Source: a virus
IMG/VR virus record: IMGVR_UViG_3300045777_000097
Span: 1-55,901 of that record
Direction: 5' to 3' (one strand)
DNA length: 55,901 nucleotides
Positions 1 to 55,901 of the stretch are shown here, one piece after another. A program made the position numbers and the translations under genes. Numbering within the stretch: position 1 is the first letter of the stretch; each line of letters begins with the position of its first letter. Below the pieces are notes generated by a model that searched no databases, was not told the origin of the DNA, and saw nothing but the letters and a program-made list of their open reading frames with translations.

Positions 1-217
1 CGCGATATTCCTCCGGGCGCCCGGTGACGAACACGACCGGCGTCTGGATCGCCAGCGTCCGGCAAAGCAGCACCATGTGCGCGATCGGGGGGTCGTTGGG
101 CTGGGCGGCGTAGAAGCTCGTCCAGTCATTCTTGCCCTCGCCGCGGATGAAGTGGGTCCGGTGCTCGCAGTTCGAGACCGTTCCGTCGACATCGAAAATA
201 AAGGCTGGTCGCTTCAT
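1..217 (-). CDS. HAD-superfamily phosphatase, polynucleotide 3'-phosphatase-like (C-terminus cut by window edge)
   Basis: The visible 72 residues begin MKRPAFIFDVDGTVSNCEHR. DVDGT is HAD motif I, with the catalytic Asp pair at residues 9 and 11. A second HAD signature, VFVTGRPEEYR, lies near residue 62-72 with the motif II Thr. This pairing is typical of the phosphatase domain of T4 PseT-like polynucleotide kinases and of phage HAD phosphatases. A role in healing 3'-phosphate ends or hydrolysing nucleotides is family inference. The ATG overlaps the stop of the upstream gene (ATGA), which supports this start and translational coupling. The gene runs off the left edge, so a fused kinase domain cannot be excluded. 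Confidence 0.75.
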   Translation of the reverse strand, partial: MKRPAFIFDVDGTVSNCEHRTHFIRGEGKNDWTSFYAAQPNDPPIAHMVLLCRTLAIQTPVVFVTGRPEEYR

Positions 218-417
218 CGCATATTCCTCGCTGCCGCCGCCATCCGCAGCATCTGGGCGATCTGCGCTGGCTCTGGGGTTTTCGGCGCCTTCGCGCCCTT
301 GACGCCGATCGCCGCGGCCGGGGCGACGGCGGGGCGGGCCCGGCGCGTCGATGGCTTTGGCGTCTCGGGATACGCCGCTTTTTTAGGATAGCTGGTCTCG
401 GGGGAGGTATCGGCCAT
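214..417 (-). CDS. Hypothetical 67-aa basic protein
   Basis: I do not recognise this protein. It starts MADTSPETSYPKKAAYPETP, is rich in Pro, Ala, Lys and Arg over residues 10-50, and ends in a short predicted helix (AQIAQMLRMAAAARNMR). The ATG has a strong Shine-Dalgarno (GAGGGAGA) 5 bases upstream. The stop overlaps the start of the HAD phosphatase by 4 bases, so the two are probably coupled. The low-complexity N-terminal half is probably disordered. Confidence 0.55.
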   Translation of the reverse strand: MADTSPETSYPKKAAYPETPKPSTRRARPAVAPAAAIGVKGAKAPKTPEPAQIAQMLRMAAAARNMR

Positions 418-473
418 GGGTGTCTCCCTCATGCCTGCGCTCCGCCGAGCGAGTCTCGATACCACGGGCCAGG

Positions 474-671
474 TCACGTCAAAACCCTCATCAGGCCGTA
501 GCCGGCGACGAGCCCGCCGAAGCGCACGCATTGGGAAATCACCACCAGTTGCGCCAGCGAGACGTTGGTCATCAGCTTGTCGATCGCCTCCGCCGGGGGG
601 CCGCCGTAGACCCGCACCGCGTAGAAGATCGGCCACGTCATCAACGCGACGCCGCAGAGAAGCCAGATCAT
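474..671 (-). CDS. Small membrane protein, 65 aa
   Basis: The protein starts MIWLLCGVALMTWPIFYAV and has two hydrophobic stretches, residues 1-20 and about 38-62, separated by a polar loop (VYGGPPAEAIDKLMTN). This fits a two-pass inner-membrane protein. The ATG overlaps the stop of the upstream 72-aa gene by 4 bases. It sits in an early gene block far from the lysis genes, so a holin role is not proposed. The 56 bases between its stop and the next gene hold only that gene's ribosome-binding site. Confidence 0.55.
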   Translation of the reverse strand: MIWLLCGVALMTWPIFYAVRVYGGPPAEAIDKLMTNVSLAQLVVISQCVRFGGLVAGYGLMRVLT

Positions 672-886
672 GCAAAAAGCTCCAATTGCTCGCCTGGGGG
701 CGCCCGGCCTTCGATCCCCGCCCACCGCGCCTCCGAGATCCACTCCGGGCGGTTGAAGGGCCATCCCGGCTCGCCAGCGCGCTGCCAGGCGACCATCGGC
801 GGCATGGATGGCCCGATGAACCCAGGAGAGGGCCGCCATAGCTCCACGACCTCCGCCGCGGTCCTACGCGGCTTCTTCTTCGCCAT
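668..886 (-). CDS. Hypothetical 72-aa Trp-rich protein
   Basis: The start is MAKKKPRRTAAEVVELWRPS. After a basic N-terminus it is unusually rich in Trp and Pro (five Trp in about 50 residues) and ends in the acidic GEQLELFA. I do not recognise a family. It begins 23 bases inside the end of the upstream 62-aa gene, and its stop overlaps the next ATG by 4 bases. Amino-acid use differs from the Arg/Ala-rich readings of the other frames here, which supports real coding. Confidence 0.5.
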   Translation of the reverse strand: MAKKKPRRTAAEVVELWRPSPGFIGPSMPPMVAWQRAGEPGWPFNRPEWISEARWAGIEGRAPPGEQLELFA

Positions 887-1052
887 CCTCGTCGTCCCCG
901 TGGCCGGTGTAGGGGCATCGGTCCGGCCCCGGGCACACCCCCGGCATGTTGCGGCCGGATGGATCGCAGACGCAGCGGCCGCCGCGCCTCGCCCGGCGCT
1001 CGTCGATCGCATCCCGCCGGGCGTCCTCGTCGTCGTCCTCATGGCGCGTCAT
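864..1052 (-). CDS. Hypothetical 62-aa Cys-containing microprotein
   Basis: The protein has charged termini (MTRHEDDDEDARRD at the start, DDEDGEEEAA at the end) around a small Cys-rich core: CVC at residues 27-29, then single Cys at about 40 and 46, with His at 51. The core could bind a metal ion; that is inference. The ATG overlaps the upstream stop by 4 bases and the gene overlaps the downstream gene by 23 bases. No family recognised. Confidence 0.45.
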   Translation of the reverse strand: MTRHEDDDEDARRDAIDERRARRGGRCVCDPSGRNMPGVCPGPDRCPYTGHGDDEDGEEEAA

Positions 1053-1288
1053 GCCGACCCCACCGTGTTCATGGCGAGCACCTGTTCGTTGCCGACCCCG
1101 ATGTTCAGCACGACAACCCGCATCGCCTGCTCGGCTGTCGTCACCCGGTGATCCTGCAAGGCGATCAGCTTCCCGAGCATGTTCGACGCGACCGCAAGCA
1201 GTTCGAGCGCCGTCATCTTCTCGGCGTGCTTCCCGACCAGGGCGGCGAGATCCGCAAAAGCGACCTCGTGTTCGGGTCTGGCTTTCAT
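1049..1288 (-). CDS. Hypothetical 79-aa helical protein
   Basis: The protein starts MKARPEHEVAFADLAALVGK and reads as a run of amphipathic helices (residues 8-60) followed by a hydrophobic segment (AMRVVVLNIGVG). No known domain is recognised. The ATG at 1288 overlaps the stop of the 37-aa membrane protein gene (ATGA), and the stop overlaps the next start, placing it in the coupled early chain. Confidence 0.5.
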   Translation of the reverse strand: MKARPEHEVAFADLAALVGKHAEKMTALELLAVASNMLGKLIALQDHRVTTAEQAMRVVVLNIGVGNEQVLAMNTVGSA

Positions 1289-1398
1289 CGCAGGAACCCT
1301 CCGATGTGCGGCGACAGCGTGGTCAGCAGCCAGACCGCGCCGAGCGAGATCAGCGCCCCCAGCGCGCCGAGGCCGGCGAGTGCAAAGAATCCTCTCAT
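1285..1398 (-). CDS. Membrane microprotein, 37 aa
   Basis: This short gene encodes MRGFFALAGLGALGALISLG followed by a hydrophobic run and a polar tail (PHIGGFLR). It is essentially one transmembrane helix. Both junctions are 4-base overlaps: its ATG with the stop of the 95-aa gene at 1395, and its stop with the ATG of the 79-aa gene. That coupling is the main support for so small a gene. Confidence 0.5.
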   Translation of the reverse strand: MRGFFALAGLGALGALISLGAVWLLTTLSPHIGGFLR

Positions 1399-1682
1399 GA
1401 TGCCCTCCGCATTTCCTCGAGCGCCGACGGCGCCCATTCCCTCATCCGCTCCACCCGGGCGCGGCGTTCAGCCAGCACGTCCGGCGCGTCCGGAAGGCGG
1501 TAGCGCCAGACCGGCTCGCCCGGACCGCCATAGGTCGGCGTCCGGTACAGCGCGCCGGTGCGCGTCATCCAACACACCACCGTCGTCACCCGGCGTGTCT
1601 CGATCCCGAGTTGCGCCGCGATCTGGAACACAGATTCGCAGCCGATGCGGACGGCGGCGGTGATGGCTTGCTCGTGGGTCAC
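1395..1682 (-). CDS. Hypothetical 95-aa protein, possible winged-helix DNA-binding protein
   Basis: Translation from GTG gives (M)THEQAITAAVRIGCESVFQ. Residues 5-50 look like a winged-helix or MarR-like fold: helix, SVFQIAAQLGIETRRVTTVV as a helix-turn-helix, then the strand-like GALYRTPTY and VWRYRL as a wing. GTG is chosen because GGAGG lies 7 bases upstream and the codon overlaps the stop of the GerE-type gene (GTGA). The C-terminal third is a charged helix. A regulatory role is inference. Confidence 0.55.
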   Translation of the reverse strand: MTHEQAITAAVRIGCESVFQIAAQLGIETRRVTTVVCWMTRTGALYRTPTYGGPGEPVWRYRLPDAPDVLAERRARVERMREWAPSALEEMRRAS

Positions 1683-1906
1683 GTCACGTCCTCCAGGGTG
1701 AAGATTCCGCCGGCCATCGCCCGGACGACGGCGTGCAGGCAGTTCTCGGCGCCGAGAGCGAGCGCCGCAGCCGCCCGGTGCTGCTTCACCCCTGACAGGG
1801 AAATGCCCATGATCTTGGCGGTGGCGACGAGGTCCTTGCCGCGCGCCGCCCACATCAGCGCCTCGCGCTGCCGGGGGGTGACGGACATCGCGCGGGGCTC
1901 AGTCAA
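1679..1906 (-). CDS. Stand-alone GerE/LuxR-type helix-turn-helix protein (paralogue 1)
   Basis: This 75-aa protein is almost only a GerE-family DNA-binding domain: TPRQREALMWAARGK (9-24), the turn and recognition helices (KIMGISLSGVKQHRAAA, 31-47), then an extension LGAENCLHAVVRAMA. There is no receiver or autoinducer domain. The same architecture recurs at 5066-5284 and the two proteins align end to end. I chose TTG at 1906 because AAGGAGG sits 6 bases upstream; an internal ATG at 1888 has no convincing ribosome-binding site. Probable role: DNA-binding regulator of phage or host promoters. Confidence 0.75.
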   Translation of the reverse strand: MTEPRAMSVTPRQREALMWAARGKDLVATAKIMGISLSGVKQHRAAAALALGAENCLHAVVRAMAGGIFTLEDVT

Positions 1907-2555
1907 AGGGGTCCTCCTTCACGGGCGCCTGGCGCGCATCTTGCGCGGCCCATTCCGCGATCTTCGCCCGCATGTCGCGGTCCAGGGCCGCCACCATTGC
2001 GGCGTGCTCCGGCGATCCTTCCCGAAGCTTCCGGGGGTCGCGTTCACGATGCCCGAGCTTCGCCATCACGTCGGCCTTCCACCCGGAAATGAATTCCCGC
2101 CGCCGGTCGCGCTCGACATCCGACAGAAGCGGCGTCGGCCCGAGCAGCTTTTCGTTCTCGGCCTGCAACCGCCGCCGGCGCGCGGCCTCGTAAATCGGCA
2201 GCATCTCGACTTCGCAGGCCGCCCGGACCTCCGCGACCGAGGGGAGGAACGTGCTCGTGCCCGGCAGGCCGCCACGGGGATCGGTGACGCGCGTGACGAC
2301 GCTCTCCGGGTACTGCATCAGCACGGCGACGACCGAGCGAGCGTAGACCTCCGGGTCGGCTGCATCGCCCTTGCGGTAGCTGCCGAGCAGCACCCGGGCG
2401 CGCTCAGTTGCGACGGATTTGGAGCAAGGGGGGAGGCCGTGGGGCGTCGTCGTCGAAGAGGCCGCCGGTGTTCCGGGCTGCTGCGGCCTCGTCGACAGCG
2501 CGCTCGTGGAGCTCCCGTGCAACGTCTTGAACTGTTCGTGGTCTTCCGGATCCAT
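1899..2555 (-). CDS. Hypothetical protein next to the replication initiator, possible helicase-loader position
   Basis: The conserved-looking part begins near residue 55 (VLLGSYRKGDAADPEVYARS) and continues through YPESVVTRVTDPRGGLPGTS, FLPSVAEVRAACE and a long charged helix. Similar proteins occur downstream of DUF1376 genes in phages and prophages of alphaproteobacteria, where lambdoid phages carry a helicase loader; that role is positional inference only. The ATG at 2555 has AGAGG 5 bases upstream but overlaps the previous gene by 152 bases, and the first 50 residues read like an out-of-frame translation. GTG at 2393 is a plausible later start but lacks a good ribosome-binding site. Confidence 0.6.
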   Translation of the reverse strand: MDPEDHEQFKTLHGSSTSALSTRPQQPGTPAASSTTTPHGLPPCSKSVATERARVLLGSYRKGDAADPEVYARSVVAVLMQYPESVVTRVTDPRGGLPGTSTFLPSVAEVRAACEVEMLPIYEAARRRRLQAENEKLLGPTPLLSDVERDRRREFISGWKADVMAKLGHRERDPRKLREGSPEHAAMVAALDRDMRAKIAEWAAQDARQAPVKEDPFD

Positions 2556-3231
2556 TGGAACCTCTTGTGGCGGCCGGTTGGTCTTCCCATCGTCGGTTGT
2601 TCAGGAACGTGGCTGGGTTGCACCAAGGGCGATCAGGGGGTGTCGTGGCGATGTAGCGAGCGAGCCCGGCCATGATGGCGTCGTGCTCGGCGGCGACCTT
2701 GGCGTAGGCCCTCATGCCGTCAGGCTTGGCGACCTTATGCGGATAGGCCTGCCAGAACTCGGCGAAGCGAGAGGGCAGCGCGATCGCGCGTGAGGCTTTA
2801 GAGACGCTAGTCTCTAAAGACTGTGATTGTGATTGTGATATCGCTTCCGATTTGCCGGGCGTTTGCTCTGGCAAACCAGAAGCATTTGCTAGACCGGCAT
2901 CATTATTTTTCAACGACTTAGCTTCGGCGCCGCGCTTACCGGAGGCGGCTCTGACGTTGGATAGCTTTCTCGCTGAAGTGAGCTCGGAATCGATGCGCCC
3001 GTGCCGCCAATCCTCGTCGAAGAACGCCTGCAGTTTTTCTCTCGACCGCGTCCATTCGTGAGGCGTCATGCGCGAGATTCGCTGCCGGCTACGGTCGTCA
3101 TCAGGCAGGCCGCCGGCACGCCAGTAGTGCATGATGAGCATGAGGTATGCCCCAGTTTCTGAGGCGGACAGGTGGCTCGTGTCCGACATGAAGTCGGCGA
3201 CGTAGAGGGGCATCCAGGGAGGGGCGCTCAT
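2404..3231 (-). CDS. DUF1376-type phage replication protein (275 aa)
   Basis: The N-terminal domain (1-90) starts MSAPPWMPLYVADFMSDTSH and is a clear DUF1376/YdaU-type module with winged-helix character. Residues 100-150 are a low-complexity linker with SQSQSQS. The C-terminal part (about 157-217, FWQAYPHKV to TFLNNRRWED) resembles the tail of phage replication proteins related to lambda O and DnaT. It probably binds the origin and recruits host replication proteins. The ATG at 3231 has GAGGTGG about 7 bases upstream. The linker DNA carries hexamer iterons and inverted repeats, so the origin may lie inside this gene as in lambda. Confidence 0.8.
   Translation of the reverse strand: MSAPPWMPLYVADFMSDTSHLSASETGAYLMLIMHYWRAGGLPDDDRSRQRISRMTPHEWTRSREKLQAFFDEDWRHGRIDSELTSARKLSNVRAASGKRGAEAKSLKNNDAGLANASGLPEQTPGKSEAISQSQSQSLETSVSKASRAIALPSRFAEFWQAYPHKVAKPDGMRAYAKVAAEHDAIMAGLARYIATTPPDRPWCNPATFLNNRRWEDQPAATRGSNGSGRPRTVQDVARELHERAVDEAAAARNTGGLFDDDAPRPPPLLQIRRN
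2797..2876. other. Candidate replication origin: iterons and inverted repeats inside the replication gene
   Basis: Within 80 bases there is a perfect 9-base inverted repeat (TTTAGAGAC, loop GCTA, GTCTCTAAA; 2797-2818). Three tandem TGTGAT hexamers follow (2822-2839), then a perfect 6-base inverted repeat (GTTTGC, loop TCTG, GCAAAC; 2861-2876). A locally AT-rich stretch comes next at about 2880-2930. The cluster lies in the linker-encoding part of the DUF1376 gene. In lambda the origin lies inside gene O with iterons next to an AT-rich segment; equivalence here is inference. Confidence 0.4.
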
Positions 3232-3232
3232 T

Positions 3233-3781
3233 TCACGCCACCTCGCCGACGGCATCGAATTTCGCGAGCGGGAAATTCAGCACGGCAAATTCTCCGTGTA
3301 ATTCGATTGCCGCCACGTCTCTCCGCTTTGCAGCTTCTTCAGCGGTTGAAAAGGTTCCGAGCTTTATACGGCGACCATCACAAGTGATGTAGGCCAGATA
3401 AGTTCCACGATCGGAACGGAAACATACCCCTTTGAACCCCGTCGAGTTTTTGTCTCCAATCCTACGGTTCCAAGTGTTTTGCTTTTTTGTTGCGCGCCGC
3501 AGATTACGTCTTCGACAATCCAAAGCATTTCCGTCACAATGGTCGGTTATCCCCCCAGGGAGAGGAGGAAGGATCACGTTGTGAAGTCGGATCGTGCGCC
3601 CTTTGCACCCGCGCCCCGCATAGATAGGATCGCCGCATGCAGACCAGTTCCAGCCTTCCACGAGGGGGACGCAGTCAGTGTCGATGATCACCTCCGCCCC
3701 ATTGGAAAGCGGTACGTAGGCGACCTCCCCGACAATTCGGATTGGTCTGATTTTCTTGGTCCAAGTGCGCTTATTTCGCAT
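3233..3781 (-). CDS. HNH homing endonuclease with C-terminal AP2 domain (182 aa)
   Basis: Residues 60-107 form an HNH module: TIRLHNVI, then GGITDHCDGNALDCRRRNL and ATKKQNTWNRR, with His81, Asn93 and Asn102 as likely motif residues. Residues 116-170 are an AP2 DNA-binding domain (GFKGVCFRSDRGTYLAYI to LGTFSTAEEA). This HNH-AP2 pairing is typical of free-standing phage homing endonucleases. The ATG lies 11 bases inside the 3' end of the MT-A70 gene, and the DNA is less GC-rich than its neighbours, consistent with mobile insertion. AAAGAGA sits about 9 bases before the ATG. Confidence 0.85.
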   Translation of the reverse strand: MRNKRTWTKKIRPIRIVGEVAYVPLSNGAEVIIDTDCVPLVEGWNWSACGDPIYAGRGCKGRTIRLHNVILPPLPGGITDHCDGNALDCRRRNLRRATKKQNTWNRRIGDKNSTGFKGVCFRSDRGTYLAYITCDGRRIKLGTFSTAEEAAKRRDVAAIELHGEFAVLNFPLAKFDAVGEVA

Positions 3782-4325
3782 CGAACAGTTCTCTTTGATC
3801 TCCCCAGACGGTCCAGTTCGCGCGCGACTGCCGGCCGAACAATTCGAGCCTTGGCCCATCACACAGGGCCTCGATCCGGAACGCGATCTCGTTGGGTTTT
3901 CGGCTGTGGACGCGCTTCGGTTCCTGATGGAATTGACGAATAGAATTGGACGTCCGAACCGGGCGGCCGCGGCGCCCGACCATGACGAACTCGCACGACG
4001 ACCGAGTCGTGTACCCGGTGCCGAACGACTCCTTCTCCCAGACAAACCCGATGGTGGAGACCTTGAAGCCCCATGCCTTCATGATCGGCATGTGCGCGCC
4101 GATGGCGAGGAAGGGAGAAGTGATCCACATGAACAGCAACGCATCGTCGGCGACCCCGCCCTTGACCGGGAGCGCGGCGATGTCGTCGAGATTCATGCAG
4201 GCGTAGTGCCGCATGGGGTTCTTGCCCGGCCGTTCAACGCTGTTGGATTGAAAGCGCCACGGCGGGTCTGCGAGCACGCAGCGCCACCCCCCCTCGATCG
4301 TCGGCAGCGGGGCGTAGAGCGTCAT
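3771..4325 (-). CDS. MT-A70 family adenine methyltransferase (184 aa)
   Basis: The catalytic motif DPPW is at residues 20-23 in VLADPPWRF. Later segments (LLFMWITSPFL, GFKVSTIGFVWEK and the C-terminal LELFGRQSRANWTVWGDQ) match the MT-A70/Ime4-like family used by many phages to make N6-methyladenine in DNA. Length is typical. ATG at 4325 is chosen because it overlaps the upstream stop by 4 bases; a GTG 12 bases earlier is less likely. Probable role: modifying phage DNA against host restriction, or epigenetic regulation. The C-terminus is intact despite the adjoining homing endonuclease gene. Confidence 0.9.
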   Translation of the reverse strand: MTLYAPLPTIEGGWRCVLADPPWRFQSNSVERPGKNPMRHYACMNLDDIAALPVKGGVADDALLFMWITSPFLAIGAHMPIMKAWGFKVSTIGFVWEKESFGTGYTTRSSCEFVMVGRRGRPVRTSNSIRQFHQEPKRVHSRKPNEIAFRIEALCDGPRLELFGRQSRANWTVWGDQRELFDAK

Positions 4326-4528
4326 CCCCGCCCCCACAGCACCGGCGCCACCGTGATCGGCCGGGCGGCCTCACGCGCCTGCTGCGCCTTTGTCTCGAGC
4401 CCCTTGCGACCCCCGCTCTTGCTCATCGTGTGAACGACATCGTTGATGGCGCCCTTCTGGCAGAGCGGGCACATCCCGTGCTTGGGGGCGACGCAGCCGC
4501 CCGGGCGCTTGCAGTACGGCCGGGTCAT
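4322..4528 (-). CDS. Hypothetical 68-aa protein with a four-Cys zinc-binding pattern
   Basis: The start MTRPYCKRPGGCVAPKHGMC continues to PLC, giving Cys at positions 6, 12, 20 and 23 (C-x5-C-x7-C-x2-C), which suggests a small zinc knuckle. The C-terminal half is a basic amphipathic helix (KAQQAREAARPIT). Both ends overlap neighbours by 4 bases (ATGA). Nucleic-acid or protein binding is plausible but unproven. Confidence 0.5.
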   Translation of the reverse strand: MTRPYCKRPGGCVAPKHGMCPLCQKGAINDVVHTMSKSGGRKGLETKAQQAREAARPITVAPVLWGRG

Positions 4529-4848
4529 GCCGACACCGCGAACGAATGGCAGCGGTTGCCCCAGACCAGTCTCCCCTCATCGACGAGGCGATAGACGACC
4601 GTCCGGTGGACGCGGGCCCCCCGCGACCTCGGCGCCGGGCGCCAGTATCCTTCCAGCCCTCCCCGCATCAGAGGGGCCATGGACACGGCCAGATCGTCCG
4701 CCAGCGCCCCCAGAGCCTTCGCCCGGTCCATCCGGTCGGGGATCTCGGAGATGCGCGCCAGAGCCGTCTTCTGGCCCGCTGTGAGACGGTCGGCGGCGGC
4801 CGCGAGTGCGATGAGGCGTTCCGCCAGAGAGGGGGTATCTGCGCTCAT
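4525..4848 (-). CDS. Hypothetical 107-aa protein
   Basis: The N-terminal two thirds (MSADTPSLAERLIALAAAAD through DRLTAGQKTALARISEIPDR) is helical and Ala/Leu-rich. The C-terminal part (GARVHRTVVYRLVDEGRLVW) is strand-rich and could be a small winged-helix wing. The family is not recognised. The start at 4848 and the stop at 4525 both make 4-base overlaps with adjacent genes. Confidence 0.55.
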   Translation of the reverse strand: MSADTPSLAERLIALAAAADRLTAGQKTALARISEIPDRMDRAKALGALADDLAVSMAPLMRGGLEGYWRPAPRSRGARVHRTVVYRLVDEGRLVWGNRCHSFAVSA

Positions 4849-5069
4849 CTTCCGGCCTCGAACTTCTTGGCGCCCGCCCGGCGCTGGTTCGGCCCCTTCC
4901 TGGCGCTTTCGTCGGTGTTGCCGAGGTGCCATTCGCGGCAGAACGGGCACTTGTAGGGAGTGGTCTTCTTCCGGCTCTTGTCTCGCGCCCGGAGGTGCGT
5001 GATCGTCTGCGCCGCCTCCCCGCTGGTCGCGTACTGGATCTTGCCAGTCCGGCAGAGCACGTCCGTCAT
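4845..5069 (-). CDS. Small zinc-ribbon-like protein (74 aa)
   Basis: The central segment TPYKCPFCREWHLGNT has CxxC plus Trp-His, a pattern common in small conserved phage proteins with a single zinc-finger-like hook. An extra Cys is at position 6. The C-terminus is very basic (ARKGPNQRRAGAKKFEAGR), suggesting nucleic-acid binding. The ATG at 5069 overlaps the stop of the GerE-type gene by 4 bases. Function unknown. Confidence 0.55.
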   Translation of the reverse strand: MTDVLCRTGKIQYATSGEAAQTITHLRARDKSRKKTTPYKCPFCREWHLGNTDESARKGPNQRRAGAKKFEAGR

Positions 5070-5284
5070 GCTGCGTCCCCCAAAGCGATCAGGTTGGCGG
5101 CCATGGCGAGCGCCACGGCGTTCGGAAGGTTGACGGCGCCGAGCGCCCGGCAGGCCGCGAGGCGGTGGACCTCGACGGTGCGCGCGGAGATCCCGAGGAT
5201 GGCCGCAGTGTCGGAAGAGGTCTTTCCCCGGGCGGCCCAGAACAGGACCTCGCGCTGTCGCTCGTTCTTGAGGCGGGGCGTCAT
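5066..5284 (-). CDS. Stand-alone GerE/LuxR-type helix-turn-helix protein (paralogue 2)
   Basis: This 72-aa protein consists of a GerE domain: NERQREVLFWAARGK (7-21), TAAILGISARTVEVHRLAA (26-44), and the extension LGAVNLPNAVALAMA. It aligns over its whole length with the protein at 1679-1906, including the ARGK turn and the LGA-N-AV-AMA tail, so the pair came from a duplication or separate uptake of one family. The ATG overlaps the stop of the RuvC-like gene by 4 bases. Probable role: DNA-binding transcription regulator lacking a sensory domain. Confidence 0.75.
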   Translation of the reverse strand: MTPRLKNERQREVLFWAARGKTSSDTAAILGISARTVEVHRLAACRALGAVNLPNAVALAMAANLIALGDAA

Positions 5285-5796
5285 CGCAGGACGAACTCCG
5301 CCGGGAACGCCCGGCTCTCCGTCGAGGCGAGAAAATGCCAGCCCGCGAGAGCGTCCGCCCGGTTGTCGTCGTGGCAGGCCTTCGGCAGGAGTCCGAGCAT
5401 CTGGACGGTCGCGACGACCATCTTCTTCGTCTCGCCCCGGTCGCCGGCATGCGCCCGACCGCAGACGGCGACGCGGATCGTGGCCGCGGCGGGTTCGAGC
5501 ACCCGGCAGCCCCACAGGCCTCCGACGACCGCGTGCGCGGCGCCGTTCAGGCGCAGGGACGGCTCGACGTTCTTGTCGATCATCCCCTTGCGGACCGCCA
5601 TCCACCGCTCGATCCCGACGAGGTCCGGCTGTCCGTATTCCTCGTGAAATTTCGTGAGCTCCCGGGCGAGCGCCCCGCACCACAGCCCGTGCTCACCCTC
5701 CGGCCCGAGATCGGCCGACCAGGACATCGGTTTCATGCGGGTGTCTCCGAAGGCAAACCCGGTGCGGCGCGCAAGATCGAGGAATAGAATTCTCAT
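5281..5796 (-). CDS. RuvC-like Holliday-junction resolvase or RNase H-fold nuclease (171 aa)
   Basis: The layout matches a RuvC/RNase H-fold nuclease. It opens MRILFLDLARRTGFAFGD with Asp7 in the first strand, continues with VGIERW (Glu63) in the third strand, and ends with HDDNRADALAGW (Asp143, Asp144, Asp148) as the last acidic cluster. The ETKKMVVATVQ segment before it is also typical. It probably resolves branched DNA during replication or before packaging. ATG at 5796 follows a 24-base gap after the upstream gene. Confidence 0.8.
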   Translation of the reverse strand: MRILFLDLARRTGFAFGDTRMKPMSWSADLGPEGEHGLWCGALARELTKFHEEYGQPDLVGIERWMAVRKGMIDKNVEPSLRLNGAAHAVVGGLWGCRVLEPAAATIRVAVCGRAHAGDRGETKKMVVATVQMLGLLPKACHDDNRADALAGWHFLASTESRAFPAEFVLR

Positions 5797-5820
5797 GGCC
5801 GTACCGGGTTGTTGTTGAAA

Positions 5821-6378
5821 TCAGGCGTCGAAGCCGCTGCGGGGCTTCTCGTCGTCCTCGGGGAGTTGCTTGAAGCCGGAGAGCAAAATCGCCTGCCCGG
5901 CGTGCCACCCGCGGAGGAACTCCTCGACGTCCCGGTTCGCCGGGCACTCGGCCTTTTCGCCCCGCATCCCGGCTTCCTTGCCGAGCGTGAAGGACAGCGG
6001 TTGCGTGTCGTCGTCGTCGCCGAACAGGCCGAATTGGTGCCCGATCGCGAAGCCGCGCCAGCGCGCCACCCGGGCGACGCGGTCGACCTCCGCCTTGAGA
6101 TCGGCCTGGCCTTCCTCGGTCGCGGCCTTGATGTAGGCCTTGAGGTCCGCGAGCAGGACGCCCTCGCTCTTGGCCTTCTTGCAGACGTTCTTCAGCGCCG
6201 CGTCGGCGGCTTTCTTGGCCTCGAGCGCGGTCGTGTAGTGCCCGGCCCACGAGTCCGTCAGCGCGTGAAGCTGCTCGTCGGTGAGCGGCGACTTGGCGAC
6301 GTTGTCGTGCGCCGTGACGTGCGGCTCCGCGCCGTCCTTCGGTTTATTTTTCGATCCGGGTGGTCTGCCTCGGGCCAA
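5821..6378 (-). CDS. Hypothetical early protein, 185 aa
   Basis: This is the first gene leftward from the divergent control region. The start is set at TTG 6378 because AAAGGAGG lies 5 bases upstream; an in-frame ATG at 6414 would bury that site in coding sequence. It begins (M)ARGRPPGSKNKPKDGAEP, an AT-hook-like basic segment (GRPPGSK) that may contact the DNA minor groove. Residues 45-110 form long charged helices (KKAADAALKNVCKKAKSEGV). The C-terminal part WRGFAIGHQFGLF to FLRGWHAGQAIL has repeated aromatic-Gly patterns. Family unknown; nucleic-acid binding is possible. Confidence 0.65.
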   Translation of the reverse strand: MARGRPPGSKNKPKDGAEPHVTAHDNVAKSPLTDEQLHALTDSWAGHYTTALEAKKAADAALKNVCKKAKSEGVLLADLKAYIKAATEEGQADLKAEVDRVARVARWRGFAIGHQFGLFGDDDDTQPLSFTLGKEAGMRGEKAECPANRDVEEFLRGWHAGQAILLSGFKQLPEDDEKPRSGFDA

Positions 6379-6546
6379 TGCGCCCTCCTTTGTGGGGTGA
6401 TGGATTCGCACCACCGCCGCAATGCGCTCCCCCTCATAAAGGATGGTTGCGTAGAATTACGATCAAAAAAATTAGATGACGCCGGCCCTTCCACCATCGA
6501 ATAAAAGCACTCGATATTATTTTCGGCGGGGATTATTTGTCCGGGC
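6379..6546. promoter_or_regulatory. Divergent early control region
   Basis: These 168 bases separate the leftward early block from the rightward RecE/RecT block and are clearly more AT-rich than the flanks. They contain an inverted repeat ATCGA-N10-TCGAT (6496-6515), a candidate operator, directly abutting a TATTAT that could be a rightward -10 element (6515-6520). No convincing -35 was found, so an activator or phage factor may be needed. AAAGGAGG at 6383-6390 (minus strand) serves the leftward gene. Confidence 0.5.
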
Positions 6547-7557
6547 ATGACACAGGCCGATTATTTTTTATCCAGACACCCTGACAAAGATGGCCGATAC
6601 CATCACCCGCCAGGAATCTATTTTGGCCTCGGGGAGTCCGCTTACTTTTCCGACGTCGCCCTCGGCAGTTCCGACCACAAGAAGCTCGCCGAATCTCCGG
6701 CCCGCTTCTGGTGGGAAAGCCGGTCAAACCCGATGTGGGAACCCGACGAGATCACGCCGGCGCTGCGCATCGGCCGCGCCCGGCATTGCATCGTGCTCGA
6801 TGGCCGGGAGGCTTTCGAGGCGCGCTACGCCCGGAAGACCCTCAACTGGTCGACCAAGGCCGGCATGGTCGAGAAGGCCGCCTTCGAGGCGCAGGGGCTC
6901 GAGCCGCTCGACGACGAGGCCTACGCCCGGACGCTGGCGACGAAAGCGATCATCGAGGCGAACCCCTATCTGGCCGAGACCTTCACCGGCATGGTCGGGA
7001 CGGAGGTCAGCGTCTTCTGGAACGCCCGCGGCGTTCCGAAGAAGGCGCGCTTCGACGGGCTGAAGCCGCGCGCGATCGTCGATTTGAAGAACATCGCGAA
7101 CGAGCGCGCGATCGCCTTTCCGAAGGCGTGCCTGCGGTACATCGACAATTACAAGGCGCACGTTCAGGCCGCGCATTACCTCGAGGCGCGTCTCGCCATG
7201 CGCCAGCTTTGGGAGGACGGGCTCGTCCACGGCGAGCACGATGACGAGGTGCTGGCCGAGGTGGTCGACTCCGACGAATTCGCTTTCGTCTTCGTGTTCC
7301 TGCAGTCGTCGGGCGCGCCGCTCTCGCACGCTTTCCAGTTGAGCTATCGGCGGTTGCCGGGCGGCGAGGAATGGAATCCGATCTTCGACGCCGGGCGTCG
7401 CGTGCTCGACCGCGCGGAAGCGAACTATCTGCGGTGCATGGCGGCGTTCGGCGCCGACACGGCCTGGATCGAGCCGGCCCCGATCGCCGAGCTCGACTCG
7501 TCGCAAGTCAGCTTGCCCTCGTGGTTCCTCCGAGAGGCGGATTGGGAGGGCGTGTGA
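6547..7557 (+). CDS. RecE-like exonuclease, PD-(D/E)XK family (336 aa)
   Basis: Residues 150-215 carry the nuclease core: GTEVSVFW (Glu153), KKARFDGL (Asp170), AIVDLKN (Asp179 and Lys181 as the D-x-K core), then HVQAAHYL with the conserved Gln-Tyr motif. An earlier segment LRIGRARHCIVLDG matches the RecB/RecE-type family helix, with His80. The protein resembles exodeoxyribonuclease VIII-like phage nucleases (DUF3799 type) that resect double-strand ends to feed a RecT annealase, and RecT follows two genes later. No strong Shine-Dalgarno precedes this ATG. Confidence 0.85.
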   Translation: MTQADYFLSRHPDKDGRYHHPPGIYFGLGESAYFSDVALGSSDHKKLAESPARFWWESRSNPMWEPDEITPALRIGRARHCIVLDGREAFEARYARKTLNWSTKAGMVEKAAFEAQGLEPLDDEAYARTLATKAIIEANPYLAETFTGMVGTEVSVFWNARGVPKKARFDGLKPRAIVDLKNIANERAIAFPKACLRYIDNYKAHVQAAHYLEARLAMRQLWEDGLVHGEHDDEVLAEVVDSDEFAFVFVFLQSSGAPLSHAFQLSYRRLPGGEEWNPIFDAGRRVLDRAEANYLRCMAAFGADTAWIEPAPIAELDSSQVSLPSWFLREADWEGV

Positions 7558-7558
7558 A

Positions 7559-7831
7559 ATGGCGAAGACAAAAATCGGCCGTCTCGCGCTCCGGGCGGAG
7601 GGGGAATTCTGGAACGCCTATTGGGCGCCAAGCCAGACGTCGATGAAGGACGCCGTTTTTCTCGGGAGCGTCCGCCTGTCGCTGGTGCAGCGGGACGCCT
7701 ACGCGAAGACGCTGTTCATGGATGCGATGAAGGCGGCGTTCTCCGCGGTCGTCGATGAGACGCTGGGCGAGGCGCCGACGTGGAGCGCGCCCCAGACGGC
7801 GCCGGAGTCCGAGCGCGGGGGGCACGCCTGA
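7559..7831 (+). CDS. Hypothetical 90-aa protein in the RecE/RecT operon
   Basis: The start is MAKTKIGRLALRAEGEFWNA. It reads as mixed strands and helices (KDAVFLGSVRLSLVQRD, then TLFMDAMKAAFSAVVDETLG) with a polar tail. The ATG is one base after the exonuclease stop and has GGGAGG upstream; its stop overlaps the next ATG. No family recognised. Position between exonuclease and annealase suggests an accessory recombination role, by context only. Confidence 0.6.
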   Translation: MAKTKIGRLALRAEGEFWNAYWAPSQTSMKDAVFLGSVRLSLVQRDAYAKTLFMDAMKAAFSAVVDETLGEAPTWSAPQTAPESERGGHA

Positions 7832-8076
7832 TGACCCCAGACGAGATCCTCGCGACCGTCCGCGGCCTTCCGTTCCGGCGCTTCCACAACGCCCTGCGGT
7901 CGCTGGTCAACATCGACGGATGGATGCTCGAGCAGTTGGGCGTCTCGAAGGAGACCGCGGAGCGGTTCGTGAAAGCCCCGGAACACGTCTTTGTCACCGC
8001 CGACGACGAGACCAAGGCCGCGATCTGGAAAGTGCTCGAGCGGCGGCAGCCGGACGATTTGAGGGAGAGCGTTTAA
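7831..8076 (+). CDS. Hypothetical 81-aa helical protein in the RecE/RecT operon
   Basis: The protein starts MTPDEILATVRGLPFRRFHN and is predicted all-helical, with charged surfaces (EQLGVSKETAERFVKAPEHV, DDETKAAIWKVLERR). Its ATG overlaps the previous stop (TGATG) and its TAA is followed directly by the GTG of recT, so translation is probably coupled. Function unknown. Confidence 0.6.
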   Translation: MTPDEILATVRGLPFRRFHNALRSLVNIDGWMLEQLGVSKETAERFVKAPEHVFVTADDETKAAIWKVLERRQPDDLRESV

Positions 8077-9246
8077 GTGGCGAACGAACGGCAGCAGATT
8101 CAGGTCATCGACCCGGTCCCTCTCATGGACACAGGGTCCTTCGAGCACCTTCAGCGCATCGCCTCGGCGATGGCGCGCTCGAGCCTGATCCCGGATTGCC
8201 TCCGGATGACGAAGGTGGTCGACGAGGACGGCTACCCGGTGAAGGAAAACGGGAAAGCCGTCGTCGAATTGCTGCCCTACGAGTCGATCCTCGCCAACTG
8301 CTTCCTCGTCGTCGAGCAGGCCGTCCGGTGGGGCGCGTCGCCCTTCGCCGTGGCTCAGTGCGTCAGCGTCGTCCGCGGGAAGCTCTGCTACGAGGGCAAG
8401 CTGGTCGCCGCGATCGTCGAGGCGAAGCTGGGCGTGCGCCTAACCTACACCTACGACGGGAAAAGCGGCGATCAGCGCGGGATCGTCGTCTCGGGGAAGA
8501 TCGGCGGGGAGTCTGAGGTTCGGATCGTGACCGGCACCGTCGGCGCGTGGAAGACGAACGGCAATATGTCCCCCTGGAAGAACGCTGAGAACCACGAGCG
8601 CATGCTCGCCTACCGCGGCGCGCGCGAGTGGGCCAGGCGGCATGCGCCGGGAATCATGCTGGGAGTTTACACCGACGACGAAATGTCCGACCTGCAGTCC
8701 GGCGGCCGCACGACGCAGCTTCGCGGCATCGAGCCGGTGCGCGACGCCCTCTCCGGCGAGAAGCCGAAGGCGATCGAGGCCCGGCCGGCGGTAGCCGAGA
8801 CCACGGAATCCTTGCCGGCCACGCCAGGCGAGGGAACGGAGGCTGCCGCCGCAGTCTCCGTGGGTGAGGAAGGGGATGTCCGGGAACCGTTAACCATGTC
8901 TCCGACGACATGCGCTTCGGGGAAGGTCTTGGACACCCCTTCCGACCCTGTTGCCGAGGCCGGAGAGGTCCAGCAGGACGTCTCGGCCGTCGAGGCGGAG
9001 AAGGATGGCCCCGAAGCCGAGAACGAGGCGCAGGAGCCCACGCAGCCGACCGACGACGCCTCCTACCAGCGGTGGGTGTTCTGGTGGTCCAGCAACCTCG
9101 TCCACTCGCACGAGGAAGCGTCCGCCAAATGGAAGGCCGAGCGCACGATCCGGAACAGGCTGCAAATCTCGTCCGAGACGGTCGACGCCTGCAAGGCGTT
9201 TCTCGGCAAGTCGTGGCCGGCTCCCCCGGCGAACGGGGAGGCGTGA
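8077..9246 (+). CDS. RecT-family single-strand annealing protein with acidic linker and extra C-terminal domain (389 aa)
   Basis: Residues 15-210 look like a RecT-type annealase: SFEHLQRIASAMARSSLIPD, then LANCFLVVEQAVRWGASPFA, VSVVRGKLCYEGKLVAAIVE and a C-terminal helix near MLAYRGAREWARRHAP. Residues 225-325 are a long acidic, Ala/Pro/Glu-rich linker. Residues 330-383 form a small Trp-rich domain (YQRWVFWWSSNLVHSHEEA) not part of classic RecT. With the RecE-like nuclease it would carry out recombination and repair of phage ends. Start GTG follows the upstream TAA with GAGGGAGA about 8 bases before it. Confidence 0.75.
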   Translation: MANERQQIQVIDPVPLMDTGSFEHLQRIASAMARSSLIPDCLRMTKVVDEDGYPVKENGKAVVELLPYESILANCFLVVEQAVRWGASPFAVAQCVSVVRGKLCYEGKLVAAIVEAKLGVRLTYTYDGKSGDQRGIVVSGKIGGESEVRIVTGTVGAWKTNGNMSPWKNAENHERMLAYRGAREWARRHAPGIMLGVYTDDEMSDLQSGGRTTQLRGIEPVRDALSGEKPKAIEARPAVAETTESLPATPGEGTEAAAAVSVGEEGDVREPLTMSPTTCASGKVLDTPSDPVAEAGEVQQDVSAVEAEKDGPEAENEAQEPTQPTDDASYQRWVFWWSSNLVHSHEEASAKWKAERTIRNRLQISSETVDACKAFLGKSWPAPPANGEA

Positions 9247-9247
9247 C

Positions 9248-9493
9248 GTGGAGGAACGGGAGCGGATCGCGCGGCTGATCGCCGGGGCGCTCCACGCGGG
9301 GCGTGAGAACGACATCGTCACCATCGGATCACGGCAGATCGCCCAAAGCGTCTTCGCGGTCCCGCCGAAGGAGTTTCAGGCGCCTTTGTGGAGCCTCTAC
9401 ACGACCGTCGCCGACGTCATCATCGGCGACCAGGAACGCCAGGCCGAAGCCGCCCGCGAACGATGGGCCGCGGCGTCTCCGGAAATTGACTGA
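9248..9493 (+). CDS. Hypothetical 81-aa protein downstream of recT
   Basis: From GTG the product starts (M)EERERIARLIAGALHAGREN and continues through VTIGSRQIAQSVFAVPPKEF to a charged C-terminal helix. The GTG lies one base after the recT stop. GC-rich third positions fit this frame. No family recognised; it ends the recombination operon. Confidence 0.55.
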   Translation: MEERERIARLIAGALHAGRENDIVTIGSRQIAQSVFAVPPKEFQAPLWSLYTTVADVIIGDQERQAEAARERWAAASPEID

Positions 9494-9528
9494 TTACCCT
9501 CATGCGCACGGTAGTGATAATACGTATA

Positions 9529-9558
9529 TTGCATATTTTGAATCGCGAGATATATACT
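9529..9558 (+). promoter_or_regulatory. Sigma70-like promoter upstream of the helix-turn-helix regulator
   Basis: TTGCAT (9529-9534) and TATACT (9553-9558) are separated by 18 bases in the most AT-rich stretch of this region. The -10 matches consensus at 5 of 6 positions and the -35 at 4 of 6. A palindrome ATACGTAT (9520-9527) lies just upstream. It would drive the regulator at 9606 with a leader of about 40 bases. Confidence 0.55.
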
Positions 9559-9571
9559 CTGGCTATGTACT

Positions 9572-9587
9572 CAGGCGATTGTGCCTG
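9572..9587. promoter_or_regulatory. Operator-like inverted repeat
   Basis: CAGGC-N6-GCCTG lies just downstream of the predicted promoter and about 18 bases before the regulator's start codon. Its place between the transcription start and the ATG suits an autorepression site for the helix-turn-helix protein encoded next. It could instead form a short RNA hairpin. Confidence 0.4.
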
Positions 9588-9605
9588 GGGCTAGTGAGGT
9601 AAATT

Positions 9606-9896
9606 ATGACCCCACGGGACTATGCTGCGCTGCAGCGCGCCATGCAGATGGACACCGACACATTCGCCCAATGGCTGTGCTGCGGCCCGCGGACCGCTCA
9701 TCGGTGGCTGAACGGGGATCAGGACATCCCGCGCTGGATCGAGACGTTCGGCCCATTTTTAGTCGAGGCCGCTACCGGGCAGTGGGGGCCGGGTGTGCAG
9801 AAGCGCGTGCTCCTGCTCCCGCGGCTTGGCTTGCAACCCCTCCTGCCGCAGCAGCTTCGGCAGGCCACGGCCGACGCGACATCGGAGTCCCTCTAG
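9606..9896 (+). CDS. Helix-turn-helix transcription regulator (96 aa)
   Basis: The N-terminus MTPRDYAALQRAMQMDTDTF followed by AQWLCCGPRTAHRWLNGDQD has the look of a Cro/XRE-like helix-turn-helix, with the turn near Cys25-Gly27 and a recognition helix ARG/THR-rich at 28-36, and IPRWI after it. The rest is a Leu/Gln-rich tail. GTGAGG sits 7 bases before the ATG. It has its own promoter and a dyad just upstream. Its TAG shares a CTAG with the stop of the convergent lysis gene. It probably regulates early or late expression; a lysogeny role is not shown. Confidence 0.65.
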   Translation: MTPRDYAALQRAMQMDTDTFAQWLCCGPRTAHRWLNGDQDIPRWIETFGPFLVEAATGQWGPGVQKRVLLLPRLGLQPLLPQQLRQATADATSESL

Positions 9897-10207
9897 TGTG
9901 GCGCCTTTGGCGCCATGCCTTGAAGGGCGCGCTTAACCTCGGCGAGGTCACTGGCTTGGACCTGTTCCTGTCCGGATATGGTTCCGAGGTTTCGTGCGAT
10001 TTCGGTCATTGATCGGCGGATGTCCGAAATATCGGACGCCATCGTCTGTGTCACCTCGTGCTCATGCACCATGTCGTGCTGCAAGCCGGTGACGTCTCGG
10101 AGCGTCGTGACCTGACCGGCTGAAAACCACCCGACCACGGCGACTACACCCGCCCCGGCGACGTATTTCAGCACCTCGATAGCGTGGTCGGCGGGGTGGA
10201 CGGACAT
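9893..10207 (-). CDS. Membrane-anchored coiled-coil protein, spanin- or holin-accessory-like (104 aa)
   Basis: One hydrophobic segment (about 12-30, VLKYVAGAGVVAVVGWFSAG) is followed by a long heptad-like region (residues 35-98, DISDIRRSMTEIARNLGTI to SDLAEVKRAL). This resembles phage XhlA-type or inner-membrane spanin-type proteins. GGGAAG precedes the ATG. It lies downstream of the amidase, in the lysis region. Assignment rests on architecture and place; no sequence signature proves it. Confidence 0.55.
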   Translation of the reverse strand: MSVHPADHAIEVLKYVAGAGVVAVVGWFSAGQVTTLRDVTGLQHDMVHEHEVTQTMASDISDIRRSMTEIARNLGTISGQEQVQASDLAEVKRALQGMAPKAPH

Positions 10208-10272
10208 CTGTTCTTCCCTAGAATCAGATCCACGCCGCCTCCGCCGTTCTATGTCGAACAGGTCGTCACGGT

Positions 10273-10413
10273 CTACCGGGATCGGCCGCCCACGAACCGG
10301 GCGATGGCCGCGAGCAGCTTCCGGGCGACATCGCGGAGGGTGACGGCGGCGGCCACGACCGCAACGATGATCGCCGCCATGGTGACGAGAATGACGATGA
10401 GACCTGTTTCCAC
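10273..10413 (-). CDS. Membrane microprotein in the lysis region (46 aa)
   Basis: From GTG it reads (M)ETGLIVILVTMAAIIVAVVA, a single strong transmembrane helix (5-27), followed by a basic amphipathic helix (RDVARKLLAAIARFVGG). GGAGG lies exactly 7 bases before the GTG. The start is 3 bases after the amidase stop. It could be a small holin, antiholin or spanin component; the sequence alone does not decide. Confidence 0.55.
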   Translation of the reverse strand: METGLIVILVTMAAIIVAVVAAAVTLRDVARKLLAAIARFVGGRSR

Positions 10414-10416
10414 GGG

Positions 10417-11130
10417 TCAGCCTCCGGAAAGTTCTTTTTCGATGGCCGCGACGGTGAGTGGCCCGGCATCCCCGTCCACGTCGAGTTTTTCCTTGGCCTG
10501 GAATGCTTTGACGGGGTTGGGGAAGCCGAGCTTTTCCAGGGCGTCCAGAACGCCCTCGAGCGTCGTCAGGAGCGGCGCGGTCGGCTCTGCGGCGCCGGCC
10601 AGGTAGGATCCGGGCGGCGGGTAGTGGCCGGCGTCCGCTTCGGCTTTCACGCGCGCGATGAAGCCGGTGATCCACGCCGGGTTCGTCGATGGGTCGGAGT
10701 GGCCGCCGCCGTCTTTCCCGAGGCCGAAATGAGTCTCGAGGCCCTTGCCCGCCCCGCCCGGGGCACGCTGGATCGGGATGTTGTAGGTTTTGCAGAGATA
10801 GGCCGCCAGGCGGGCGGTGGTCAGCAACAGGGCGTCGCTGTAGCCGTTCTTGCTGTAGCCCGCCATCTCGATCCCGATGGTGCGAGAGTTGAACGCGCAG
10901 GCGTGCCAGGCCTTGTCGGAAACGCGGACGCACTGGTCGATCTTGCCGCCGTCCTCGCGGATGACGAAATGCGCCGAGACCTGCGACTGCTTTTCCTTGA
11001 ACCATTCGTCGGACGCATCGAAGTCGCCTTCGCAGTCGTGGATGACGATGCCGTCGATGTCGGCAGTGCGGGCGGAATAATTCGGCGACGGCGTCCACGA
11101 CAGGGGGGGGAGCCATTCGGCATTTGCCAT
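10417..11130 (-). CDS. Endolysin: N-acetylmuramoyl-L-alanine amidase with peptidoglycan-binding tail (237 aa)
   Basis: Residues 15-165 are an Amidase_2 (T7 lysozyme/PGRP) fold. The first zinc His is His31 in GIVIHDCEG, FNSRTIGIEMAGY is the central strand, and GGGHSDPSTNPAW supplies the last His (144) with Asp146. Residues 185-237 look like a peptidoglycan-binding domain (KAFQAKEKLDVDGDAGPLTV). It cleaves the MurNAc-L-Ala bond at host lysis. No signal peptide is seen, so release would depend on a holin among the neighbouring membrane proteins. Confidence 0.9.
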   Translation of the reverse strand: MANAEWLPPLSWTPSPNYSARTADIDGIVIHDCEGDFDASDEWFKEKQSQVSAHFVIREDGGKIDQCVRVSDKAWHACAFNSRTIGIEMAGYSKNGYSDALLLTTARLAAYLCKTYNIPIQRAPGGAGKGLETHFGLGKDGGGHSDPSTNPAWITGFIARVKAEADAGHYPPPGSYLAGAAEPTAPLLTTLEGVLDALEKLGFPNPVKAFQAKEKLDVDGDAGPLTVAAIEKELSGG

Positions 11131-11142
11131 GATCGTGGTCCC

Positions 11143-11283
11143 TCAGATGGTGCGGGCGTCCGGCTGCGGAACCTTGCCGGGGGCGAAGCGATAGAAGGGG
11201 ACGAGGCGCTTCGGCGTTGGCACGGGGGCGGCTTCGACCTTCGGCGCCGGCGCGGCCGGCTTGGCGGCGTGTTTCTTGCTCAT
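11143..11283 (-). CDS. Hypothetical 46-aa Pro/Ala/Lys-rich protein
   Basis: This short gene encodes MSKKHAAKPAAPAPKVEAAP followed by KRLVPFYRFAPGKVPQPDAR. AAAGGAG sits about 8 bases before the ATG. Stop and start are well spaced from the amidase and the lysozyme-like gene. It is probably disordered. No function can be assigned. Confidence 0.45.
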   Translation of the reverse strand: MSKKHAAKPAAPAPKVEAAPVPTPKRLVPFYRFAPGKVPQPDARTI

Positions 11284-11296
11284 TTCAGGGCTCCTT

Positions 11297-11950
11297 TCAG
11301 TTGTTGGCCCAACCCTCCGAGAGGGCTTCCCAGCCGTCCGGCTTCGGCCCGCGCGACGGCGGCCAGATCCCGGAGGCGATCAGGACCCAGGTCTCCGCCA
11401 TGGTCCCGCGGCGCTCCGCCTCGCCGTTGGAGACGGTCCCGGCCTTCTCGAAGCTGATCGTGGCCGACATCGCGACGCCGTAGGCGCTGCGCCTGGCCGT
11501 GATCGCGGCGGCGCCGTAGCCGAGGGGGAAAGTGGCGAACTCCCACAGGGTCGCGCGGACCTCGTTCTCGAGCGTGTTCTGGCCGGCGAGGACCAGCGCC
11601 TTGATGTCGATGCCGAGGCCGGGCGCGGTGATCCTGCCATCGGCGGTCTTGTGGCCATCCCGGATCGCCACGGTGCGCGCTTCCTTGCGCTGGTAGAGGC
11701 CGAAGCTCGTCGGCGTGCCGACCGGGTGCGGCGCCCACGACAGGCGCTTGCCGGCCTCATCGACGTAGTCGCCCATCCCGTTCGGATCGAGGTCCTCGTT
11801 CTCCCCTTCGGCGCACCCGAGCATGCCAAAGGCGAACGGATTCGGGTGCCCGGCGGCGCGGTAGAGGGCGTGCAGCTTCCGCGCGCGGGTGAACAGCGTC
11901 TGGCCATCCGGGGAGGCAGGATCAGGCCACAGGGGGATCGTTATGTTCAT
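11297..11950 (-). CDS. Lysozyme-like putative muralytic protein (217 aa)
   Basis: A lysozyme-type signature is visible: a helix with a central acid (FAFGMLGCAEGENEDLDPN, residues 39-57) and, after a loop, TSFGLYQ (81-87). This parallels the E...GLFQ spacing of phage tail lysozyme and transglycosylase-like folds. Residues 110-160 hold helices and a strand pair, and the C-terminus ends in a Trp-rich segment. It lies directly upstream of the amidase in the lysis block, so a second peptidoglycan hydrolase is plausible. It overlaps the preceding membrane-protein gene by 29 bases. Confidence 0.5.
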   Translation of the reverse strand: MNITIPLWPDPASPDGQTLFTRARKLHALYRAAGHPNPFAFGMLGCAEGENEDLDPNGMGDYVDEAGKRLSWAPHPVGTPTSFGLYQRKEARTVAIRDGHKTADGRITAPGLGIDIKALVLAGQNTLENEVRATLWEFATFPLGYGAAAITARRSAYGVAMSATISFEKAGTVSNGEAERRGTMAETWVLIASGIWPPSRGPKPDGWEALSEGWANN

Positions 11951-12086
11951 CGTCGTCCTCCAGATAGACCTTCGCCGCGGCCGCCATGTACCGCAGGAAC
12001 GGCCACGCCGAGATCATGCCCCACACCGCAGCGCCCACGGCGGCGGCTGCGAGCGTCCCCCAGCCGATCTGCTGGGCGTCCGTCAT
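11922..12086 (-). CDS. Membrane microprotein in the lysis region (54 aa)
   Basis: The start MTDAQQIGWGTLAAAAVGAA leads into one transmembrane helix (about 10-35, ending VWGMISAWPFLRYM) and an acidic C-terminal tail (YLEDDDEHNDPPVA). The ATG overlaps the preceding stop by 4 bases and the 3' end overlaps the lysozyme-like gene by 29 bases. A charged tail after one helix is compatible with a pinholin or an antiholin, but this is only architecture. Confidence 0.5.
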   Translation of the reverse strand: MTDAQQIGWGTLAAAAVGAAVWGMISAWPFLRYMAAAAKVYLEDDDEHNDPPVA

Positions 12087-12454
12087 GCGCGCTGGCCGCC
12101 GCGCCCGAGTTGCGTCTGCGCGTCCCGCATCGGGTTTGGATCGCCGTGGATCGTCCCGTCGGCGATTCCTTCGATGATGTACGCAGCAAGCGCCTCGGCG
12201 GCCGGAGCCGCGAGCGTGGCGACAAGGGGGCCGCCGGCCGCCCGGAGCGCCGCCTCGATGATGGTGTCCGCGACCGCTTCCCCGTCCGAGACGGTCGCCG
12301 CGCCCTCGACCAGCCGCGAGGCGACGGCCCCGAGCGCGCGGACATCGCCGCCGGTGAGCGTCAGCTTGCCGATCTGAATGGCCGGCGCGGCAGGGGCCGT
12401 AGCCACCGGCGGCGCGACGACCAGTTGCCTGATCAGGTCGCCGAGCCAACTCAT
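12083..12454 (-). CDS. Hypothetical 123-aa Ala-rich protein in the lysis region
   Basis: The protein begins MSWLGDLIRQLVVAPPVATA, with a Pro/Ala linker, then an Ala-rich helical domain (residues 35-100, ALGAVASRLVEG to EALAAYIIEGI) and a polar tail. The ATG overlaps the lipoprotein stop by 4 bases, and its stop overlaps the next ATG by 4. No transmembrane helix is certain. Family unknown. Confidence 0.5.
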   Translation of the reverse strand: MSWLGDLIRQLVVAPPVATAPAAPAIQIGKLTLTGGDVRALGAVASRLVEGAATVSDGEAVADTIIEAALRAAGGPLVATLAAPAAEALAAYIIEGIADGTIHGDPNPMRDAQTQLGRGGQRA

Positions 12455-12801
12455 TTCTGGGCGAGTCCGGCGGCAACCGTCTGCCCGACGAACTCGGCCG
12501 CGTTGATCGCGATGCCGGCCAGCGGCGCCGCGGCGGCGAGGGTCTGGGCGTCGGTCGCGGTCGCGGCGTTGCCGACGAGCAGGCGCTTGACGACCGTCTG
12601 CACGGTCGCGTTGTTCGGGTTCGCCGCGGCGATCTGGTTGAGCAGGGCAGCGTTGAGGGTCGTGTACGCCTGGACGCCGGCGGCGGCGGTCGGCGCGGCG
12701 GCGACAGCCTTGTTCGCGGCGGACGTGACGGCGGCCTGGTTGGCGCAGCCGGCGAGCGCGAGGCCAGCGAGGGCAACGCCGATGAAAGCGAATCTGGTCA
12801 T
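12451..12801 (-). CDS. Phage lipoprotein (116 aa)
   Basis: The N-terminus MTRFAFIGVALAGLALAGC is a lipoprotein signal with lipobox LAGC, so cleavage and lipidation at Cys19 are expected. The mature part is a soluble Ala/Asn-rich helical domain. It lies in the lysis region; outer-membrane spanin subunits are lipoproteins, but they are usually shorter and Pro-rich, so this could equally be a superinfection-exclusion lipoprotein. Ala/Gly after the Cys, with no Asp at +2, favours transport to the outer membrane. Confidence 0.65.
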   Translation of the reverse strand: MTRFAFIGVALAGLALAGCANQAAVTSAANKAVAAAPTAAAGVQAYTTLNAALLNQIAAANPNNATVQTVVKRLLVGNAATATDAQTLAAAAPLAGIAINAAEFVGQTVAAGLAQK

Positions 12802-12825
12802 GACGGTTCTCCGAGGGGGAAGAGG

Positions 12826-12844
12826 GCCGGGCGCGGGGCCCGGC
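12826..12844 (-). terminator. GC-rich hairpin between lysis genes, weak terminator or attenuator
   Basis: A perfect 7-base stem (GCCGGGC, loop GCGGG, GCCCGGC) fills the short gap between the 138-aa membrane protein gene and the lipoprotein gene. On the minus strand it is followed by CCTCTTCC rather than a T run, so it may pause transcription or protect RNA more than terminate. Confidence 0.3.
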
Positions 12845-12850
12845 GTGCGG

Positions 12851-13270
12851 TCACTTCGCGGCGGCGGGGGCGGCGCTGGTCATCGTCGCCTGCAGCTTGC
12901 CGATCTGGCCCACGATGATCGAGGCGGCGAGCTCGGGCGTGAGGCCCGTCGCGGAAACGGCCCTGGCGAGCGCCGGCGCCGAGGCGGAGACGATCGCGTT
13001 GGCGGCGGCGGCGATGCCCGGGGATCCGACGTTGACCTGGGCAGTCGCGAGATTGCCGAGCGCGCCGGCGACGAGCTTCCCGGCCTCGTTGGCGCAGGCC
13101 GTCTCGATCTGCGTCTGGTAGGCGGAGGCGACTGCGATGCCGGCGCCCTTGAGCGCGGCGAAGACGAGGCCGCCAAGGGCGAGGACGACGGACCCGGCGA
13201 TGGCGGAGATGTAGGGCTGCAACGCCTCGATGAGGGGCGCGACGTTCACGACGGCGGTTGGGTCGGACAT
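12851..13270 (-). CDS. Putative holin-like membrane protein (138 aa)
   Basis: The start at 13270 is chosen because GGAG lies 6 bases upstream; a TTG four codons earlier lacks one. The N-terminal MSDPTAVVNVAPLIEALQPY leads into a hydrophobic helix (about 21-47, AIAGSVVLALGGLVFAALKG). A long Ala-rich amphipathic region follows. It is the first gene after the spikes and opens the lysis group, which fits a holin or phage membrane-pore protein. No defined holin family signature is visible. Confidence 0.45.
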   Translation of the reverse strand: MSDPTAVVNVAPLIEALQPYISAIAGSVVLALGGLVFAALKGAGIAVASAYQTQIETACANEAGKLVAGALGNLATAQVNVGSPGIAAAANAIVSASAPALARAVSATGLTPELAASIIVGQIGKLQATMTSAAPAAAK

Positions 13271-13346
13271 GGATGTCTCCAATGATCCGACGCCAGGCCG
13301 CCGCAGGGCGTCACAGGCCGCCCTCTACCACACGGCTGATAGGGCA

Positions 13347-16300
13347 TCAATTCCCCCATCGCCATGCGCTTGTGCTGTCGTCGCAGTGCGCCCAATTGTT
13401 GACCGTCGTCGATCCGCCCGCAGTCACAGTCCCGTTCCAGGCCGGGGCAGCGTTTGCGAGCGTGTCGTGGACAAACGCCCGAGCGCCCCGGACCGCGCTC
13501 GTGCAGGAGATCGCAAGCAACGTCGCTATCGAAAGCTGCTTGCTCGGATAGACCAAGCCGTCTGCATACCAACACTCGCCATAGACCCCCTGCGGGCTCC
13601 AACACGTTTGCCCCGCTGCGATGCCCGAACCCCATGAAGTCGCGGATGTCCCGACGCTCATAGTGGCCGATCCGCCCGGATGCCGGTGCATAATGATCCC
13701 CGTTGGGGATATCTGCATTTGAGCGTCGGAGTTTCCGCTGATCGGGTTTACGCCCGTGACCGAGAGCCCGACAGCGGTATCGCCTCCGCCCGTGTTGATC
13801 TCGACCGGGTTGACCGGGCTGTCCTCGTTCGGCCCAATTCCGAGAGAAGTAAATCGTCCTGTTGTGAGGGTGTTGATCGCCCCAAACGACTGCACCCCTG
13901 CATACTCGATACCGACATAGGGGATCTGCCCGGCATTGTTGACGGTGGTAGTTGAATATAAATTCAGCACATCCCCGATTGCCACAGTCGAGGCTGCTGT
14001 GGATTTCAGCGTCACCGTCGTTCCAACAACCGATGCCGATGTTCCGACGACCAGACCCGTAGTCGTATCGCGGACGCTGACACCATTAGACAATGCAGTC
14101 GCCCACGCTGGCGGTGTCGATGGGAGAGTGAACGAAGTCGTCACACCTGACGTTATCGTGGCGCTGTTGGTGAAGTTTGCCCCGTAGTTGCTTACAAGCA
14201 CCGGGCCTGCTGCGACCCACCCGGCGTCCAGGTTGTGGATGCCTTGGTAAAACTCTCCGAGCTTTGCTGCACCGATCCAGTTCGATCCCCGCATCATAAG
14301 CACTGCGTCGGCCGCGTTGACATAAGTCGAGTTGCTACTGATCCCGACGCCCAAAGCTTGTATGGTGCAGTTTGAAAAGATATGACCGAACGAATAGCCG
14401 TCGATCTTGATTGCGACGCTTTCCCAATCGGTGAAGAACGGAAAATCAACGCCGCAGTTGTTGACTGTGATCCAAGTTGATTGATTGCCCATGTGGAACG
14501 CAACGTCGTAGTATAGGACAAACACATCCGAAAGATAAAGCAACTGGTCGTCTCCGACCCCTCCGAAGTTGAAAGCGGTTCCATGGCGGAGCAGCGATGT
14601 GACTTGCAGCGTTCCACCGCTGGTATAGGTTCCGGGCGTCAGCGTGAATGTATCACCCGTCTGCGTCGTCAATGCTTGAGCATTGATCTGCGCCGAGCCG
14701 GAGGTTGCATCGAACCACGAGATCGACGTGCCGCCCGGCAATGACGAAGCAGAGTCCGTGACGGTGTAGCAGGCGGCAGTGGTCGAGCACGCACGTCCTG
14801 GAAGGCCGACAAGCCCGGTCAGGAAATACCGCGCGCCCGTCGTGTCGCCGACGCCAATCGTGTTCCCGGTGGCGGTGAAGGCGCCGTAGTGCGCCCCGGA
14901 GAGGGTGGCGCAAACGGAGCCCGAGCAGGAGGAAACGGCCGAAATCGTCCAGCGGTCCACGAGATCAGGCCGTCCGCCTGTGCCACTGACGAAGACGACA
15001 TCGCCGACCTGCACATCCGAACCCGAAGGGAGGATCACCTGGACAGCATTTGACCCGCCGTTTTGGATCCCGGATATAGAATAGGTCGTCGTCTGGTTCG
15101 TAGAGTTCTGCGTCAAATATGGCTCAAACTGCACATCATGTATGCTGCCGACATCGTGGACATATTCAAAGGTCGCGCCATTCGTGCAGTCGCCCCGCAC
15201 ATGCTGCATCGACGGATGGATGGTCTCGAAATCAGCGCACTGCGCAAAGCCGAGGATAGACGTGTTGATGATCTGGGCGTTCTGCCCGCCGACTGCCGGG
15301 ACACTGTCCGCCGGGGCGAGCACGCCGGTCCCTGCGAAAAGCGCGAGTTGCTGCAACTGCTGTCGCGTCGTTCCGGTCAGCAACGAGGGCGAGAGGTTCG
15401 GGTTGATGACCTCGAGTTGGATCGCGGCCGATGGGCGCAGGACCACCGCCGCCGACGCTGTGGTCGATCCGCCGAGTTCGCAGGCCCGCGTCCCGTAGGC
15501 CGACACCTGAAACGGCTGGATCGCCTGGAGGTTCTGCGCGCAAGCGAGCGTGATCCCACTCGGAACGACGATCTGCGCCGAGGCGGCGAGACATCCGGTA
15601 GGCGCGGACAGATAGTAGGTTCCGGCGCCGCCTGAGCTTGTCGCAAAGGCTGCGAGATCCGCGTTGAGGGCGGTTGCGATATCGGTCGATCCGGTGAGCG
15701 CGCCGTTGCAGGAGAGGTTGGAATATTTCACGGGTCCGCCCGCCAGCGCGAGACCCCCGTTGACCGTCAGCGTGTTCGCCGCCGTTTCGCCCAGGGTGAT
15801 GTTGCCGCCCTCGTTCAGGGTCAGGGCGGCCGTGAAAGCATTGTATCCGTCCAGGAAGCTCATGTGGCTTCCAGTCCCGTAGCCACCCGAGGACGCAAGC
15901 TGCCAGTTATAGTGGCTGGTGGTGGTGTCGCCCCGGAAATAGATGCTGGCGGCGTTGGTTCCGCTTGCTGGCGTCATGTATACTTTCGCGTCACCACTCC
16001 CCGGAGCGATTGACAGCGTGTTGCGTCCGCAATTGTCATTGTCGAAGACGCCGGGCGTGCTGCCGGAAATGTTGTTGACGGGACAAGACCCGGTGATTCC
16101 GGTCGCATCGAATTGCGCCCACGTCCCGCTGACGGTCAATGGACCGCTCGCAAAGTCCGTTCCGACGACCGAAGCCCTGGCATTGACCGACGAGTCGTTG
16201 CTGGTCAGCGTGAGCGGGTTGAGGAAAAGACCGCCGGTGATCTTGAACTGGCTGATCGTGCCGCCGGATGCGGGCGCGAGCGTCGAGGCCGCCGTCTCGG

Positions 16301-17642
16301 CATGGATCGCCGTCAGATCCCATTGGTGGACGCTCGTCGCCGAATTGAGCGCAAACAGTGGCGTGCTTGGCGCGTTGATGGTCGTGTTCGTCATTGTGAA
16401 TATGGGGATGTCAGTGACAGTCGAGTCGCTGTAAAAGACGCCGCCCCCAGACGTGGCGAGGTCTTCGACGTGGCCGCCGATGACGTGATAATTCCCCGCG
16501 TCAAATGTCCCGGTCGTGTAGTTCTCCCACTCCCAGAAGTGCAGAGGCCCGGTCGCCGCGCCTGAATTGAATTGGACGGTGTTGAAAGTTACCGTGTTCG
16601 CCGCGCCCGCTCCTGCGGCGTTGGGGTTCTCAACACGGACATAGGTGTTGGCCGCATAGTCATACGCCGCGCCCTGACGGCCGCCGAACCAATAGAGTTC
16701 GGGCCAATTGACGACGTCGATATAGGCGTCCGAGCACCGCTCTGAGCTTGAATTCCAGACTTCGGCGTGGATGCCGCCGGCCGCGCCGCCGACGTGCGCG
16801 TAAAACTTGTAACAGATGCCGGCGTTGTCGCTGAGGACGTCTCGGATCGTGGCGGCGTAGCCGTAGACCATGACGTTGACGACGCTCGCCGCCGGCGTCG
16901 AGCCCGCGTGGCTGACCGTGCCATTGACGAGCTCGGTCGGCGCGTTGGCGTTGGAGACGCCGAGGCTGACGCAGGGCGAGACCCCGGCGTCGCAGACGAT
17001 CCCGCCGCCTGGGTCGGGCGAGACGCCGGTCTGCGGGTTGTAGCCGCCGAGATCGAGGGTCAGATAATAGGGAACGACAATCGTCGTCGAGGCGCGGCAG
17101 AGCTTTCCACGGGGGATCTTGACCAGGCCATGCCGCAGCACGCCGCTTTGCAGGGACGCCTTCTGAAGCGCGGCATTGATCGCTGCGGCGTCGTCTGTCA
17201 CGCCGTCGCAGACCGCGCCGAAGTCGGCTTCGACATCGAACACGGCGCCGAAGTTGGTGGTGCGGTCGGCGAGGGTGGCGGGCGTGATCGCCCCCGTCCC
17301 GATGACGGTTGCGCCGCCTGTGGTGCATGCGCCGCCCGCGTCGACCAGATTCCCGTAGACGTCGATCGAAACGCAATCCCCACTCCCGAGCACCCCCGCG
17401 GTCGTGGCGACGGCTGCCGCCCCCGGCCTCACCACAAGATCCTGCTTGGCCTTGAACAGAGACTCCCACGCGGCGTAGCCCGGAACGCAATGCGGGCCCC
17501 ACCCGGCCGTCGGCGGTGTCACCGGGCATACATCCGGGCCACTCTTCCCGAGGATGGTCTCCGGGTTGCTCTGCCCCAGCGCGAGGCCCGCCCAGGTGAT
17601 AAAGACGGAAAGGGCCAGAAGGCGTCGCATAGTTCTGGTCAT
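13347..17642 (-). CDS. Tail spike with export signal and two tandem beta-helix modules (1431 aa)
   Basis: Residues 1-23 (MTRTMRRLLALSVFITWAGL, then ALG) form a Sec-type signal. Residues 24-70 are a small two-Cys domain (GWGPHCVPGYAAWESLFKAK) also present at the start of the spike at 55641. A first pectate-lyase-like beta-helix starts near 137 with VEADFGAVCDGVTDDAAAIN and runs to about 500. A second starts near 641 with another Cys-containing N-cap and runs to about 1100. The C-terminal 250 residues are Thr/Ser/Val-rich, perhaps a trimerisation or maturation region. Probable surface-polysaccharide depolymerase. The export signal is unusual for a spike. Confidence 0.8.
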   Translation of the reverse strand: MTRTMRRLLALSVFITWAGLALGQSNPETILGKSGPDVCPVTPPTAGWGPHCVPGYAAWESLFKAKQDLVVRPGAAAVATTAGVLGSGDCVSIDVYGNLVDAGGACTTGGATVIGTGAITPATLADRTTNFGAVFDVEADFGAVCDGVTDDAAAINAALQKASLQSGVLRHGLVKIPRGKLCRASTTIVVPYYLTLDLGGYNPQTGVSPDPGGGIVCDAGVSPCVSLGVSNANAPTELVNGTVSHAGSTPAASVVNVMVYGYAATIRDVLSDNAGICYKFYAHVGGAAGGIHAEVWNSSSERCSDAYIDVVNWPELYWFGGRQGAAYDYAANTYVRVENPNAAGAGAANTVTFNTVQFNSGAATGPLHFWEWENYTTGTFDAGNYHVIGGHVEDLATSGGGVFYSDSTVTDIPIFTMTNTTINAPSTPLFALNSATSVHQWDLTAIHAETAASTLAPASGGTISQFKITGGLFLNPLTLTSNDSSVNARASVVGTDFASGPLTVSGTWAQFDATGITGSCPVNNISGSTPGVFDNDNCGRNTLSIAPGSGDAKVYMTPASGTNAASIYFRGDTTTSHYNWQLASSGGYGTGSHMSFLDGYNAFTAALTLNEGGNITLGETAANTLTVNGGLALAGGPVKYSNLSCNGALTGSTDIATALNADLAAFATSSGGAGTYYLSAPTGCLAASAQIVVPSGITLACAQNLQAIQPFQVSAYGTRACELGGSTTASAAVVLRPSAAIQLEVINPNLSPSLLTGTTRQQLQQLALFAGTGVLAPADSVPAVGGQNAQIINTSILGFAQCADFETIHPSMQHVRGDCTNGATFEYVHDVGSIHDVQFEPYLTQNSTNQTTTYSISGIQNGGSNAVQVILPSGSDVQVGDVVFVSGTGGRPDLVDRWTISAVSSCSGSVCATLSGAHYGAFTATGNTIGVGDTTGARYFLTGLVGLPGRACSTTAACYTVTDSASSLPGGTSISWFDATSGSAQINAQALTTQTGDTFTLTPGTYTSGGTLQVTSLLRHGTAFNFGGVGDDQLLYLSDVFVLYYDVAFHMGNQSTWITVNNCGVDFPFFTDWESVAIKIDGYSFGHIFSNCTIQALGVGISSNSTYVNAADAVLMMRGSNWIGAAKLGEFYQGIHNLDAGWVAAGPVLVSNYGANFTNSATITSGVTTSFTLPSTPPAWATALSNGVSVRDTTTGLVVGTSASVVGTTVTLKSTAASTVAIGDVLNLYSTTTVNNAGQIPYVGIEYAGVQSFGAINTLTTGRFTSLGIGPNEDSPVNPVEINTGGGDTAVGLSVTGVNPISGNSDAQMQISPTGIIMHRHPGGSATMSVGTSATSWGSGIAAGQTCWSPQGVYGECWYADGLVYPSKQLSIATLLAISCTSAVRGARAFVHDTLANAAPAWNGTVTAGGSTTVNNWAHCDDSTSAWRWGN

Positions 17643-17673
17643 TGTCAGGTCCCGGGGTTAGGTCGCGCTACCT

Positions 17674-19275
17674 TTAAGGATAGGTATAGGCGCCGGCAGG
17701 CGGCGACGTCGTGCTGAAGGCGTTGCCGGCATAATCGGTCAACGGCATCGTTATATTAGGGAACTGAGCCGTAAGTGCAGAAAGTTCCGCGCTTGATGTC
17801 TCGCCGAGACCAATCGCGGGAGAGCCAGAGGTCAGGTGGAAGTCAAACGGCCCGTTCGATCGGCTCTGCGTCGTGAACCCGAGCGGCGGGTCATTTGGCG
17901 ATAGCACATTGTCGCCGAAATATGTTCCTGCTACCTCAGTGATGACAGCAGATGTGCCATTCCAATACCAAAAATTGTTTGTAACCATGTTGGCGTTAAC
18001 ACGCGACCCTGCGGGAATTTGTTGTGAGCCCATGTTTGCTTGGGCTGTGGGCGAGATGTTGTCGACGAAAACGATGTGATCGCCATAGCCATACTCGGTC
18101 GACGTGAACCCATTCGCCTGCAACGATCCGGCAGTCGTACAGGCTCCGTTCAGCGTCGACCCGTCCCAGACAACCGTGTTGTGGGCAAAAAGCGCGTAGT
18201 GAGCCCCGCCCCAGGACAGGCCCCAACATGCGGTTGTTACCACAACGTTGTCGAGTATTCTGACGTCTGTCCACCCGGAATTGAAAGCGTCGATGCCCTG
18301 GGCCGCGGTTGCAAATAGGTCAGTTGGATCGTTGGACCGCTGACACCAATTCCGCTGAATCAGAATATCGACATATTGCCCGTCCTGACCATGGCCGCCG
18401 CCGGCCGACCCCCATCCCTGTATACAGTCCGGGTGGTTCCCATCGACGAGAATTTGATCGTGCATAAAGTTGCCCGAAATCAAATAGTGGTCGCCGCCAA
18501 AGTCAATTGCGTCATCAATCGTGTAGCTGATGGTGTTGTCAGCAATCAGATTATTTGAGGCAAAGATATTCGCGCCATAGGTTACATTGTGAATCGTGTT
18601 GTGCGACACGGATATGCAACGGGAGACGTTATCGGTCTTTACGCCTCCGCTGGTTACGTACGTGGTCCAATTCGCGGCGGTGTACGAAGTTCGTGCCGCG
18701 TCTTCGACTACGGCAACGTTGTTGTTGTCGAAGACGATGTCCGTGCTGCTGCTGGCGTACATCAGCGCGCCACCATAAGACCCCGTCCCTCGGAGAGTAA
18801 GACCCGAAATCCGGATTCGGTTGATGTTCGAGGTATTGGCCCCATTCAACACCGGCGTCTGTCCGGGGGCCGCCGCGATTGTCAATCCCTTCGACAGGGT
18901 GATAGGCGGATAGGGGGTCAGGCTCAGGGCAGTATTATAGGTTCCGGAGTTTAGGAGCACCTCGTCGCCATCGTGGATCTGGCCCGAGCTCCCCGGATAG
19001 AACGCGAGACGAGGGCCGCCCCATGCGCCAGAGGTCGTCAACGACTGGACGGTTTGCCACGGATGCGCCGCTGTGCCGCCGCCGGCGGCGATGCTGGTCA
19101 GGTCCGAGCCGTTGACGGGGTCGATGTACCAGACGTTGCCATACGTCGTCGGAACGACCGTGCAGCCGGGATAGATTTCCGGGCCGCCGACCTGCGTCCC
19201 GGTCCCATGGATCGTGCGAGCAGGCGCCGCCAGCGGGAGGAGCGCCGACAGGAGGATAGCGACAAGGATTCTCAT
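17674..19275 (-). CDS. Right-handed beta-helix polysaccharide-active protein with export signal (533 aa)
   Basis: The ATG at 19275 gives a clean Sec signal (MRILVAILLSALLPLAAPAR). The mature protein has Trp/Asp-rich segments typical of parallel beta-helix enzymes (VWYIDPVNGSD, then GDEVLLNSGTYN), followed by about ten helix turns with Asn ladders (FDNNNVAV, VSHNTIHNV, FASNNLIADNTI). An acidic cluster DDAIDFGGDHYLISGNFMHD and DGNHPDCIQGWGS (about 250-290) may be the active groove. The end (SPAIGLGETS to SPPAGAYTYP) is common in secreted beta-helix lyases. It could be a free secreted depolymerase or a virion part. Confidence 0.75.
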   Translation of the reverse strand: MRILVAILLSALLPLAAPARTIHGTGTQVGGPEIYPGCTVVPTTYGNVWYIDPVNGSDLTSIAAGGGTAAHPWQTVQSLTTSGAWGGPRLAFYPGSSGQIHDGDEVLLNSGTYNTALSLTPYPPITLSKGLTIAAAPGQTPVLNGANTSNINRIRISGLTLRGTGSYGGALMYASSSTDIVFDNNNVAVVEDAARTSYTAANWTTYVTSGGVKTDNVSRCISVSHNTIHNVTYGANIFASNNLIADNTISYTIDDAIDFGGDHYLISGNFMHDQILVDGNHPDCIQGWGSAGGGHGQDGQYVDILIQRNWCQRSNDPTDLFATAAQGIDAFNSGWTDVRILDNVVVTTACWGLSWGGAHYALFAHNTVVWDGSTLNGACTTAGSLQANGFTSTEYGYGDHIVFVDNISPTAQANMGSQQIPAGSRVNANMVTNNFWYWNGTSAVITEVAGTYFGDNVLSPNDPPLGFTTQSRSNGPFDFHLTSGSPAIGLGETSSAELSALTAQFPNITMPLTDYAGNAFSTTSPPAGAYTYP

Positions 19276-19283
19276 GGGTCGCC

Positions 19284-20675
19284 CTATTGAAGAACTTGTC
19301 TCAGGATAGGCCGGCCGAACGTTGCCGTAAAAGCCGCGCCTGCAACTGTGTTGATGGTTATGGCCATCTGGAACAAGGTTGTCCCGGTTGGAACGACTGC
19401 GGGAGGCGTGCGCATTAGATATGTAGTGTTGGGGAGCCAGTAGGTCTGAGCCAAGGAATCTACCTGTTCGCCCCACAACGCAGCACCGCTTAACCCATAG
19501 TTCGGAAAGATCGAGAGCCAGATATTGCTCAAAGCCGCCACATTGGCCCCGAGTGTCATTGTAACAAGCGCCTCGACTTGCTGACCGACTAATGCTGCTG
19601 GACAACTTGGGATAGATTGGACCGCCCAGGTGTCCGCGCCGGTAGGCGTAGCACTCGCCGTGAATTGGTCGCCGCCGAGCGCGCCGTAGCCCTGCCCTGC
19701 GGTCGCGGGGATCTTGGCTAAGGTGAGCGTGTCCGATCCGGCCGATCGCGCCGCCGCCCAATAGCTCGGGAGTGCCCCCGTCGTTCCGGTTCCGATGCCG
19801 CCAGCAGTCCCTTGAAACTGCGTGGCGCCTGTCCCGAGCTGGCTCAGAAGGTTGCCGCCTGGGTTGTTGGTCGCGTCATAGAAGTCGAGCGTGCCATTTG
19901 TGATGATCGGCGCGGGTGGGACAAGACTGCCGAGCGTCGCCAAACATCGCTTTGCAATAGTGATGACCGCGAGCGAGGCGGGATGCAGACCGTCGGTGTC
20001 CCCCATGTTTGTGCCTGGTATCCCGGTCGTGCTGGTAGGGTCAGCAATATCGTCCCAGAAGTCGAAATAGATCACACCAGGCGTCTTCCGTGCCCAAGTC
20101 CCGATGATGTCGTTACCCCAGGCCGCATATTCGCCGCTCTGCGTGGTATAGGCGTTGCCACCCGTTCGGGGTATGAAAGGTGTACCGAGAAGCAAGACCT
20201 TGCCAGCGGCAGCACACAGGGCTTGGATCGCCTTAATATTGGCGAGCGACTGCGCCGGTGTTAGGCTGCTGACGGCATAATCGTTGTTCGCGCTCGCCCA
20301 CATCAGCAACCAATCGAACGTTGAGAAATAGGGCGCGACGTTCGCGTTGAAGTTGGCGAGAAGATACGCGGTCGTCTGGCCGGTCCATCCGGAAACCTGG
20401 GTTAGCGGCTGCGAAATCCGAAGCGCGCCCTGCGACATAGCCTCAAGCATGACGGAGAGCCCGCTACGGGTCGAGTTGTAGGTCGGGGAAGACGTACCGT
20501 TGCCTGTCATGTAGGCGTGGGTCGTGGCGGACTTGCCATATTCAAACAAGTTGGTCGGTCGGCTGGACGGGAACACCATCGGGGGCACAAACATCGAGTC
20601 CGAGAACGCTCGGGCCGGCAGAAGGAGACCGGCGGCGCCTGCACTCCGGAGCAGAGTTCTGCGATTGATATTCAT
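19284..20675 (-). CDS. SGNH/GDSL-type esterase with Tat-like signal and C-terminal carbohydrate-binding-like domain (463 aa)
   Basis: The N-terminus MNINRRTLLRSAGAAGLLLP followed by ARAFS resembles a twin-arginine signal. Residues 45-250 are SGNH-like: LLMWASANNDYAV supplies the Asn-Asp block III and GDTDGLHPASLAV the catalytic Asp-x-x-His of block V. The nucleophile Ser of block I is less obvious; it may be in the EYGKSATTHAYMTGNGTS segment. Residues 270-463 form a beta-rich domain like a carbohydrate-binding module. It could deacetylate surface polysaccharide, making it available to the neighbouring beta-helix enzymes. Confidence 0.7.
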   Translation of the reverse strand: MNINRRTLLRSAGAAGLLLPARAFSDSMFVPPMVFPSSRPTNLFEYGKSATTHAYMTGNGTSSPTYNSTRSGLSVMLEAMSQGALRISQPLTQVSGWTGQTTAYLLANFNANVAPYFSTFDWLLMWASANNDYAVSSLTPAQSLANIKAIQALCAAAGKVLLLGTPFIPRTGGNAYTTQSGEYAAWGNDIIGTWARKTPGVIYFDFWDDIADPTSTTGIPGTNMGDTDGLHPASLAVITIAKRCLATLGSLVPPAPIITNGTLDFYDATNNPGGNLLSQLGTGATQFQGTAGGIGTGTTGALPSYWAAARSAGSDTLTLAKIPATAGQGYGALGGDQFTASATPTGADTWAVQSIPSCPAALVGQQVEALVTMTLGANVAALSNIWLSIFPNYGLSGAALWGEQVDSLAQTYWLPNTTYLMRTPPAVVPTGTTLFQMAITINTVAGAAFTATFGRPILRQVLQ

Positions 20676-20676
20676 A

Positions 20677-22065
20677 TCAGTATGTCTCCGTAACGCTGAC
20701 AACGTCGGTCCCGGAAGCGGTGATCCCATAGATCGCAGCGGTTGTGTCGAGTGTCACCGAGGCGCCGGCGATCAAAACCTGTCCGGTCGCCGTCGTAACG
20801 CCAGATGCGCCGAAGTACACAACGGTTGAGCCGGAATTATAAAGCGTGACGGATACGCGCCCGATACCCGTTACGCCGGTTCTCGCCGCAACTATTGTCG
20901 CCGCACTCGTGCTGATTGAGGCTTGTGACGTGGCGATAGACGCAGGCCCGACAGGTTTACTGGAACCCCCAGCGACAGGAACGCCGGAGCACATTCCCGA
21001 TCCGCCACTGATGCTGAGGGTCGTCGTCCCCGCAGCCGTGATTGCTGAAAGGTAGGAAGACGACCCGACCCCATAGCACCATGTGAATCCTGGCTGGATC
21101 AGGTCGCCTGCCGTGGCGCTCGCCGTCACGGACGATGACCCGAACAAGGCCCAAGCAGCATTTGCGCCGGTGTTTGTGACCTCGACAGTCGCCCCCGCCG
21201 GCAGAGCAACCCTATTGCCGGACGATGTTGTGGCGGTCAGGCTCGCGAACGCCCCTCCCTGCACAAAGGCCGCGTCTGGGCTGTCCACCGCCGCGATGAC
21301 GCGCGTGGTCGCCGAGCTCGAAAAGCCGGCCGCTGTCGAGACGTTGACGCCTGCGATCTGCTCGTTGACGGAGCCGATGTTGTTCGTCCCGCCAGGGATG
21401 GCCGTGTTCGATGAACCTGCGATGGTCGACAAATAGGTGAGTTCGGTCGCCTGATTGGCCGCCGTCGCCGCCCCGCCGATGGTGCCGAGGTTCCAGGCCG
21501 CGCCGGTGGCAGGCTGGACATAGAGGCCATTGGCAGCGCCGACGACAGAACCACCCTGCACGGGCTGGTCGAACCAGGCCGACGAGGCCGAGCCCTGCGA
21601 GCCCTGCGTGACCGTCCCGCCGCACACGCCCATCGCCGCGCCGGGGATGGCGTTCAGGCCGATCGTCGCGCTGCCCGATCCGACGCTCGAGACCCGGAAC
21701 CGGACATTCGTCAGGCCAGACGTATCGACCTTGAAGGATTGGTCCGCCGTCATCGTCGTAAAGACGGTGGGCGACGGGCAGGTAAAGGGCACCCCCACGA
21801 TCGCAACCCACACCTTCGTCGAATCGCTGTCCCCCTTGGCGTCGCTCGAACCCTCGATCGTGAGGGTGGCGCCGGACGCGGTCAGCCCGGCGACGTTCAC
21901 CCCCATCACCGCCTCGTTCCTGCTGAGGTCGAAGACGAGGACGTTGTTCAGCGTGCCGGTGGCTAGGGGCTGCGCCGAGGTCCGCAGGTTGTCGTCGGCG
22001 ATGGCCGGGGATGCTGCGGCGAGGGCAAGGAAGGCCGCCAGGGCGGCGCGAGCGAAGGGGCGCAT
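20677..22065 (-). CDS. Beta-rich appendage protein with export signal (462 aa)
   Basis: The start ATG 22065 has GGAG 6 bases upstream and gives a Sec signal (MRPFARAALAAFLALAAASP, cleaved near AIA-DD). The mature part shows phage-structural motifs such as VDTSGLTNVRFRVSSVGSGS, followed by Ala/Ser/Thr/Gly-rich repeats and a C-terminal beta domain (VSVTLYNSGSTVVYFG). It has no catalytic signature. It may be a tail appendage adaptor or a minor structural protein. Its stop is one base from the start of the SGNH esterase gene. Confidence 0.6.
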   Translation of the reverse strand: MRPFARAALAAFLALAAASPAIADDNLRTSAQPLATGTLNNVLVFDLSRNEAVMGVNVAGLTASGATLTIEGSSDAKGDSDSTKVWVAIVGVPFTCPSPTVFTTMTADQSFKVDTSGLTNVRFRVSSVGSGSATIGLNAIPGAAMGVCGGTVTQGSQGSASSAWFDQPVQGGSVVGAANGLYVQPATGAAWNLGTIGGAATAANQATELTYLSTIAGSSNTAIPGGTNNIGSVNEQIAGVNVSTAAGFSSSATTRVIAAVDSPDAAFVQGGAFASLTATTSSGNRVALPAGATVEVTNTGANAAWALFGSSSVTASATAGDLIQPGFTWCYGVGSSSYLSAITAAGTTTLSISGGSGMCSGVPVAGGSSKPVGPASIATSQASISTSAATIVAARTGVTGIGRVSVTLYNSGSTVVYFGASGVTTATGQVLIAGASVTLDTTAAIYGITASGTDVVSVTETY

Positions 22066-22141
22066 CGGGTGCTCCGAATTTGCGCCGCCGCGCTCTTGGC
22101 CCGGCTTATAGCCCATGCGCCGGGGCGCCTCAAGGATCGCC

Positions 22142-24346
22142 CTATCCGATGACGGTGATCGCCTCCGCGCTCGATGCGCAGTCCGTGAACTGCAGCTTGA
22201 ACGTTCTCGTCGTGGCGGACGCCATCTGGAATTGACTCGCGCCGCTTTCGTTGCCCCAGAACGATACGCCAGCGCCGGCCTGGATCGTGCAGACCCCGTT
22301 CGTCCCATTGATGATCGTCAAGTCCAGCGTCTTACCAAAGAAAGCATCCTCGACAGAGCCGACGATCAGAGCCGCCGTTGGCAAGGTCATAGTGAAGGAG
22401 CCCGGGGTTCCTCCAATGACGTAAAGGCCGCCGACAATCTTCGAGGCGGCTACGGTGTAGGAACCCGTAATATTGTCGTCCCCGGGGACAAGACGCCCTG
22501 GCAGCGCCGGCAAGCCATTCTGCCAGGTGTTTCCCACGCAATAGCTGTCGTAATCCACATTCCCCCAATAGATAGCTTTCGTCTGCGTACCATAGAACCG
22601 GCAATTACTGACGGTGACACGGTAGGAGCCCGGGTTCACCGCCACGCCATAGCGCCAATAGAGGGGATCGCCCCATGTCAGGAATTCGCTGTCGAAAATA
22701 TGGATGTCCTGAGACCCTGTGTCGATCCAGACGGCGTCCCACAGATTTGCCCCTGCCTTGCTCCCGGGCTCGAACAGGCAATCGGTGAACCGGACATCGC
22801 GCGCGCCCGAGATCGTGACGGCGCGCTCCCTGGTGTTGCCGATTCGGCACCCGGTGAACCGGATGTCGCTGGTGTACGACGCGCTCGTGTCGCCGGCGAT
22901 GTACACCGCCTCGGCGTCGCCGAAACCCTGCGCGCCCGGGAATGCCCCGGCCCCCGGCGTGGACGTGTTCTGCAGCCAACAGTTTGTGAAATAGAACTCC
23001 CGGCCGCCGTCAATCTGTAGCGCGCGCCACGCCATGCCGTCCATGACGAGGTTGAAAAAGACACCGAAGGACGGAACGTAGGCCGCCGACTCCGCAGTGT
23101 TCTTGATCCACAGGCCGATATGGCAGTCGAGGAACGTCACGTTGCAGACGTTGAGCGTCCCCGCGCTCCCGTCCCACCACATCCCGTCGGCCCCTCGATA
23201 CATGCAGTTGACGACGATGTTGTTGAGATTGAGCGCCGGGGCGTCTTGCGCCGTCGTCGACCCGTGCCAGTATATCGCCCAACTTCCGTTAACGCCCTGC
23301 ACAAGAACGGTATCCACGCTCGGGGTGTTCGTCTGGTAGAACTCGATCCCGTTCCATACGTTAGTGAAATTCACGTCGCGGATGATGGGAGACCAGAACG
23401 TGTTCTGCGCGAAGATGGCGCGACCGCCCGTCCGGCTACTGCAGTCGAATTTGAGGTTTTCGATCCGGACGCCGTTGGTCAGCGAAGACGGCGCCGCCGT
23501 TCCGATCGTCAGGCAGTCCCCGGTCCCGGCCCCGAAATAGAGAACCGAATTGGCGTTCGACGCCCCGACGAAGGACACCCCGCCGGGCGGCCCGATGAGG
23601 ATAGTCCCGAGGAACGTGTAGCTAAGGCTGCGGAACCCAAGTCGACCGCCGCCGAAGTGCTGCAGATAGACGATTGCGGCGTTTAGGGCGGCCGTGTTGT
23701 CGGAAGCGATCGAGAAGACGCCGAGGCTTTCGACTGGAACCAGCGGACCCAGCGCGAGTTGCCACCAGGCCCCATCTGCGGTCTGGACGTTCCCGGCGAG
23801 CGCGGGGGACGGGGGCGCCGGCAGCCTCGAATAGACGCCCTCGCCGCCGTCGCCGGCCGTCGCGTAGCCAAGGACCTTGACGCAGGATGTCGAGCTCAGG
23901 ATCGACGCCCCCGAGAAGGCCGCCCGGGAGCTCCACACCGCCTGCACCGTCGCCGCGGCGATCACCGCCTGCTCCTGCAGGCTGTTGATGAACGTGAGCG
24001 GCGTCACGCCGATCGTCGGGGCGTCCTGTTGGCATGAGAAGACCCATTGCCCATAGGCGGCCCCGTGGACGACGTAGACCTGCGTGCCGTTGTAGACGGC
24101 CGAGGAGTTGGTGAAGTCCTCCGCCCGGCACCAGGCGCCAGTCTGCGCGATGTAGATGCCGTTGGTCGTCTGGTCGGCGTTCTGCCAGACCAGCACCCGG
24201 TCCCCGGACTGCGTCTGGTAGCCGTCGACCACGGGCAGGCCGATCAGAGCGCCCGTCATGTCCGCGGCGGTGGCGACCTTGCAGGGGGCCTTGTAGGCGG
24301 CGGCGTCGTCCAGCCCACCGAGAACGTCAAGCGGATTCGTGCTCAT
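22142..24346 (-). CDS. Tail fibre or spike with pectate-lyase-like beta-helix (734 aa)
   Basis: The N-terminus (MSTNPLDVLGGLDDAAAYKA to about residue 95) is the phage fibre module with DGYQTQSGDRVLVWQNADQ and TNGIYIAQTGAWCRAEDF, found at the start of many tail fibres and probably contacting the tail. Residues 205-600 form a right-handed beta-helix (SDNTAALNAAIVYLQHFGGG, then many Asn/Asp-rich turns such as DVRFTDCLFEPG). The C-terminal 120 residues are a beta domain (GSFTMTLPTAALIVG). There is no export signal, unlike the next four proteins. It is probably the main receptor-binding depolymerase directly attached to the tail. Confidence 0.8.
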   Translation of the reverse strand: MSTNPLDVLGGLDDAAAYKAPCKVATAADMTGALIGLPVVDGYQTQSGDRVLVWQNADQTTNGIYIAQTGAWCRAEDFTNSSAVYNGTQVYVVHGAAYGQWVFSCQQDAPTIGVTPLTFINSLQEQAVIAAATVQAVWSSRAAFSGASILSSTSCVKVLGYATAGDGGEGVYSRLPAPPSPALAGNVQTADGAWWQLALGPLVPVESLGVFSIASDNTAALNAAIVYLQHFGGGRLGFRSLSYTFLGTILIGPPGGVSFVGASNANSVLYFGAGTGDCLTIGTAAPSSLTNGVRIENLKFDCSSRTGGRAIFAQNTFWSPIIRDVNFTNVWNGIEFYQTNTPSVDTVLVQGVNGSWAIYWHGSTTAQDAPALNLNNIVVNCMYRGADGMWWDGSAGTLNVCNVTFLDCHIGLWIKNTAESAAYVPSFGVFFNLVMDGMAWRALQIDGGREFYFTNCWLQNTSTPGAGAFPGAQGFGDAEAVYIAGDTSASYTSDIRFTGCRIGNTRERAVTISGARDVRFTDCLFEPGSKAGANLWDAVWIDTGSQDIHIFDSEFLTWGDPLYWRYGVAVNPGSYRVTVSNCRFYGTQTKAIYWGNVDYDSYCVGNTWQNGLPALPGRLVPGDDNITGSYTVAASKIVGGLYVIGGTPGSFTMTLPTAALIVGSVEDAFFGKTLDLTIINGTNGVCTIQAGAGVSFWGNESGASQFQMASATTRTFKLQFTDCASSAEAITVIG

Positions 24347-24411
24347 GGTTCCGTGCCCCGGGACCAGAGAATGCCGCCGGGGTCAGCGTTTACCAGAGGG
24401 CCATGGTCAAG

Positions 24412-27165
24412 TCACGATCCGTAGTCGCGGCCCCGGAACGGTCCGTCGGAGAACTCCGGAAAGCGATCCGGCCACATCTCTCCCGGGCGCCACCAGAACC
24501 GCTGATGCTTCCCGCGCATGAGATTGTTCTCTTGCGTCCGGAACTGCCGGGCGCCGTCCGGGTCGAGGCTCTTTTGAAGCTGGTCGAGGATCATCCGGTT
24601 GTAGGCCGCCCGGAGATACCAGAGCGTCGAGAACACCGGCGAGGAATAGCGCAGCGTGTTGATGCCGAATTCGCTCACCCGCGACTGCCATGATTTCCTG
24701 CTCGGATGGTTTTTGGGGAGCGCCCAATTCCCGAGGAGGTGCCCCATCTCTCCGGCCGCGTTCATGGCGTCGCCGACCACCGGGCCGAAGAACATTTCGC
24801 CTCCGGACCGGACGTTGTCGGTCATCGACCCGAGGATGAAGTCGCCGAGCCACGGGATCGCGCCGAGCGCGGCGCCGTGGAACCACGTCATGCGCCCTTC
24901 CGGCGTCCTGAAATCCAACGGCGGAATATCCTTCCCGGCCGAGACCTGCTTGAGGCAATAGGCCACCGTCGCCATGAGGACCATCCCGGCGGCCAGCCCG
25001 ATCGCCCACGTTGCCGCGCGCAGCTTGTTCCGGGACCACTCGTGCTGAAAGGCGAGCACCTGCGACACGATCAGCGACGCCTGGAACGAATGGAACATGC
25101 CGGCCGATCGCACGAACTGGCCGAGCACGGTGTTCGGGGTCGACCCGCCCAGCATGGCGGCCTTCCCTCGCAGGGACATCGTCGGGACCGCCTCCTCGCG
25201 CTCCCCGGCCATGTAGGCGAGGAACCGGGTGGCGAGGTCGTCGGCCTTCTTCCGGGCGTCCTCGCGGCCCTTGTCCGATTCGGCGTAGGGCTCTCCGTTG
25301 GGGCCGAATAGCTCCTTCTGGCCCATCAGGCGAAGAACGTCCGCCGGGCGCTGGTCGCCAACCGCGGCGATCTCCTCCGGGCGCAGCCACTTCGCCGACC
25401 CGGTCGCCGGCTCGTGAAGGTCGGCCATCTGAATGACCTGCCAGTCCGACGGGGTGAGGCCGTATCCCTTCATCTTGCTCCGGATCCGCTCCGGGAGGTC
25501 GTACCAGTCCTTCTCCTGCTCCCGTGCCAGCTTCGCGGACAGGTCGCGCATGAAGGTGTCGCGGAGCGATTGGAGCGTCGGGGAGAGGCCGGAGAGGTGG
25601 GTCGTCCTGTCCGGCAACCAGCGCGACCAGCGCGCGACGTGGCGCAGCCTGTTCAGTTGCCGGGCGCCTTCGCCGAGGGTGAACGCCGCCTGGTCGAGAT
25701 TGAACCCGGCGTGCAGGATCTCATCCTTCGACTGCTTCCCGAACGACGCGACCATGTGCGGGACCATCTCCATGATTTCCAGAGGGCGCATGCCGGTGAG
25801 GTAGCGGGCGCTGGCCTGGATCACCGGGTTCACGGAGATGTGGACGAGTTGCGCCGCGCCGAGGAGCGCGCTGTAGGAGATGTTCCGCAACACCGTCCCG
25901 GAAAGCGCGAGGCCGTTCTCGTCGCCGCGGTCGCCCATGAACTGCTGCAGATAGCCGTCGAGCGTCCGTGTCGCCTCCGCCACCTTCGCGGCCGCCATGA
26001 GATGAGGGACGCCCTTGAGCAGACTCCGTTTACTGTCGATCGTCCGCAGGTCGCCCTCGTGCTCGATGAACTGCTTGATGAACTCGACCATGGCGACCGG
26101 GTTCGGCCCCAGCACGCGCATCAGGGCGATGTCGTTCGCCATCGAGGTCCCGTAGTGCAGAAAGTCGGACAGGATGTCGTCGCCGTAGCGGCCGAACTCC
26201 CGGGCGTAGCGCCCCTGAGAATCGGCGTCCTTGAAGACGAAGAAACGGTGGTCCGATCGGGAATTCGCCACCATCGACCCGCCACGTTTCGCCATCGAGG
26301 CGCGATCTGACAGCCGGCCGCCTGTGACGATATTCTTCCATGCCTCCCCGAGGATTCGCATCTTCTCTTCTGCGGAGGGGATGCTGGCGCCGAAAAGTTC
26401 GCCCGTCCAAGGGTCGCGCATCTTCGACCAGTCGAGCATCGGGTTGATGAAGTTCGACCAGTAGAGCCTCGATCGTTCCGGGCTCCACGCCTCTCCGTTG
26501 GCCGCCTTCGTCCCCCCGGCGATCTGCACCGCGTGCGGGTCGTGCGACTGCGGGTTGTGCCAGGTCTCGAGCTTCGGGATCGTGTCGCCGGCGTGGTCGT
26601 TGAAAAGCTGACGCAGCCCGTCCGCCCCTTCGCGGAGTTGCGCGGCGAACGCCTGCATCTCGGGGCTCGTCGATTCGCCGTGGAGCGCCCGGCGGAGGTC
26701 GCCGAACTGCGCGACGTTCTTGCGCCCCCCGGTCAGGCTTCCATCGGAGACGAAGGTCTTGCGCCGCCAGTTCTGCAGCGCATCGGCGATCTTGGCGAAA
26801 TAGCGCCCCTCGATCGCCTCCTTGATCGACCGGACGTTGATCCCCCCCTCGTACCCGTGCCCCTCCAAAAACCCGTAGGCGGCGTCGATCGGGTTCGGCA
26901 TGCCGTGGCGATCGGTGAATTTGGTGAGCCGGTCGACCACCTCGTCCCGCTTCTGCACGGTGAGCATCCGTTGCCGGCGCACCCGCTTCCCGATCGCGTC
27001 GAAGTCCTTCATGGTCGCGGCGCGCGCGGCGGCCCGCTGCCAACCCCGCATCAGGTAGTCCTTGTGCCGGCCGAGAATCCAGTCGGCGTCATTCTGGGAG
27101 ATCGCCGGGCGGCCTTGGGCGTCGCGCTGCTGCGTGAGGGCGCGGATGCAGGATTCGAAGCTCAA
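24412..27165 (-). CDS. Large internal virion or ejection-type protein (917 aa)
   Basis: The protein is mostly alpha-helical, with a Lys/Arg/Glu-rich body and one strong hydrophobic stretch near residue 730-755 (ATWAIGLAAGMVLMATVAYC). The hydrophobic ends HGAALGAIPWLGDFILG also look membrane-active. This fits podovirus internal proteins that form the ejection channel, and the gene follows the giant polyvalent gene and the core proteins. TTG at 27165 is chosen because it overlaps the upstream stop (TTGA) and has AGGGGAG about 8 bases before it; GTG at 27174 abuts the Shine-Dalgarno. No enzymatic motif found. Confidence 0.6.
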   Translation of the reverse strand: MSFESCIRALTQQRDAQGRPAISQNDADWILGRHKDYLMRGWQRAAARAATMKDFDAIGKRVRRQRMLTVQKRDEVVDRLTKFTDRHGMPNPIDAAYGFLEGHGYEGGINVRSIKEAIEGRYFAKIADALQNWRRKTFVSDGSLTGGRKNVAQFGDLRRALHGESTSPEMQAFAAQLREGADGLRQLFNDHAGDTIPKLETWHNPQSHDPHAVQIAGGTKAANGEAWSPERSRLYWSNFINPMLDWSKMRDPWTGELFGASIPSAEEKMRILGEAWKNIVTGGRLSDRASMAKRGGSMVANSRSDHRFFVFKDADSQGRYAREFGRYGDDILSDFLHYGTSMANDIALMRVLGPNPVAMVEFIKQFIEHEGDLRTIDSKRSLLKGVPHLMAAAKVAEATRTLDGYLQQFMGDRGDENGLALSGTVLRNISYSALLGAAQLVHISVNPVIQASARYLTGMRPLEIMEMVPHMVASFGKQSKDEILHAGFNLDQAAFTLGEGARQLNRLRHVARWSRWLPDRTTHLSGLSPTLQSLRDTFMRDLSAKLAREQEKDWYDLPERIRSKMKGYGLTPSDWQVIQMADLHEPATGSAKWLRPEEIAAVGDQRPADVLRLMGQKELFGPNGEPYAESDKGREDARKKADDLATRFLAYMAGEREEAVPTMSLRGKAAMLGGSTPNTVLGQFVRSAGMFHSFQASLIVSQVLAFQHEWSRNKLRAATWAIGLAAGMVLMATVAYCLKQVSAGKDIPPLDFRTPEGRMTWFHGAALGAIPWLGDFILGSMTDNVRSGGEMFFGPVVGDAMNAAGEMGHLLGNWALPKNHPSRKSWQSRVSEFGINTLRYSSPVFSTLWYLRAAYNRMILDQLQKSLDPDGARQFRTQENNLMRGKHQRFWWRPGEMWPDRFPEFSDGPFRGRDYGS

Positions 27166-30100
27166 TCTTCGCACTCCCCTATGATCTTTGCGAGAATAGA
27201 CTCGTGCGGCACGGAATTGACCAGCGTGTCCCTGTCGACGATGTTCCCCTCGCCATCCGGGACCATCCGCAGGAGCGGATTGCCCCCGGCCTCGGCGGGT
27301 TTGGCTGCCGAGGCCGCAGGCGCGGGCGGCGCTGGGCGCAGGGACTCCGCGACGTCCTGATCGCTCCGGGTGTGGAAGACGGCCCCGACCTGCCGCAGGG
27401 CGTCGATCAGATCAGTCGCCGTTTGCGCGCCCACCGTCGCCTTCATCTTCTGGCCGGATAGCTGCCAATTGTCATAGACGCCCCGGACGACGCCATCGGC
27501 GTAATATTTCCGGCCCTCTCTTCGCAGCGCCTCGAAGGCGTAGCGCGGTCCGCTTTTCTTGACCATCAACGCGCCGTCGACCGACCAGACCTCCGCATCC
27601 GGGACAGCGTCGAGGAACTTGATGAGGTGGTCCCCGTCCACGAAGTTGACCGCGCGCTCCTTCATGAACTCCTTGGCGTCGAACATCCGCCCCAGAAGGA
27701 TCGCCGGGCGCGTCTGGCCGCCCTCCATCGTGTGCGTGACGATCTGCCCGGCAAGCTGCTCGTAGCCCGCCAGCAGGTTCCCCGTGACCATGTAGCGGTC
27801 TTCGCGCCCGTCCTTGTTCGCCGCCTCGAACATCGGCCCCAGATCGTCCGCGCGCAGATTCGGGTTGCTCGCGATCGTGACGCTGTCCTCGCGCTCTTTG
27901 CCGCCGGCAATGATGAGGCGCGAAAGCGGGATGGAGAGGGACCGGGAACTGTTCGGCAGCGCGAAAAGCGCGTTCCACGCCGACAACGCGACCGGGTTCT
28001 TGACCTTGGCGTCCCGGGTGAGGCCGATCACGACCGCCGGCATGTCCTCGCCTTTGACGGTGAGCGTGACCGTCGCGCCCGGCCGGGCGACGTCGGACAG
28101 GGTCTCGAGCGAGGCGAAGGCATCCTCGAGCTTCGCCCGCGCCCGGGTCTTGGCGTCCGGATCCTTGGTCGCGGCGACGACCTGCCGGATGTGTTCCTGC
28201 GCCTCTGTCCGCACGCGGGCGATCATCGCGGCCTGCTTCTTGCCCCCGCTCTTTTCGAGCGCGCGGAGCTCCATCGCGAACGGCCGCTTCGTCGGCGTCT
28301 CGCCAAGGTGATCCGCGATCGCCGTCGTGACCTCGTCCGGGCGCATGGCGCGGCCCTGCGCCTTGACCGACACCTTTTCCAGATTGACCGGCCCCTGGAA
28401 CGGGGAGGGCCCGGTCGCCGGCTTGATCTCCGTCGAGTCGATCGTGCGCGCCTGGAGGTCGAGCGACTTCGCCTCGAGGTCGTTCGTCCCGGCGGCGTCC
28501 ATGGCCTCGATGACCGCCTTGTAGGCCGCCGTGATCCGGTCGATGAACTCCTGCTGCTGCTCCGGGTGGAGCAGCGTGAGGCGCCCGGTCGCCTTTGCGG
28601 CCAGGCCAGCGATGTTGTCCTCGATGCCGGGCTCGCCGAGCAGCGTCCAGAGGTCCGGGTCGTCCCGCAGGATCGCCGCAACGGCGCGATCGCCGTATCT
28701 GTTCAGGAAGTCGACCGCGTCGGCGGTGAACTTGCCCTTTGCGGCGCCGGTCGTGTTGGCGTTCAGCGACGCCATCTTTCGCATCAGGATCGCGGTCGGG
28801 CGCGTCTCCGCCGGGATCTCCGCCGCGAGGTGCGTGTAGCGCGGGAGCGTGACCTGCCCGGTGCGGTTGATGCGCCCGAGCATCTGCATGTGGGTATTGA
28901 TGTCCGGGTCGGCCTCCCCAATAATCATGCGCCTTGGGCGCCGATCCTTGAACTTGATCGAGGGGTGCATCGAGAGGCCGGTCGACATCGACTTGTTGCC
29001 GAGCACGGCATCCAGCCTCCCGTCGTTGAACATCTTGACCGTCTGCTTCTTGCCGGCGCTGCCAGTCTCGGACGATGGGCGCCGCACCAAAAAGGTCCCG
29101 CGCCCGGCGTTGTGCTGCGCCATCATGTCCTCGAGGGACGCGCCCCGAAGCGCCGGTTCGTCGGTCTGGTCGGGCGCGTACATCTGCCAGTCTCGCCGGT
29201 TCTCGCCATGGACAAGGGCCGTCGGGAACGGGTGGCTCTCATGCACCGGCGCGGCGACCGAGTAGCCCTGCCGCTCGAGGTCGTCGACCGTCTCCCTCGG
29301 CCGGGAATAGTCGACCATCGCCGATCGCCCGGTGATCTCGCGGATGGAATACCCGGCCTTCTCGATGACGTTCCGGATGGTGTCGAGCGGCGAGACCGGC
29401 AGGTCGCCGAGGTCGATGCTGTCGAGCAGGTCCTCGGCGGCGTGGTACATGTCGAGCGCATGCGCCGACATCATGTGCAGCGGGATCATGACGCGGATCT
29501 TTTCGTCGTCGCCAGATTTGATCGTCACGCGCCGGGTGCGCTCGAGATAGCGTTTCAGGATGTCGACGAAGCCGATGTTGATTTCGTCCCCGATCTTGAT
29601 GCCCTCGTTGTCGGCAAAATCCTTGATGAAGGCGTCGTTGGTTTTCGACAAGGCGATGACCGGCTTCTCCCCGGCCAGAAGCGCCTCGACCGCGCGCTCG
29701 CCGGTCTTCTGCGCTTTCAGCGCCATCACCATCTGGCTGATGATGTTGTGCATGACAGAGGCGAACGAAGTGGCGTCAACCGACGCCTCGCCGACGCCTC
29801 CGTCATGCGTCGTTCCGCCGCCCATCTCCGCGGCGAGCTCCTGGGCGATCTCGAGGCGCTCCTCCTCGAATTCGCGATCGAACTGGAAGATCGAGCGCAG
29901 CCCGTCGGAGAACTCGGAGTAGGCTTGCTCGCTGACGGGGATGCCCTCGTAGTCGTAGTTGATGCCCTCGAAAGACCGCTCCCGGCGCATGTACTGCCCG
30001 GCGTCCGCGAGCATGGACGCCACGATCTGTTGCAGCGGGACTCCGCCCTTGCCGATGAGGTCGGGCAGCTTGGAGACGTCGTCGACCGCCTTCAGCATGT

Positions 30101-33100
30101 CCGTCCGGCTGTAGAGCGTCATCACGTTCGGCGATTTGGCATAAGTCGCGCTCGAATACATGACGGCGCGCGCGGCCCCGACGACCTCCCGAAAGACCTC
30201 AGACCGCGGCGGCGCCTTCTCGTCGTCCTCCCACCCGGCTGATGGATTCGCGGCCCCGCCGGCGTTGTGCGCCTCGTCCATGATGAGGAACGAGCGCGGC
30301 GCGACCTGGCGCAGGAAGTTCCGACGCGGCGTCTCGTTCCCCTTCACGCTGTTCATCTGGTCGTAGGTCGTGAAGACGACATCCGGGGTCGCTGACCCGG
30401 ACAAGATCCCCGACATGACCTCTCCGGCCTTGTTGGAGCTCTGCGACGCCGAGAACGACCCGCGCCGGGGCGGCTCCGGCTGTCCATTCTCCCGCGCGTC
30501 GTCGCGATCGGTCAACCAGTCCAGCGCCTCGTCGTCGAGCGGGATGCGGGTGCCGGAATTCGTCATCGCCATGTTGATCGGGCGGCCGAGTTGCTCATGC
30601 CAGCCGATGTCGTGCAGATCGCGCCACATGTCGCCGTAGAGGTCCGGCTTCTCGGTGACGAAGACCGGGATCATGCCGTGCGTCTTGGCGTAGGAGATCA
30701 TCGCCGCGACGACCCTCCCCTTCCCTAAGCCGGTTTGGTCGCCGATGATGAAGCCTTCGCCGCGCTCGATATTCGAGATGCCGAGACCGATCGCATCGAC
30801 CTGCTCGCCCGAGAAATACTTGCCGAGGTCCGCGACGTTTCGCCCCAGCGCCCGGGCGACATAGGCGTCGATGCTCCCATGCTCCTCCTGCAGCCGGTCG
30901 AGTGAGTTGTAGGTCGCCTCGCGCAGGTTGGCGGGCAGGAGGGTGTTGAGCTTGACGCCTTGGGTCGACGCCGGCTCGTAGGGCGTCTGGCCTTCGACCG
31001 AAGTTCCTACCGATCCCCTTCGCTCGGAATGAGGCGCAGGATTAGCTCCTCGAACGTTGCCGCCTTGCTGAGGTCCGCCCCCTGCTCCCGGAGCCATGGC
31101 AGGCTTTCCGACGCCATTTCCGGGTTGTCCGTGATCGCCTGCTCCACCCACTTGGCCGGGTTCGCCCGGTCCAGTTCCCCCCAACGGTTCAACAGGCGCG
31201 CCTCCGACAGGCGCTTCTCCGCCCACTCCATCGCCGCCTTCGGGTCGTTGCTCTGTTTCAGGAGGAGAAGCGCCTGTTTCGCTATCGGTTCCAACTGCTC
31301 CTGTGACGTCTTCGGTCGGTACGCCATTGAGTTTTCCTCCTACTTCCTCCCAGGTCTTCAGGAGCGGCGGGGGTGTCTTGGTGAGCGGGTCGCGCTCGGA
31401 CTTGCCCCGGCCTTCGATGACGATGACGTCGACCGGCCAGCCGGCGCCCTGTTTCTGGTAGAGGTCGCCGGCCACCGTGAAGATGTCCGAGACCTTGTAA
31501 TTGTTCAACAACTGATAATAGAACCGGCGCTTGGCCTTCGCCATGTAGCCGGCCGCGCGCTCCGCCGGGTCATCGGCCTTGACGCCGCCGACGATCAGCA
31601 CGGCGCGCCCGCCCGACTTCATGGTCTTCAGCGCGTTCAGCGCGATCGCGTGGTCGACCTGATCCGTCCGGAACCCGTCGACTGACCAAATCCGCTTCTC
31701 GCCGCCTTCCTTCACCGTGCCGAACGGCGGGTTGGCGATGACGGCATCCATCTGCCCGGCGCGATCGGCGAACAGGGACTCCGAGGTCGCGTCGGTCGTG
31801 GTCGGGTGGAAGCCTTGCGCCTCGAGCGCCGCGGCGCGCGTCGGGTTGAGCTCGTTCGTGACGGCGTGCTGCGGGTTGGCCTCGATCAGGAGCATACCGT
31901 TCCCGGCCGTCGGCTCGAGGACGCGGGTGTCCGGGCCGATGCCGGCCAGGCGGGACGCGACATATGCGAGCGGGACAGGGGTCGAATAGGCCTGCTCGGC
32001 GATGCTGGTCGATGTCCGGGTGGAGAGGTTGGGCTGGCCCTCGTAGACCTTGAGGAGCTTCCCGAAGGTCTCCGCCGGCGCGGCGCCTGCGGTGCGATCG
32101 GTCTCCACGATGTCCCGGGCGTGCTCGACCACGGCGCGCTCGACGAGCTCGTCGACGAGCTTGTTCGCCGACGTGCCTTCCGGGATCTCGAGGCCGAGTC
32201 CCTTGGCGATCTGGCGCGCTTCGACGATGGACTTGAACGGCTGCTCGCCGCTCGCGAGGCGGGCCTTGATGGCGGCGACGAAGGCGTCGCGGGCGGATTC
32301 CTGTCCGACGGCCGGGGTCTTGGGGAAGGCGTCGGCAACTGCCGCTTCTGCCGCCTGCTCAAGCGTCCAGCCGCCATTTTCAGGAGGTGTGACGTTAACA
32401 CCGGGGCTCTCTCCGTCTGGATAACCAAGCCACCTCCGCAAATCGACACTGAGCTTTGGATTGTCGACGGCGGCCTGGGGGTCGAACGCTACCGAGTGGC
32501 CCCCGCCGCGGTGCTCAAGAACCGTGTACCTTCCGGCCCCCCCGGGTGCCGGAATCATGGCAAACCCGGCCTCCTCCATCGCTTTCAAAAAGGCTTTGGT
32601 CTTGAACTTGTTGGCGAAGGCTGTTTCCGCCTTCGATACCTCGGGCTTCGGCGCCTCGATCGCCGGGCGCTCGACGGAGGTCGGCGGGGCCTTGGGCGCT
32701 TCCTCGGCGAGGATCCGGGCGAACTCGGCGTCGACCTTGTCCGGCCGATCCATGCCGGCGACGTCCAGCCCGCCGTCTTCCATGATGTCGCGAGCGCCGT
32801 TGTACATGCCGCGCAGATAGGGCCGCAGCTCCGCGACACTGGAGTCGAGGTCGCGCACGATCGCCTTCACGAACTTGGCGAAGGTCCGGGCGCCGGCTTC
32901 GATGTGGAAGCCGGCCATCTCCATGCCGATCTGCAAAAGCTCCGGGTCGAAGCCGGCCGACATGGTCGCGGCGGCGTCCTTGAGCTTTTGTTTGAAGCGC
33001 GCCTTCAGTTGCTCGTAGCGGTCCTTCTTGAAGAAGGCGTTGTCGGCCCCGTAGTCGGATCCAAAGCCCTCGCCGGGCTGCTCCTGCGCTCCGGGTTCCT

Positions 33101-36100
33101 CTGCGCCGGCCTCCGCCTTTGTCCCATTTCCCTGCGGCTCTTGAGGCTCGTTAGGCGCGCCGGGCGGCGGAGCGGGCGGAGCGGTCTCCTCGGGGCGACC
33201 CACCCAATTTTCCCCGTCCCAAATCTGGGTGGATTCGACGCCGCGGCGCGCAATGTCACCTTTCCACTGCGCAAGAAGCTTTTCCGGCTCCATGGTGTTG
33301 CTGATTTGGGCCGCCAAGTCCGGCAGCGTCGGCAGGCTGAGATAGCGATAGTCCTCTTCGGACAGGCCGTTCACCCAACGGATTGCCTCATTCATCGCCT
33401 TGACGATGGGGTGCTTTCCAACTTCGTCCTCAAGCGGGAATGGCCGCTGTCTTCCGGGCGCTGGCGTCTCGACCTTGGCCGGCGGCAGGCCCGCGAGCGG
33501 CGGGGCCGGTTCGCCGAAGGCCGCCCGGGTCGCGGCCTCGATCGCTTCGTCCACCGTCAAGATGTCGCCGCCGACCGGGAAATAGCGAGGGGAACCGTCT
33601 GGACGGCGCGATACCTCACCGTGGCGCCCATCCGCAGACCCGCTGATGAGATACCAGTTCCCGTCCGGCCCCTTGACGCCGGGGCGCGTGTTCAGGCTGT
33701 CTCGAAGTTGCGCGGCGAAATGGTCCCGCGTGCCTTCCTTCGGTTCACCGGCGAGCTTCGGCACCTGATAGAACCCAGCCATCCCTTCCGGCGTCACGAC
33801 AATCTGCGGTGTTCCGTAGACGGGCGCGCCTTTGTCGATCTTCCAGCCGTAGACCGTCAGGACTGATCGCGCCGGTTTCCCGGTATCCTGCGCCACGGCC
33901 CAGGTGACGAGCGCGGCGCCGTTCGGATCCACTCCGTCCCCCCGGCGCTTCGGCTTCAGGCCGCGCGCGGCGAGGTCGGCGAAATGGTGGAGTTCGAGCC
34001 CCTTGTCGGTGAGATCGGGGAGGCCGGGCGGGAGTGCGGCGCTTTCCGGGGACAGAACCCGCACGAAATGCCGAAGGTGGTTGAGCGGCGACGGTGCGAG
34101 GCCTTGCACCCCTTCCTCAAGCACAACGGGCGCGCTGTTCGGTGAACCCTGCGGGACGGTGCGAAAGGTTTCCCGCCGCTCATAACGGTTCTCGACTTTC
34201 TCCCACGTCGAGACTTGCCCCTTATCCGGGTCGAAAGCGACGTGCCAGCCTTCCGGGAGGTTCCGAATCGCGTCCGCCGTGGCCTTGTCGACCGTGACCT
34301 CCGCCCGCGCGGCGAGACGATCCGCTTCCGCCTTTACGGCCTCTTCTTGGTCCAGCCGATCGAACTCTGCCTTGATGGCCGGTTCTAGGTCTTCCGGAAC
34401 CTTTCCTGTGAGATTGTAGCGGTGGACGCCACGCGCTCGGAGGGCTTTCGCCAAGGCAGCGATGTCGACTGCGGGATTCTCCGCCGGCGCGGGCGTCAGC
34501 AGCCCCGGCATGTCCGGGGGCAGGCCGCCGCCGAACAGGCCATCCTCCGGCAGCGGCGCGGCGCCGCCCTTCAGAGGCTTCCCGGCCGCGGTCTCCGCCT
34601 TCTCCTTGTCCGTGACCGGCTTCATGCCGGGGAGAAGGGTCTGGCCCCCGGCCTCAGTGTGCTCAGTGACGGGCGCGGGGGTCTCAGTAGCCTCCGTCGG
34701 CGCGGCGGCCTGCGGCGGGAAAAGCTCGTCGATGACCGGCTCTGCGGCCTTGATGAGGCCCGACGCGATCTGGTCGGCCGGCGTGCCGCTCGCGTCGAGG
34801 GCACCCGTGACCTGCTCGACGAGACCGTGCGCAGCTTCGGCGACCGGGTGGGGCGCCGACTGAGGCTCGACAGGGGCGGCGGCCTGCGCCGTGGCGGCGG
34901 CTTCCGCCTCCTCCTTCGCCTTCCGGCGCGCCTCCGCGGCCTCGAGCTCCGCCGTCTGCTGCGCCTGGCCCTGCGGCGTCCCGGTGTCGATGTCGGTCCG
35001 GGGGGCGGGGACGATCGGCGGCGCGCCGTCGAGTTTGAGTCCTTCCTCCCGGATCAGCCGCTCGATGTCCTCGAGGAACAACCGTGCGGCGGCCATGGGC
35101 TCCATGCCGTCGGCGACGTTCCCGGCCGCCTTGTTCAGCGCGGCCGAGACCGGCCCGTGCCGGGTGGCGAGCTTTTCGAGGATCAGGCCGAGTCGTTCCG
35201 CGCGATCCGCGATCGCGGCGTTCGAGCCTGCAAGCACGTTCCCGGCCGCCTCGATCCGGCTCTGCTCGTTGTCGAGCATCCGGAAGATGCGCTTGTTGTC
35301 GCGCAGGAGCGCCATCACCCGCGAGAAGACCTGTGCGCGCTCGCCGGCGAGGGTCCGCGTCGCCGAGTGCGAGCCGAACATGTCCTCGAAGGTGTCTTCC
35401 TTGAACCCGGCGGCGTTCGCATCGGCCACGATCATCCGGGCGGCGTTCTCGTCGGACGGCTTGAACTTGACCATGTCCGCCATCACGGCGGCCTGCTTCG
35501 TCTTGTCGGCCACGCCGAGACCGACGATGGCGGCGAAGTTCGGCTTCACCTGGCCGTTGAGCACCATCCGCCATGCTTCGTCCGAAAGCTCGGCGAGGCC
35601 CTTGCCTTGCTTCAGTTTGGGATCGGAGACCGGCAGGCTCTTGTCCCAGATTTCCGGGTGGTCACGGAGGATTCGCGCGACGTCGATCACGTCGGCGCCC
35701 GGGCCGCCCTCCTGCAGGTTCTTCTTGGCGGCGCGCGCGCGGGCGTCTTCGACCGTCCAGCCGTCGGCCTCCCGCAGCCGGTCGCCCATGACGCGCGTGC
35801 CGGGCGGAAGCTGGCCTTGCGCATGGAGGTCTTTGGCGAGGCCCGTGCGCTGGTGCCCGTCGGCGACGTACAGGCTTCCGTCGTGGCGCTCATGGACGAC
35901 GATCTTGCCCGTCGCCATCGGATCCCACGCCGCGCCCTTGAGCCGACTCGTGACGCCGTTCTCGTCTCCGCCGCCCTTGTACTGGTAGGCGACAGCGTCG
36001 GTTTTGAGTGCGAGCGGGTCGAAGGTCTCGTTGACGTGGACCGGGCGCCCGGTGACGGAATCCGTCTGCACGCTCCCGCCAGCCCCGCCGCCGCTCTGCC

Positions 36101-38201
36101 TTTCGCCCGGCCGAATGTCGGAGATCGTCTCCGGGAGAACGTCTCGGGAGAAGCCGAGATGGTCATAGACCACGGCGGAGCCGCGGCTGTCCCACCCGCT
36201 GATCTCGCCGGTGTGCGTCCTGCCGCCGGCGTCCTGCCCGGTGACGACGTCGCCCGGGCGCAAGGCGCGGATGGCGCCCTGCTTGTCTTCCGGAAGGCCC
36301 GCCGTCGCCATCGCGGCGTCGCGCGCGTCGGCGTACTTCTGGAAGTCGCTGGCGCGCTGCTCGTAATCGCGGGCCTCCTCGGGCGACAGGTTCCCCGCTG
36401 AGATCGCCTGTCGGAGGAAGGAAATCCGGTTCTGGATTGCGTCGGCGTGCGGCCCGTCATAGCCGCTCGTCCGGGTGACGGCGCCGCCCGATGGCGCGTT
36501 GTCGGGCTGGATCGGAGAGGGGGGCGCATCCGGCGTGTGGACCGGCGGCAGGGGCGGCGCGATCTCGTCCGGGTTCTGCCCGTGGCGGACGTGGCCCTCG
36601 TAATTCGTCAGCACGTCACCCGGGGCGTGATCCGGATGGACCGGCGGCGCGGCCGCGGCGTCGAGCTCTGCGGAATGGACGCCGGACGGAGTGACGGTGG
36701 TCGGTGCGGGCGGAGTCTCTCCCCCGACCTTGCCCGGCGCCGGGAGCGCCAGCATCCCGCCCCCGCCCCCGCCCGCAGGCGGCGTCCATTGGTCGGTCTT
36801 GTTGTCGTAGGTCCACCCGGCGTCGCTCTTGCGGATGAACTCGTCGATCTCATCCCGCCAATTTCGTTGCTGCTCCGTCTTCGGCCATCCGCCGGGCGGC
36901 GGCGTCTCCCCGGCGCGCTTTACGAACTCGCCCACCGGCGTCAGGCCGTGCCAGGCCATCCAGCCCTCGCCGATCCCGTGGATGACGCCCGCCGGGATCC
37001 CGCCCATAAGGAATGACCCCACCTCGTCGTAGAGCACCGGCAAGAACCCGGTCGGTTGCCCGAGCTCTCGGCGGCGCTCCTCGCGACCGGGCTCCTGCAC
37101 GCCCGTCAATCCGGCTTGGATCGCGCCCTGCTTGACGGCCTGTTCTGCGATGCGCCCGATCGCGGATCGCGCCGTCGCCGCGCCGCCGCCGCCGACCATG
37201 AGGCCGATTCGGTTGATCGGATCGCTGATCGTCGAGCCCCAGATTTCGCCCGCCGTCGCCGCGAGCCACGGCAGGAAGTAGCCGCCAGACTTGGCGTATT
37301 CCGCCTGATATTTGTCGCTTTGCGACTTGATGTAGGCGTCGGCGTAATCGTTCGCGTTGAGCCCAGCGTGGACCGCGGCGAGGAGCGCGGGATTGTCCGG
37401 GTTCGCGGCTGCGATCTCGTTGAGATGATTCTGGTAGAGGCGGAACTGTTCCTGCATGAGCGGGCTACCGAACGTCCCGACCGTCGACAGGCTTGAGTTC
37501 ATGAGGTTGGGGATCGCGCCGCCAACCTTGTCGATCGCCAGCGTGAACGGGTCGTAGCCGAGGTTCTTGGCCGCCTCGTCGCGGTAGCCCCCGAGGAACG
37601 GATTCGGGATCACCTCACCCTTGAGCGCCTTCACCTGGGAGATCGTGTCCGCGATCGAACTGGCGAGCGCGTTCTGCCGGTCGCCGCCGTCCGTGCCCCA
37701 GGCGCCCATCTCCGAGTGGTGCCAGAAGTTCTCCCATAGGTTCATCGGCGGCTGCGCCGGCGCGGGAGGCGCGGCGGGAGGCGAGAACTTCGCTTCCGGG
37801 ACATCTGACGGCGGCGGGGGCGCGTTCCCGGTCCACTGTTCGATCTCAGGCGCGGCGGCGCCGGCCGCCGACTGCTGCGCCGCCTCGGGCGTGGCGCGCA
37901 GAGCCTGTCCGACCCCGGCGGCGTCCTTCGCCAGGCCCTGCGCTGCGTTGGCGGCGCCCTCTGCGATGGCCGGGGCAGCGGATGCGCCCGCCTCGCCGAC
38001 GCTGCGCATGGGGTCCGCGCTGATCGTGGCGGTGGAGAGCGGATCGGTCTTGGTGAACCGAGACCACATCGACTCGGTGTCGGTCGGGCCGCTGTAGAAG
38101 GGCTCGCCCCGGGCCGACTTGGTATAGGAATCATCTGCGTCAATTGGCGCGGCCCCGCCCGCGCCGCCAGCCCCATCGAATCCGGGATCTCGGTCGGCCA
38201 T
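27162..38201 (-). CDS. Giant polyvalent virion protein, DarB-like: ParB-like, adenine methylase and strawberry-notch helicase (3679 aa)
   Basis: Residues 1-420 hold Pro/Ala linkers and hydrophobic helices (GGYFLPWLAATAGEIWG). Near 765-785, YVADGHQRTGLAKDL is a ParB/Srx-like motif. Charged linkers and associated helical domains follow (about 1700-1800, FFKKDRYEQLKARFK). Near 2090-2160 lie methylase motifs LEPTAGNGML and ANPPFG. Near 2440-3130 is an SNO-type helicase: GDQTGLGKGR, IMDEAHN, MLGRINRTGQ. This layout matches polyvalent proteins such as phage P1 DarB, injected with DNA to counter restriction. Position among internal virion genes fits. A separate gene overlaps the linker at 2292-2398, and an in-frame ATG at 31097 could start the helicase half independently. 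Confidence 0.85.
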   Translation of the reverse strand: MADRDPGFDGAGGAGGAAPIDADDSYTKSARGEPFYSGPTDTESMWSRFTKTDPLSTATISADPMRSVGEAGASAAPAIAEGAANAAQGLAKDAAGVGQALRATPEAAQQSAAGAAAPEIEQWTGNAPPPPSDVPEAKFSPPAAPPAPAQPPMNLWENFWHHSEMGAWGTDGGDRQNALASSIADTISQVKALKGEVIPNPFLGGYRDEAAKNLGYDPFTLAIDKVGGAIPNLMNSSLSTVGTFGSPLMQEQFRLYQNHLNEIAAANPDNPALLAAVHAGLNANDYADAYIKSQSDKYQAEYAKSGGYFLPWLAATAGEIWGSTISDPINRIGLMVGGGGAATARSAIGRIAEQAVKQGAIQAGLTGVQEPGREERRRELGQPTGFLPVLYDEVGSFLMGGIPAGVIHGIGEGWMAWHGLTPVGEFVKRAGETPPPGGWPKTEQQRNWRDEIDEFIRKSDAGWTYDNKTDQWTPPAGGGGGGMLALPAPGKVGGETPPAPTTVTPSGVHSAELDAAAAPPVHPDHAPGDVLTNYEGHVRHGQNPDEIAPPLPPVHTPDAPPSPIQPDNAPSGGAVTRTSGYDGPHADAIQNRISFLRQAISAGNLSPEEARDYEQRASDFQKYADARDAAMATAGLPEDKQGAIRALRPGDVVTGQDAGGRTHTGEISGWDSRGSAVVYDHLGFSRDVLPETISDIRPGERQSGGGAGGSVQTDSVTGRPVHVNETFDPLALKTDAVAYQYKGGGDENGVTSRLKGAAWDPMATGKIVVHERHDGSLYVADGHQRTGLAKDLHAQGQLPPGTRVMGDRLREADGWTVEDARARAAKKNLQEGGPGADVIDVARILRDHPEIWDKSLPVSDPKLKQGKGLAELSDEAWRMVLNGQVKPNFAAIVGLGVADKTKQAAVMADMVKFKPSDENAARMIVADANAAGFKEDTFEDMFGSHSATRTLAGERAQVFSRVMALLRDNKRIFRMLDNEQSRIEAAGNVLAGSNAAIADRAERLGLILEKLATRHGPVSAALNKAAGNVADGMEPMAAARLFLEDIERLIREEGLKLDGAPPIVPAPRTDIDTGTPQGQAQQTAELEAAEARRKAKEEAEAAATAQAAAPVEPQSAPHPVAEAAHGLVEQVTGALDASGTPADQIASGLIKAAEPVIDELFPPQAAAPTEATETPAPVTEHTEAGGQTLLPGMKPVTDKEKAETAAGKPLKGGAAPLPEDGLFGGGLPPDMPGLLTPAPAENPAVDIAALAKALRARGVHRYNLTGKVPEDLEPAIKAEFDRLDQEEAVKAEADRLAARAEVTVDKATADAIRNLPEGWHVAFDPDKGQVSTWEKVENRYERRETFRTVPQGSPNSAPVVLEEGVQGLAPSPLNHLRHFVRVLSPESAALPPGLPDLTDKGLELHHFADLAARGLKPKRRGDGVDPNGAALVTWAVAQDTGKPARSVLTVYGWKIDKGAPVYGTPQIVVTPEGMAGFYQVPKLAGEPKEGTRDHFAAQLRDSLNTRPGVKGPDGNWYLISGSADGRHGEVSRRPDGSPRYFPVGGDILTVDEAIEAATRAAFGEPAPPLAGLPPAKVETPAPGRQRPFPLEDEVGKHPIVKAMNEAIRWVNGLSEEDYRYLSLPTLPDLAAQISNTMEPEKLLAQWKGDIARRGVESTQIWDGENWVGRPEETAPPAPPPGAPNEPQEPQGNGTKAEAGAEEPGAQEQPGEGFGSDYGADNAFFKKDRYEQLKARFKQKLKDAAATMSAGFDPELLQIGMEMAGFHIEAGARTFAKFVKAIVRDLDSSVAELRPYLRGMYNGARDIMEDGGLDVAGMDRPDKVDAEFARILAEEAPKAPPTSVERPAIEAPKPEVSKAETAFANKFKTKAFLKAMEEAGFAMIPAPGGAGRYTVLEHRGGGHSVAFDPQAAVDNPKLSVDLRRWLGYPDGESPGVNVTPPENGGWTLEQAAEAAVADAFPKTPAVGQESARDAFVAAIKARLASGEQPFKSIVEARQIAKGLGLEIPEGTSANKLVDELVERAVVEHARDIVETDRTAGAAPAETFGKLLKVYEGQPNLSTRTSTSIAEQAYSTPVPLAYVASRLAGIGPDTRVLEPTAGNGMLLIEANPQHAVTNELNPTRAAALEAQGFHPTTTDATSESLFADRAGQMDAVIANPPFGTVKEGGEKRIWSVDGFRTDQVDHAIALNALKTMKSGGRAVLIVGGVKADDPAERAAGYMAKAKRRFYYQLLNNYKVSDIFTVAGDLYQKQGAGWPVDVIVIEGRGKSERDPLTKTPPPLLKTWEEVGGKLNGVPTEDVTGAVGTDSETGASPPETEQRPEGGDGVGGEAPVGGAPVEPLGGTGPGEPGQVGGAGDHGQPGNGVGKPAMAPGAGGGPQQGGNVRGANPAPHSERRGSVGTSVEGQTPYEPASTQGVKLNTLLPANLREATYNSLDRLQEEHGSIDAYVARALGRNVADLGKYFSGEQVDAIGLGISNIERGEGFIIGDQTGLGKGRVVAAMISYAKTHGMIPVFVTEKPDLYGDMWRDLHDIGWHEQLGRPINMAMTNSGTRIPLDDEALDWLTDRDDARENGQPEPPRRGSFSASQSSNKAGEVMSGILSGSATPDVVFTTYDQMNSVKGNETPRRNFLRQVAPRSFLIMDEAHNAGGAANPSAGWEDDEKAPPRSEVFREVVGAARAVMYSSATYAKSPNVMTLYSRTDMLKAVDDVSKLPDLIGKGGVPLQQIVASMLADAGQYMRRERSFEGINYDYEGIPVSEQAYSEFSDGLRSIFQFDREFEEERLEIAQELAAEMGGGTTHDGGVGEASVDATSFASVMHNIISQMVMALKAQKTGERAVEALLAGEKPVIALSKTNDAFIKDFADNEGIKIGDEINIGFVDILKRYLERTRRVTIKSGDDEKIRVMIPLHMMSAHALDMYHAAEDLLDSIDLGDLPVSPLDTIRNVIEKAGYSIREITGRSAMVDYSRPRETVDDLERQGYSVAAPVHESHPFPTALVHGENRRDWQMYAPDQTDEPALRGASLEDMMAQHNAGRGTFLVRRPSSETGSAGKKQTVKMFNDGRLDAVLGNKSMSTGLSMHPSIKFKDRRPRRMIIGEADPDINTHMQMLGRINRTGQVTLPRYTHLAAEIPAETRPTAILMRKMASLNANTTGAAKGKFTADAVDFLNRYGDRAVAAILRDDPDLWTLLGEPGIEDNIAGLAAKATGRLTLLHPEQQQEFIDRITAAYKAVIEAMDAAGTNDLEAKSLDLQARTIDSTEIKPATGPSPFQGPVNLEKVSVKAQGRAMRPDEVTTAIADHLGETPTKRPFAMELRALEKSGGKKQAAMIARVRTEAQEHIRQVVAATKDPDAKTRARAKLEDAFASLETLSDVARPGATVTLTVKGEDMPAVVIGLTRDAKVKNPVALSAWNALFALPNSSRSLSIPLSRLIIAGGKEREDSVTIASNPNLRADDLGPMFEAANKDGREDRYMVTGNLLAGYEQLAGQIVTHTMEGGQTRPAILLGRMFDAKEFMKERAVNFVDGDHLIKFLDAVPDAEVWSVDGALMVKKSGPRYAFEALRREGRKYYADGVVRGVYDNWQLSGQKMKATVGAQTATDLIDALRQVGAVFHTRSDQDVAESLRPAPPAPAASAAKPAEAGGNPLLRMVPDGEGNIVDRDTLVNSVPHESILAKIIGECED
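31007..31327 (-). CDS. Nested overlapping gene inside the giant polyvalent gene (106 aa)
   Basis: In the +1 frame of the giant gene there is a complete reading frame starting MAYRPKTSQEQLEPIAKQAL and ending LRLIPSEGDR, all-helical and with normal composition (Lys, Glu, Asn, Trp well represented). Its ATG has AGGAGG about 8 bases upstream plus a second GGAGG just before. I counted G/C at the third position in 23 of its first 30 codons, against 11 of 30 for the giant frame over the same DNA. The giant frame here is a Gly/Pro/Glu linker. So this frame, not the linker, looks like the one under codon selection. Function unknown. Confidence 0.75.
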   Translation of the reverse strand: MAYRPKTSQEQLEPIAKQALLLLKQSNDPKAAMEWAEKRLSEARLLNRWGELDRANPAKWVEQAITDNPEMASESLPWLREQGADLSKAATFEELILRLIPSEGDR

Positions 38202-41200
38202 TATTCGTTCCCCGTCGGGATGGAGGGTTCGCCAGAAGCCACAGCGCCGTCACCCGGCTCGATCATCGGCTTCACGTCTCGATAGCGCGGCTGTAGCCGG
38301 GGGGTGGCGCGGTCCATGAAGGCGCCCGGGACGGCAGGCGCGCTACCGCCGCTCCCTCGCATCCGGTCCTCGACCCTGCTCATGTCGAAGTGCCAGACGC
38401 GGCCGCGGCCGTCCTCGACCTCGTGAAACTGATTCCCGTTTTTCGGGTCCGGGAGCTCGACGGTGTAGACGCCGTGGAAGAGGCCATCCTTCCCGGGCAC
38501 GGCGACGAACCGTCCCTGCTTCAGCATGTCCGCAGAGATCGGCGTCTGCCCGACGTGAGGGTCCGCCCCCATCGCCTTGATGTCGCCAGCGTTCAGTTGC
38601 CCGATCACGGTGTCGAACTTGTCGGCGCGCATATTGCTCGGGACGATGACCTTGTAGCTCGACGGGCCGCTCCACCCGCCCCCCGCCGTCGTGACGCCGC
38701 CGTACTGGACTTCCTCGCCGGTGGACGTGTCGATATGGCCGCCCAAGGCGGCATTGTAGGCTTTGTCGACGAACGGTTGCTCGACCTTGCCTGTCGCCGG
38801 GTCAAATCCAGCCTGCCGGGCGTCGTCCGTCATCAGGAGGCGGGCGGCGGCGTTGATGCGCCCGAAGGCGTCGGGGCTGAATTTGGAGTAGGGGCCTCCC
38901 TGCCCGGACTGATCCGAAAGAGGGTTCGCCAGCACGTTTTTGGCGAGCGTCCCCTCAGTGAAGATCGGCAGGCCCTTTGCCGCTCCAGACGGCCCCTTGT
39001 CGTTCATCGCCGCGATCGTGTCGGCGAGACGGCGAATCGTGAGGGACTGGTCGACGTTCGGGTCCAGCGCCAGGCCGCCGATGGTCATGAACGCCGGCGC
39101 GTCGCCGCCGATCTGCCGGAAGACGGATTGGGCATCCGGTCCAGCGCCGCTCACGACGGCCTTCGCCATGTTGACCATGGAGTCTCCCCCGTACTGGCCG
39201 ACCCGGCGCATGGTGACGCGCTCGTCCGGGCGGATGAACTGCGCCTCGGGCAGCCCCATCGCCTGCGCGGCCACCTTCGCCTGCTGGACTCGGTCGGAGA
39301 TGTCCTGCGCCAGCGTCGGGCTCGCCGGGTCCAAGGCCTTCGGCGGCGGGATGAAGCCCTCGCGCGCGGCCCGGCCGATCGGGTCCTTCTTCGCCTCCTG
39401 CGCGAAATTCTTGGCGTAGTTCTCTTCCGATTCGACAACGGACCGGGCGATGTCGAGGCCCGGGTGTCTTGGATCGCTCGCAACCATGTTGTCGAGTTCG
39501 GCCCGGTCCCGCGCGACGGCGGCGGAAACCACCTCCGGAGAGGCGTTCCAGAGCCCCTTGATCCGGTTCCTGACCGCCTCCGCGACCGCGAGTTGCTGCC
39601 GAACCTCCGGGTTGGCGGAGTTGCCGAACGCGGAAACCATCTTCTGAAACCCGGCGTCCGCGTCCTGGCCGGAGAGGCGCGACCCCTGCTCCATGTCCTT
39701 GATGGCGGAGTTGATGGTGTCCTTGTCGCCTCGATCATCGCGCCGGGTGGCAGCGGCGGACTCGCGCTGCCACCGCTGGATGTCCCCGACGGCGCGCAAC
39801 TGCATCTCGGCGCGCGTCTGCGGAGACAGCATGTTCGCGACGCTGCCCGGCGGGGGAGGCGGGAGCGCCGCCCATTGCGCGCCGGTCGCCCTCGACCCGG
39901 GCACGGGCTGCGAGGAGCCGTCGCCCATCGTGAAGGAGGCGGACCCATCCGGCCCGGTCGTGACGCCCGTGGCGCCCTGCGGCCACTTCGCCTGTGGGGG
40001 CGCGGCCGGGTGGACGGCGTCGGGCGGCGGCACCGCGAGCGGCGACAGCGGCGACGAGAGGAGAGGCTCGATCGGCAGACCAGCCGACATCCCGGTCAGG
40101 CTTGCCGAACCGGGGATCGTCATGCCCCCAGGGCCGGCATACGAGCGGCCGGGGATCGGCGCTCCATTCGATCCTGTGAAAGTTCCGTTCGCCATCTGCG
40201 AGAAATATCGGAGCGTATTCAGGCGCCCGGCATAGTTGTCCCCATTTTGCGGAGCGCTATTAGAATACCCACGGGGTTCCTCAAAGTGCATTTCGGCAAG
40301 AGCGAGGTCTTCCGGGGTCTTGGCGGAGTTAACGAGCGCAGATTCCGGTCTCTTCCGAAGCTCGTTCAGCGCCTCGATGGACTGCTGCTGCCAATCCATC
40401 CCCATCAGATTCAGGCGTTGCAGGTTGTGACCGAACAGGCCGTAGCCTTTCCCGCCGTCATGGACTGCAGTCTGGTTAAACGAGCTTTCGTTCGCCGCCG
40501 CCCCGGTCAGCATCAGCGCCTCGTTGTTGGAGGCTCCTTGCGATCGGAGAAACTGGTACATCGTCGCCGGCGACGTGAACCCACCTTCGCCTTTGGCGTC
40601 AAGAGGCGCCCGGTACGGAGCGTTGATCGCGCCATAACCCTGCGGAGACGGCGCGCCGACGCCCCCCGAGGCGCTCCCCCCGCCTGGGAGGCCAACGCCG
40701 CCAAGCGCCGGATATGCGCCTGGCCCCGCCGGCGCGCCGGTGTTGATGGCGAAATAGTTGTTGGCGTCCTTCTCGCCGCCGCCCGGCGCGCCGCGCTTGT
40801 AGGTCGTCACGACCGGGCCGCCCGATCCGGGGTTGCCGTTGTGCGCGGCCCACTGGTTCCAGAGGATGAGATCGCCGTCCGCCGTGTAGCCAGCGACGAT
40901 GCCGGCGTGCGTCGTGTTGTTGCCGGGCGCGCCTACCCCCTGGCCGCCGTCGTAGCGATTGGACGGGTTCCCCGCCCGGTCCATGAAGGTCGCGACCGGC
41001 GTTCCGATCGGTAGTTGGTTCTGGACCGCGTTGGCCCCGCGCGCCCACAACCCCACCGGGGGCAGCCCGGCCGCCTTCTGGACCAGCGTGACGCATTCCC
41101 CATTGGGGAGGGTCGGGGCGATCGCCTGGATGCGCGCCGCGAGCGCGGGGTCTCCGCCCGGGGGCGTGACAGAGGCGCCCGTAGCGCCCCCGGCGGCGGC

Positions 41201-42043
41201 AGCGGTCGGCGCCCCGCCCGACGCGGCGAGCGGCATCTGTCCGCCTGGTCCCCATCCCGGCAGCCAATTCCCATCCTGGCCTATGCCATAGCTCTTTGGG
41301 TCTACTCCGGAAAAATGCAGGTAGCGCCCCCAATCGGCGGGGGTGTTCGTAGTCAGGGCTTTGGCCTTGAGATAGTCGCTCCGCGCCGCCGCATAATCGG
41401 AGGACGCGCCCTTCCCCCACTCGACGCTTTTCACCGGGTCGATCGCGTTCGTCGCGACGAGCGGCCCGATGACCCCCTTCACCCCGTCGAGCGCCTTCGC
41501 TGACGCCGCGTCGTCGTCGATCTTCGCCGCGTTCGCGACGATGTTGCTGACGGAGGTCATGCCGTTGGCGATCGCGCTGTTGTTGGTGAGATCGGTCGCC
41601 CGGCCCGCGAAACGCGAGCCTATCTCAGCGACGTGCGGCGTGTTCTGCGCCGTCCACATGTCCCGGGTGTTCTGGTCGCTGATCGTCGCCGCGATCTTCG
41701 GGACGAGGTCCGAAAACCCGGACTGGATCTCCTTGACCTTGGCCGGGTCGCTCGCGTTCTGCGCGTCGAGAAGCGCCTGCGTCGATGCGGTGTAGAGCGC
41801 CCCCGTCGCCTGCGCGTGCTGAAGCGCATTCGTCTTCTGCTCGTCTTCCTTCTGTTTCTGCTGCGCCTGGTTGAACGCTGTGGCGCCGATGTCGCCGATC
41901 GTGCTGCCGAGCTTCTCGAGCGCGCCGCCTTCCTCGTTGGCGGCCTTGCCGATGACGTCCGGGCTCCAACCCCCGATTCCCATCTTGCGCTGGGGCTCGG
42001 TGTTGATCTGGCCGACATCGTCGGCATTTGGAAGAACGGCCAT
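38201..42043 (-). CDS. Internal virion protein with NlpC/P60-like (BPSL0067-type) and phage tail lysozyme domains (1280 aa)
   Basis: The N-terminal 200 residues are helical (GALEKLGSTIGDIGATAFNQ), as in podovirus core proteins. Near 312-390, GECVTLVQKAAGLPP with a catalytic-type Cys, PIGTPVATFM and THAGIVAGY with the His form a BPSL0067/NlpC-P60-like peptidase. Near 483-600, TMYQFLRSQGASNNEALML, AAANESSFN and GYGLFGHN form a phage tail lysozyme domain. The last 600 residues are helical with Pro-rich linkers. It probably opens peptidoglycan during DNA entry. Its TAA overlaps the ATG of the giant gene (TAATG). Confidence 0.85.
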   Translation of the reverse strand: MAVLPNADDVGQINTEPQRKMGIGGWSPDVIGKAANEEGGALEKLGSTIGDIGATAFNQAQQKQKEDEQKTNALQHAQATGALYTASTQALLDAQNASDPAKVKEIQSGFSDLVPKIAATISDQNTRDMWTAQNTPHVAEIGSRFAGRATDLTNNSAIANGMTSVSNIVANAAKIDDDAASAKALDGVKGVIGPLVATNAIDPVKSVEWGKGASSDYAAARSDYLKAKALTTNTPADWGRYLHFSGVDPKSYGIGQDGNWLPGWGPGGQMPLAASGGAPTAAAAGGATGASVTPPGGDPALAARIQAIAPTLPNGECVTLVQKAAGLPPVGLWARGANAVQNQLPIGTPVATFMDRAGNPSNRYDGGQGVGAPGNNTTHAGIVAGYTADGDLILWNQWAAHNGNPGSGGPVVTTYKRGAPGGGEKDANNYFAINTGAPAGPGAYPALGGVGLPGGGSASGGVGAPSPQGYGAINAPYRAPLDAKGEGGFTSPATMYQFLRSQGASNNEALMLTGAAANESSFNQTAVHDGGKGYGLFGHNLQRLNLMGMDWQQQSIEALNELRKRPESALVNSAKTPEDLALAEMHFEEPRGYSNSAPQNGDNYAGRLNTLRYFSQMANGTFTGSNGAPIPGRSYAGPGGMTIPGSASLTGMSAGLPIEPLLSSPLSPLAVPPPDAVHPAAPPQAKWPQGATGVTTGPDGSASFTMGDGSSQPVPGSRATGAQWAALPPPPPGSVANMLSPQTRAEMQLRAVGDIQRWQRESAAATRRDDRGDKDTINSAIKDMEQGSRLSGQDADAGFQKMVSAFGNSANPEVRQQLAVAEAVRNRIKGLWNASPEVVSAAVARDRAELDNMVASDPRHPGLDIARSVVESEENYAKNFAQEAKKDPIGRAAREGFIPPPKALDPASPTLAQDISDRVQQAKVAAQAMGLPEAQFIRPDERVTMRRVGQYGGDSMVNMAKAVVSGAGPDAQSVFRQIGGDAPAFMTIGGLALDPNVDQSLTIRRLADTIAAMNDKGPSGAAKGLPIFTEGTLAKNVLANPLSDQSGQGGPYSKFSPDAFGRINAAARLLMTDDARQAGFDPATGKVEQPFVDKAYNAALGGHIDTSTGEEVQYGGVTTAGGGWSGPSSYKVIVPSNMRADKFDTVIGQLNAGDIKAMGADPHVGQTPISADMLKQGRFVAVPGKDGLFHGVYTVELPDPKNGNQFHEVEDGRGRVWHFDMSRVEDRMRGSGGSAPAVPGAFMDRATPRLQPRYRDVKPMIEPGDGAVASGEPSIPTGNE

Positions 42044-42142
42044 GGGGCGACCTCATCACCGGAAGGTGTGGACCGAGTCGCCGCCGCCGCAGCTATGCGG
42101 GCGTTTCTACAGGAAGACCGAATTGTGCGGTAGGAGGGCGCG

Positions 42143-42682
42143 TTAGCCGTACTTGAACCGGCCCAAGGTCGAGAAGACCGATGACGCCGCATTGATGTTG
42201 GCCGCGGCGGTCTGTTGGGGGACCATGGATTCGGCAAGATCGCCCTGATACTTCGCCCCGGCCCCCATGTTCGTGAACCCGGCCGCCATGTCCTGCCCGC
42301 GCGACAAATCCATCAGCGATGCGTATTCGCTGCGCCCGGCGATGTTCTGGCCGAGCTCGCTCACCGAGCCCATGGTGGTGTCGAGGCCCGACCCGGCTCC
42401 GCGCGCAACCAGCGTCGACTCCACCAGCTTGCCCTTGCGCTGCTGCTCCTCCATCGCCCGCTGAGACTGCGCGACGGATGTGTCCGCCTCTTGGAGATAT
42501 TGCTCCTGCTGGTAGGTCCCGAGCGCCTCCGCGTTCTCCGCCTGCTCGGCGATGCCCTGCTTCTGGACGTTGGCCCCCATGATGGTCGCGGCGAGGCCGC
42601 CGGCCGTGGCCAGCCCGGAGATCGCTGTCGCGGGGGTGATGGCCGCTATGGCGGCGGGGATGGCGGCGGCGAGCGGCGGCAT
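42143..42682 (-). CDS. Internal virion protein, T7 gp14-like (179 aa)
   Basis: A hydrophobic N-terminus (MPPLAAAIPAAIAAITPATA to TIMGAN, residues 1-38) is followed by a long Gln/Glu-rich helix (AENAEALGTYQQEQYLQEAD) and an Ala/Gly/Ser-rich C-terminal part. That is the layout of T7 gp14-type ejection proteins, which form the outer-membrane part of the channel. Neighbours support it: a gp13-like protein upstream and the hydrolase downstream. The 99-base gap after it holds no gene, only the next ribosome-binding site (GATGAGG). Confidence 0.65.
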   Translation of the reverse strand: MPPLAAAIPAAIAAITPATAISGLATAGGLAATIMGANVQKQGIAEQAENAEALGTYQQEQYLQEADTSVAQSQRAMEEQQRKGKLVESTLVARGAGSGLDTTMGSVSELGQNIAGRSEYASLMDLSRGQDMAAGFTNMGAGAKYQGDLAESMVPQQTAAANINAASSVFSTLGRFKYG

Positions 42683-42687
42683 GACGA

Positions 42688-43068
42688 TCAGCCCTCCCAG
42701 ATCCAGCCGGGCGCGCTGCGCGCGAACCCGAGGTGCCGAAGCCAGTTCGGCGTCTTTTCGTGGACATCGTCGGAGTCGGCCACGAACACCTTCTTGATCC
42801 CCAGCTTCTTCGCCTGCCCGAACAGCATCCGGGCGGCGCGGTGCAGGCTCACCGGGTAGCGCCGTCCTTCTTCGGAGACGTCGCAGAAAGCCACGCGAGC
42901 GCCATTAGGATACAGGGCGATCCCCCCGAGGCCAATCACCTTGCCATCGACGCTCCCGGTGAAGCCGAGGATCCGGCAGGGGACATCGCGCGCTTCCCCG
43001 TAGAGGTGCTCGAAGGCCGCCCGGCAGGTCTCGCGCGTGGCCGGCTGAAGAACGACTCGGTCAGCCAT
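42688..43068 (-). CDS. GNAT-fold protein, T7 gp13-like internal protein (126 aa)
   Basis: The pattern fits a small GNAT acetyltransferase fold: FEHLYGEARDVPCRILGF, VIGLGGIALYPNGARVAFCD as the beta-strand pair, SLHRAARMLFGQAKKLGIKK as the cofactor-side helix, then VFVADSDD and a C-terminal NWLRHLGF. T7-like phages carry such a protein between the tail tubular and core protein genes, and the place is the same here. Whether it still binds acetyl-CoA is uncertain. It overlaps the 3' end of the tubular B gene by 8 bases. Confidence 0.7.
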   Translation of the reverse strand: MADRVVLQPATRETCRAAFEHLYGEARDVPCRILGFTGSVDGKVIGLGGIALYPNGARVAFCDVSEEGRRYPVSLHRAARMLFGQAKKLGIKKVFVADSDDVHEKTPNWLRHLGFARSAPGWIWEG

Positions 43069-45901
43069 TGCTTTCGATCGAGAACGTGAGCGCCACGACG
43101 GTCGCCGGGCGCGGGGAGGCCGCCTCGAGATAGATGCGGCAGTCGGTGTCGGTGTCGCCCGACCATTCCATCCGGGGGAAGTCGTAGTCCGCCCAGATCG
43201 TGTTCGCCGGGACCTCCATCCCCTGCTCGACGAGGGGCAGGTCGTCGATCGGGGCCAGCGTGTCCAGGAACGACGTCCCGCCGTTGCGAACCGGGTTCAG
43301 CTTGACGGCGCCGTAGCGAAGCCCCTGGCAATGGGTGTTGTGCAGGACGAACCCGATGTGGTCGACCCGCTTCTTCTCGCTGACCGCCGTGCCCTGCTGC
43401 GCGGCGTAGGCGAGCTTGGTCGACAGGTAGGGGGCCTTGTAGGGCAGCCCGAAGGTGATCGGCGTCACGGCCTCGGGAAGCGCCCCGTAGCCCGTTCCGT
43501 CGAGCGTGAGGAGGCCCGCCTCGGCGTTCGGGCCGAAGACCTCGATGCCGTTCGCCCAGACCGCGATAGCCTGCCCGGCGAGCCACGGCGCGGAGATCGA
43601 GCTCGTCGCCGCCCCGGTGTAGACGGCGTGGCAGTCGACGAGCTTGCAGACGGCGTCGCCGAAGCATTCATCGAGCCGGGCGAACTTCTCGTAGAAGCGG
43701 CCGTTCGGGCGGTTCACCACCACGTAGACCTGATCCTCGATCGTGCCCGGCAGAACGATCACGTCCTCGTAGGAGCCAAGCGTCGTCCGGCGCCAGAACG
43801 CTTTCACGTCGTCGGCCTCGTCGTAGAGCAGGGAGACCATCTGGCCGTCCGCGCGCACGAGGTGGATGATCGTGTCCGGGTTCCGCTGCACTGCCATGGC
43901 GACGAACCCGCCCCCGGTGTACGCGCCCGTCTGCGGGACGAGATCGCCGACCTCGGGATAGAGGTTGGATAATTCCACCGCCTTGTAGTTGTAGGTGTAG
44001 AGGTCATAGACCGCGAGGAAGATGCGCCGGGCCGACTGGTTGATGAAGATGGCCTTGTTGTCGATCTTCACCGCCTGGATTGCGGCGGTCCCCTGCGTCG
44101 TCGAAAACCTCAGATTGAAATTCGTCGGGGTGAGGGGCGTCTGGATCGCGTCCGAGCGCGCGACGATGATCTGGGTGTCGCCGCCGCCGAGCAGGTTGTC
44201 GATCGAGAGCAGCCAGTTGATGTCGGCGATCGGCCCCTGCCCAACCGTGATGTCGATGTAGGACGAATCGCCCTGCTGGTCGAAGTCGAAGTTGCTGTAG
44301 TCGTCCGAGGTTGAGCCCCACCAGCGATCCGCGCCGGCCCACCAGAGCCTGCCCTCGTGGATCGCGACGGACGTCGGGTATCCCTGGGCCGGGCTCCATT
44401 CCGATTGATGCCAGTCGTAGGCTGTCCCGCTCGAAGTGAACGGGACCAGGACTTCGATCTCGACCTCCGTCGGGCTGACGTAGCCGGTAACGTGGCAGAC
44501 GCCCTCGCCTCCGCCGCCCTGGTAGGCGATCGTGCAGACCGGGTTCCCCGTGACACCTGACCCGCTCACCCCGAGGCGATAATAGACGATCTCGTTGTTG
44601 AGATAATCGCACAGCACCTCCCCGGAGACATTGGAGGTGAATGTCTGGAAGGGGTTGAAGCCGGTCGTGTAGCCGTCAAATGAGCGCGACAGCGTGACCG
44701 TCCCGGACCATGTCCCGCTGATCGTGACGGCGTAATTGCGATCCGGCACGCTGATGTCGACGATCGAACCCCCGCTGACCTCCGACACGGACGACACGCC
44801 GGTCACGCGCACGGCGTCAGTCCATGTGTCGGGAAAGGAAATCTCTGCGGTGACGTATTGCTGCCAGTGGTAGAGGCGGAACAGGGTGCCGACGTCGTTA
44901 GGCGAAAAAATCGGCTGGTTGGCGGTCAAGGTCGTGTTCCCGACCGGCTGCGGGACGGAGAGCTTGACGGAAGCATCGCCGGGGACGGCGTTCATCGGCC
45001 CCTTAACCGGCTTGTAGAGCACGATCGACCACGACGTCACCCCGAACCGAACAATCTCGTATTGAGGGACGCCGGGCGCCGCCACGAAGATCACATCCGC
45101 CGACGGTGCGCACCGTAGCTTGCTCGGGGCCGCGAGGAGCGACGCCGGCCACGGCGTCGGAAGAACCATCGGCCCGGCGCCTTCAATCGCGATCGAAGCC
45201 ACTTTGACCTGCTGGTAGCCCTGCGGCGTCGAGCTCCGGACGGTGCTGTAATTCTCCGACGCGATCGTCGTGGCGAACTCGACGTAGGCGGTCGCTCCCG
45301 TCGGCGTGAAGGCGAACGAATAGGTCCCGGTGTCCAGCGTCGCGCTGATGAACAGGTCGTCCGCCCCTTCCGTGGTCCCCACCCGGAAGATGATCGGCCC
45401 GTTCTCGACCACGATCCTGACAGCGTGCTCGACCCCGATGTCCGCCGAGGAGATCGACAGCGCGCAGTCGACCGCGCACGAGGCGCCCGGGTTGAGGTTC
45501 CAGATCGCCAGCCCCGTCCCGTCGACCTGCAAGGCGGCGAGGCCCGTCTGCCGGGAGGCGTTCCAGCCGACCGCGCCAAAGACGGGGATGTGGGTCGAGA
45601 CGGCGTTCCGGGTGACGATGGCGTCGTTGACCGCCACCCGCATCGCGCCGCCGGTGAGCTCGATGACCGCGACGTCGTCGGCCTGCGCGACGAACGGGAC
45701 CGCCTTGCCGTGCTGGCCTCCGTTGGGCTCCCACAGCATCTCCGACCCGGGCCGCAGCGTCATGGGCCCCAGCACGCGAGGCTGCCAGTTCTCCTGCAGT
45801 TGCGCGGCGAGGCGAAGGTGCTCGACGTCCGTCCGGCCGAGAACCTGGGGCGAGACCTCGCCGCGATTCATCGCGTTTAGGATAATATCCTGTCTAGCCA
45901 T
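43061..45901 (-). CDS. Tail tubular protein B, T7 gp12-like nozzle (946 aa)
   Basis: The start at 45901 gives MARQDIILNAMNRGEVSPQV, the classic opening of this family, whose members begin with a short ...GEVSP...R.D segment. The long beta-rich body includes RPGSEMLW, ESRLWWAGADRWWGSTSDDY-type propeller segments (HEGRLWWAGADRWWGSTS) and YTGAATSSISAPW. Length is typical for nozzle proteins of larger podoviruses. It forms the distal tail tube. A homing-type endonuclease gene lies in the opposite orientation between it and tubular A. Confidence 0.85.
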   Translation of the reverse strand: MARQDIILNAMNRGEVSPQVLGRTDVEHLRLAAQLQENWQPRVLGPMTLRPGSEMLWEPNGGQHGKAVPFVAQADDVAVIELTGGAMRVAVNDAIVTRNAVSTHIPVFGAVGWNASRQTGLAALQVDGTGLAIWNLNPGASCAVDCALSISSADIGVEHAVRIVVENGPIIFRVGTTEGADDLFISATLDTGTYSFAFTPTGATAYVEFATTIASENYSTVRSSTPQGYQQVKVASIAIEGAGPMVLPTPWPASLLAAPSKLRCAPSADVIFVAAPGVPQYEIVRFGVTSWSIVLYKPVKGPMNAVPGDASVKLSVPQPVGNTTLTANQPIFSPNDVGTLFRLYHWQQYVTAEISFPDTWTDAVRVTGVSSVSEVSGGSIVDISVPDRNYAVTISGTWSGTVTLSRSFDGYTTGFNPFQTFTSNVSGEVLCDYLNNEIVYYRLGVSGSGVTGNPVCTIAYQGGGGEGVCHVTGYVSPTEVEIEVLVPFTSSGTAYDWHQSEWSPAQGYPTSVAIHEGRLWWAGADRWWGSTSDDYSNFDFDQQGDSSYIDITVGQGPIADINWLLSIDNLLGGGDTQIIVARSDAIQTPLTPTNFNLRFSTTQGTAAIQAVKIDNKAIFINQSARRIFLAVYDLYTYNYKAVELSNLYPEVGDLVPQTGAYTGGGFVAMAVQRNPDTIIHLVRADGQMVSLLYDEADDVKAFWRRTTLGSYEDVIVLPGTIEDQVYVVVNRPNGRFYEKFARLDECFGDAVCKLVDCHAVYTGAATSSISAPWLAGQAIAVWANGIEVFGPNAEAGLLTLDGTGYGALPEAVTPITFGLPYKAPYLSTKLAYAAQQGTAVSEKKRVDHIGFVLHNTHCQGLRYGAVKLNPVRNGGTSFLDTLAPIDDLPLVEQGMEVPANTIWADYDFPRMEWSGDTDTDCRIYLEAASPRPATVVALTFSIESNG

Positions 45902-45937
45902 GTTGCCCCAAGTGGTGAGGTTAACTAATATATCTGG

Positions 45938-46600
45938 ATGCTCGATCTCACCAACCAACGATTCGGGATGCTCGTCGCCCTCAAACGAGTGCCGCTCAAG
46001 GACAGCACCTCCGGGTGGCTCTGCCAATGCGACTGCGGAGAGCTATGGCGCGGCCCTACCAATTGCCTGCGCAGCGGTAACACAAAGTCGTGCGGATGTC
46101 GCCGAGGCGCGGCGACACACGGCCACATGCGTGGCGGGACAGGAACGCCGACATACTCGTCTTGGAGCGCGATGATCTCCCGCTGCGCCCACCCATCGAA
46201 CCCCGCCTACACCCACTATAAGAAACTCGGCATCGGGGTATGCGACCGATGGCGCCACGGGGAGGGAGGGAAGGGCGGGTTCGAGTGCTTCCTCGAGGAT
46301 ATGGGCGAAAGGCCATCGCTAAAACTTACCATCGACCGCCGCGACAACGATGGCCACTACGAACCGGGCAACTGCCGCTGGGCGACAAAGCGGGTCCAAG
46401 CCAACAATCGCCGAACAAATAAGCTGTTTGAATATCAAGGGCGAATGATGACCTTCGCTGACCTCGTGCGTGCGACGGGAGTGGAAAAGGAGCTTTTGCG
46501 CCATCGCCTGTTGCGGGCGGGATGGACCCTCGATGAGGCTATCAATGGGCCAAAGCAGCCGGGGCGGCGACGCGACATGGAGCGCCCGAAAGCCGCCTAG
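45938..46600 (+). CDS. HNH-type homing endonuclease inserted antiparallel in the tail operon (220 aa)
   Basis: The N-terminus MLDLTNQRFGMLVALKRVPL and CQCDCGELWRGPTNCLRSG form the Cys cluster typical of phage HNH nucleases. The central PTYSSWSAMISRCAHPSNPA, YKKLGIGVCDRW and CFLEDMGERP segments, then LTIDRRDNDGHYEPGNCRWA, match the conserved catalytic core, with Asp-Asn and Asn-Cys-Arg-Trp motifs. A C-terminal helix-turn-helix-like tail follows. It is the only plus-strand gene inside the late region, 36 bases from tubular B's start, sharing a CTAG stop with tubular A. The AT-rich leader fits insertion. Confidence 0.85.
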   Translation: MLDLTNQRFGMLVALKRVPLKDSTSGWLCQCDCGELWRGPTNCLRSGNTKSCGCRRGAATHGHMRGGTGTPTYSSWSAMISRCAHPSNPAYTHYKKLGIGVCDRWRHGEGGKGGFECFLEDMGERPSLKLTIDRRDNDGHYEPGNCRWATKRVQANNRRTNKLFEYQGRMMTFADLVRATGVEKELLRHRLLRAGWTLDEAINGPKQPGRRRDMERPKAA

Positions 46601-47241
46601 TCGTCGTTGCCGCCGAAGGGGCTTCCCATCGGCAGGATGGATCCACGCGGCGCCCGGGACTGGACCCACGTCCCGTAGGGCGGCTTCCCCGGCGGGAGGT
46701 CCTGCGAATCGGTCGACACGGCCTCTGACTTAGCCTGTTTCATCTCCTTCTTGATGCGGTCGACCTTGTCCAACGCCTGCTTGAGTCGTGGGGCGCAAAG
46801 CCACGCCAGGCGGGCGGCGACGTATTCCGTATAGGCCGGCGTCCAGATGCCGAGGTTCAGCCCGTAATTCGGGTCGTTCGAGATATAGCGAACGTAGATC
46901 GTCCCGATGTTCGCGTACCAGAAACCGTTCTGGTCGGTGTAGTCCCGGAGCAGCGGGTCATAGGCCTCGTTGTCGGAGACCATGAAGGTGTGATTCCAGT
47001 CGGTCGGCTTCGGGAAGGCGAAGGCGAAACCGAAGTTCGGGACTTGCAGGGCCGACGCTTCGAGCATCACCTCGCGCTTGGCGAAGTTCCAGTTTCCCTG
47101 CGACAGACAATAGAGGTTGTTGTCGTCGTATTCGTCGTCGAGGTAACGCCGCGACTCCCGGTTCTCCGTCAGGTTGACGAGCTTGCGCTCCTCGAGGTGG
47201 CGGAGGGCCTTGTTGTAGAGGCCGAGTCGCGACGTTCCCAT
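46597..47241 (-). CDS. Tail tubular protein A, T7 gp11-like gatekeeper (214 aa)
   Basis: The N-terminal MGTSRLGLYNKALRHLEERK, followed by NRESRRYLDDEYDDNNLYCL and GNWNFAKREVML, is characteristic of gp11-type adaptor proteins. The remainder (AYTEYVAARLAWLCAPRLKQ, then a charged helix) completes the helical bundle. Length is slightly above the T7 protein. It connects the portal ring to the nozzle. Its stop overlaps the stop of the antiparallel HNH gene at CTAG. Confidence 0.85.
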   Translation of the reverse strand: MGTSRLGLYNKALRHLEERKLVNLTENRESRRYLDDEYDDNNLYCLSQGNWNFAKREVMLEASALQVPNFGFAFAFPKPTDWNHTFMVSDNEAYDPLLRDYTDQNGFWYANIGTIYVRYISNDPNYGLNLGIWTPAYTEYVAARLAWLCAPRLKQALDKVDRIKKEMKQAKSEAVSTDSQDLPPGKPPYGTWVQSRAPRGSILPMGSPFGGNDD

Positions 47242-47256
47242 GTGTCGATCCTCCGA

Positions 47257-47799
47257 TCAGGCGATGCGGCGGCTGTCCATCCGGACGAACTCGGCGAGCC
47301 ACGCCCGGGCGGCGTCCTCGGTCTTGAGGGAGCCGTCCCCCTTGACCACCCGACCAGTCGTGCTGTCGACGACGCCCCACTCCTTGATGAGACCCAGATA
47401 CCGGACCTCGTAGTCGGACGCCGGGCCGCCGGCGGCCACCGCGCGCGGCACGACGATCGGCTCGCCGAACACCCGGACCTCCGCCCAATTCATCCCGCAG
47501 CCGAACACGACGAGCTCGACGTAAAGGCGGCCGTCCTCGCTCATGCAGACGATCTTGTCGCCGCGGCGCAGCTTCAGCGCGACCGTCCCCCAGAACTTTT
47601 TCTCCAAAAGGTCGTTGACGGTGACGGTCTGGTCGAGATGGACGAGCCACTCGTTTTGCTTGATCTCGCGAGGATGGAAATGGCGTTCCTCGAGCGGTTT
47701 CGAGGGAGGGCGATCATGGCCGGGGACGATCTTCTCGGCGATCTCAAGCGCAACCGGGGAGGGGTCTTCTGGCGATTTCTGGGACTTTTCGACGGCCAT
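47257..47799 (-). CDS. Hypothetical late protein, 180 aa, between tail and capsid genes
   Basis: ATG at 47799 is chosen because AAGGA lies 7 bases upstream; an in-frame GTG 21 bases earlier lacks a site. The protein starts MAVEKSQKSPEDPSPVALEI with a disordered first 45 residues. A beta-rich domain follows (KIVCMSEDGRLYVELVVFGC, NWAEVRVFGEPIVV), then a short helical domain with DSTTGRVVKGDGSLKTEDAA. A similar small gene often stands here in related podoviruses; its function is unknown. A terminator lies just upstream of it. Confidence 0.55.
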   Translation of the reverse strand: MAVEKSQKSPEDPSPVALEIAEKIVPGHDRPPSKPLEERHFHPREIKQNEWLVHLDQTVTVNDLLEKKFWGTVALKLRRGDKIVCMSEDGRLYVELVVFGCGMNWAEVRVFGEPIVVPRAVAAGGPASDYEVRYLGLIKEWGVVDSTTGRVVKGDGSLKTEDAARAWLAEFVRMDSRRIA

Positions 47800-47860
47800 A
47801 GGTGATTCCTTTTCGGTCACTGGCAGGCGTCAATTATCACACCGCCGCCCCGGCAAGCAA

Positions 47861-47888
47861 AAGGGCCGTTCCGGCGGGAACGGCCCTT
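47861..47888 (-). terminator. Intrinsic terminator after the capsid transcription unit
   Basis: A perfect 12-base stem (AAGGGCCGTTCC, loop GGCG) occupies the gap after the 97-aa protein. On the minus strand it is followed by TTTTGCTT, so it should end much of the transcription coming from the capsid promoter. With that promoter it isolates the major capsid and its partner as a high-expression unit. Confidence 0.75.
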
Positions 47889-47936
47889 CGCTTCGGACGC
47901 AAAGTCGCGGCGGCTTCGTTCGCGCCCGGAAGTCGA

Positions 47937-48230
47937 TTACGCGCCCGTGACGATGAAGCCGGACGTCGCGTCGTAGCCGCTCGCGGTGTACGGGGCGGTC
48001 GTAAAATAACAAAGATGAACGGTCCACGGCCCGACCGGGCCGGCGGAGCCCACGTACACGAAGACTACGTCGCCCTGCGCCACGCCGCGCTTCATCGCGT
48101 CCGAGAAATAGCCGGCGCCGTTGACGGTCGCGATCGCGTCGGCCGTGAAGTAGACGTATTCCTTCGGATTGAAGGTCGCCCCACCGATCGCGGCGTCGCG
48201 AAGGAGGAGCTTGCTGCCATCGTAAGCCAC
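47937..48230 (-). CDS. Small late protein after the major capsid gene, possible head decoration protein (97 aa)
   Basis: From GTG (AAAGGA about 8 bases upstream) the protein reads (M)AYDGSKLLLRDAAIGGATFN and is beta-rich (YVYFTADAIATVNGAGYF, GDVVFVYVGSAGPVGPW, then TVHLCYFTTAPYT). It lies 40 bases after the capsid gene and before the terminator, so it should be made in amounts comparable to capsid. That favours a head decoration or stabilising role; the fold is not certain. Confidence 0.55.
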   Translation of the reverse strand: MAYDGSKLLLRDAAIGGATFNPKEYVYFTADAIATVNGAGYFSDAMKRGVAQGDVVFVYVGSAGPVGPWTVHLCYFTTAPYTASGYDATSGFIVTGA

Positions 48231-48270
48231 TGTCGAAATCCTTTCCTAGACCAGGAGGGAGGCCCGCGCT

Positions 48271-49131
48271 TTACGCGAGGGCCGAGCCGTCGTGGGGGAC
48301 CTGCACGATGCCCTTGGTCTGCAGGAGCTTGGAGCCCATGAAGACCGAGGTGCGCGCCCACGAGTAATCCTGGCGCTTGTGGTAGTCCGCCATGGCGGTG
48401 ATCTCGCCGGAATTGACGGCGTGGCCGATGGCCGACCTGTGATAGGCGTAACAGAGCTCGTCGTTGGTCGAGTTTCCGGTGATGAGCGGCGTCTCGATCC
48501 AGTTGAACCCGCCCCAGCGCATCATCCTCTTGGCGGCCTTCGAGGCGCCGGTCGGGAGGTTGGGCTGCGTCAGGGGCTTCGCGTCGACCCACTGGACGTT
48601 CACGAACTCCTTGATCTGTAGCAGGTAGCCCATGAACCCCGGGGTAATGACGAAGTGCATTTCGTCGATCTCGTCGACCGGGACCTGCTGATTCGCGAGT
48701 TTGGTCCGCGCCCGGAGCACGAGCGAAAGCGTCGCGGCCTGCGCGGCGCCGGTGTTGTTCGTCGAGGAAGCCATCGCCGACAGGATGTCGAGGTCGATCG
48801 TGCGGTTGATGACCTTCATCGAGGTCTCTTGCATGATCCGCCGGCCGTCGCCTTGCGATGCGAACAGGTTGAACCCGGTGCGCTGCACGAGGTCGTGCTG
48901 TTCCACGAGCGTCGCGGTGTACTGGTTCAGGTTGTCGGTGCGGGGCGGGATCATGCCGTTCACGCCGCGGGTCTGCGCGACGGCGCCGCCGGAATCGGCG
49001 ACAAGGAACGTGGCCTGGTTGCCCTTGATGACGGCCTCGGTAACGACGCAGGTCCGCAAAAGGGACTGCCCGACCTCGAAGCCGGCGATAAACTCTTCTC
49101 GATACTGGATCTGGAATGCGGTGTCGGACAC
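48271..49131 (-). CDS. Major capsid protein (286 aa)
   Basis: The start GTG 49131 has GGGAG 7 bases upstream. The protein opens (M)SDTAFQIQYREEFIAGFEVG, a capsid-like N-terminal helix. It then shows a domain with TFLVADSGGAVAQTRGVNGM, LVEQHDLVQRTGFNLFASQG and RTIDLDILSAM, and ends with WIETPLITGNSTNDELCYAY and GHAVNSGEITAMADYHKRQD. This matches HK97-fold capsids of podoviruses lying after a scaffold gene. A strong promoter lies just upstream and a terminator one gene downstream. Confidence 0.85.
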   Translation of the reverse strand: MSDTAFQIQYREEFIAGFEVGQSLLRTCVVTEAVIKGNQATFLVADSGGAVAQTRGVNGMIPPRTDNLNQYTATLVEQHDLVQRTGFNLFASQGDGRRIMQETSMKVINRTIDLDILSAMASSTNNTGAAQAATLSLVLRARTKLANQQVPVDEIDEMHFVITPGFMGYLLQIKEFVNVQWVDAKPLTQPNLPTGASKAAKRMMRWGGFNWIETPLITGNSTNDELCYAYHRSAIGHAVNSGEITAMADYHKRQDYSWARTSVFMGSKLLQTKGIVQVPHDGSALA

Positions 49132-49311
49132 GGAAATCTCCCGTCGAAAGAGAACTTTTCAGTTCGCTTCGGATCGGGTTTCCGTGGGGGACGTGGCCGG
49201 GTTGCCGGGCTTTGGCCGGGCCGGCGATCGGTCCCTTGAGGGCCTTTCGTCTGCTATGTCACCGCCCCCTCCCGGGCCGTTTCCGGGTTTCCGGGGAGAG
49301 GCGGTAACGGT

Positions 49312-49340
49312 CCTATATGCCGATTTGTTTTCGCTGTCCA
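49312..49340 (-). promoter_or_regulatory. Sigma70-like promoter for the capsid unit
   Basis: On the minus strand TGGACA (49340-49335) and TATAGG (49317-49312) are separated by exactly 17 bases of AT-rich DNA. They match the consensus at 5 of 6 and 4 of 6 positions. The promoter lies in the 218-base gap between scaffold and capsid, the longest gene-free stretch in the window. The remaining leader of about 180 bases is GC-rich with repeated GCCGGG and TTTCCGGG words, and no gene is seen in it. Confidence 0.6.
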
Positions 49341-49349
49341 GATAGGGCG

Positions 49350-50396
49350 TCAGCCCCGCGCGCCGGCCGCCGCGATCCGCTCCTTGAGTCCGACGAGCTC
49401 GCGGAATCGAGCCTGCAACCCCTGGGCATCGTTCCCCTTCCAATACTTGCTTTCGCGGTCGCGCATGAGGCCCTGCAGGGTGGCGTATTCGGCCTCGACG
49501 GTCTGCGCCGCCGCCTGCCCGTTGCCGGGGAGATCGCGCGCGTAGGGGTCGCCCTTCACGAACTCGGCGACGAGCGCGTTGAGGATGTCCGGGTTGTCGC
49601 CGATGCGGCGCCCGTCCGGCCCGCGCGCGGTCATGATGGTCGCGTAGGCGCCGTCGTAGCGGTCGAAGACGGTCTTGAGGAAGTTCTGGTTCTTGGTGGT
49701 CTCGCCGCCCCACAACTCGCGCAGCTTCTGGCTCGCGGCCTGGGCGTTCGTGGCGTCGCTCTCGTTCTGCTGGTCGACGAGCCGGTCCTGGTACTGCGCC
49801 CACCACCCGAGGTTACGTTTGACCTCGTCCGGGGTCGCGTTGTGCTCGTGCGCCCATTTCAGGAAGTCGTCGATGTGCGGCTTGTCGGTCTCGCCCCAGA
49901 CGATGCCGTTGCCGAGATTGACGTCGTAGTCCTCCGGCTTCTCGGGGACGCCGTTGGCCTTGCGCCACTCGGCGAGCTCCTCGGAGGAATAATGGCTCGG
50001 GAGCGCCTTCCGGTATTTGCCGCTCGAGAGGTCCTTTTCGAGCGCGAGGAAGGAATCGAGGATCTTGCCCGGGTCGGTGAAGCGCGCGAGCCGCTCGGCC
50101 TTCTTCTTGTCCTCGCCTGCGACGAGCTTGCGCCAGTCCTCCGGCCAGGTGGTCGGCGACGGATCGCCCTTGGGCGCGGAGGGGTCGGCGGCGCTCGCCG
50201 GCGGCGCCTTCGGCGGCGCGGCGCCCTTGTCCCCTTCGACCTTCGGTTCCGCCGGGGGGGTCGATGCGACGACAGGCTCTACCGGCGGAGTCGCCAATGT
50301 CCCGCCTGCGCCCGTACCCGCGCCCGTTCCGCCGCCGACGCCCATGCCGGGATCGCCGCCGCCGCCCGCTGCGGGCGTGTTATCTGGATTTGCCAT
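49350..50396 (-). CDS. Scaffolding / capsid assembly protein (348 aa)
   Basis: The N-terminal third is Gly/Pro/Ala-rich and disordered (MANPDNTPAAGGGGDPGMGV). A helical body rich in Lys/Glu follows (WRKLVAGEDKKKAERLARFT, ILDSFLALEKDLSSG, then the SHYSSEELAEWRKANGVPEK segment common in podovirus scaffolds), and the C-terminal part is basic. Position immediately before the capsid gene and acidic, helical composition support scaffold. It is expected to be lost from mature heads. Confidence 0.8.
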   Translation of the reverse strand: MANPDNTPAAGGGGDPGMGVGGGTGAGTGAGGTLATPPVEPVVASTPPAEPKVEGDKGAAPPKAPPASAADPSAPKGDPSPTTWPEDWRKLVAGEDKKKAERLARFTDPGKILDSFLALEKDLSSGKYRKALPSHYSSEELAEWRKANGVPEKPEDYDVNLGNGIVWGETDKPHIDDFLKWAHEHNATPDEVKRNLGWWAQYQDRLVDQQNESDATNAQAASQKLRELWGGETTKNQNFLKTVFDRYDGAYATIMTARGPDGRRIGDNPDILNALVAEFVKGDPYARDLPGNGQAAAQTVEAEYATLQGLMRDRESKYWKGNDAQGLQARFRELVGLKERIAAAGARG

Positions 50397-50458
50397 TGCC
50401 GCCTGTCTCCGGTATTCGGATTAGCGACCGTCTGACCAGCGGTTTGGCGACCAAAGCG

Positions 50459-50487
50459 CCCGTCGAGCCCCCGCTCGGCGGGTTTTT
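50459..50487 (+). terminator. Plus-strand terminator-like hairpin inside the leftward late operon
   Basis: A 10-base stem (CCCGTCGAGC, loop CCCC, GCTCGGCGGG; one G-T pair) is followed by TTTTT on the plus strand at 50483-50487. On the minus strand the hairpin has no T run. It lies in the 98-base gap between the 138-aa gene and the scaffold gene. Thus it should stop transcription moving rightward, against the late genes. Confidence 0.6.
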
Positions 50488-50494
50488 CATTGGG

Positions 50495-50911
50495 TCAGTC
50501 CCGCCACGTCGCGGCTTTGACCGCCCACATTTGCGCGGTCTGCGCCTCGGTGATGGCGATGCTGAACAGCCTCATTCGCTCCGGAGACGGCTTCGGCGCG
50601 GCCGCGTCAGCCGGCACATTCGCCGCCGCGCGTTCCGCGTTGCATATGTCGATGATCTCGGCGTACAGCGCCTTGAGCCGGTCGACCTGCGGGAGAGCGG
50701 ACGGGTTGAACGAGGCGCCGACCGCCTTCTGTCCGAAGGTCGGCTTCTCGTCGGGCTGGACCTCGTGAATGTGGAAGTCGCAACCGCCGTGGACGTAGAA
50801 GTCCTCTTTCGTTTTCGGTTCGACAGTGCGCACCGTCTGGCCGCCGGCCATGATGCTCGTCACGCGGACCGGCCAGCCGGCATGCGCGTCAATGCTGATT
50901 TTGGTGGTCAT
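50495..50911 (-). CDS. Late protein with C-terminal Acb2/Tad1-like helical hairpin (138 aa)
   Basis: The N-terminal domain (1-60, MTTKISIDAHAGWPVRVTSI to DFYVHGGCDFHIHEV) is a small beta sandwich seen in many phage late genes. Residues 75-138 form two helices: LPQVDRLKALYAEIIDIC, then after a Pro/Ala loop SIAITEAQTAQMWAVKAAT. The pattern A-x-T-x-x-Q-x-A-x-MWAVKA resembles the Acb2/Tad1 hairpin of anti-CBASS and anti-Thoeris sponges that trap cyclic nucleotides. This resemblance is from memory of the family and not tested. It stands between Bbp19-like and scaffold genes. Confidence 0.5.
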   Translation of the reverse strand: MTTKISIDAHAGWPVRVTSIMAGGQTVRTVEPKTKEDFYVHGGCDFHIHEVQPDEKPTFGQKAVGASFNPSALPQVDRLKALYAEIIDICNAERAAANVPADAAAPKPSPERMRLFSIAITEAQTAQMWAVKAATWRD

Positions 50912-50936
50912 AGATTTTCCTTCTGTAAACCCCGAC

Positions 50937-51284
50937 TCAGTTGGTCGGCATCTCGTCGTCTTCCAGCCCGGCCGGCGAGAACGCGAGCCGCGGCAGCTTC
51001 GTGATGACGTCCGGCCCCATCCGGCAGATGCGTGCGATCTGATGCCCGACGAATCGCTTCCCGTCGGCAAAGACGTGGTCCCGCTCGTCCGGCCGATAGG
51101 TCATCGCGTCGACCTCGCAGAGCACATGCAGGATGAAGCGCAGAGCCACGCCCTGTTCGGCCTCGCTGGCGCGCCCTTCCATGAGAGCCTTGATCGCCCA
51201 CGCCTGCTCCTGCGTGACCGACGGGGGCAGGTAGGGGGCATTGGCGGGAACCCTGACGGGAACGGTCTTGAATTTCTCCGCCAA
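50937..51284 (-). CDS. Bbp19-like small late protein (115 aa)
   Basis: The central part EQGVALRFILHVLCEVDAMT and FADGKRFVGHQIARICRMGP resembles the Bbp19 family, first named in Bordetella phage BPP-1, in which a small helical protein with a conserved GKR-x-VG motif stands between portal and scaffold genes. The TTG start follows the portal stop directly (TGATTG), with GGGAG about 7 bases upstream, so it is translationally coupled to the portal. Function is not known in the family. Confidence 0.6.
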   Translation of the reverse strand: MAEKFKTVPVRVPANAPYLPPSVTQEQAWAIKALMEGRASEAEQGVALRFILHVLCEVDAMTYRPDERDHVFADGKRFVGHQIARICRMGPDVITKLPRLAFSPAGLEDDEMPTN

Positions 51285-53015
51285 TCACATGCTCCCGCCC
51301 TGTTGCGGCTGCTGCGGCGGAACCATGCCGCCCTGCTGCAGCATGTTCGCCGCTGATCCGATCTTGCCGGCGGCGTCCGCGGCCTGGCTGACAGCGCCGA
51401 GCGCCTGTTGCTGGGCCTGCTGCTGCGCCATCATCTGTCGGGACTTCGCCTTGTCGGCGTCGGCCTTCGACTTCGGGAAGATCCATGTCGAGGGCGCGCC
51501 GGTGCCGATGAGGGCGTCGCGGAAGGCCTCGTCGACATCAACGTCGTGGACGACGGCCGGGTCCATCTGGACCGCGAGCGAGGTGAGTTGCCCGACGGAC
51601 GTGAACGCCTGCGCATTGGCGGTCTGCTGCGCCTGCACGAGCGGCGATTCGAACTCGTAGACGATCTCCTGCCCGCGGAGCGGCTTCGGGATGTCTTTGA
51701 CCGGGCCGAAGGCGTTCAGCCGGAGGAGCATCGTGAAGGCTTCGTCGCAGAGGGGGGCGCTGTATTCCGACATGATCGGGTCGAACAGCGGCATGGCGGT
51801 CCTGATGAACTCCTGCCACATCTTCTGCGTCTCGTAGGCGGTGCGGACGTGGCTAGTGTCGGGGAACTTGATCTGGTTCAGGAAGTGCCCGTTGGCGATG
51901 ATCTCGGCGATTCGCTTCTCGCGATCGACGCCCCACCCGAGGTTCGGGTTGGAGCCGTAGAGGGGCTTCAGCGCCGGGCCCGTGCGCTCGTCGTACTCCG
52001 GGTCGACCCATGAGATGCCGCCGGCGAAGAGGTTGACGCCGCCCTGGATGACGTCGGAGCCGACCGCCTGCATCGGGGGATCGACGGCCTTCTGCCCGGC
52101 CTCGAGCAGCGTGAGCGTGATCTGTTGCAACATGCGGGCGTCGGAGATGTTGATGACGGCCGGCGGGCTGTAGCCGTAGACGAAGCCGGGCACCGTCACC
52201 CAGCGCGGGGGAACGTAGCCGAACTGGTGCTGTCCGACCTCCTCGAGCGTTGTCTGGTGATCGGTGTCGATGATGATGGAAGAGTGCTTCAAGGCGTAGC
52301 CGACGCGGCGGATGCCCTCTTTCCCGGCCTCTGTCTTGGCGACCTTGTCGTCGTATTCGTCGCCCGGCATGACGATGTGCCGGATCATGACGGGCGTCAT
52401 CCCGCCGTCCTTCTCCGCGAGCTTCTTGACCTGCTCGCTCGCCGTCTTCGGGAACATCTTGACGAGGTTGCGCGCCGGGAGCGAGTCCTTGACGTGGATG
52501 GTGTCGATGAACCCGTCGGAATTTTCCGCGTAGGCGACGTCGCGCATGTGGCGCGCGCGGAAGGAAAGCCCGGTGAAATCCTTGTTCGGCCGGACCCGGA
52601 TGCAGGCGTTGCCGATCGAGGCGAAGCCCCTGTCCGCCTCCTTGGTCGCCCGGTCGAAGCCTGACTTCGGGGCGTAGAAGGCGCGCCGCATCACGTCGCC
52701 GGCATAGTCCATCCAGCGCAGGGAGGTGATGTCCTTGTTGATCTTCTCGATGTTGGTTCGGGGGTGAAACCAGACCTGTCCGGGCGGTCGCAGCGTGGCG
52801 CTGATCGCGTTCGCCAGATCCCGGTTCGCCATCGCCGGGACGCCGGTCATGAGGTGCGAGGCGAATTCCATGCCCATGGATCGGGTGTACGTGTAGTCGG
52901 CGTTCTCCGGGTAGAATTGCTCGGTGATCGCCTGCCACAGCGAGAGGATCGGCGCCTTCTTCGAGAAAAGGGCGTCGCCGATCGCGAGGAGGTCTTTGGC
53001 GGTCGAGTCCGACAC
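51285..53015 (-). CDS. Portal (head-tail connector) protein (576 aa)
   Basis: GTG at 53015 has GAGG 5-6 bases upstream. The protein starts (M)SDSTAKDLLAIGDALFSKKA and continues LWQAITEQFYPENADYT, with the sequence SATLRPPGQVWFHPR, as in podovirus connectors with a GTG-to-stem helical layout. NISDARMLQQITLTLLEAGQ, then PPMQAVGSDVIQGGVNLF, and the C-terminal Gln-rich barrel (QQAQQQALGAVSQAADAAGK) are typical. It forms the dodecameric DNA channel. The following gene is coupled to its stop. Confidence 0.85.
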   Translation of the reverse strand: MSDSTAKDLLAIGDALFSKKAPILSLWQAITEQFYPENADYTYTRSMGMEFASHLMTGVPAMANRDLANAISATLRPPGQVWFHPRTNIEKINKDITSLRWMDYAGDVMRRAFYAPKSGFDRATKEADRGFASIGNACIRVRPNKDFTGLSFRARHMRDVAYAENSDGFIDTIHVKDSLPARNLVKMFPKTASEQVKKLAEKDGGMTPVMIRHIVMPGDEYDDKVAKTEAGKEGIRRVGYALKHSSIIIDTDHQTTLEEVGQHQFGYVPPRWVTVPGFVYGYSPPAVINISDARMLQQITLTLLEAGQKAVDPPMQAVGSDVIQGGVNLFAGGISWVDPEYDERTGPALKPLYGSNPNLGWGVDREKRIAEIIANGHFLNQIKFPDTSHVRTAYETQKMWQEFIRTAMPLFDPIMSEYSAPLCDEAFTMLLRLNAFGPVKDIPKPLRGQEIVYEFESPLVQAQQTANAQAFTSVGQLTSLAVQMDPAVVHDVDVDEAFRDALIGTGAPSTWIFPKSKADADKAKSRQMMAQQQAQQQALGAVSQAADAAGKIGSAANMLQQGGMVPPQQPQQGGSM

Positions 53016-53022
53016 CGGGGCC

Positions 53023-53256
53023 TCACTTGTTGGCGTTGCCGAGCGCGCCCGAGGAGAAGGTGTCCGCCGCGGTGCCGGGCGCCTGCCGCCCAACGACGGT
53101 CGAGGCGCGGCCCGCCCGGCGCGTCGCCGTCATGGCCTGGTTGTTCGCGGCCTCGGTGACGGCGGGGGCCTGCTGGTCCGGCATGGGGGGCGCGACGGCG
53201 ACCTGCGGCGTCGCTGGGGTTGCGGCGGCTTGTCCGCCTCCGAAGATTCCTGGCAT
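53023..53256 (-). CDS. Hypothetical 77-aa Ala/Pro-rich late protein
   Basis: The protein MPGIFGGGQAAATPATPQVA has a Pro/Ala/Gln-rich first half, then a basic segment with RRAGRASTVVGRQAPG and TFSSGALGNANK. Similar short Ala/Pro-rich proteins with a ...R..ST...G...LG end stand before the portal gene in many podoviruses. The start is directly next to the preceding stop. It may be a minor head protein; function unknown. Confidence 0.5.
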   Translation of the reverse strand: MPGIFGGGQAAATPATPQVAVAPPMPDQQAPAVTEAANNQAMTATRRAGRASTVVGRQAPGTAADTFSSGALGNANK

Positions 53257-53487
53257 CTATCGAGTTCCCCGTTTGATGCTGGCATATCCAACATTCGCGT
53301 GGGATGGCTTCGACCGGGCCGCCGCTTCGGAGTCCGCTATCGCGTCGTTGACGTCTACCAGAAGGTCGGGGTGTATGTCATCTGGCCCGAGATCGAGCAC
53401 CATCCCCTTGCCGGGGACGAAAACATAGCGGCCGACCTTCCGGCGGACCGGCTCGTAAAGCTGCTGCTGGGGGTTGTCGGAGCTCAT
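53257..53487 (-). CDS. Hypothetical 76-aa protein with a C-terminus repeated from the terminase
   Basis: The protein starts MSSDNPQQQLYEPVRRKVGR and continues RYVFVPGKGMVLDLGPDD. Its C-terminal ANVGYASIKRGTR closely resembles the terminase C-terminus ANVGYGNIKRVGAP. The ATG overlaps the terminase stop by 4 bases. A role at the head vertex or as a packaging partner is possible given its place between terminase and portal, but nothing confirms it. Confidence 0.55.
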   Translation of the reverse strand: MSSDNPQQQLYEPVRRKVGRYVFVPGKGMVLDLGPDDIHPDLLVDVNDAIADSEAAARSKPSHANVGYASIKRGTR

Positions 53488-53529
53488 GGCGCTCCCACCC
53501 TCTTGATGTTGCCGTACCCGACATTCGCG
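53271..53529. repeat. Short direct repeat encoding the ANVGYxxIKR tail in two adjacent genes
   Basis: The copies are 53271-53299 and 53501-53529, with 22 of 29 bases identical and ACATTCGCG perfectly kept. Each copy encodes the last residues of one gene: the 76-aa protein and the terminase. The distance between copies is the length of the small gene, consistent with duplication of the gene end or selection for the same tail. Confidence 0.5.
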
Positions 53530-55088
53530 CGCGCCGGCTGGCTGTTGCCGCGGTTCGCCGCCTGCTTCCGTTTCTGCGCCTTCTCGCCGGGCTCCCAGGC
53601 CATGACGACGGCGTCCGCCTTGTCGGGCGATTTCTTGAGCCGCTTCCGGATGTCCTTCTTCGACTCGATCTGGATGTCCCGCTTGTCCGGGATCAGCATG
53701 GGCGCGCCGAGTTCGGCCGCGAGCTCCGGATCGGGCGGCAGGCAGATTTCGGAGCCGCCCGGCTGGTCGGGGCTCAACGCCTCCCGAAACCGCCACCACG
53801 CTTGCGCGCGCCGGTTCTCGAAGCCGCGCCCGGACCCGTCGTTCGCCTTCCCGACGCCTTCCTCGACGCCGTTGAACCGGAGGTAGGGGGTCGAGTTCGA
53901 TTTGAAGACCGAGCAGACGTCGCCGCCAAAGCCGCCGCCGACGTCGACCACGATCGGCGCGCCGTCGCGGCGGTGGCGCTCGGCGAACGCCGCCTGGGTG
54001 GGGCCGTCCGGGGCGTCCTTGCCCTTCGCGATCTTCACCTGGTCGAACCAGAACCCGTAGCGCGGCGCCGCCGCCACCCGGTCGATGCCGCCCTGTCCGA
54101 CGTCGAGGCCGATCGCCGTCATGCGGAAGCCGGCCGGCGGCCGCGGCGTCCAGCGCGCCTGCGCCGCCTTGATCCACTCCATCGGGATCACCTGATCTGG
54201 CTTGTCCCGGCGGGCCGCGAAGAAGTTGCCGTCGCGCATGGCGGATCGGTAGGGCTCCTCCATCTGGTCGAGGCGGCTGTCGTATCCGGTGTTCGCGAGG
54301 AAGGGGTTGTTGGCGAGGAACCCCCGGATGAAGGTTCGCGACATCGGCTTGACCGGGCGCTCCTGCCCGGGGAACTGAATCGGCTCAGGCCCGTCGACCT
54401 CGACCTCGTCCCCTTCCGGGTCTCGAGCGTACCAGCGGAGCTCGCCGTCCTTGGCCGGCTTCGGGTGCGTCGGGTCGAGCCACGGCCGGAACATGCCGAC
54501 CAGATATTGCCCGCGTTCGTCGATCGGCGGGTTGCTGGCGAGGACGACTCGGGTCCGCTGCTCGGACTCGATCGAGCGCACCCACCCGATGTGATAGCGG
54601 ACGACGTCCTCCGCGACCTGCGCCACCTCGTCCACGGCCTTCAGGTCGAAGGGATGGCCCTGCCATTGGTCCTTCGTCGCGCCGGTGAACTGGATGAACC
54701 GGCCGTCGTCGAGGCGCATGGAGGGCGGGTTCGAGCCGTTGAAGCCCTTTCTGGTCCCGACGAGCCGGATCAAGTCTTCCGTCAGGGCGTCCAGGTCGTT
54801 GTACTGCTGGCGCATGATGAGCGAACGCCGGTGGTCCGAGATCGCCAGCCCCAGGACGAGACCAGATTTCCCGGCGCCGGCGCTCCCGCCATAGAGCAGG
54901 ACGTCTGCCGGGGAGAAGAAGGCCGCCATCTGCGGGCCGGCGTTCGGGATGAACTTCGCGTTCGCCGTCGCTGCCCCCGCGGCCGCGGCGATCGCGTTCC
55001 GGTCGGCCTCGGACAGCGATGCGAGCTTCGCAGCGAGCTCGTCCAGCGAGAGGGTCCGCCAGCCTTCGATCTCGGACAGTGACGACAA
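53484..55088 (-). CDS. Terminase large subunit (534 aa)
   Basis: The ATPase domain has Walker A GGSAGAGKS (67-75) and Walker B with acidic pair AVDEVAQ (Asp153-Glu154), plus RVVLASNPP as the coupling motif. The nuclease domain contains IGLDVGQGG (about 345), IVVDVGGGFGGDV and a C-terminal Asp-rich segment SPDKADAVVMAWEPG. The TTG start at 55088 has GGGAG 6 bases upstream. It cuts and translocates DNA into the prohead. The end carries the ANVGYxxIKR motif repeated in the next gene. Confidence 0.92.
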   Translation of the reverse strand: MSSLSEIEGWRTLSLDELAAKLASLSEADRNAIAAAAGAATANAKFIPNAGPQMAAFFSPADVLLYGGSAGAGKSGLVLGLAISDHRRSLIMRQQYNDLDALTEDLIRLVGTRKGFNGSNPPSMRLDDGRFIQFTGATKDQWQGHPFDLKAVDEVAQVAEDVVRYHIGWVRSIESEQRTRVVLASNPPIDERGQYLVGMFRPWLDPTHPKPAKDGELRWYARDPEGDEVEVDGPEPIQFPGQERPVKPMSRTFIRGFLANNPFLANTGYDSRLDQMEEPYRSAMRDGNFFAARRDKPDQVIPMEWIKAAQARWTPRPPAGFRMTAIGLDVGQGGIDRVAAAPRYGFWFDQVKIAKGKDAPDGPTQAAFAERHRRDGAPIVVDVGGGFGGDVCSVFKSNSTPYLRFNGVEEGVGKANDGSGRGFENRRAQAWWRFREALSPDQPGGSEICLPPDPELAAELGAPMLIPDKRDIQIESKKDIRKRLKKSPDKADAVVMAWEPGEKAQKRKQAANRGNSQPARANVGYGNIKRVGAP

Positions 55089-55174
55089 TCCGGGCTCCCG
55101 TGCATGGATAGGTGATTCGCGTTATACACCGTGCCGGGAGCGGCGGCCCCGGACACTGTTCACGGTGGACCCGG

Positions 55175-55624
55175 ATGAGCCGCAAACCCCGCCCCTACAA
55201 TCCCACTGAGGCGATGCTGCACCACCTCGGCCAACGCCTGCTGGCGCTGCGCATCGAGCTCGGCCAGGCCATCAGGGGCGCGCCGGAACCAGCCCACCGT
55301 GGCCTCGGGGCGACGTTCCGACTCGGGCACTCCCCGATGGATCACATCGGCGATCCCAACCCGCAGAACATCGCCGGGTTCGTGGACATCGCGAATATCC
55401 GCGATGCCATCTGCGACGTCGAGCGGCAGATTTCCAGGATCACGGTCGGGCCGTTCGTGGAGCGCGGCCTCGGGCACGGCTTCCAGATGGGGCGCTCACC
55501 GATGGGGGCTCCGGGTCCCGGCATGTATCCGGCGGGGACCGCCCAGCCCGGCATCTTCCCGGCGCGCACCATAGCGGACGATCTGGACGACTTCAGGGTC
55601 GGGGATTCGGAAATTGGCGGCTGA
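55175..55624 (+). CDS. Hypothetical 149-aa protein, divergent from the terminase
   Basis: The protein starts MSRKPRPYNPTEAMLHHLGQ and has an N-terminal basic helix (RLLALRIELGQAIRG), a central VDIANIRDAICDVERQIS segment, and a Gly/Pro-rich C-terminus (GRSPMGAPGPGMYPAGTAQP). GGTGG precedes the ATG. It lies where some phages carry the small terminase or a head protein, but no matching signature is seen. The 86-base gap to the terminase carries TATAAC as a possible leftward -10, with no clear -35. Confidence 0.5.
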   Translation: MSRKPRPYNPTEAMLHHLGQRLLALRIELGQAIRGAPEPAHRGLGATFRLGHSPMDHIGDPNPQNIAGFVDIANIRDAICDVERQISRITVGPFVERGLGHGFQMGRSPMGAPGPGMYPAGTAQPGIFPARTIADDLDDFRVGDSEIGG

Positions 55625-55640
55625 GAAAGGACCACGCACT

Positions 55641-55901
55641 ATGAGCAGACTGAAAATGATCCTCATGACGACTGCGCTTCTCGCGCCGGGTGCTGCCTTC
55701 GCGCAGGCGACGCCAGAGCAGATTTTTGGCCTCACCGCGCCGCAGAGTTGCCCGGAATGGCCCCTGACGACTGGCTGGGGCCTGAACTGCGTTCCATCGG
55801 TCGCGATGTGGGACAAGCTGTTTTCGAGCAAGGCGGACGGAGCCGCGACGCCAGCTCTCTCGCCGCTGACCTATGGAGCCAAGGGAGACGGCCTCACGGA
55901 C
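55641..55901 (+). CDS. Tail spike with export signal, truncated by window edge (87 visible aa)
   Basis: The start MSRLKMILMTTALLAPGAAF, then AQA, is a Sec signal. Residues 24-68 hold a domain that matches the spike at 17642: PEQIFGLTAPQSCPEWPLTT then GWGLNCVPSVAMWDKLFSSK, with the same GWG, CVP, W and LF positions. The visible sequence ends in TYGAKGDGLTD, the standard opening of a pectate-lyase-like beta-helix. AAAGGA lies about 9 bases before the ATG. It continues beyond the window. Confidence 0.8.
   Translation, partial: MSRLKMILMTTALLAPGAAFAQATPEQIFGLTAPQSCPEWPLTTGWGLNCVPSVAMWDKLFSSKADGAATPALSPLTYGAKGDGLTD

Follow-up and report, generated by a model that had tools for sequence, protein, structure and literature searches.

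The described system closest to the locus analyzed here is DarB of phage P1, that is, the polyvalent methylase-helicase dyad, a single polypeptide in which an adenine methylase precedes a helicase of the SF2 type (Iyer et al. 2017, PMC5512222). That paper also describes an N-terminal LPD36 domain for the dyad, and a term search of it returned no mention of overlapping genes. Two small proteins of P1, Ulx and DdrA, are tied to the Dar system, and Ulx, the gene of which lies right behind darB, 'aids DarB localization' (PMC9024508). P1 also has an annotated gene within another Dar gene, namely iddB inside ddrB (26577-26975 in locus L166), although it is antisense and its host gene is a different one from that described below. 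More generally, same-strand overprinted viral genes, i.e., complete open reading frames (ORFs) nested out of frame within a coding gene, have been reviewed (PMC8227390). In the open-access literature, no nested or overlapping gene was found in association with DarB or with a methylase-helicase pair, an earlier mention elsewhere being possible. Annotation pipelines largely reject out-of-frame nested genes, and to our knowledge, long genes of this kind that are conserved beyond close relatives have rarely been documented in prokaryotes.

The window, by which we mean the whole stretch of DNA that was analyzed, is a virus record of 55.9 kb (55,901 nucleotides; IMG/VR record IMGVR_UViG_3300045777_000097). 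Its minus strand carries terminase, head-tail adaptor, major head, tail and virion-structural genes, and its plus strand carries exonuclease VIII and RecT genes. Flanked by virion-protein genes is a giant polyvalent gene (27162-38201, minus strand), whose DarB-like product of 3679 amino acids contains an N6-type adenine methylase (residues about 2062-2206) and then a Strawberry-notch-type SF2 helicase (residues about 2482-3179) in one polypeptide, as in the P1 dyad. This protein matched the PHROG 'DarB-like antirestriction' entry (2.9e-36), methylase PHROGs, and the Pfam families AAA_34 (1.1e-20) and Helicase_C_4 (5.7e-12); its likeness to DarB lies in the PHROG match as well as in the virion-gene neighborhood. 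The GC content at third codon positions (GC3) of the giant frame dips to about 0.70-0.80 at codons 1201-1700 (33101-34601) and 1851-1950 (32351-32651), compared with about 0.9 elsewhere, perhaps marking domains of different origin. In addition, an antisense open frame of 871 codons (27627-30242, plus strand) lies opposite the helicase part, and is probably a by-product of high GC3.

It is in the linker between the two domains that this locus differs from P1 darB, the linker of which holds no nested ORF. Exactly at the methylase/helicase junction, and wholly within the giant ORF (38201-27162), lies a complete ORF of 106 codons (31007-31327), with its ATG at 31327 and its TAG at 31009-31007. It is on the minus strand, which the preliminary description, giving coordinates only, had not specified, and its frame is +1 to that of the giant gene, its first codon falling at giant-frame codon 2292. 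A Shine-Dalgarno (SD) sequence, AGGAGG (31336-31341, minus strand), is placed 8 nucleotides before this ATG (region ggaagtAGGAGGaaaactcaATG, spacing 8), and SD, start, frame and stop are all contained inside the other gene. It is to be noted that eight other same-strand, wrong-frame ORFs of greater length (112-296 codons) occur in the giant gene, and openness alone is therefore not unusual there. These eight, however, display the giant frame's GC signature in shifted form, and only the nested ORF combines a coding-like GC pattern with a strong SD. Its GC content at codon positions 1/2/3 is 0.65/0.43/0.84, whereas GC3 of the giant frame falls to 0.41 at codons 2301-2400, versus about 0.84-0.94 (about 0.88) on the flanks. 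The stretch of giant-frame linker that is overlapped (31008-31328, minus strand) is Gly/Pro/Glu-rich, poorly conserved and free of stop codons. The complete frame inside the 11-kb gene, the strong SD, the third-position GC contrast and the Gly/Pro/Glu-rich linker, all originally described from the window, were thus borne out.

Relatives were gathered with five sequences around the methylase-helicase junction, yielding 80 viral and 80 genome contigs, in which 156 loci, window included, possessed both methylase and helicase. By a script rule, a linker ORF of 80 codons or more, in the +1 or a rearranged frame, was found at the same place in 154 of them; the two without it were the Pleionea locus L148, which has a short linker, and the disrupted locus L103. 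One of the 154, L128, belongs there only formally, as an indel shifted its methylase frame, such that its nested-type ORF (2374-2919) is +2 to the methylase and still +1 to the helicase; it was excluded from the later tests, which comprised 153 loci. As a control, same-size windows taken from other parts of these giant genes contained a +1 ORF of that length in only 36 of 2009 cases. The nested frame begins about 20 codons past the methylase core, and its product is about 90-180 amino acids long in the relatives. The chosen start was ATG in 147 of the 153 loci, and an SD match of at least 5 bases preceded 65% of the first nested ATGs, against 6.7% of other ATGs in the same frame, an enrichment of about tenfold. 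The automatic choice misplaced a few starts, such as those of L006 and L008; in L008, the start is most likely a GTG aligned with the ATG of the window. Within the window's own clade, the relatives bore out the nested ATG, SD and open frame of the gene.

Substitutions were then compared in 25 independent pairs of loci without length change. When counted by nested codon positions 1/2/3, the difference rates were 0.177/0.138/0.287, and the same differences counted by giant-frame positions gave 0.287/0.177/0.138; in the adjoining methylase, the giant-frame positions gave 0.118/0.082/0.403. In all 25 pairs, conservation was higher for the nested protein than for the giant-frame protein encoded by the same DNA (means 0.73 vs 0.60). 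Within the window's clade (L086, L006, L007 and L008; 10 pairs), the rates at nested positions were 0.42/0.38/0.48, and the nested protein was again the better conserved in 10 of 10 pairs. Both sets document purifying selection on the nested frame, with substitutions following the nested codons rather than the giant frame alone; selection in the giant frame only, which would have spoken against the gene as first described, was not what they revealed. At the same time, the giant frame runs through the nested region without a stop or a shift in 153 of the 156 loci. When synonymous codons of the nested frame were permuted in 152 loci that had already been filtered as open, the giant frame remained open 18% of the time on average; for the window alone, this test was uninformative (P = 0.44). 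The nested substitution pattern, together with the open giant frame, indicates that both frames are in use. Judging from the aligned sequences, the nested frame is used as protein, and the giant frame in this stretch serves mainly as an open linker.

Among the 153 nested proteins, 135 formed one BLAST cluster, in which single links may chain. Profile-profile comparison of the window-type and core-type alignments gave a probability of 95% (E = 2.7e-8). About 10 of the 18 members outside the BLAST cluster scored above the best of 360 shuffled decoys with a profile that excluded them; since the profile could not separate the remaining ones, such as L004, L089 and L164, from the decoys, a single origin of all members is not proven. 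The family is indeed diverse, with a mean column identity of 24% in alignment A3. AlphaFold2 nevertheless gave confident models, namely pLDDT 94.4 and pTM 0.87 for a relative of 131 residues, and pLDDT 84.7 and pTM 0.72 for the window protein, with a similar order of helices in the two. The five helices predicted for the window protein agree with the folded, helical product that had been surmised from the sequence. The structure prediction suggested at that time returned a confident fold, while the accompanying search matched no known family or structure: comparison with Pfam, PHROG and NCBIfam gave only scattered single-member matches of no weight, the best hit of the PDB sequence search had E = 0.02, and that of the fold searches in PDB and BFVD had E = 0.9, none being significant. 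On its own, the window nested protein (P0001) retrieved no relative by an IMG/VR peptide-pattern scan or by phage tblastn, the latter giving Vibrio hits at E = 0.3 only, and relatives were reached only through the flanks in the giant gene. When plasmids and phages were searched by tblastn with cyanobacterial and phage members, the Bacteroides phage BS-TP4 was the only hit.

The carriers of the nested gene include viral contigs and genomes labelled as cyanobacteria, Bacteroidales, Vibrio, alphaproteobacteria, desulfovibrios and an archaeal metagenome-assembled genome (MAG), some of them of lower GC. The copy in BS-TP4, an isolate whose record PQ571277.1 has the nested frame at 10032-10388, is identical to one in Phocaeicola massiliensis, and others reside on plasmids of Chroococcidiopsis, Picosynechococcus and Thalassospira and in many cyanobacterial genomes. 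In a set of 292 cyanobacterial genomes, five contained the nested gene, and every match was located between a methylase and a helicase. Unlike the reviewed viral overprinted genes, this nesting persists in phages, on plasmids and in chromosomes from several bacterial phyla. The gene was absent from an Acinetobacter phage and from the sampled plasmids of Yersinia, Pseudomonas, Cupriavidus, Vogesella, Xanthomonas, Acinetobacter, Rhizobium and Blastomonas. These absences cluster on the methylase tree, requiring 4 changes, compared with 13.4 for shuffled labels. In the public annotation of the Gloeobacter morelensis plasmid pGMOR1 (L176), the nested frame is in fact called as a CDS (5722-6171; hypothetical protein WP_230844304.1), right behind which starts the annotated helicase gene (6168-10646). 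The methylase is missing from the gene table of this plasmid, even though no stop interrupts the giant frame across the methylase half, and that half may have been missed likewise in other records.

Also unlike the reviewed overprinted genes, this one was found un-nested. Two cyanobacterial loci, L139 and L132, have a single gene in which the helicase comes first and the methylase second; in this order there is no methylase-to-helicase linker, and no nested ORF was found. In both helicase-first cyanobacteria (L194 and L196), the small gene instead stands free just upstream of the helicase. In L194, it occupies 3129-3587 (152 amino acids) and ends 42 nucleotides before the helicase ATG, and its product shares up to 41% identity with nested members (best E 7e-10). 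In L196, the open frame spans 5186-5713, with the helicase frame running from 5753, and its product matched the nested profile with E values of 4e-5 to 6e-6 in a search among the frames of that locus. On the methylase tree, which has no outgroup root and for which P1 was too remote to be placed, the two helicase-first loci fall together (100/97) inside the nested-bearing clade, near L121 and L141; un-nesting hence looks derived, as far as this tree can tell. Another open frame of L196 (the FACHB-502 locus), IscB-like by eye, is situated at 3824-5164, just upstream of the free small gene.

Taken as a whole, the sequence data make it near certain that the nested gene is real, and the readings that would deny it an independent product fare poorly. 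One of these is that the frame is untranslated and arises as an artefact, either from composition at the codon positions or from a constraint on the linker at the RNA or DNA level. GC-rich genomes do yield many long chance ORFs, several of them inside the giant gene itself; however, neither composition nor nucleic-acid constraint accords with the position-specific substitutions, the conserved start and SD, the carriers of lower GC, the confident fold and the free-standing homologs, and we regard this reading as the least credible of all. Hardly more credible is programmed +1 (or -2) frameshifting, by which the nested frame would supply an alternative C-terminus to the methylase and create a short form without the helicase. 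The geometry would suit it, the nested frame being +1 to the methylase and beginning so soon after the methylase core. Nonetheless, a stop in the nested frame is found within 30 nucleotides upstream of the start in 76% of the loci, and directly before it (TGAATG or TAAATG type) in at least a quarter, which leaves little or no room for a fusion; upstream of the ATG, the nested frame was not found to be open over a useful stretch. With the conserved SD and ATG and the free-standing gene in two genomes, frameshift fusion is largely ruled out. The SD, the ATG and the stop just upstream in the nested frame make internal initiation the best reading.

A different question is whether the product has anything to do with the enzyme around it. 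It could be real yet independent, for instance an inhibitor of host defence or restriction, the linker merely tolerating a second frame. This would be in keeping with a stretch of the giant gene under little protein constraint, and with a small protein as diverse as are many arms-race genes, but we consider it unlikely, as the small gene occurs only with the methylase-helicase pair in all loci and cyanobacterial hits, and the un-nested copies still sit beside the helicase. In sequence, the linkage of the nested gene to the methylase-helicase enzyme is clear: the gene accompanies the enzyme pair in phages, on plasmids and in chromosomes, and remains by the helicase when un-nested, which suggests a partner and speaks against a capsid factor or cargo unrelated to the enzyme. 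The partner role thus draws on this strict co-occurrence, on persistence as a neighboring free gene, and on the confident fold. The small protein could serve as a subunit, a regulator or a chaperone.

The age of the two frames is a separate matter. The preliminary description had raised the possibility that the small gene came first and was overprinted by the giant linker, a methylase gene thereby being fused to a helicase gene. An older small gene between two ancestral genes, with the linker arising by read-through, would be compatible with the partner role, and would account for the genome-typical codon signature and the confident fold of the nested frame, as well as for a giant linker of low complexity in which only openness is maintained. 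An unconstrained linker, however, would acquire the codon signature of the nested frame anyway. Furthermore, P1 darB, the proteobacterial plasmids and the Acinetobacter phage are fused without a nested gene, showing that fusion does not need it, and the un-nested copies, lying inside the nested clade, look derived. We regard an older small gene, as originally proposed, as possible but somewhat doubtful.

We favor, with some confidence, the view that the small protein is a partner dedicated to the methylase-helicase enzyme and is translated from an internal start on the giant mRNA. On this model, the giant mRNA would comprise two genes: translation from the far-upstream ATG would produce the methylase-linker-helicase protein, and ribosomes that initiate anew at the linker's own SD and ATG would produce a separate helical protein of 106 amino acids in the +1 frame. 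The latter would bind the methylase-helicase enzyme as a subunit or regulator, and the sharing of one message would match the two proteins in amount and timing. In this phage, by analogy with P1 DarB, the small partner might be synthesized together with the giant protein, perhaps also being packaged and injected alongside it, and might help protect the entering DNA. Translation, enzyme binding and the DNA-protection role of the small protein are all inferred. A functional parallel with Ulx or DdrA of P1 is possible, although these are encoded by separate, non-overlapping genes. Homology of the nested family to Ulx and DdrA was considered and rejected for want of profile similarity.

The absence of the nested gene from P1 DarB, the sampled plasmids and the Acinetobacter phage implies that this type of enzyme can work without the small protein. 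Accordingly, the new component of DarB-like systems that had been anticipated stands as a conserved candidate within its clade, and not as a universal one. What emerges is a nested gene conserved over phages and several bacterial phyla, the product of which has a confident fold so far unmatched, and for which the two un-nested copies provide a natural control. It offers a testable missing component for a widespread class of anti-restriction proteins. Quite conceivably, although we advance it tentatively, this unannotated family is an obligatory small subunit of DNA-protection machines, in which one mRNA would encode both subunits in overlapping frames. Giant polyvalent genes can, by this example, hide further genes.
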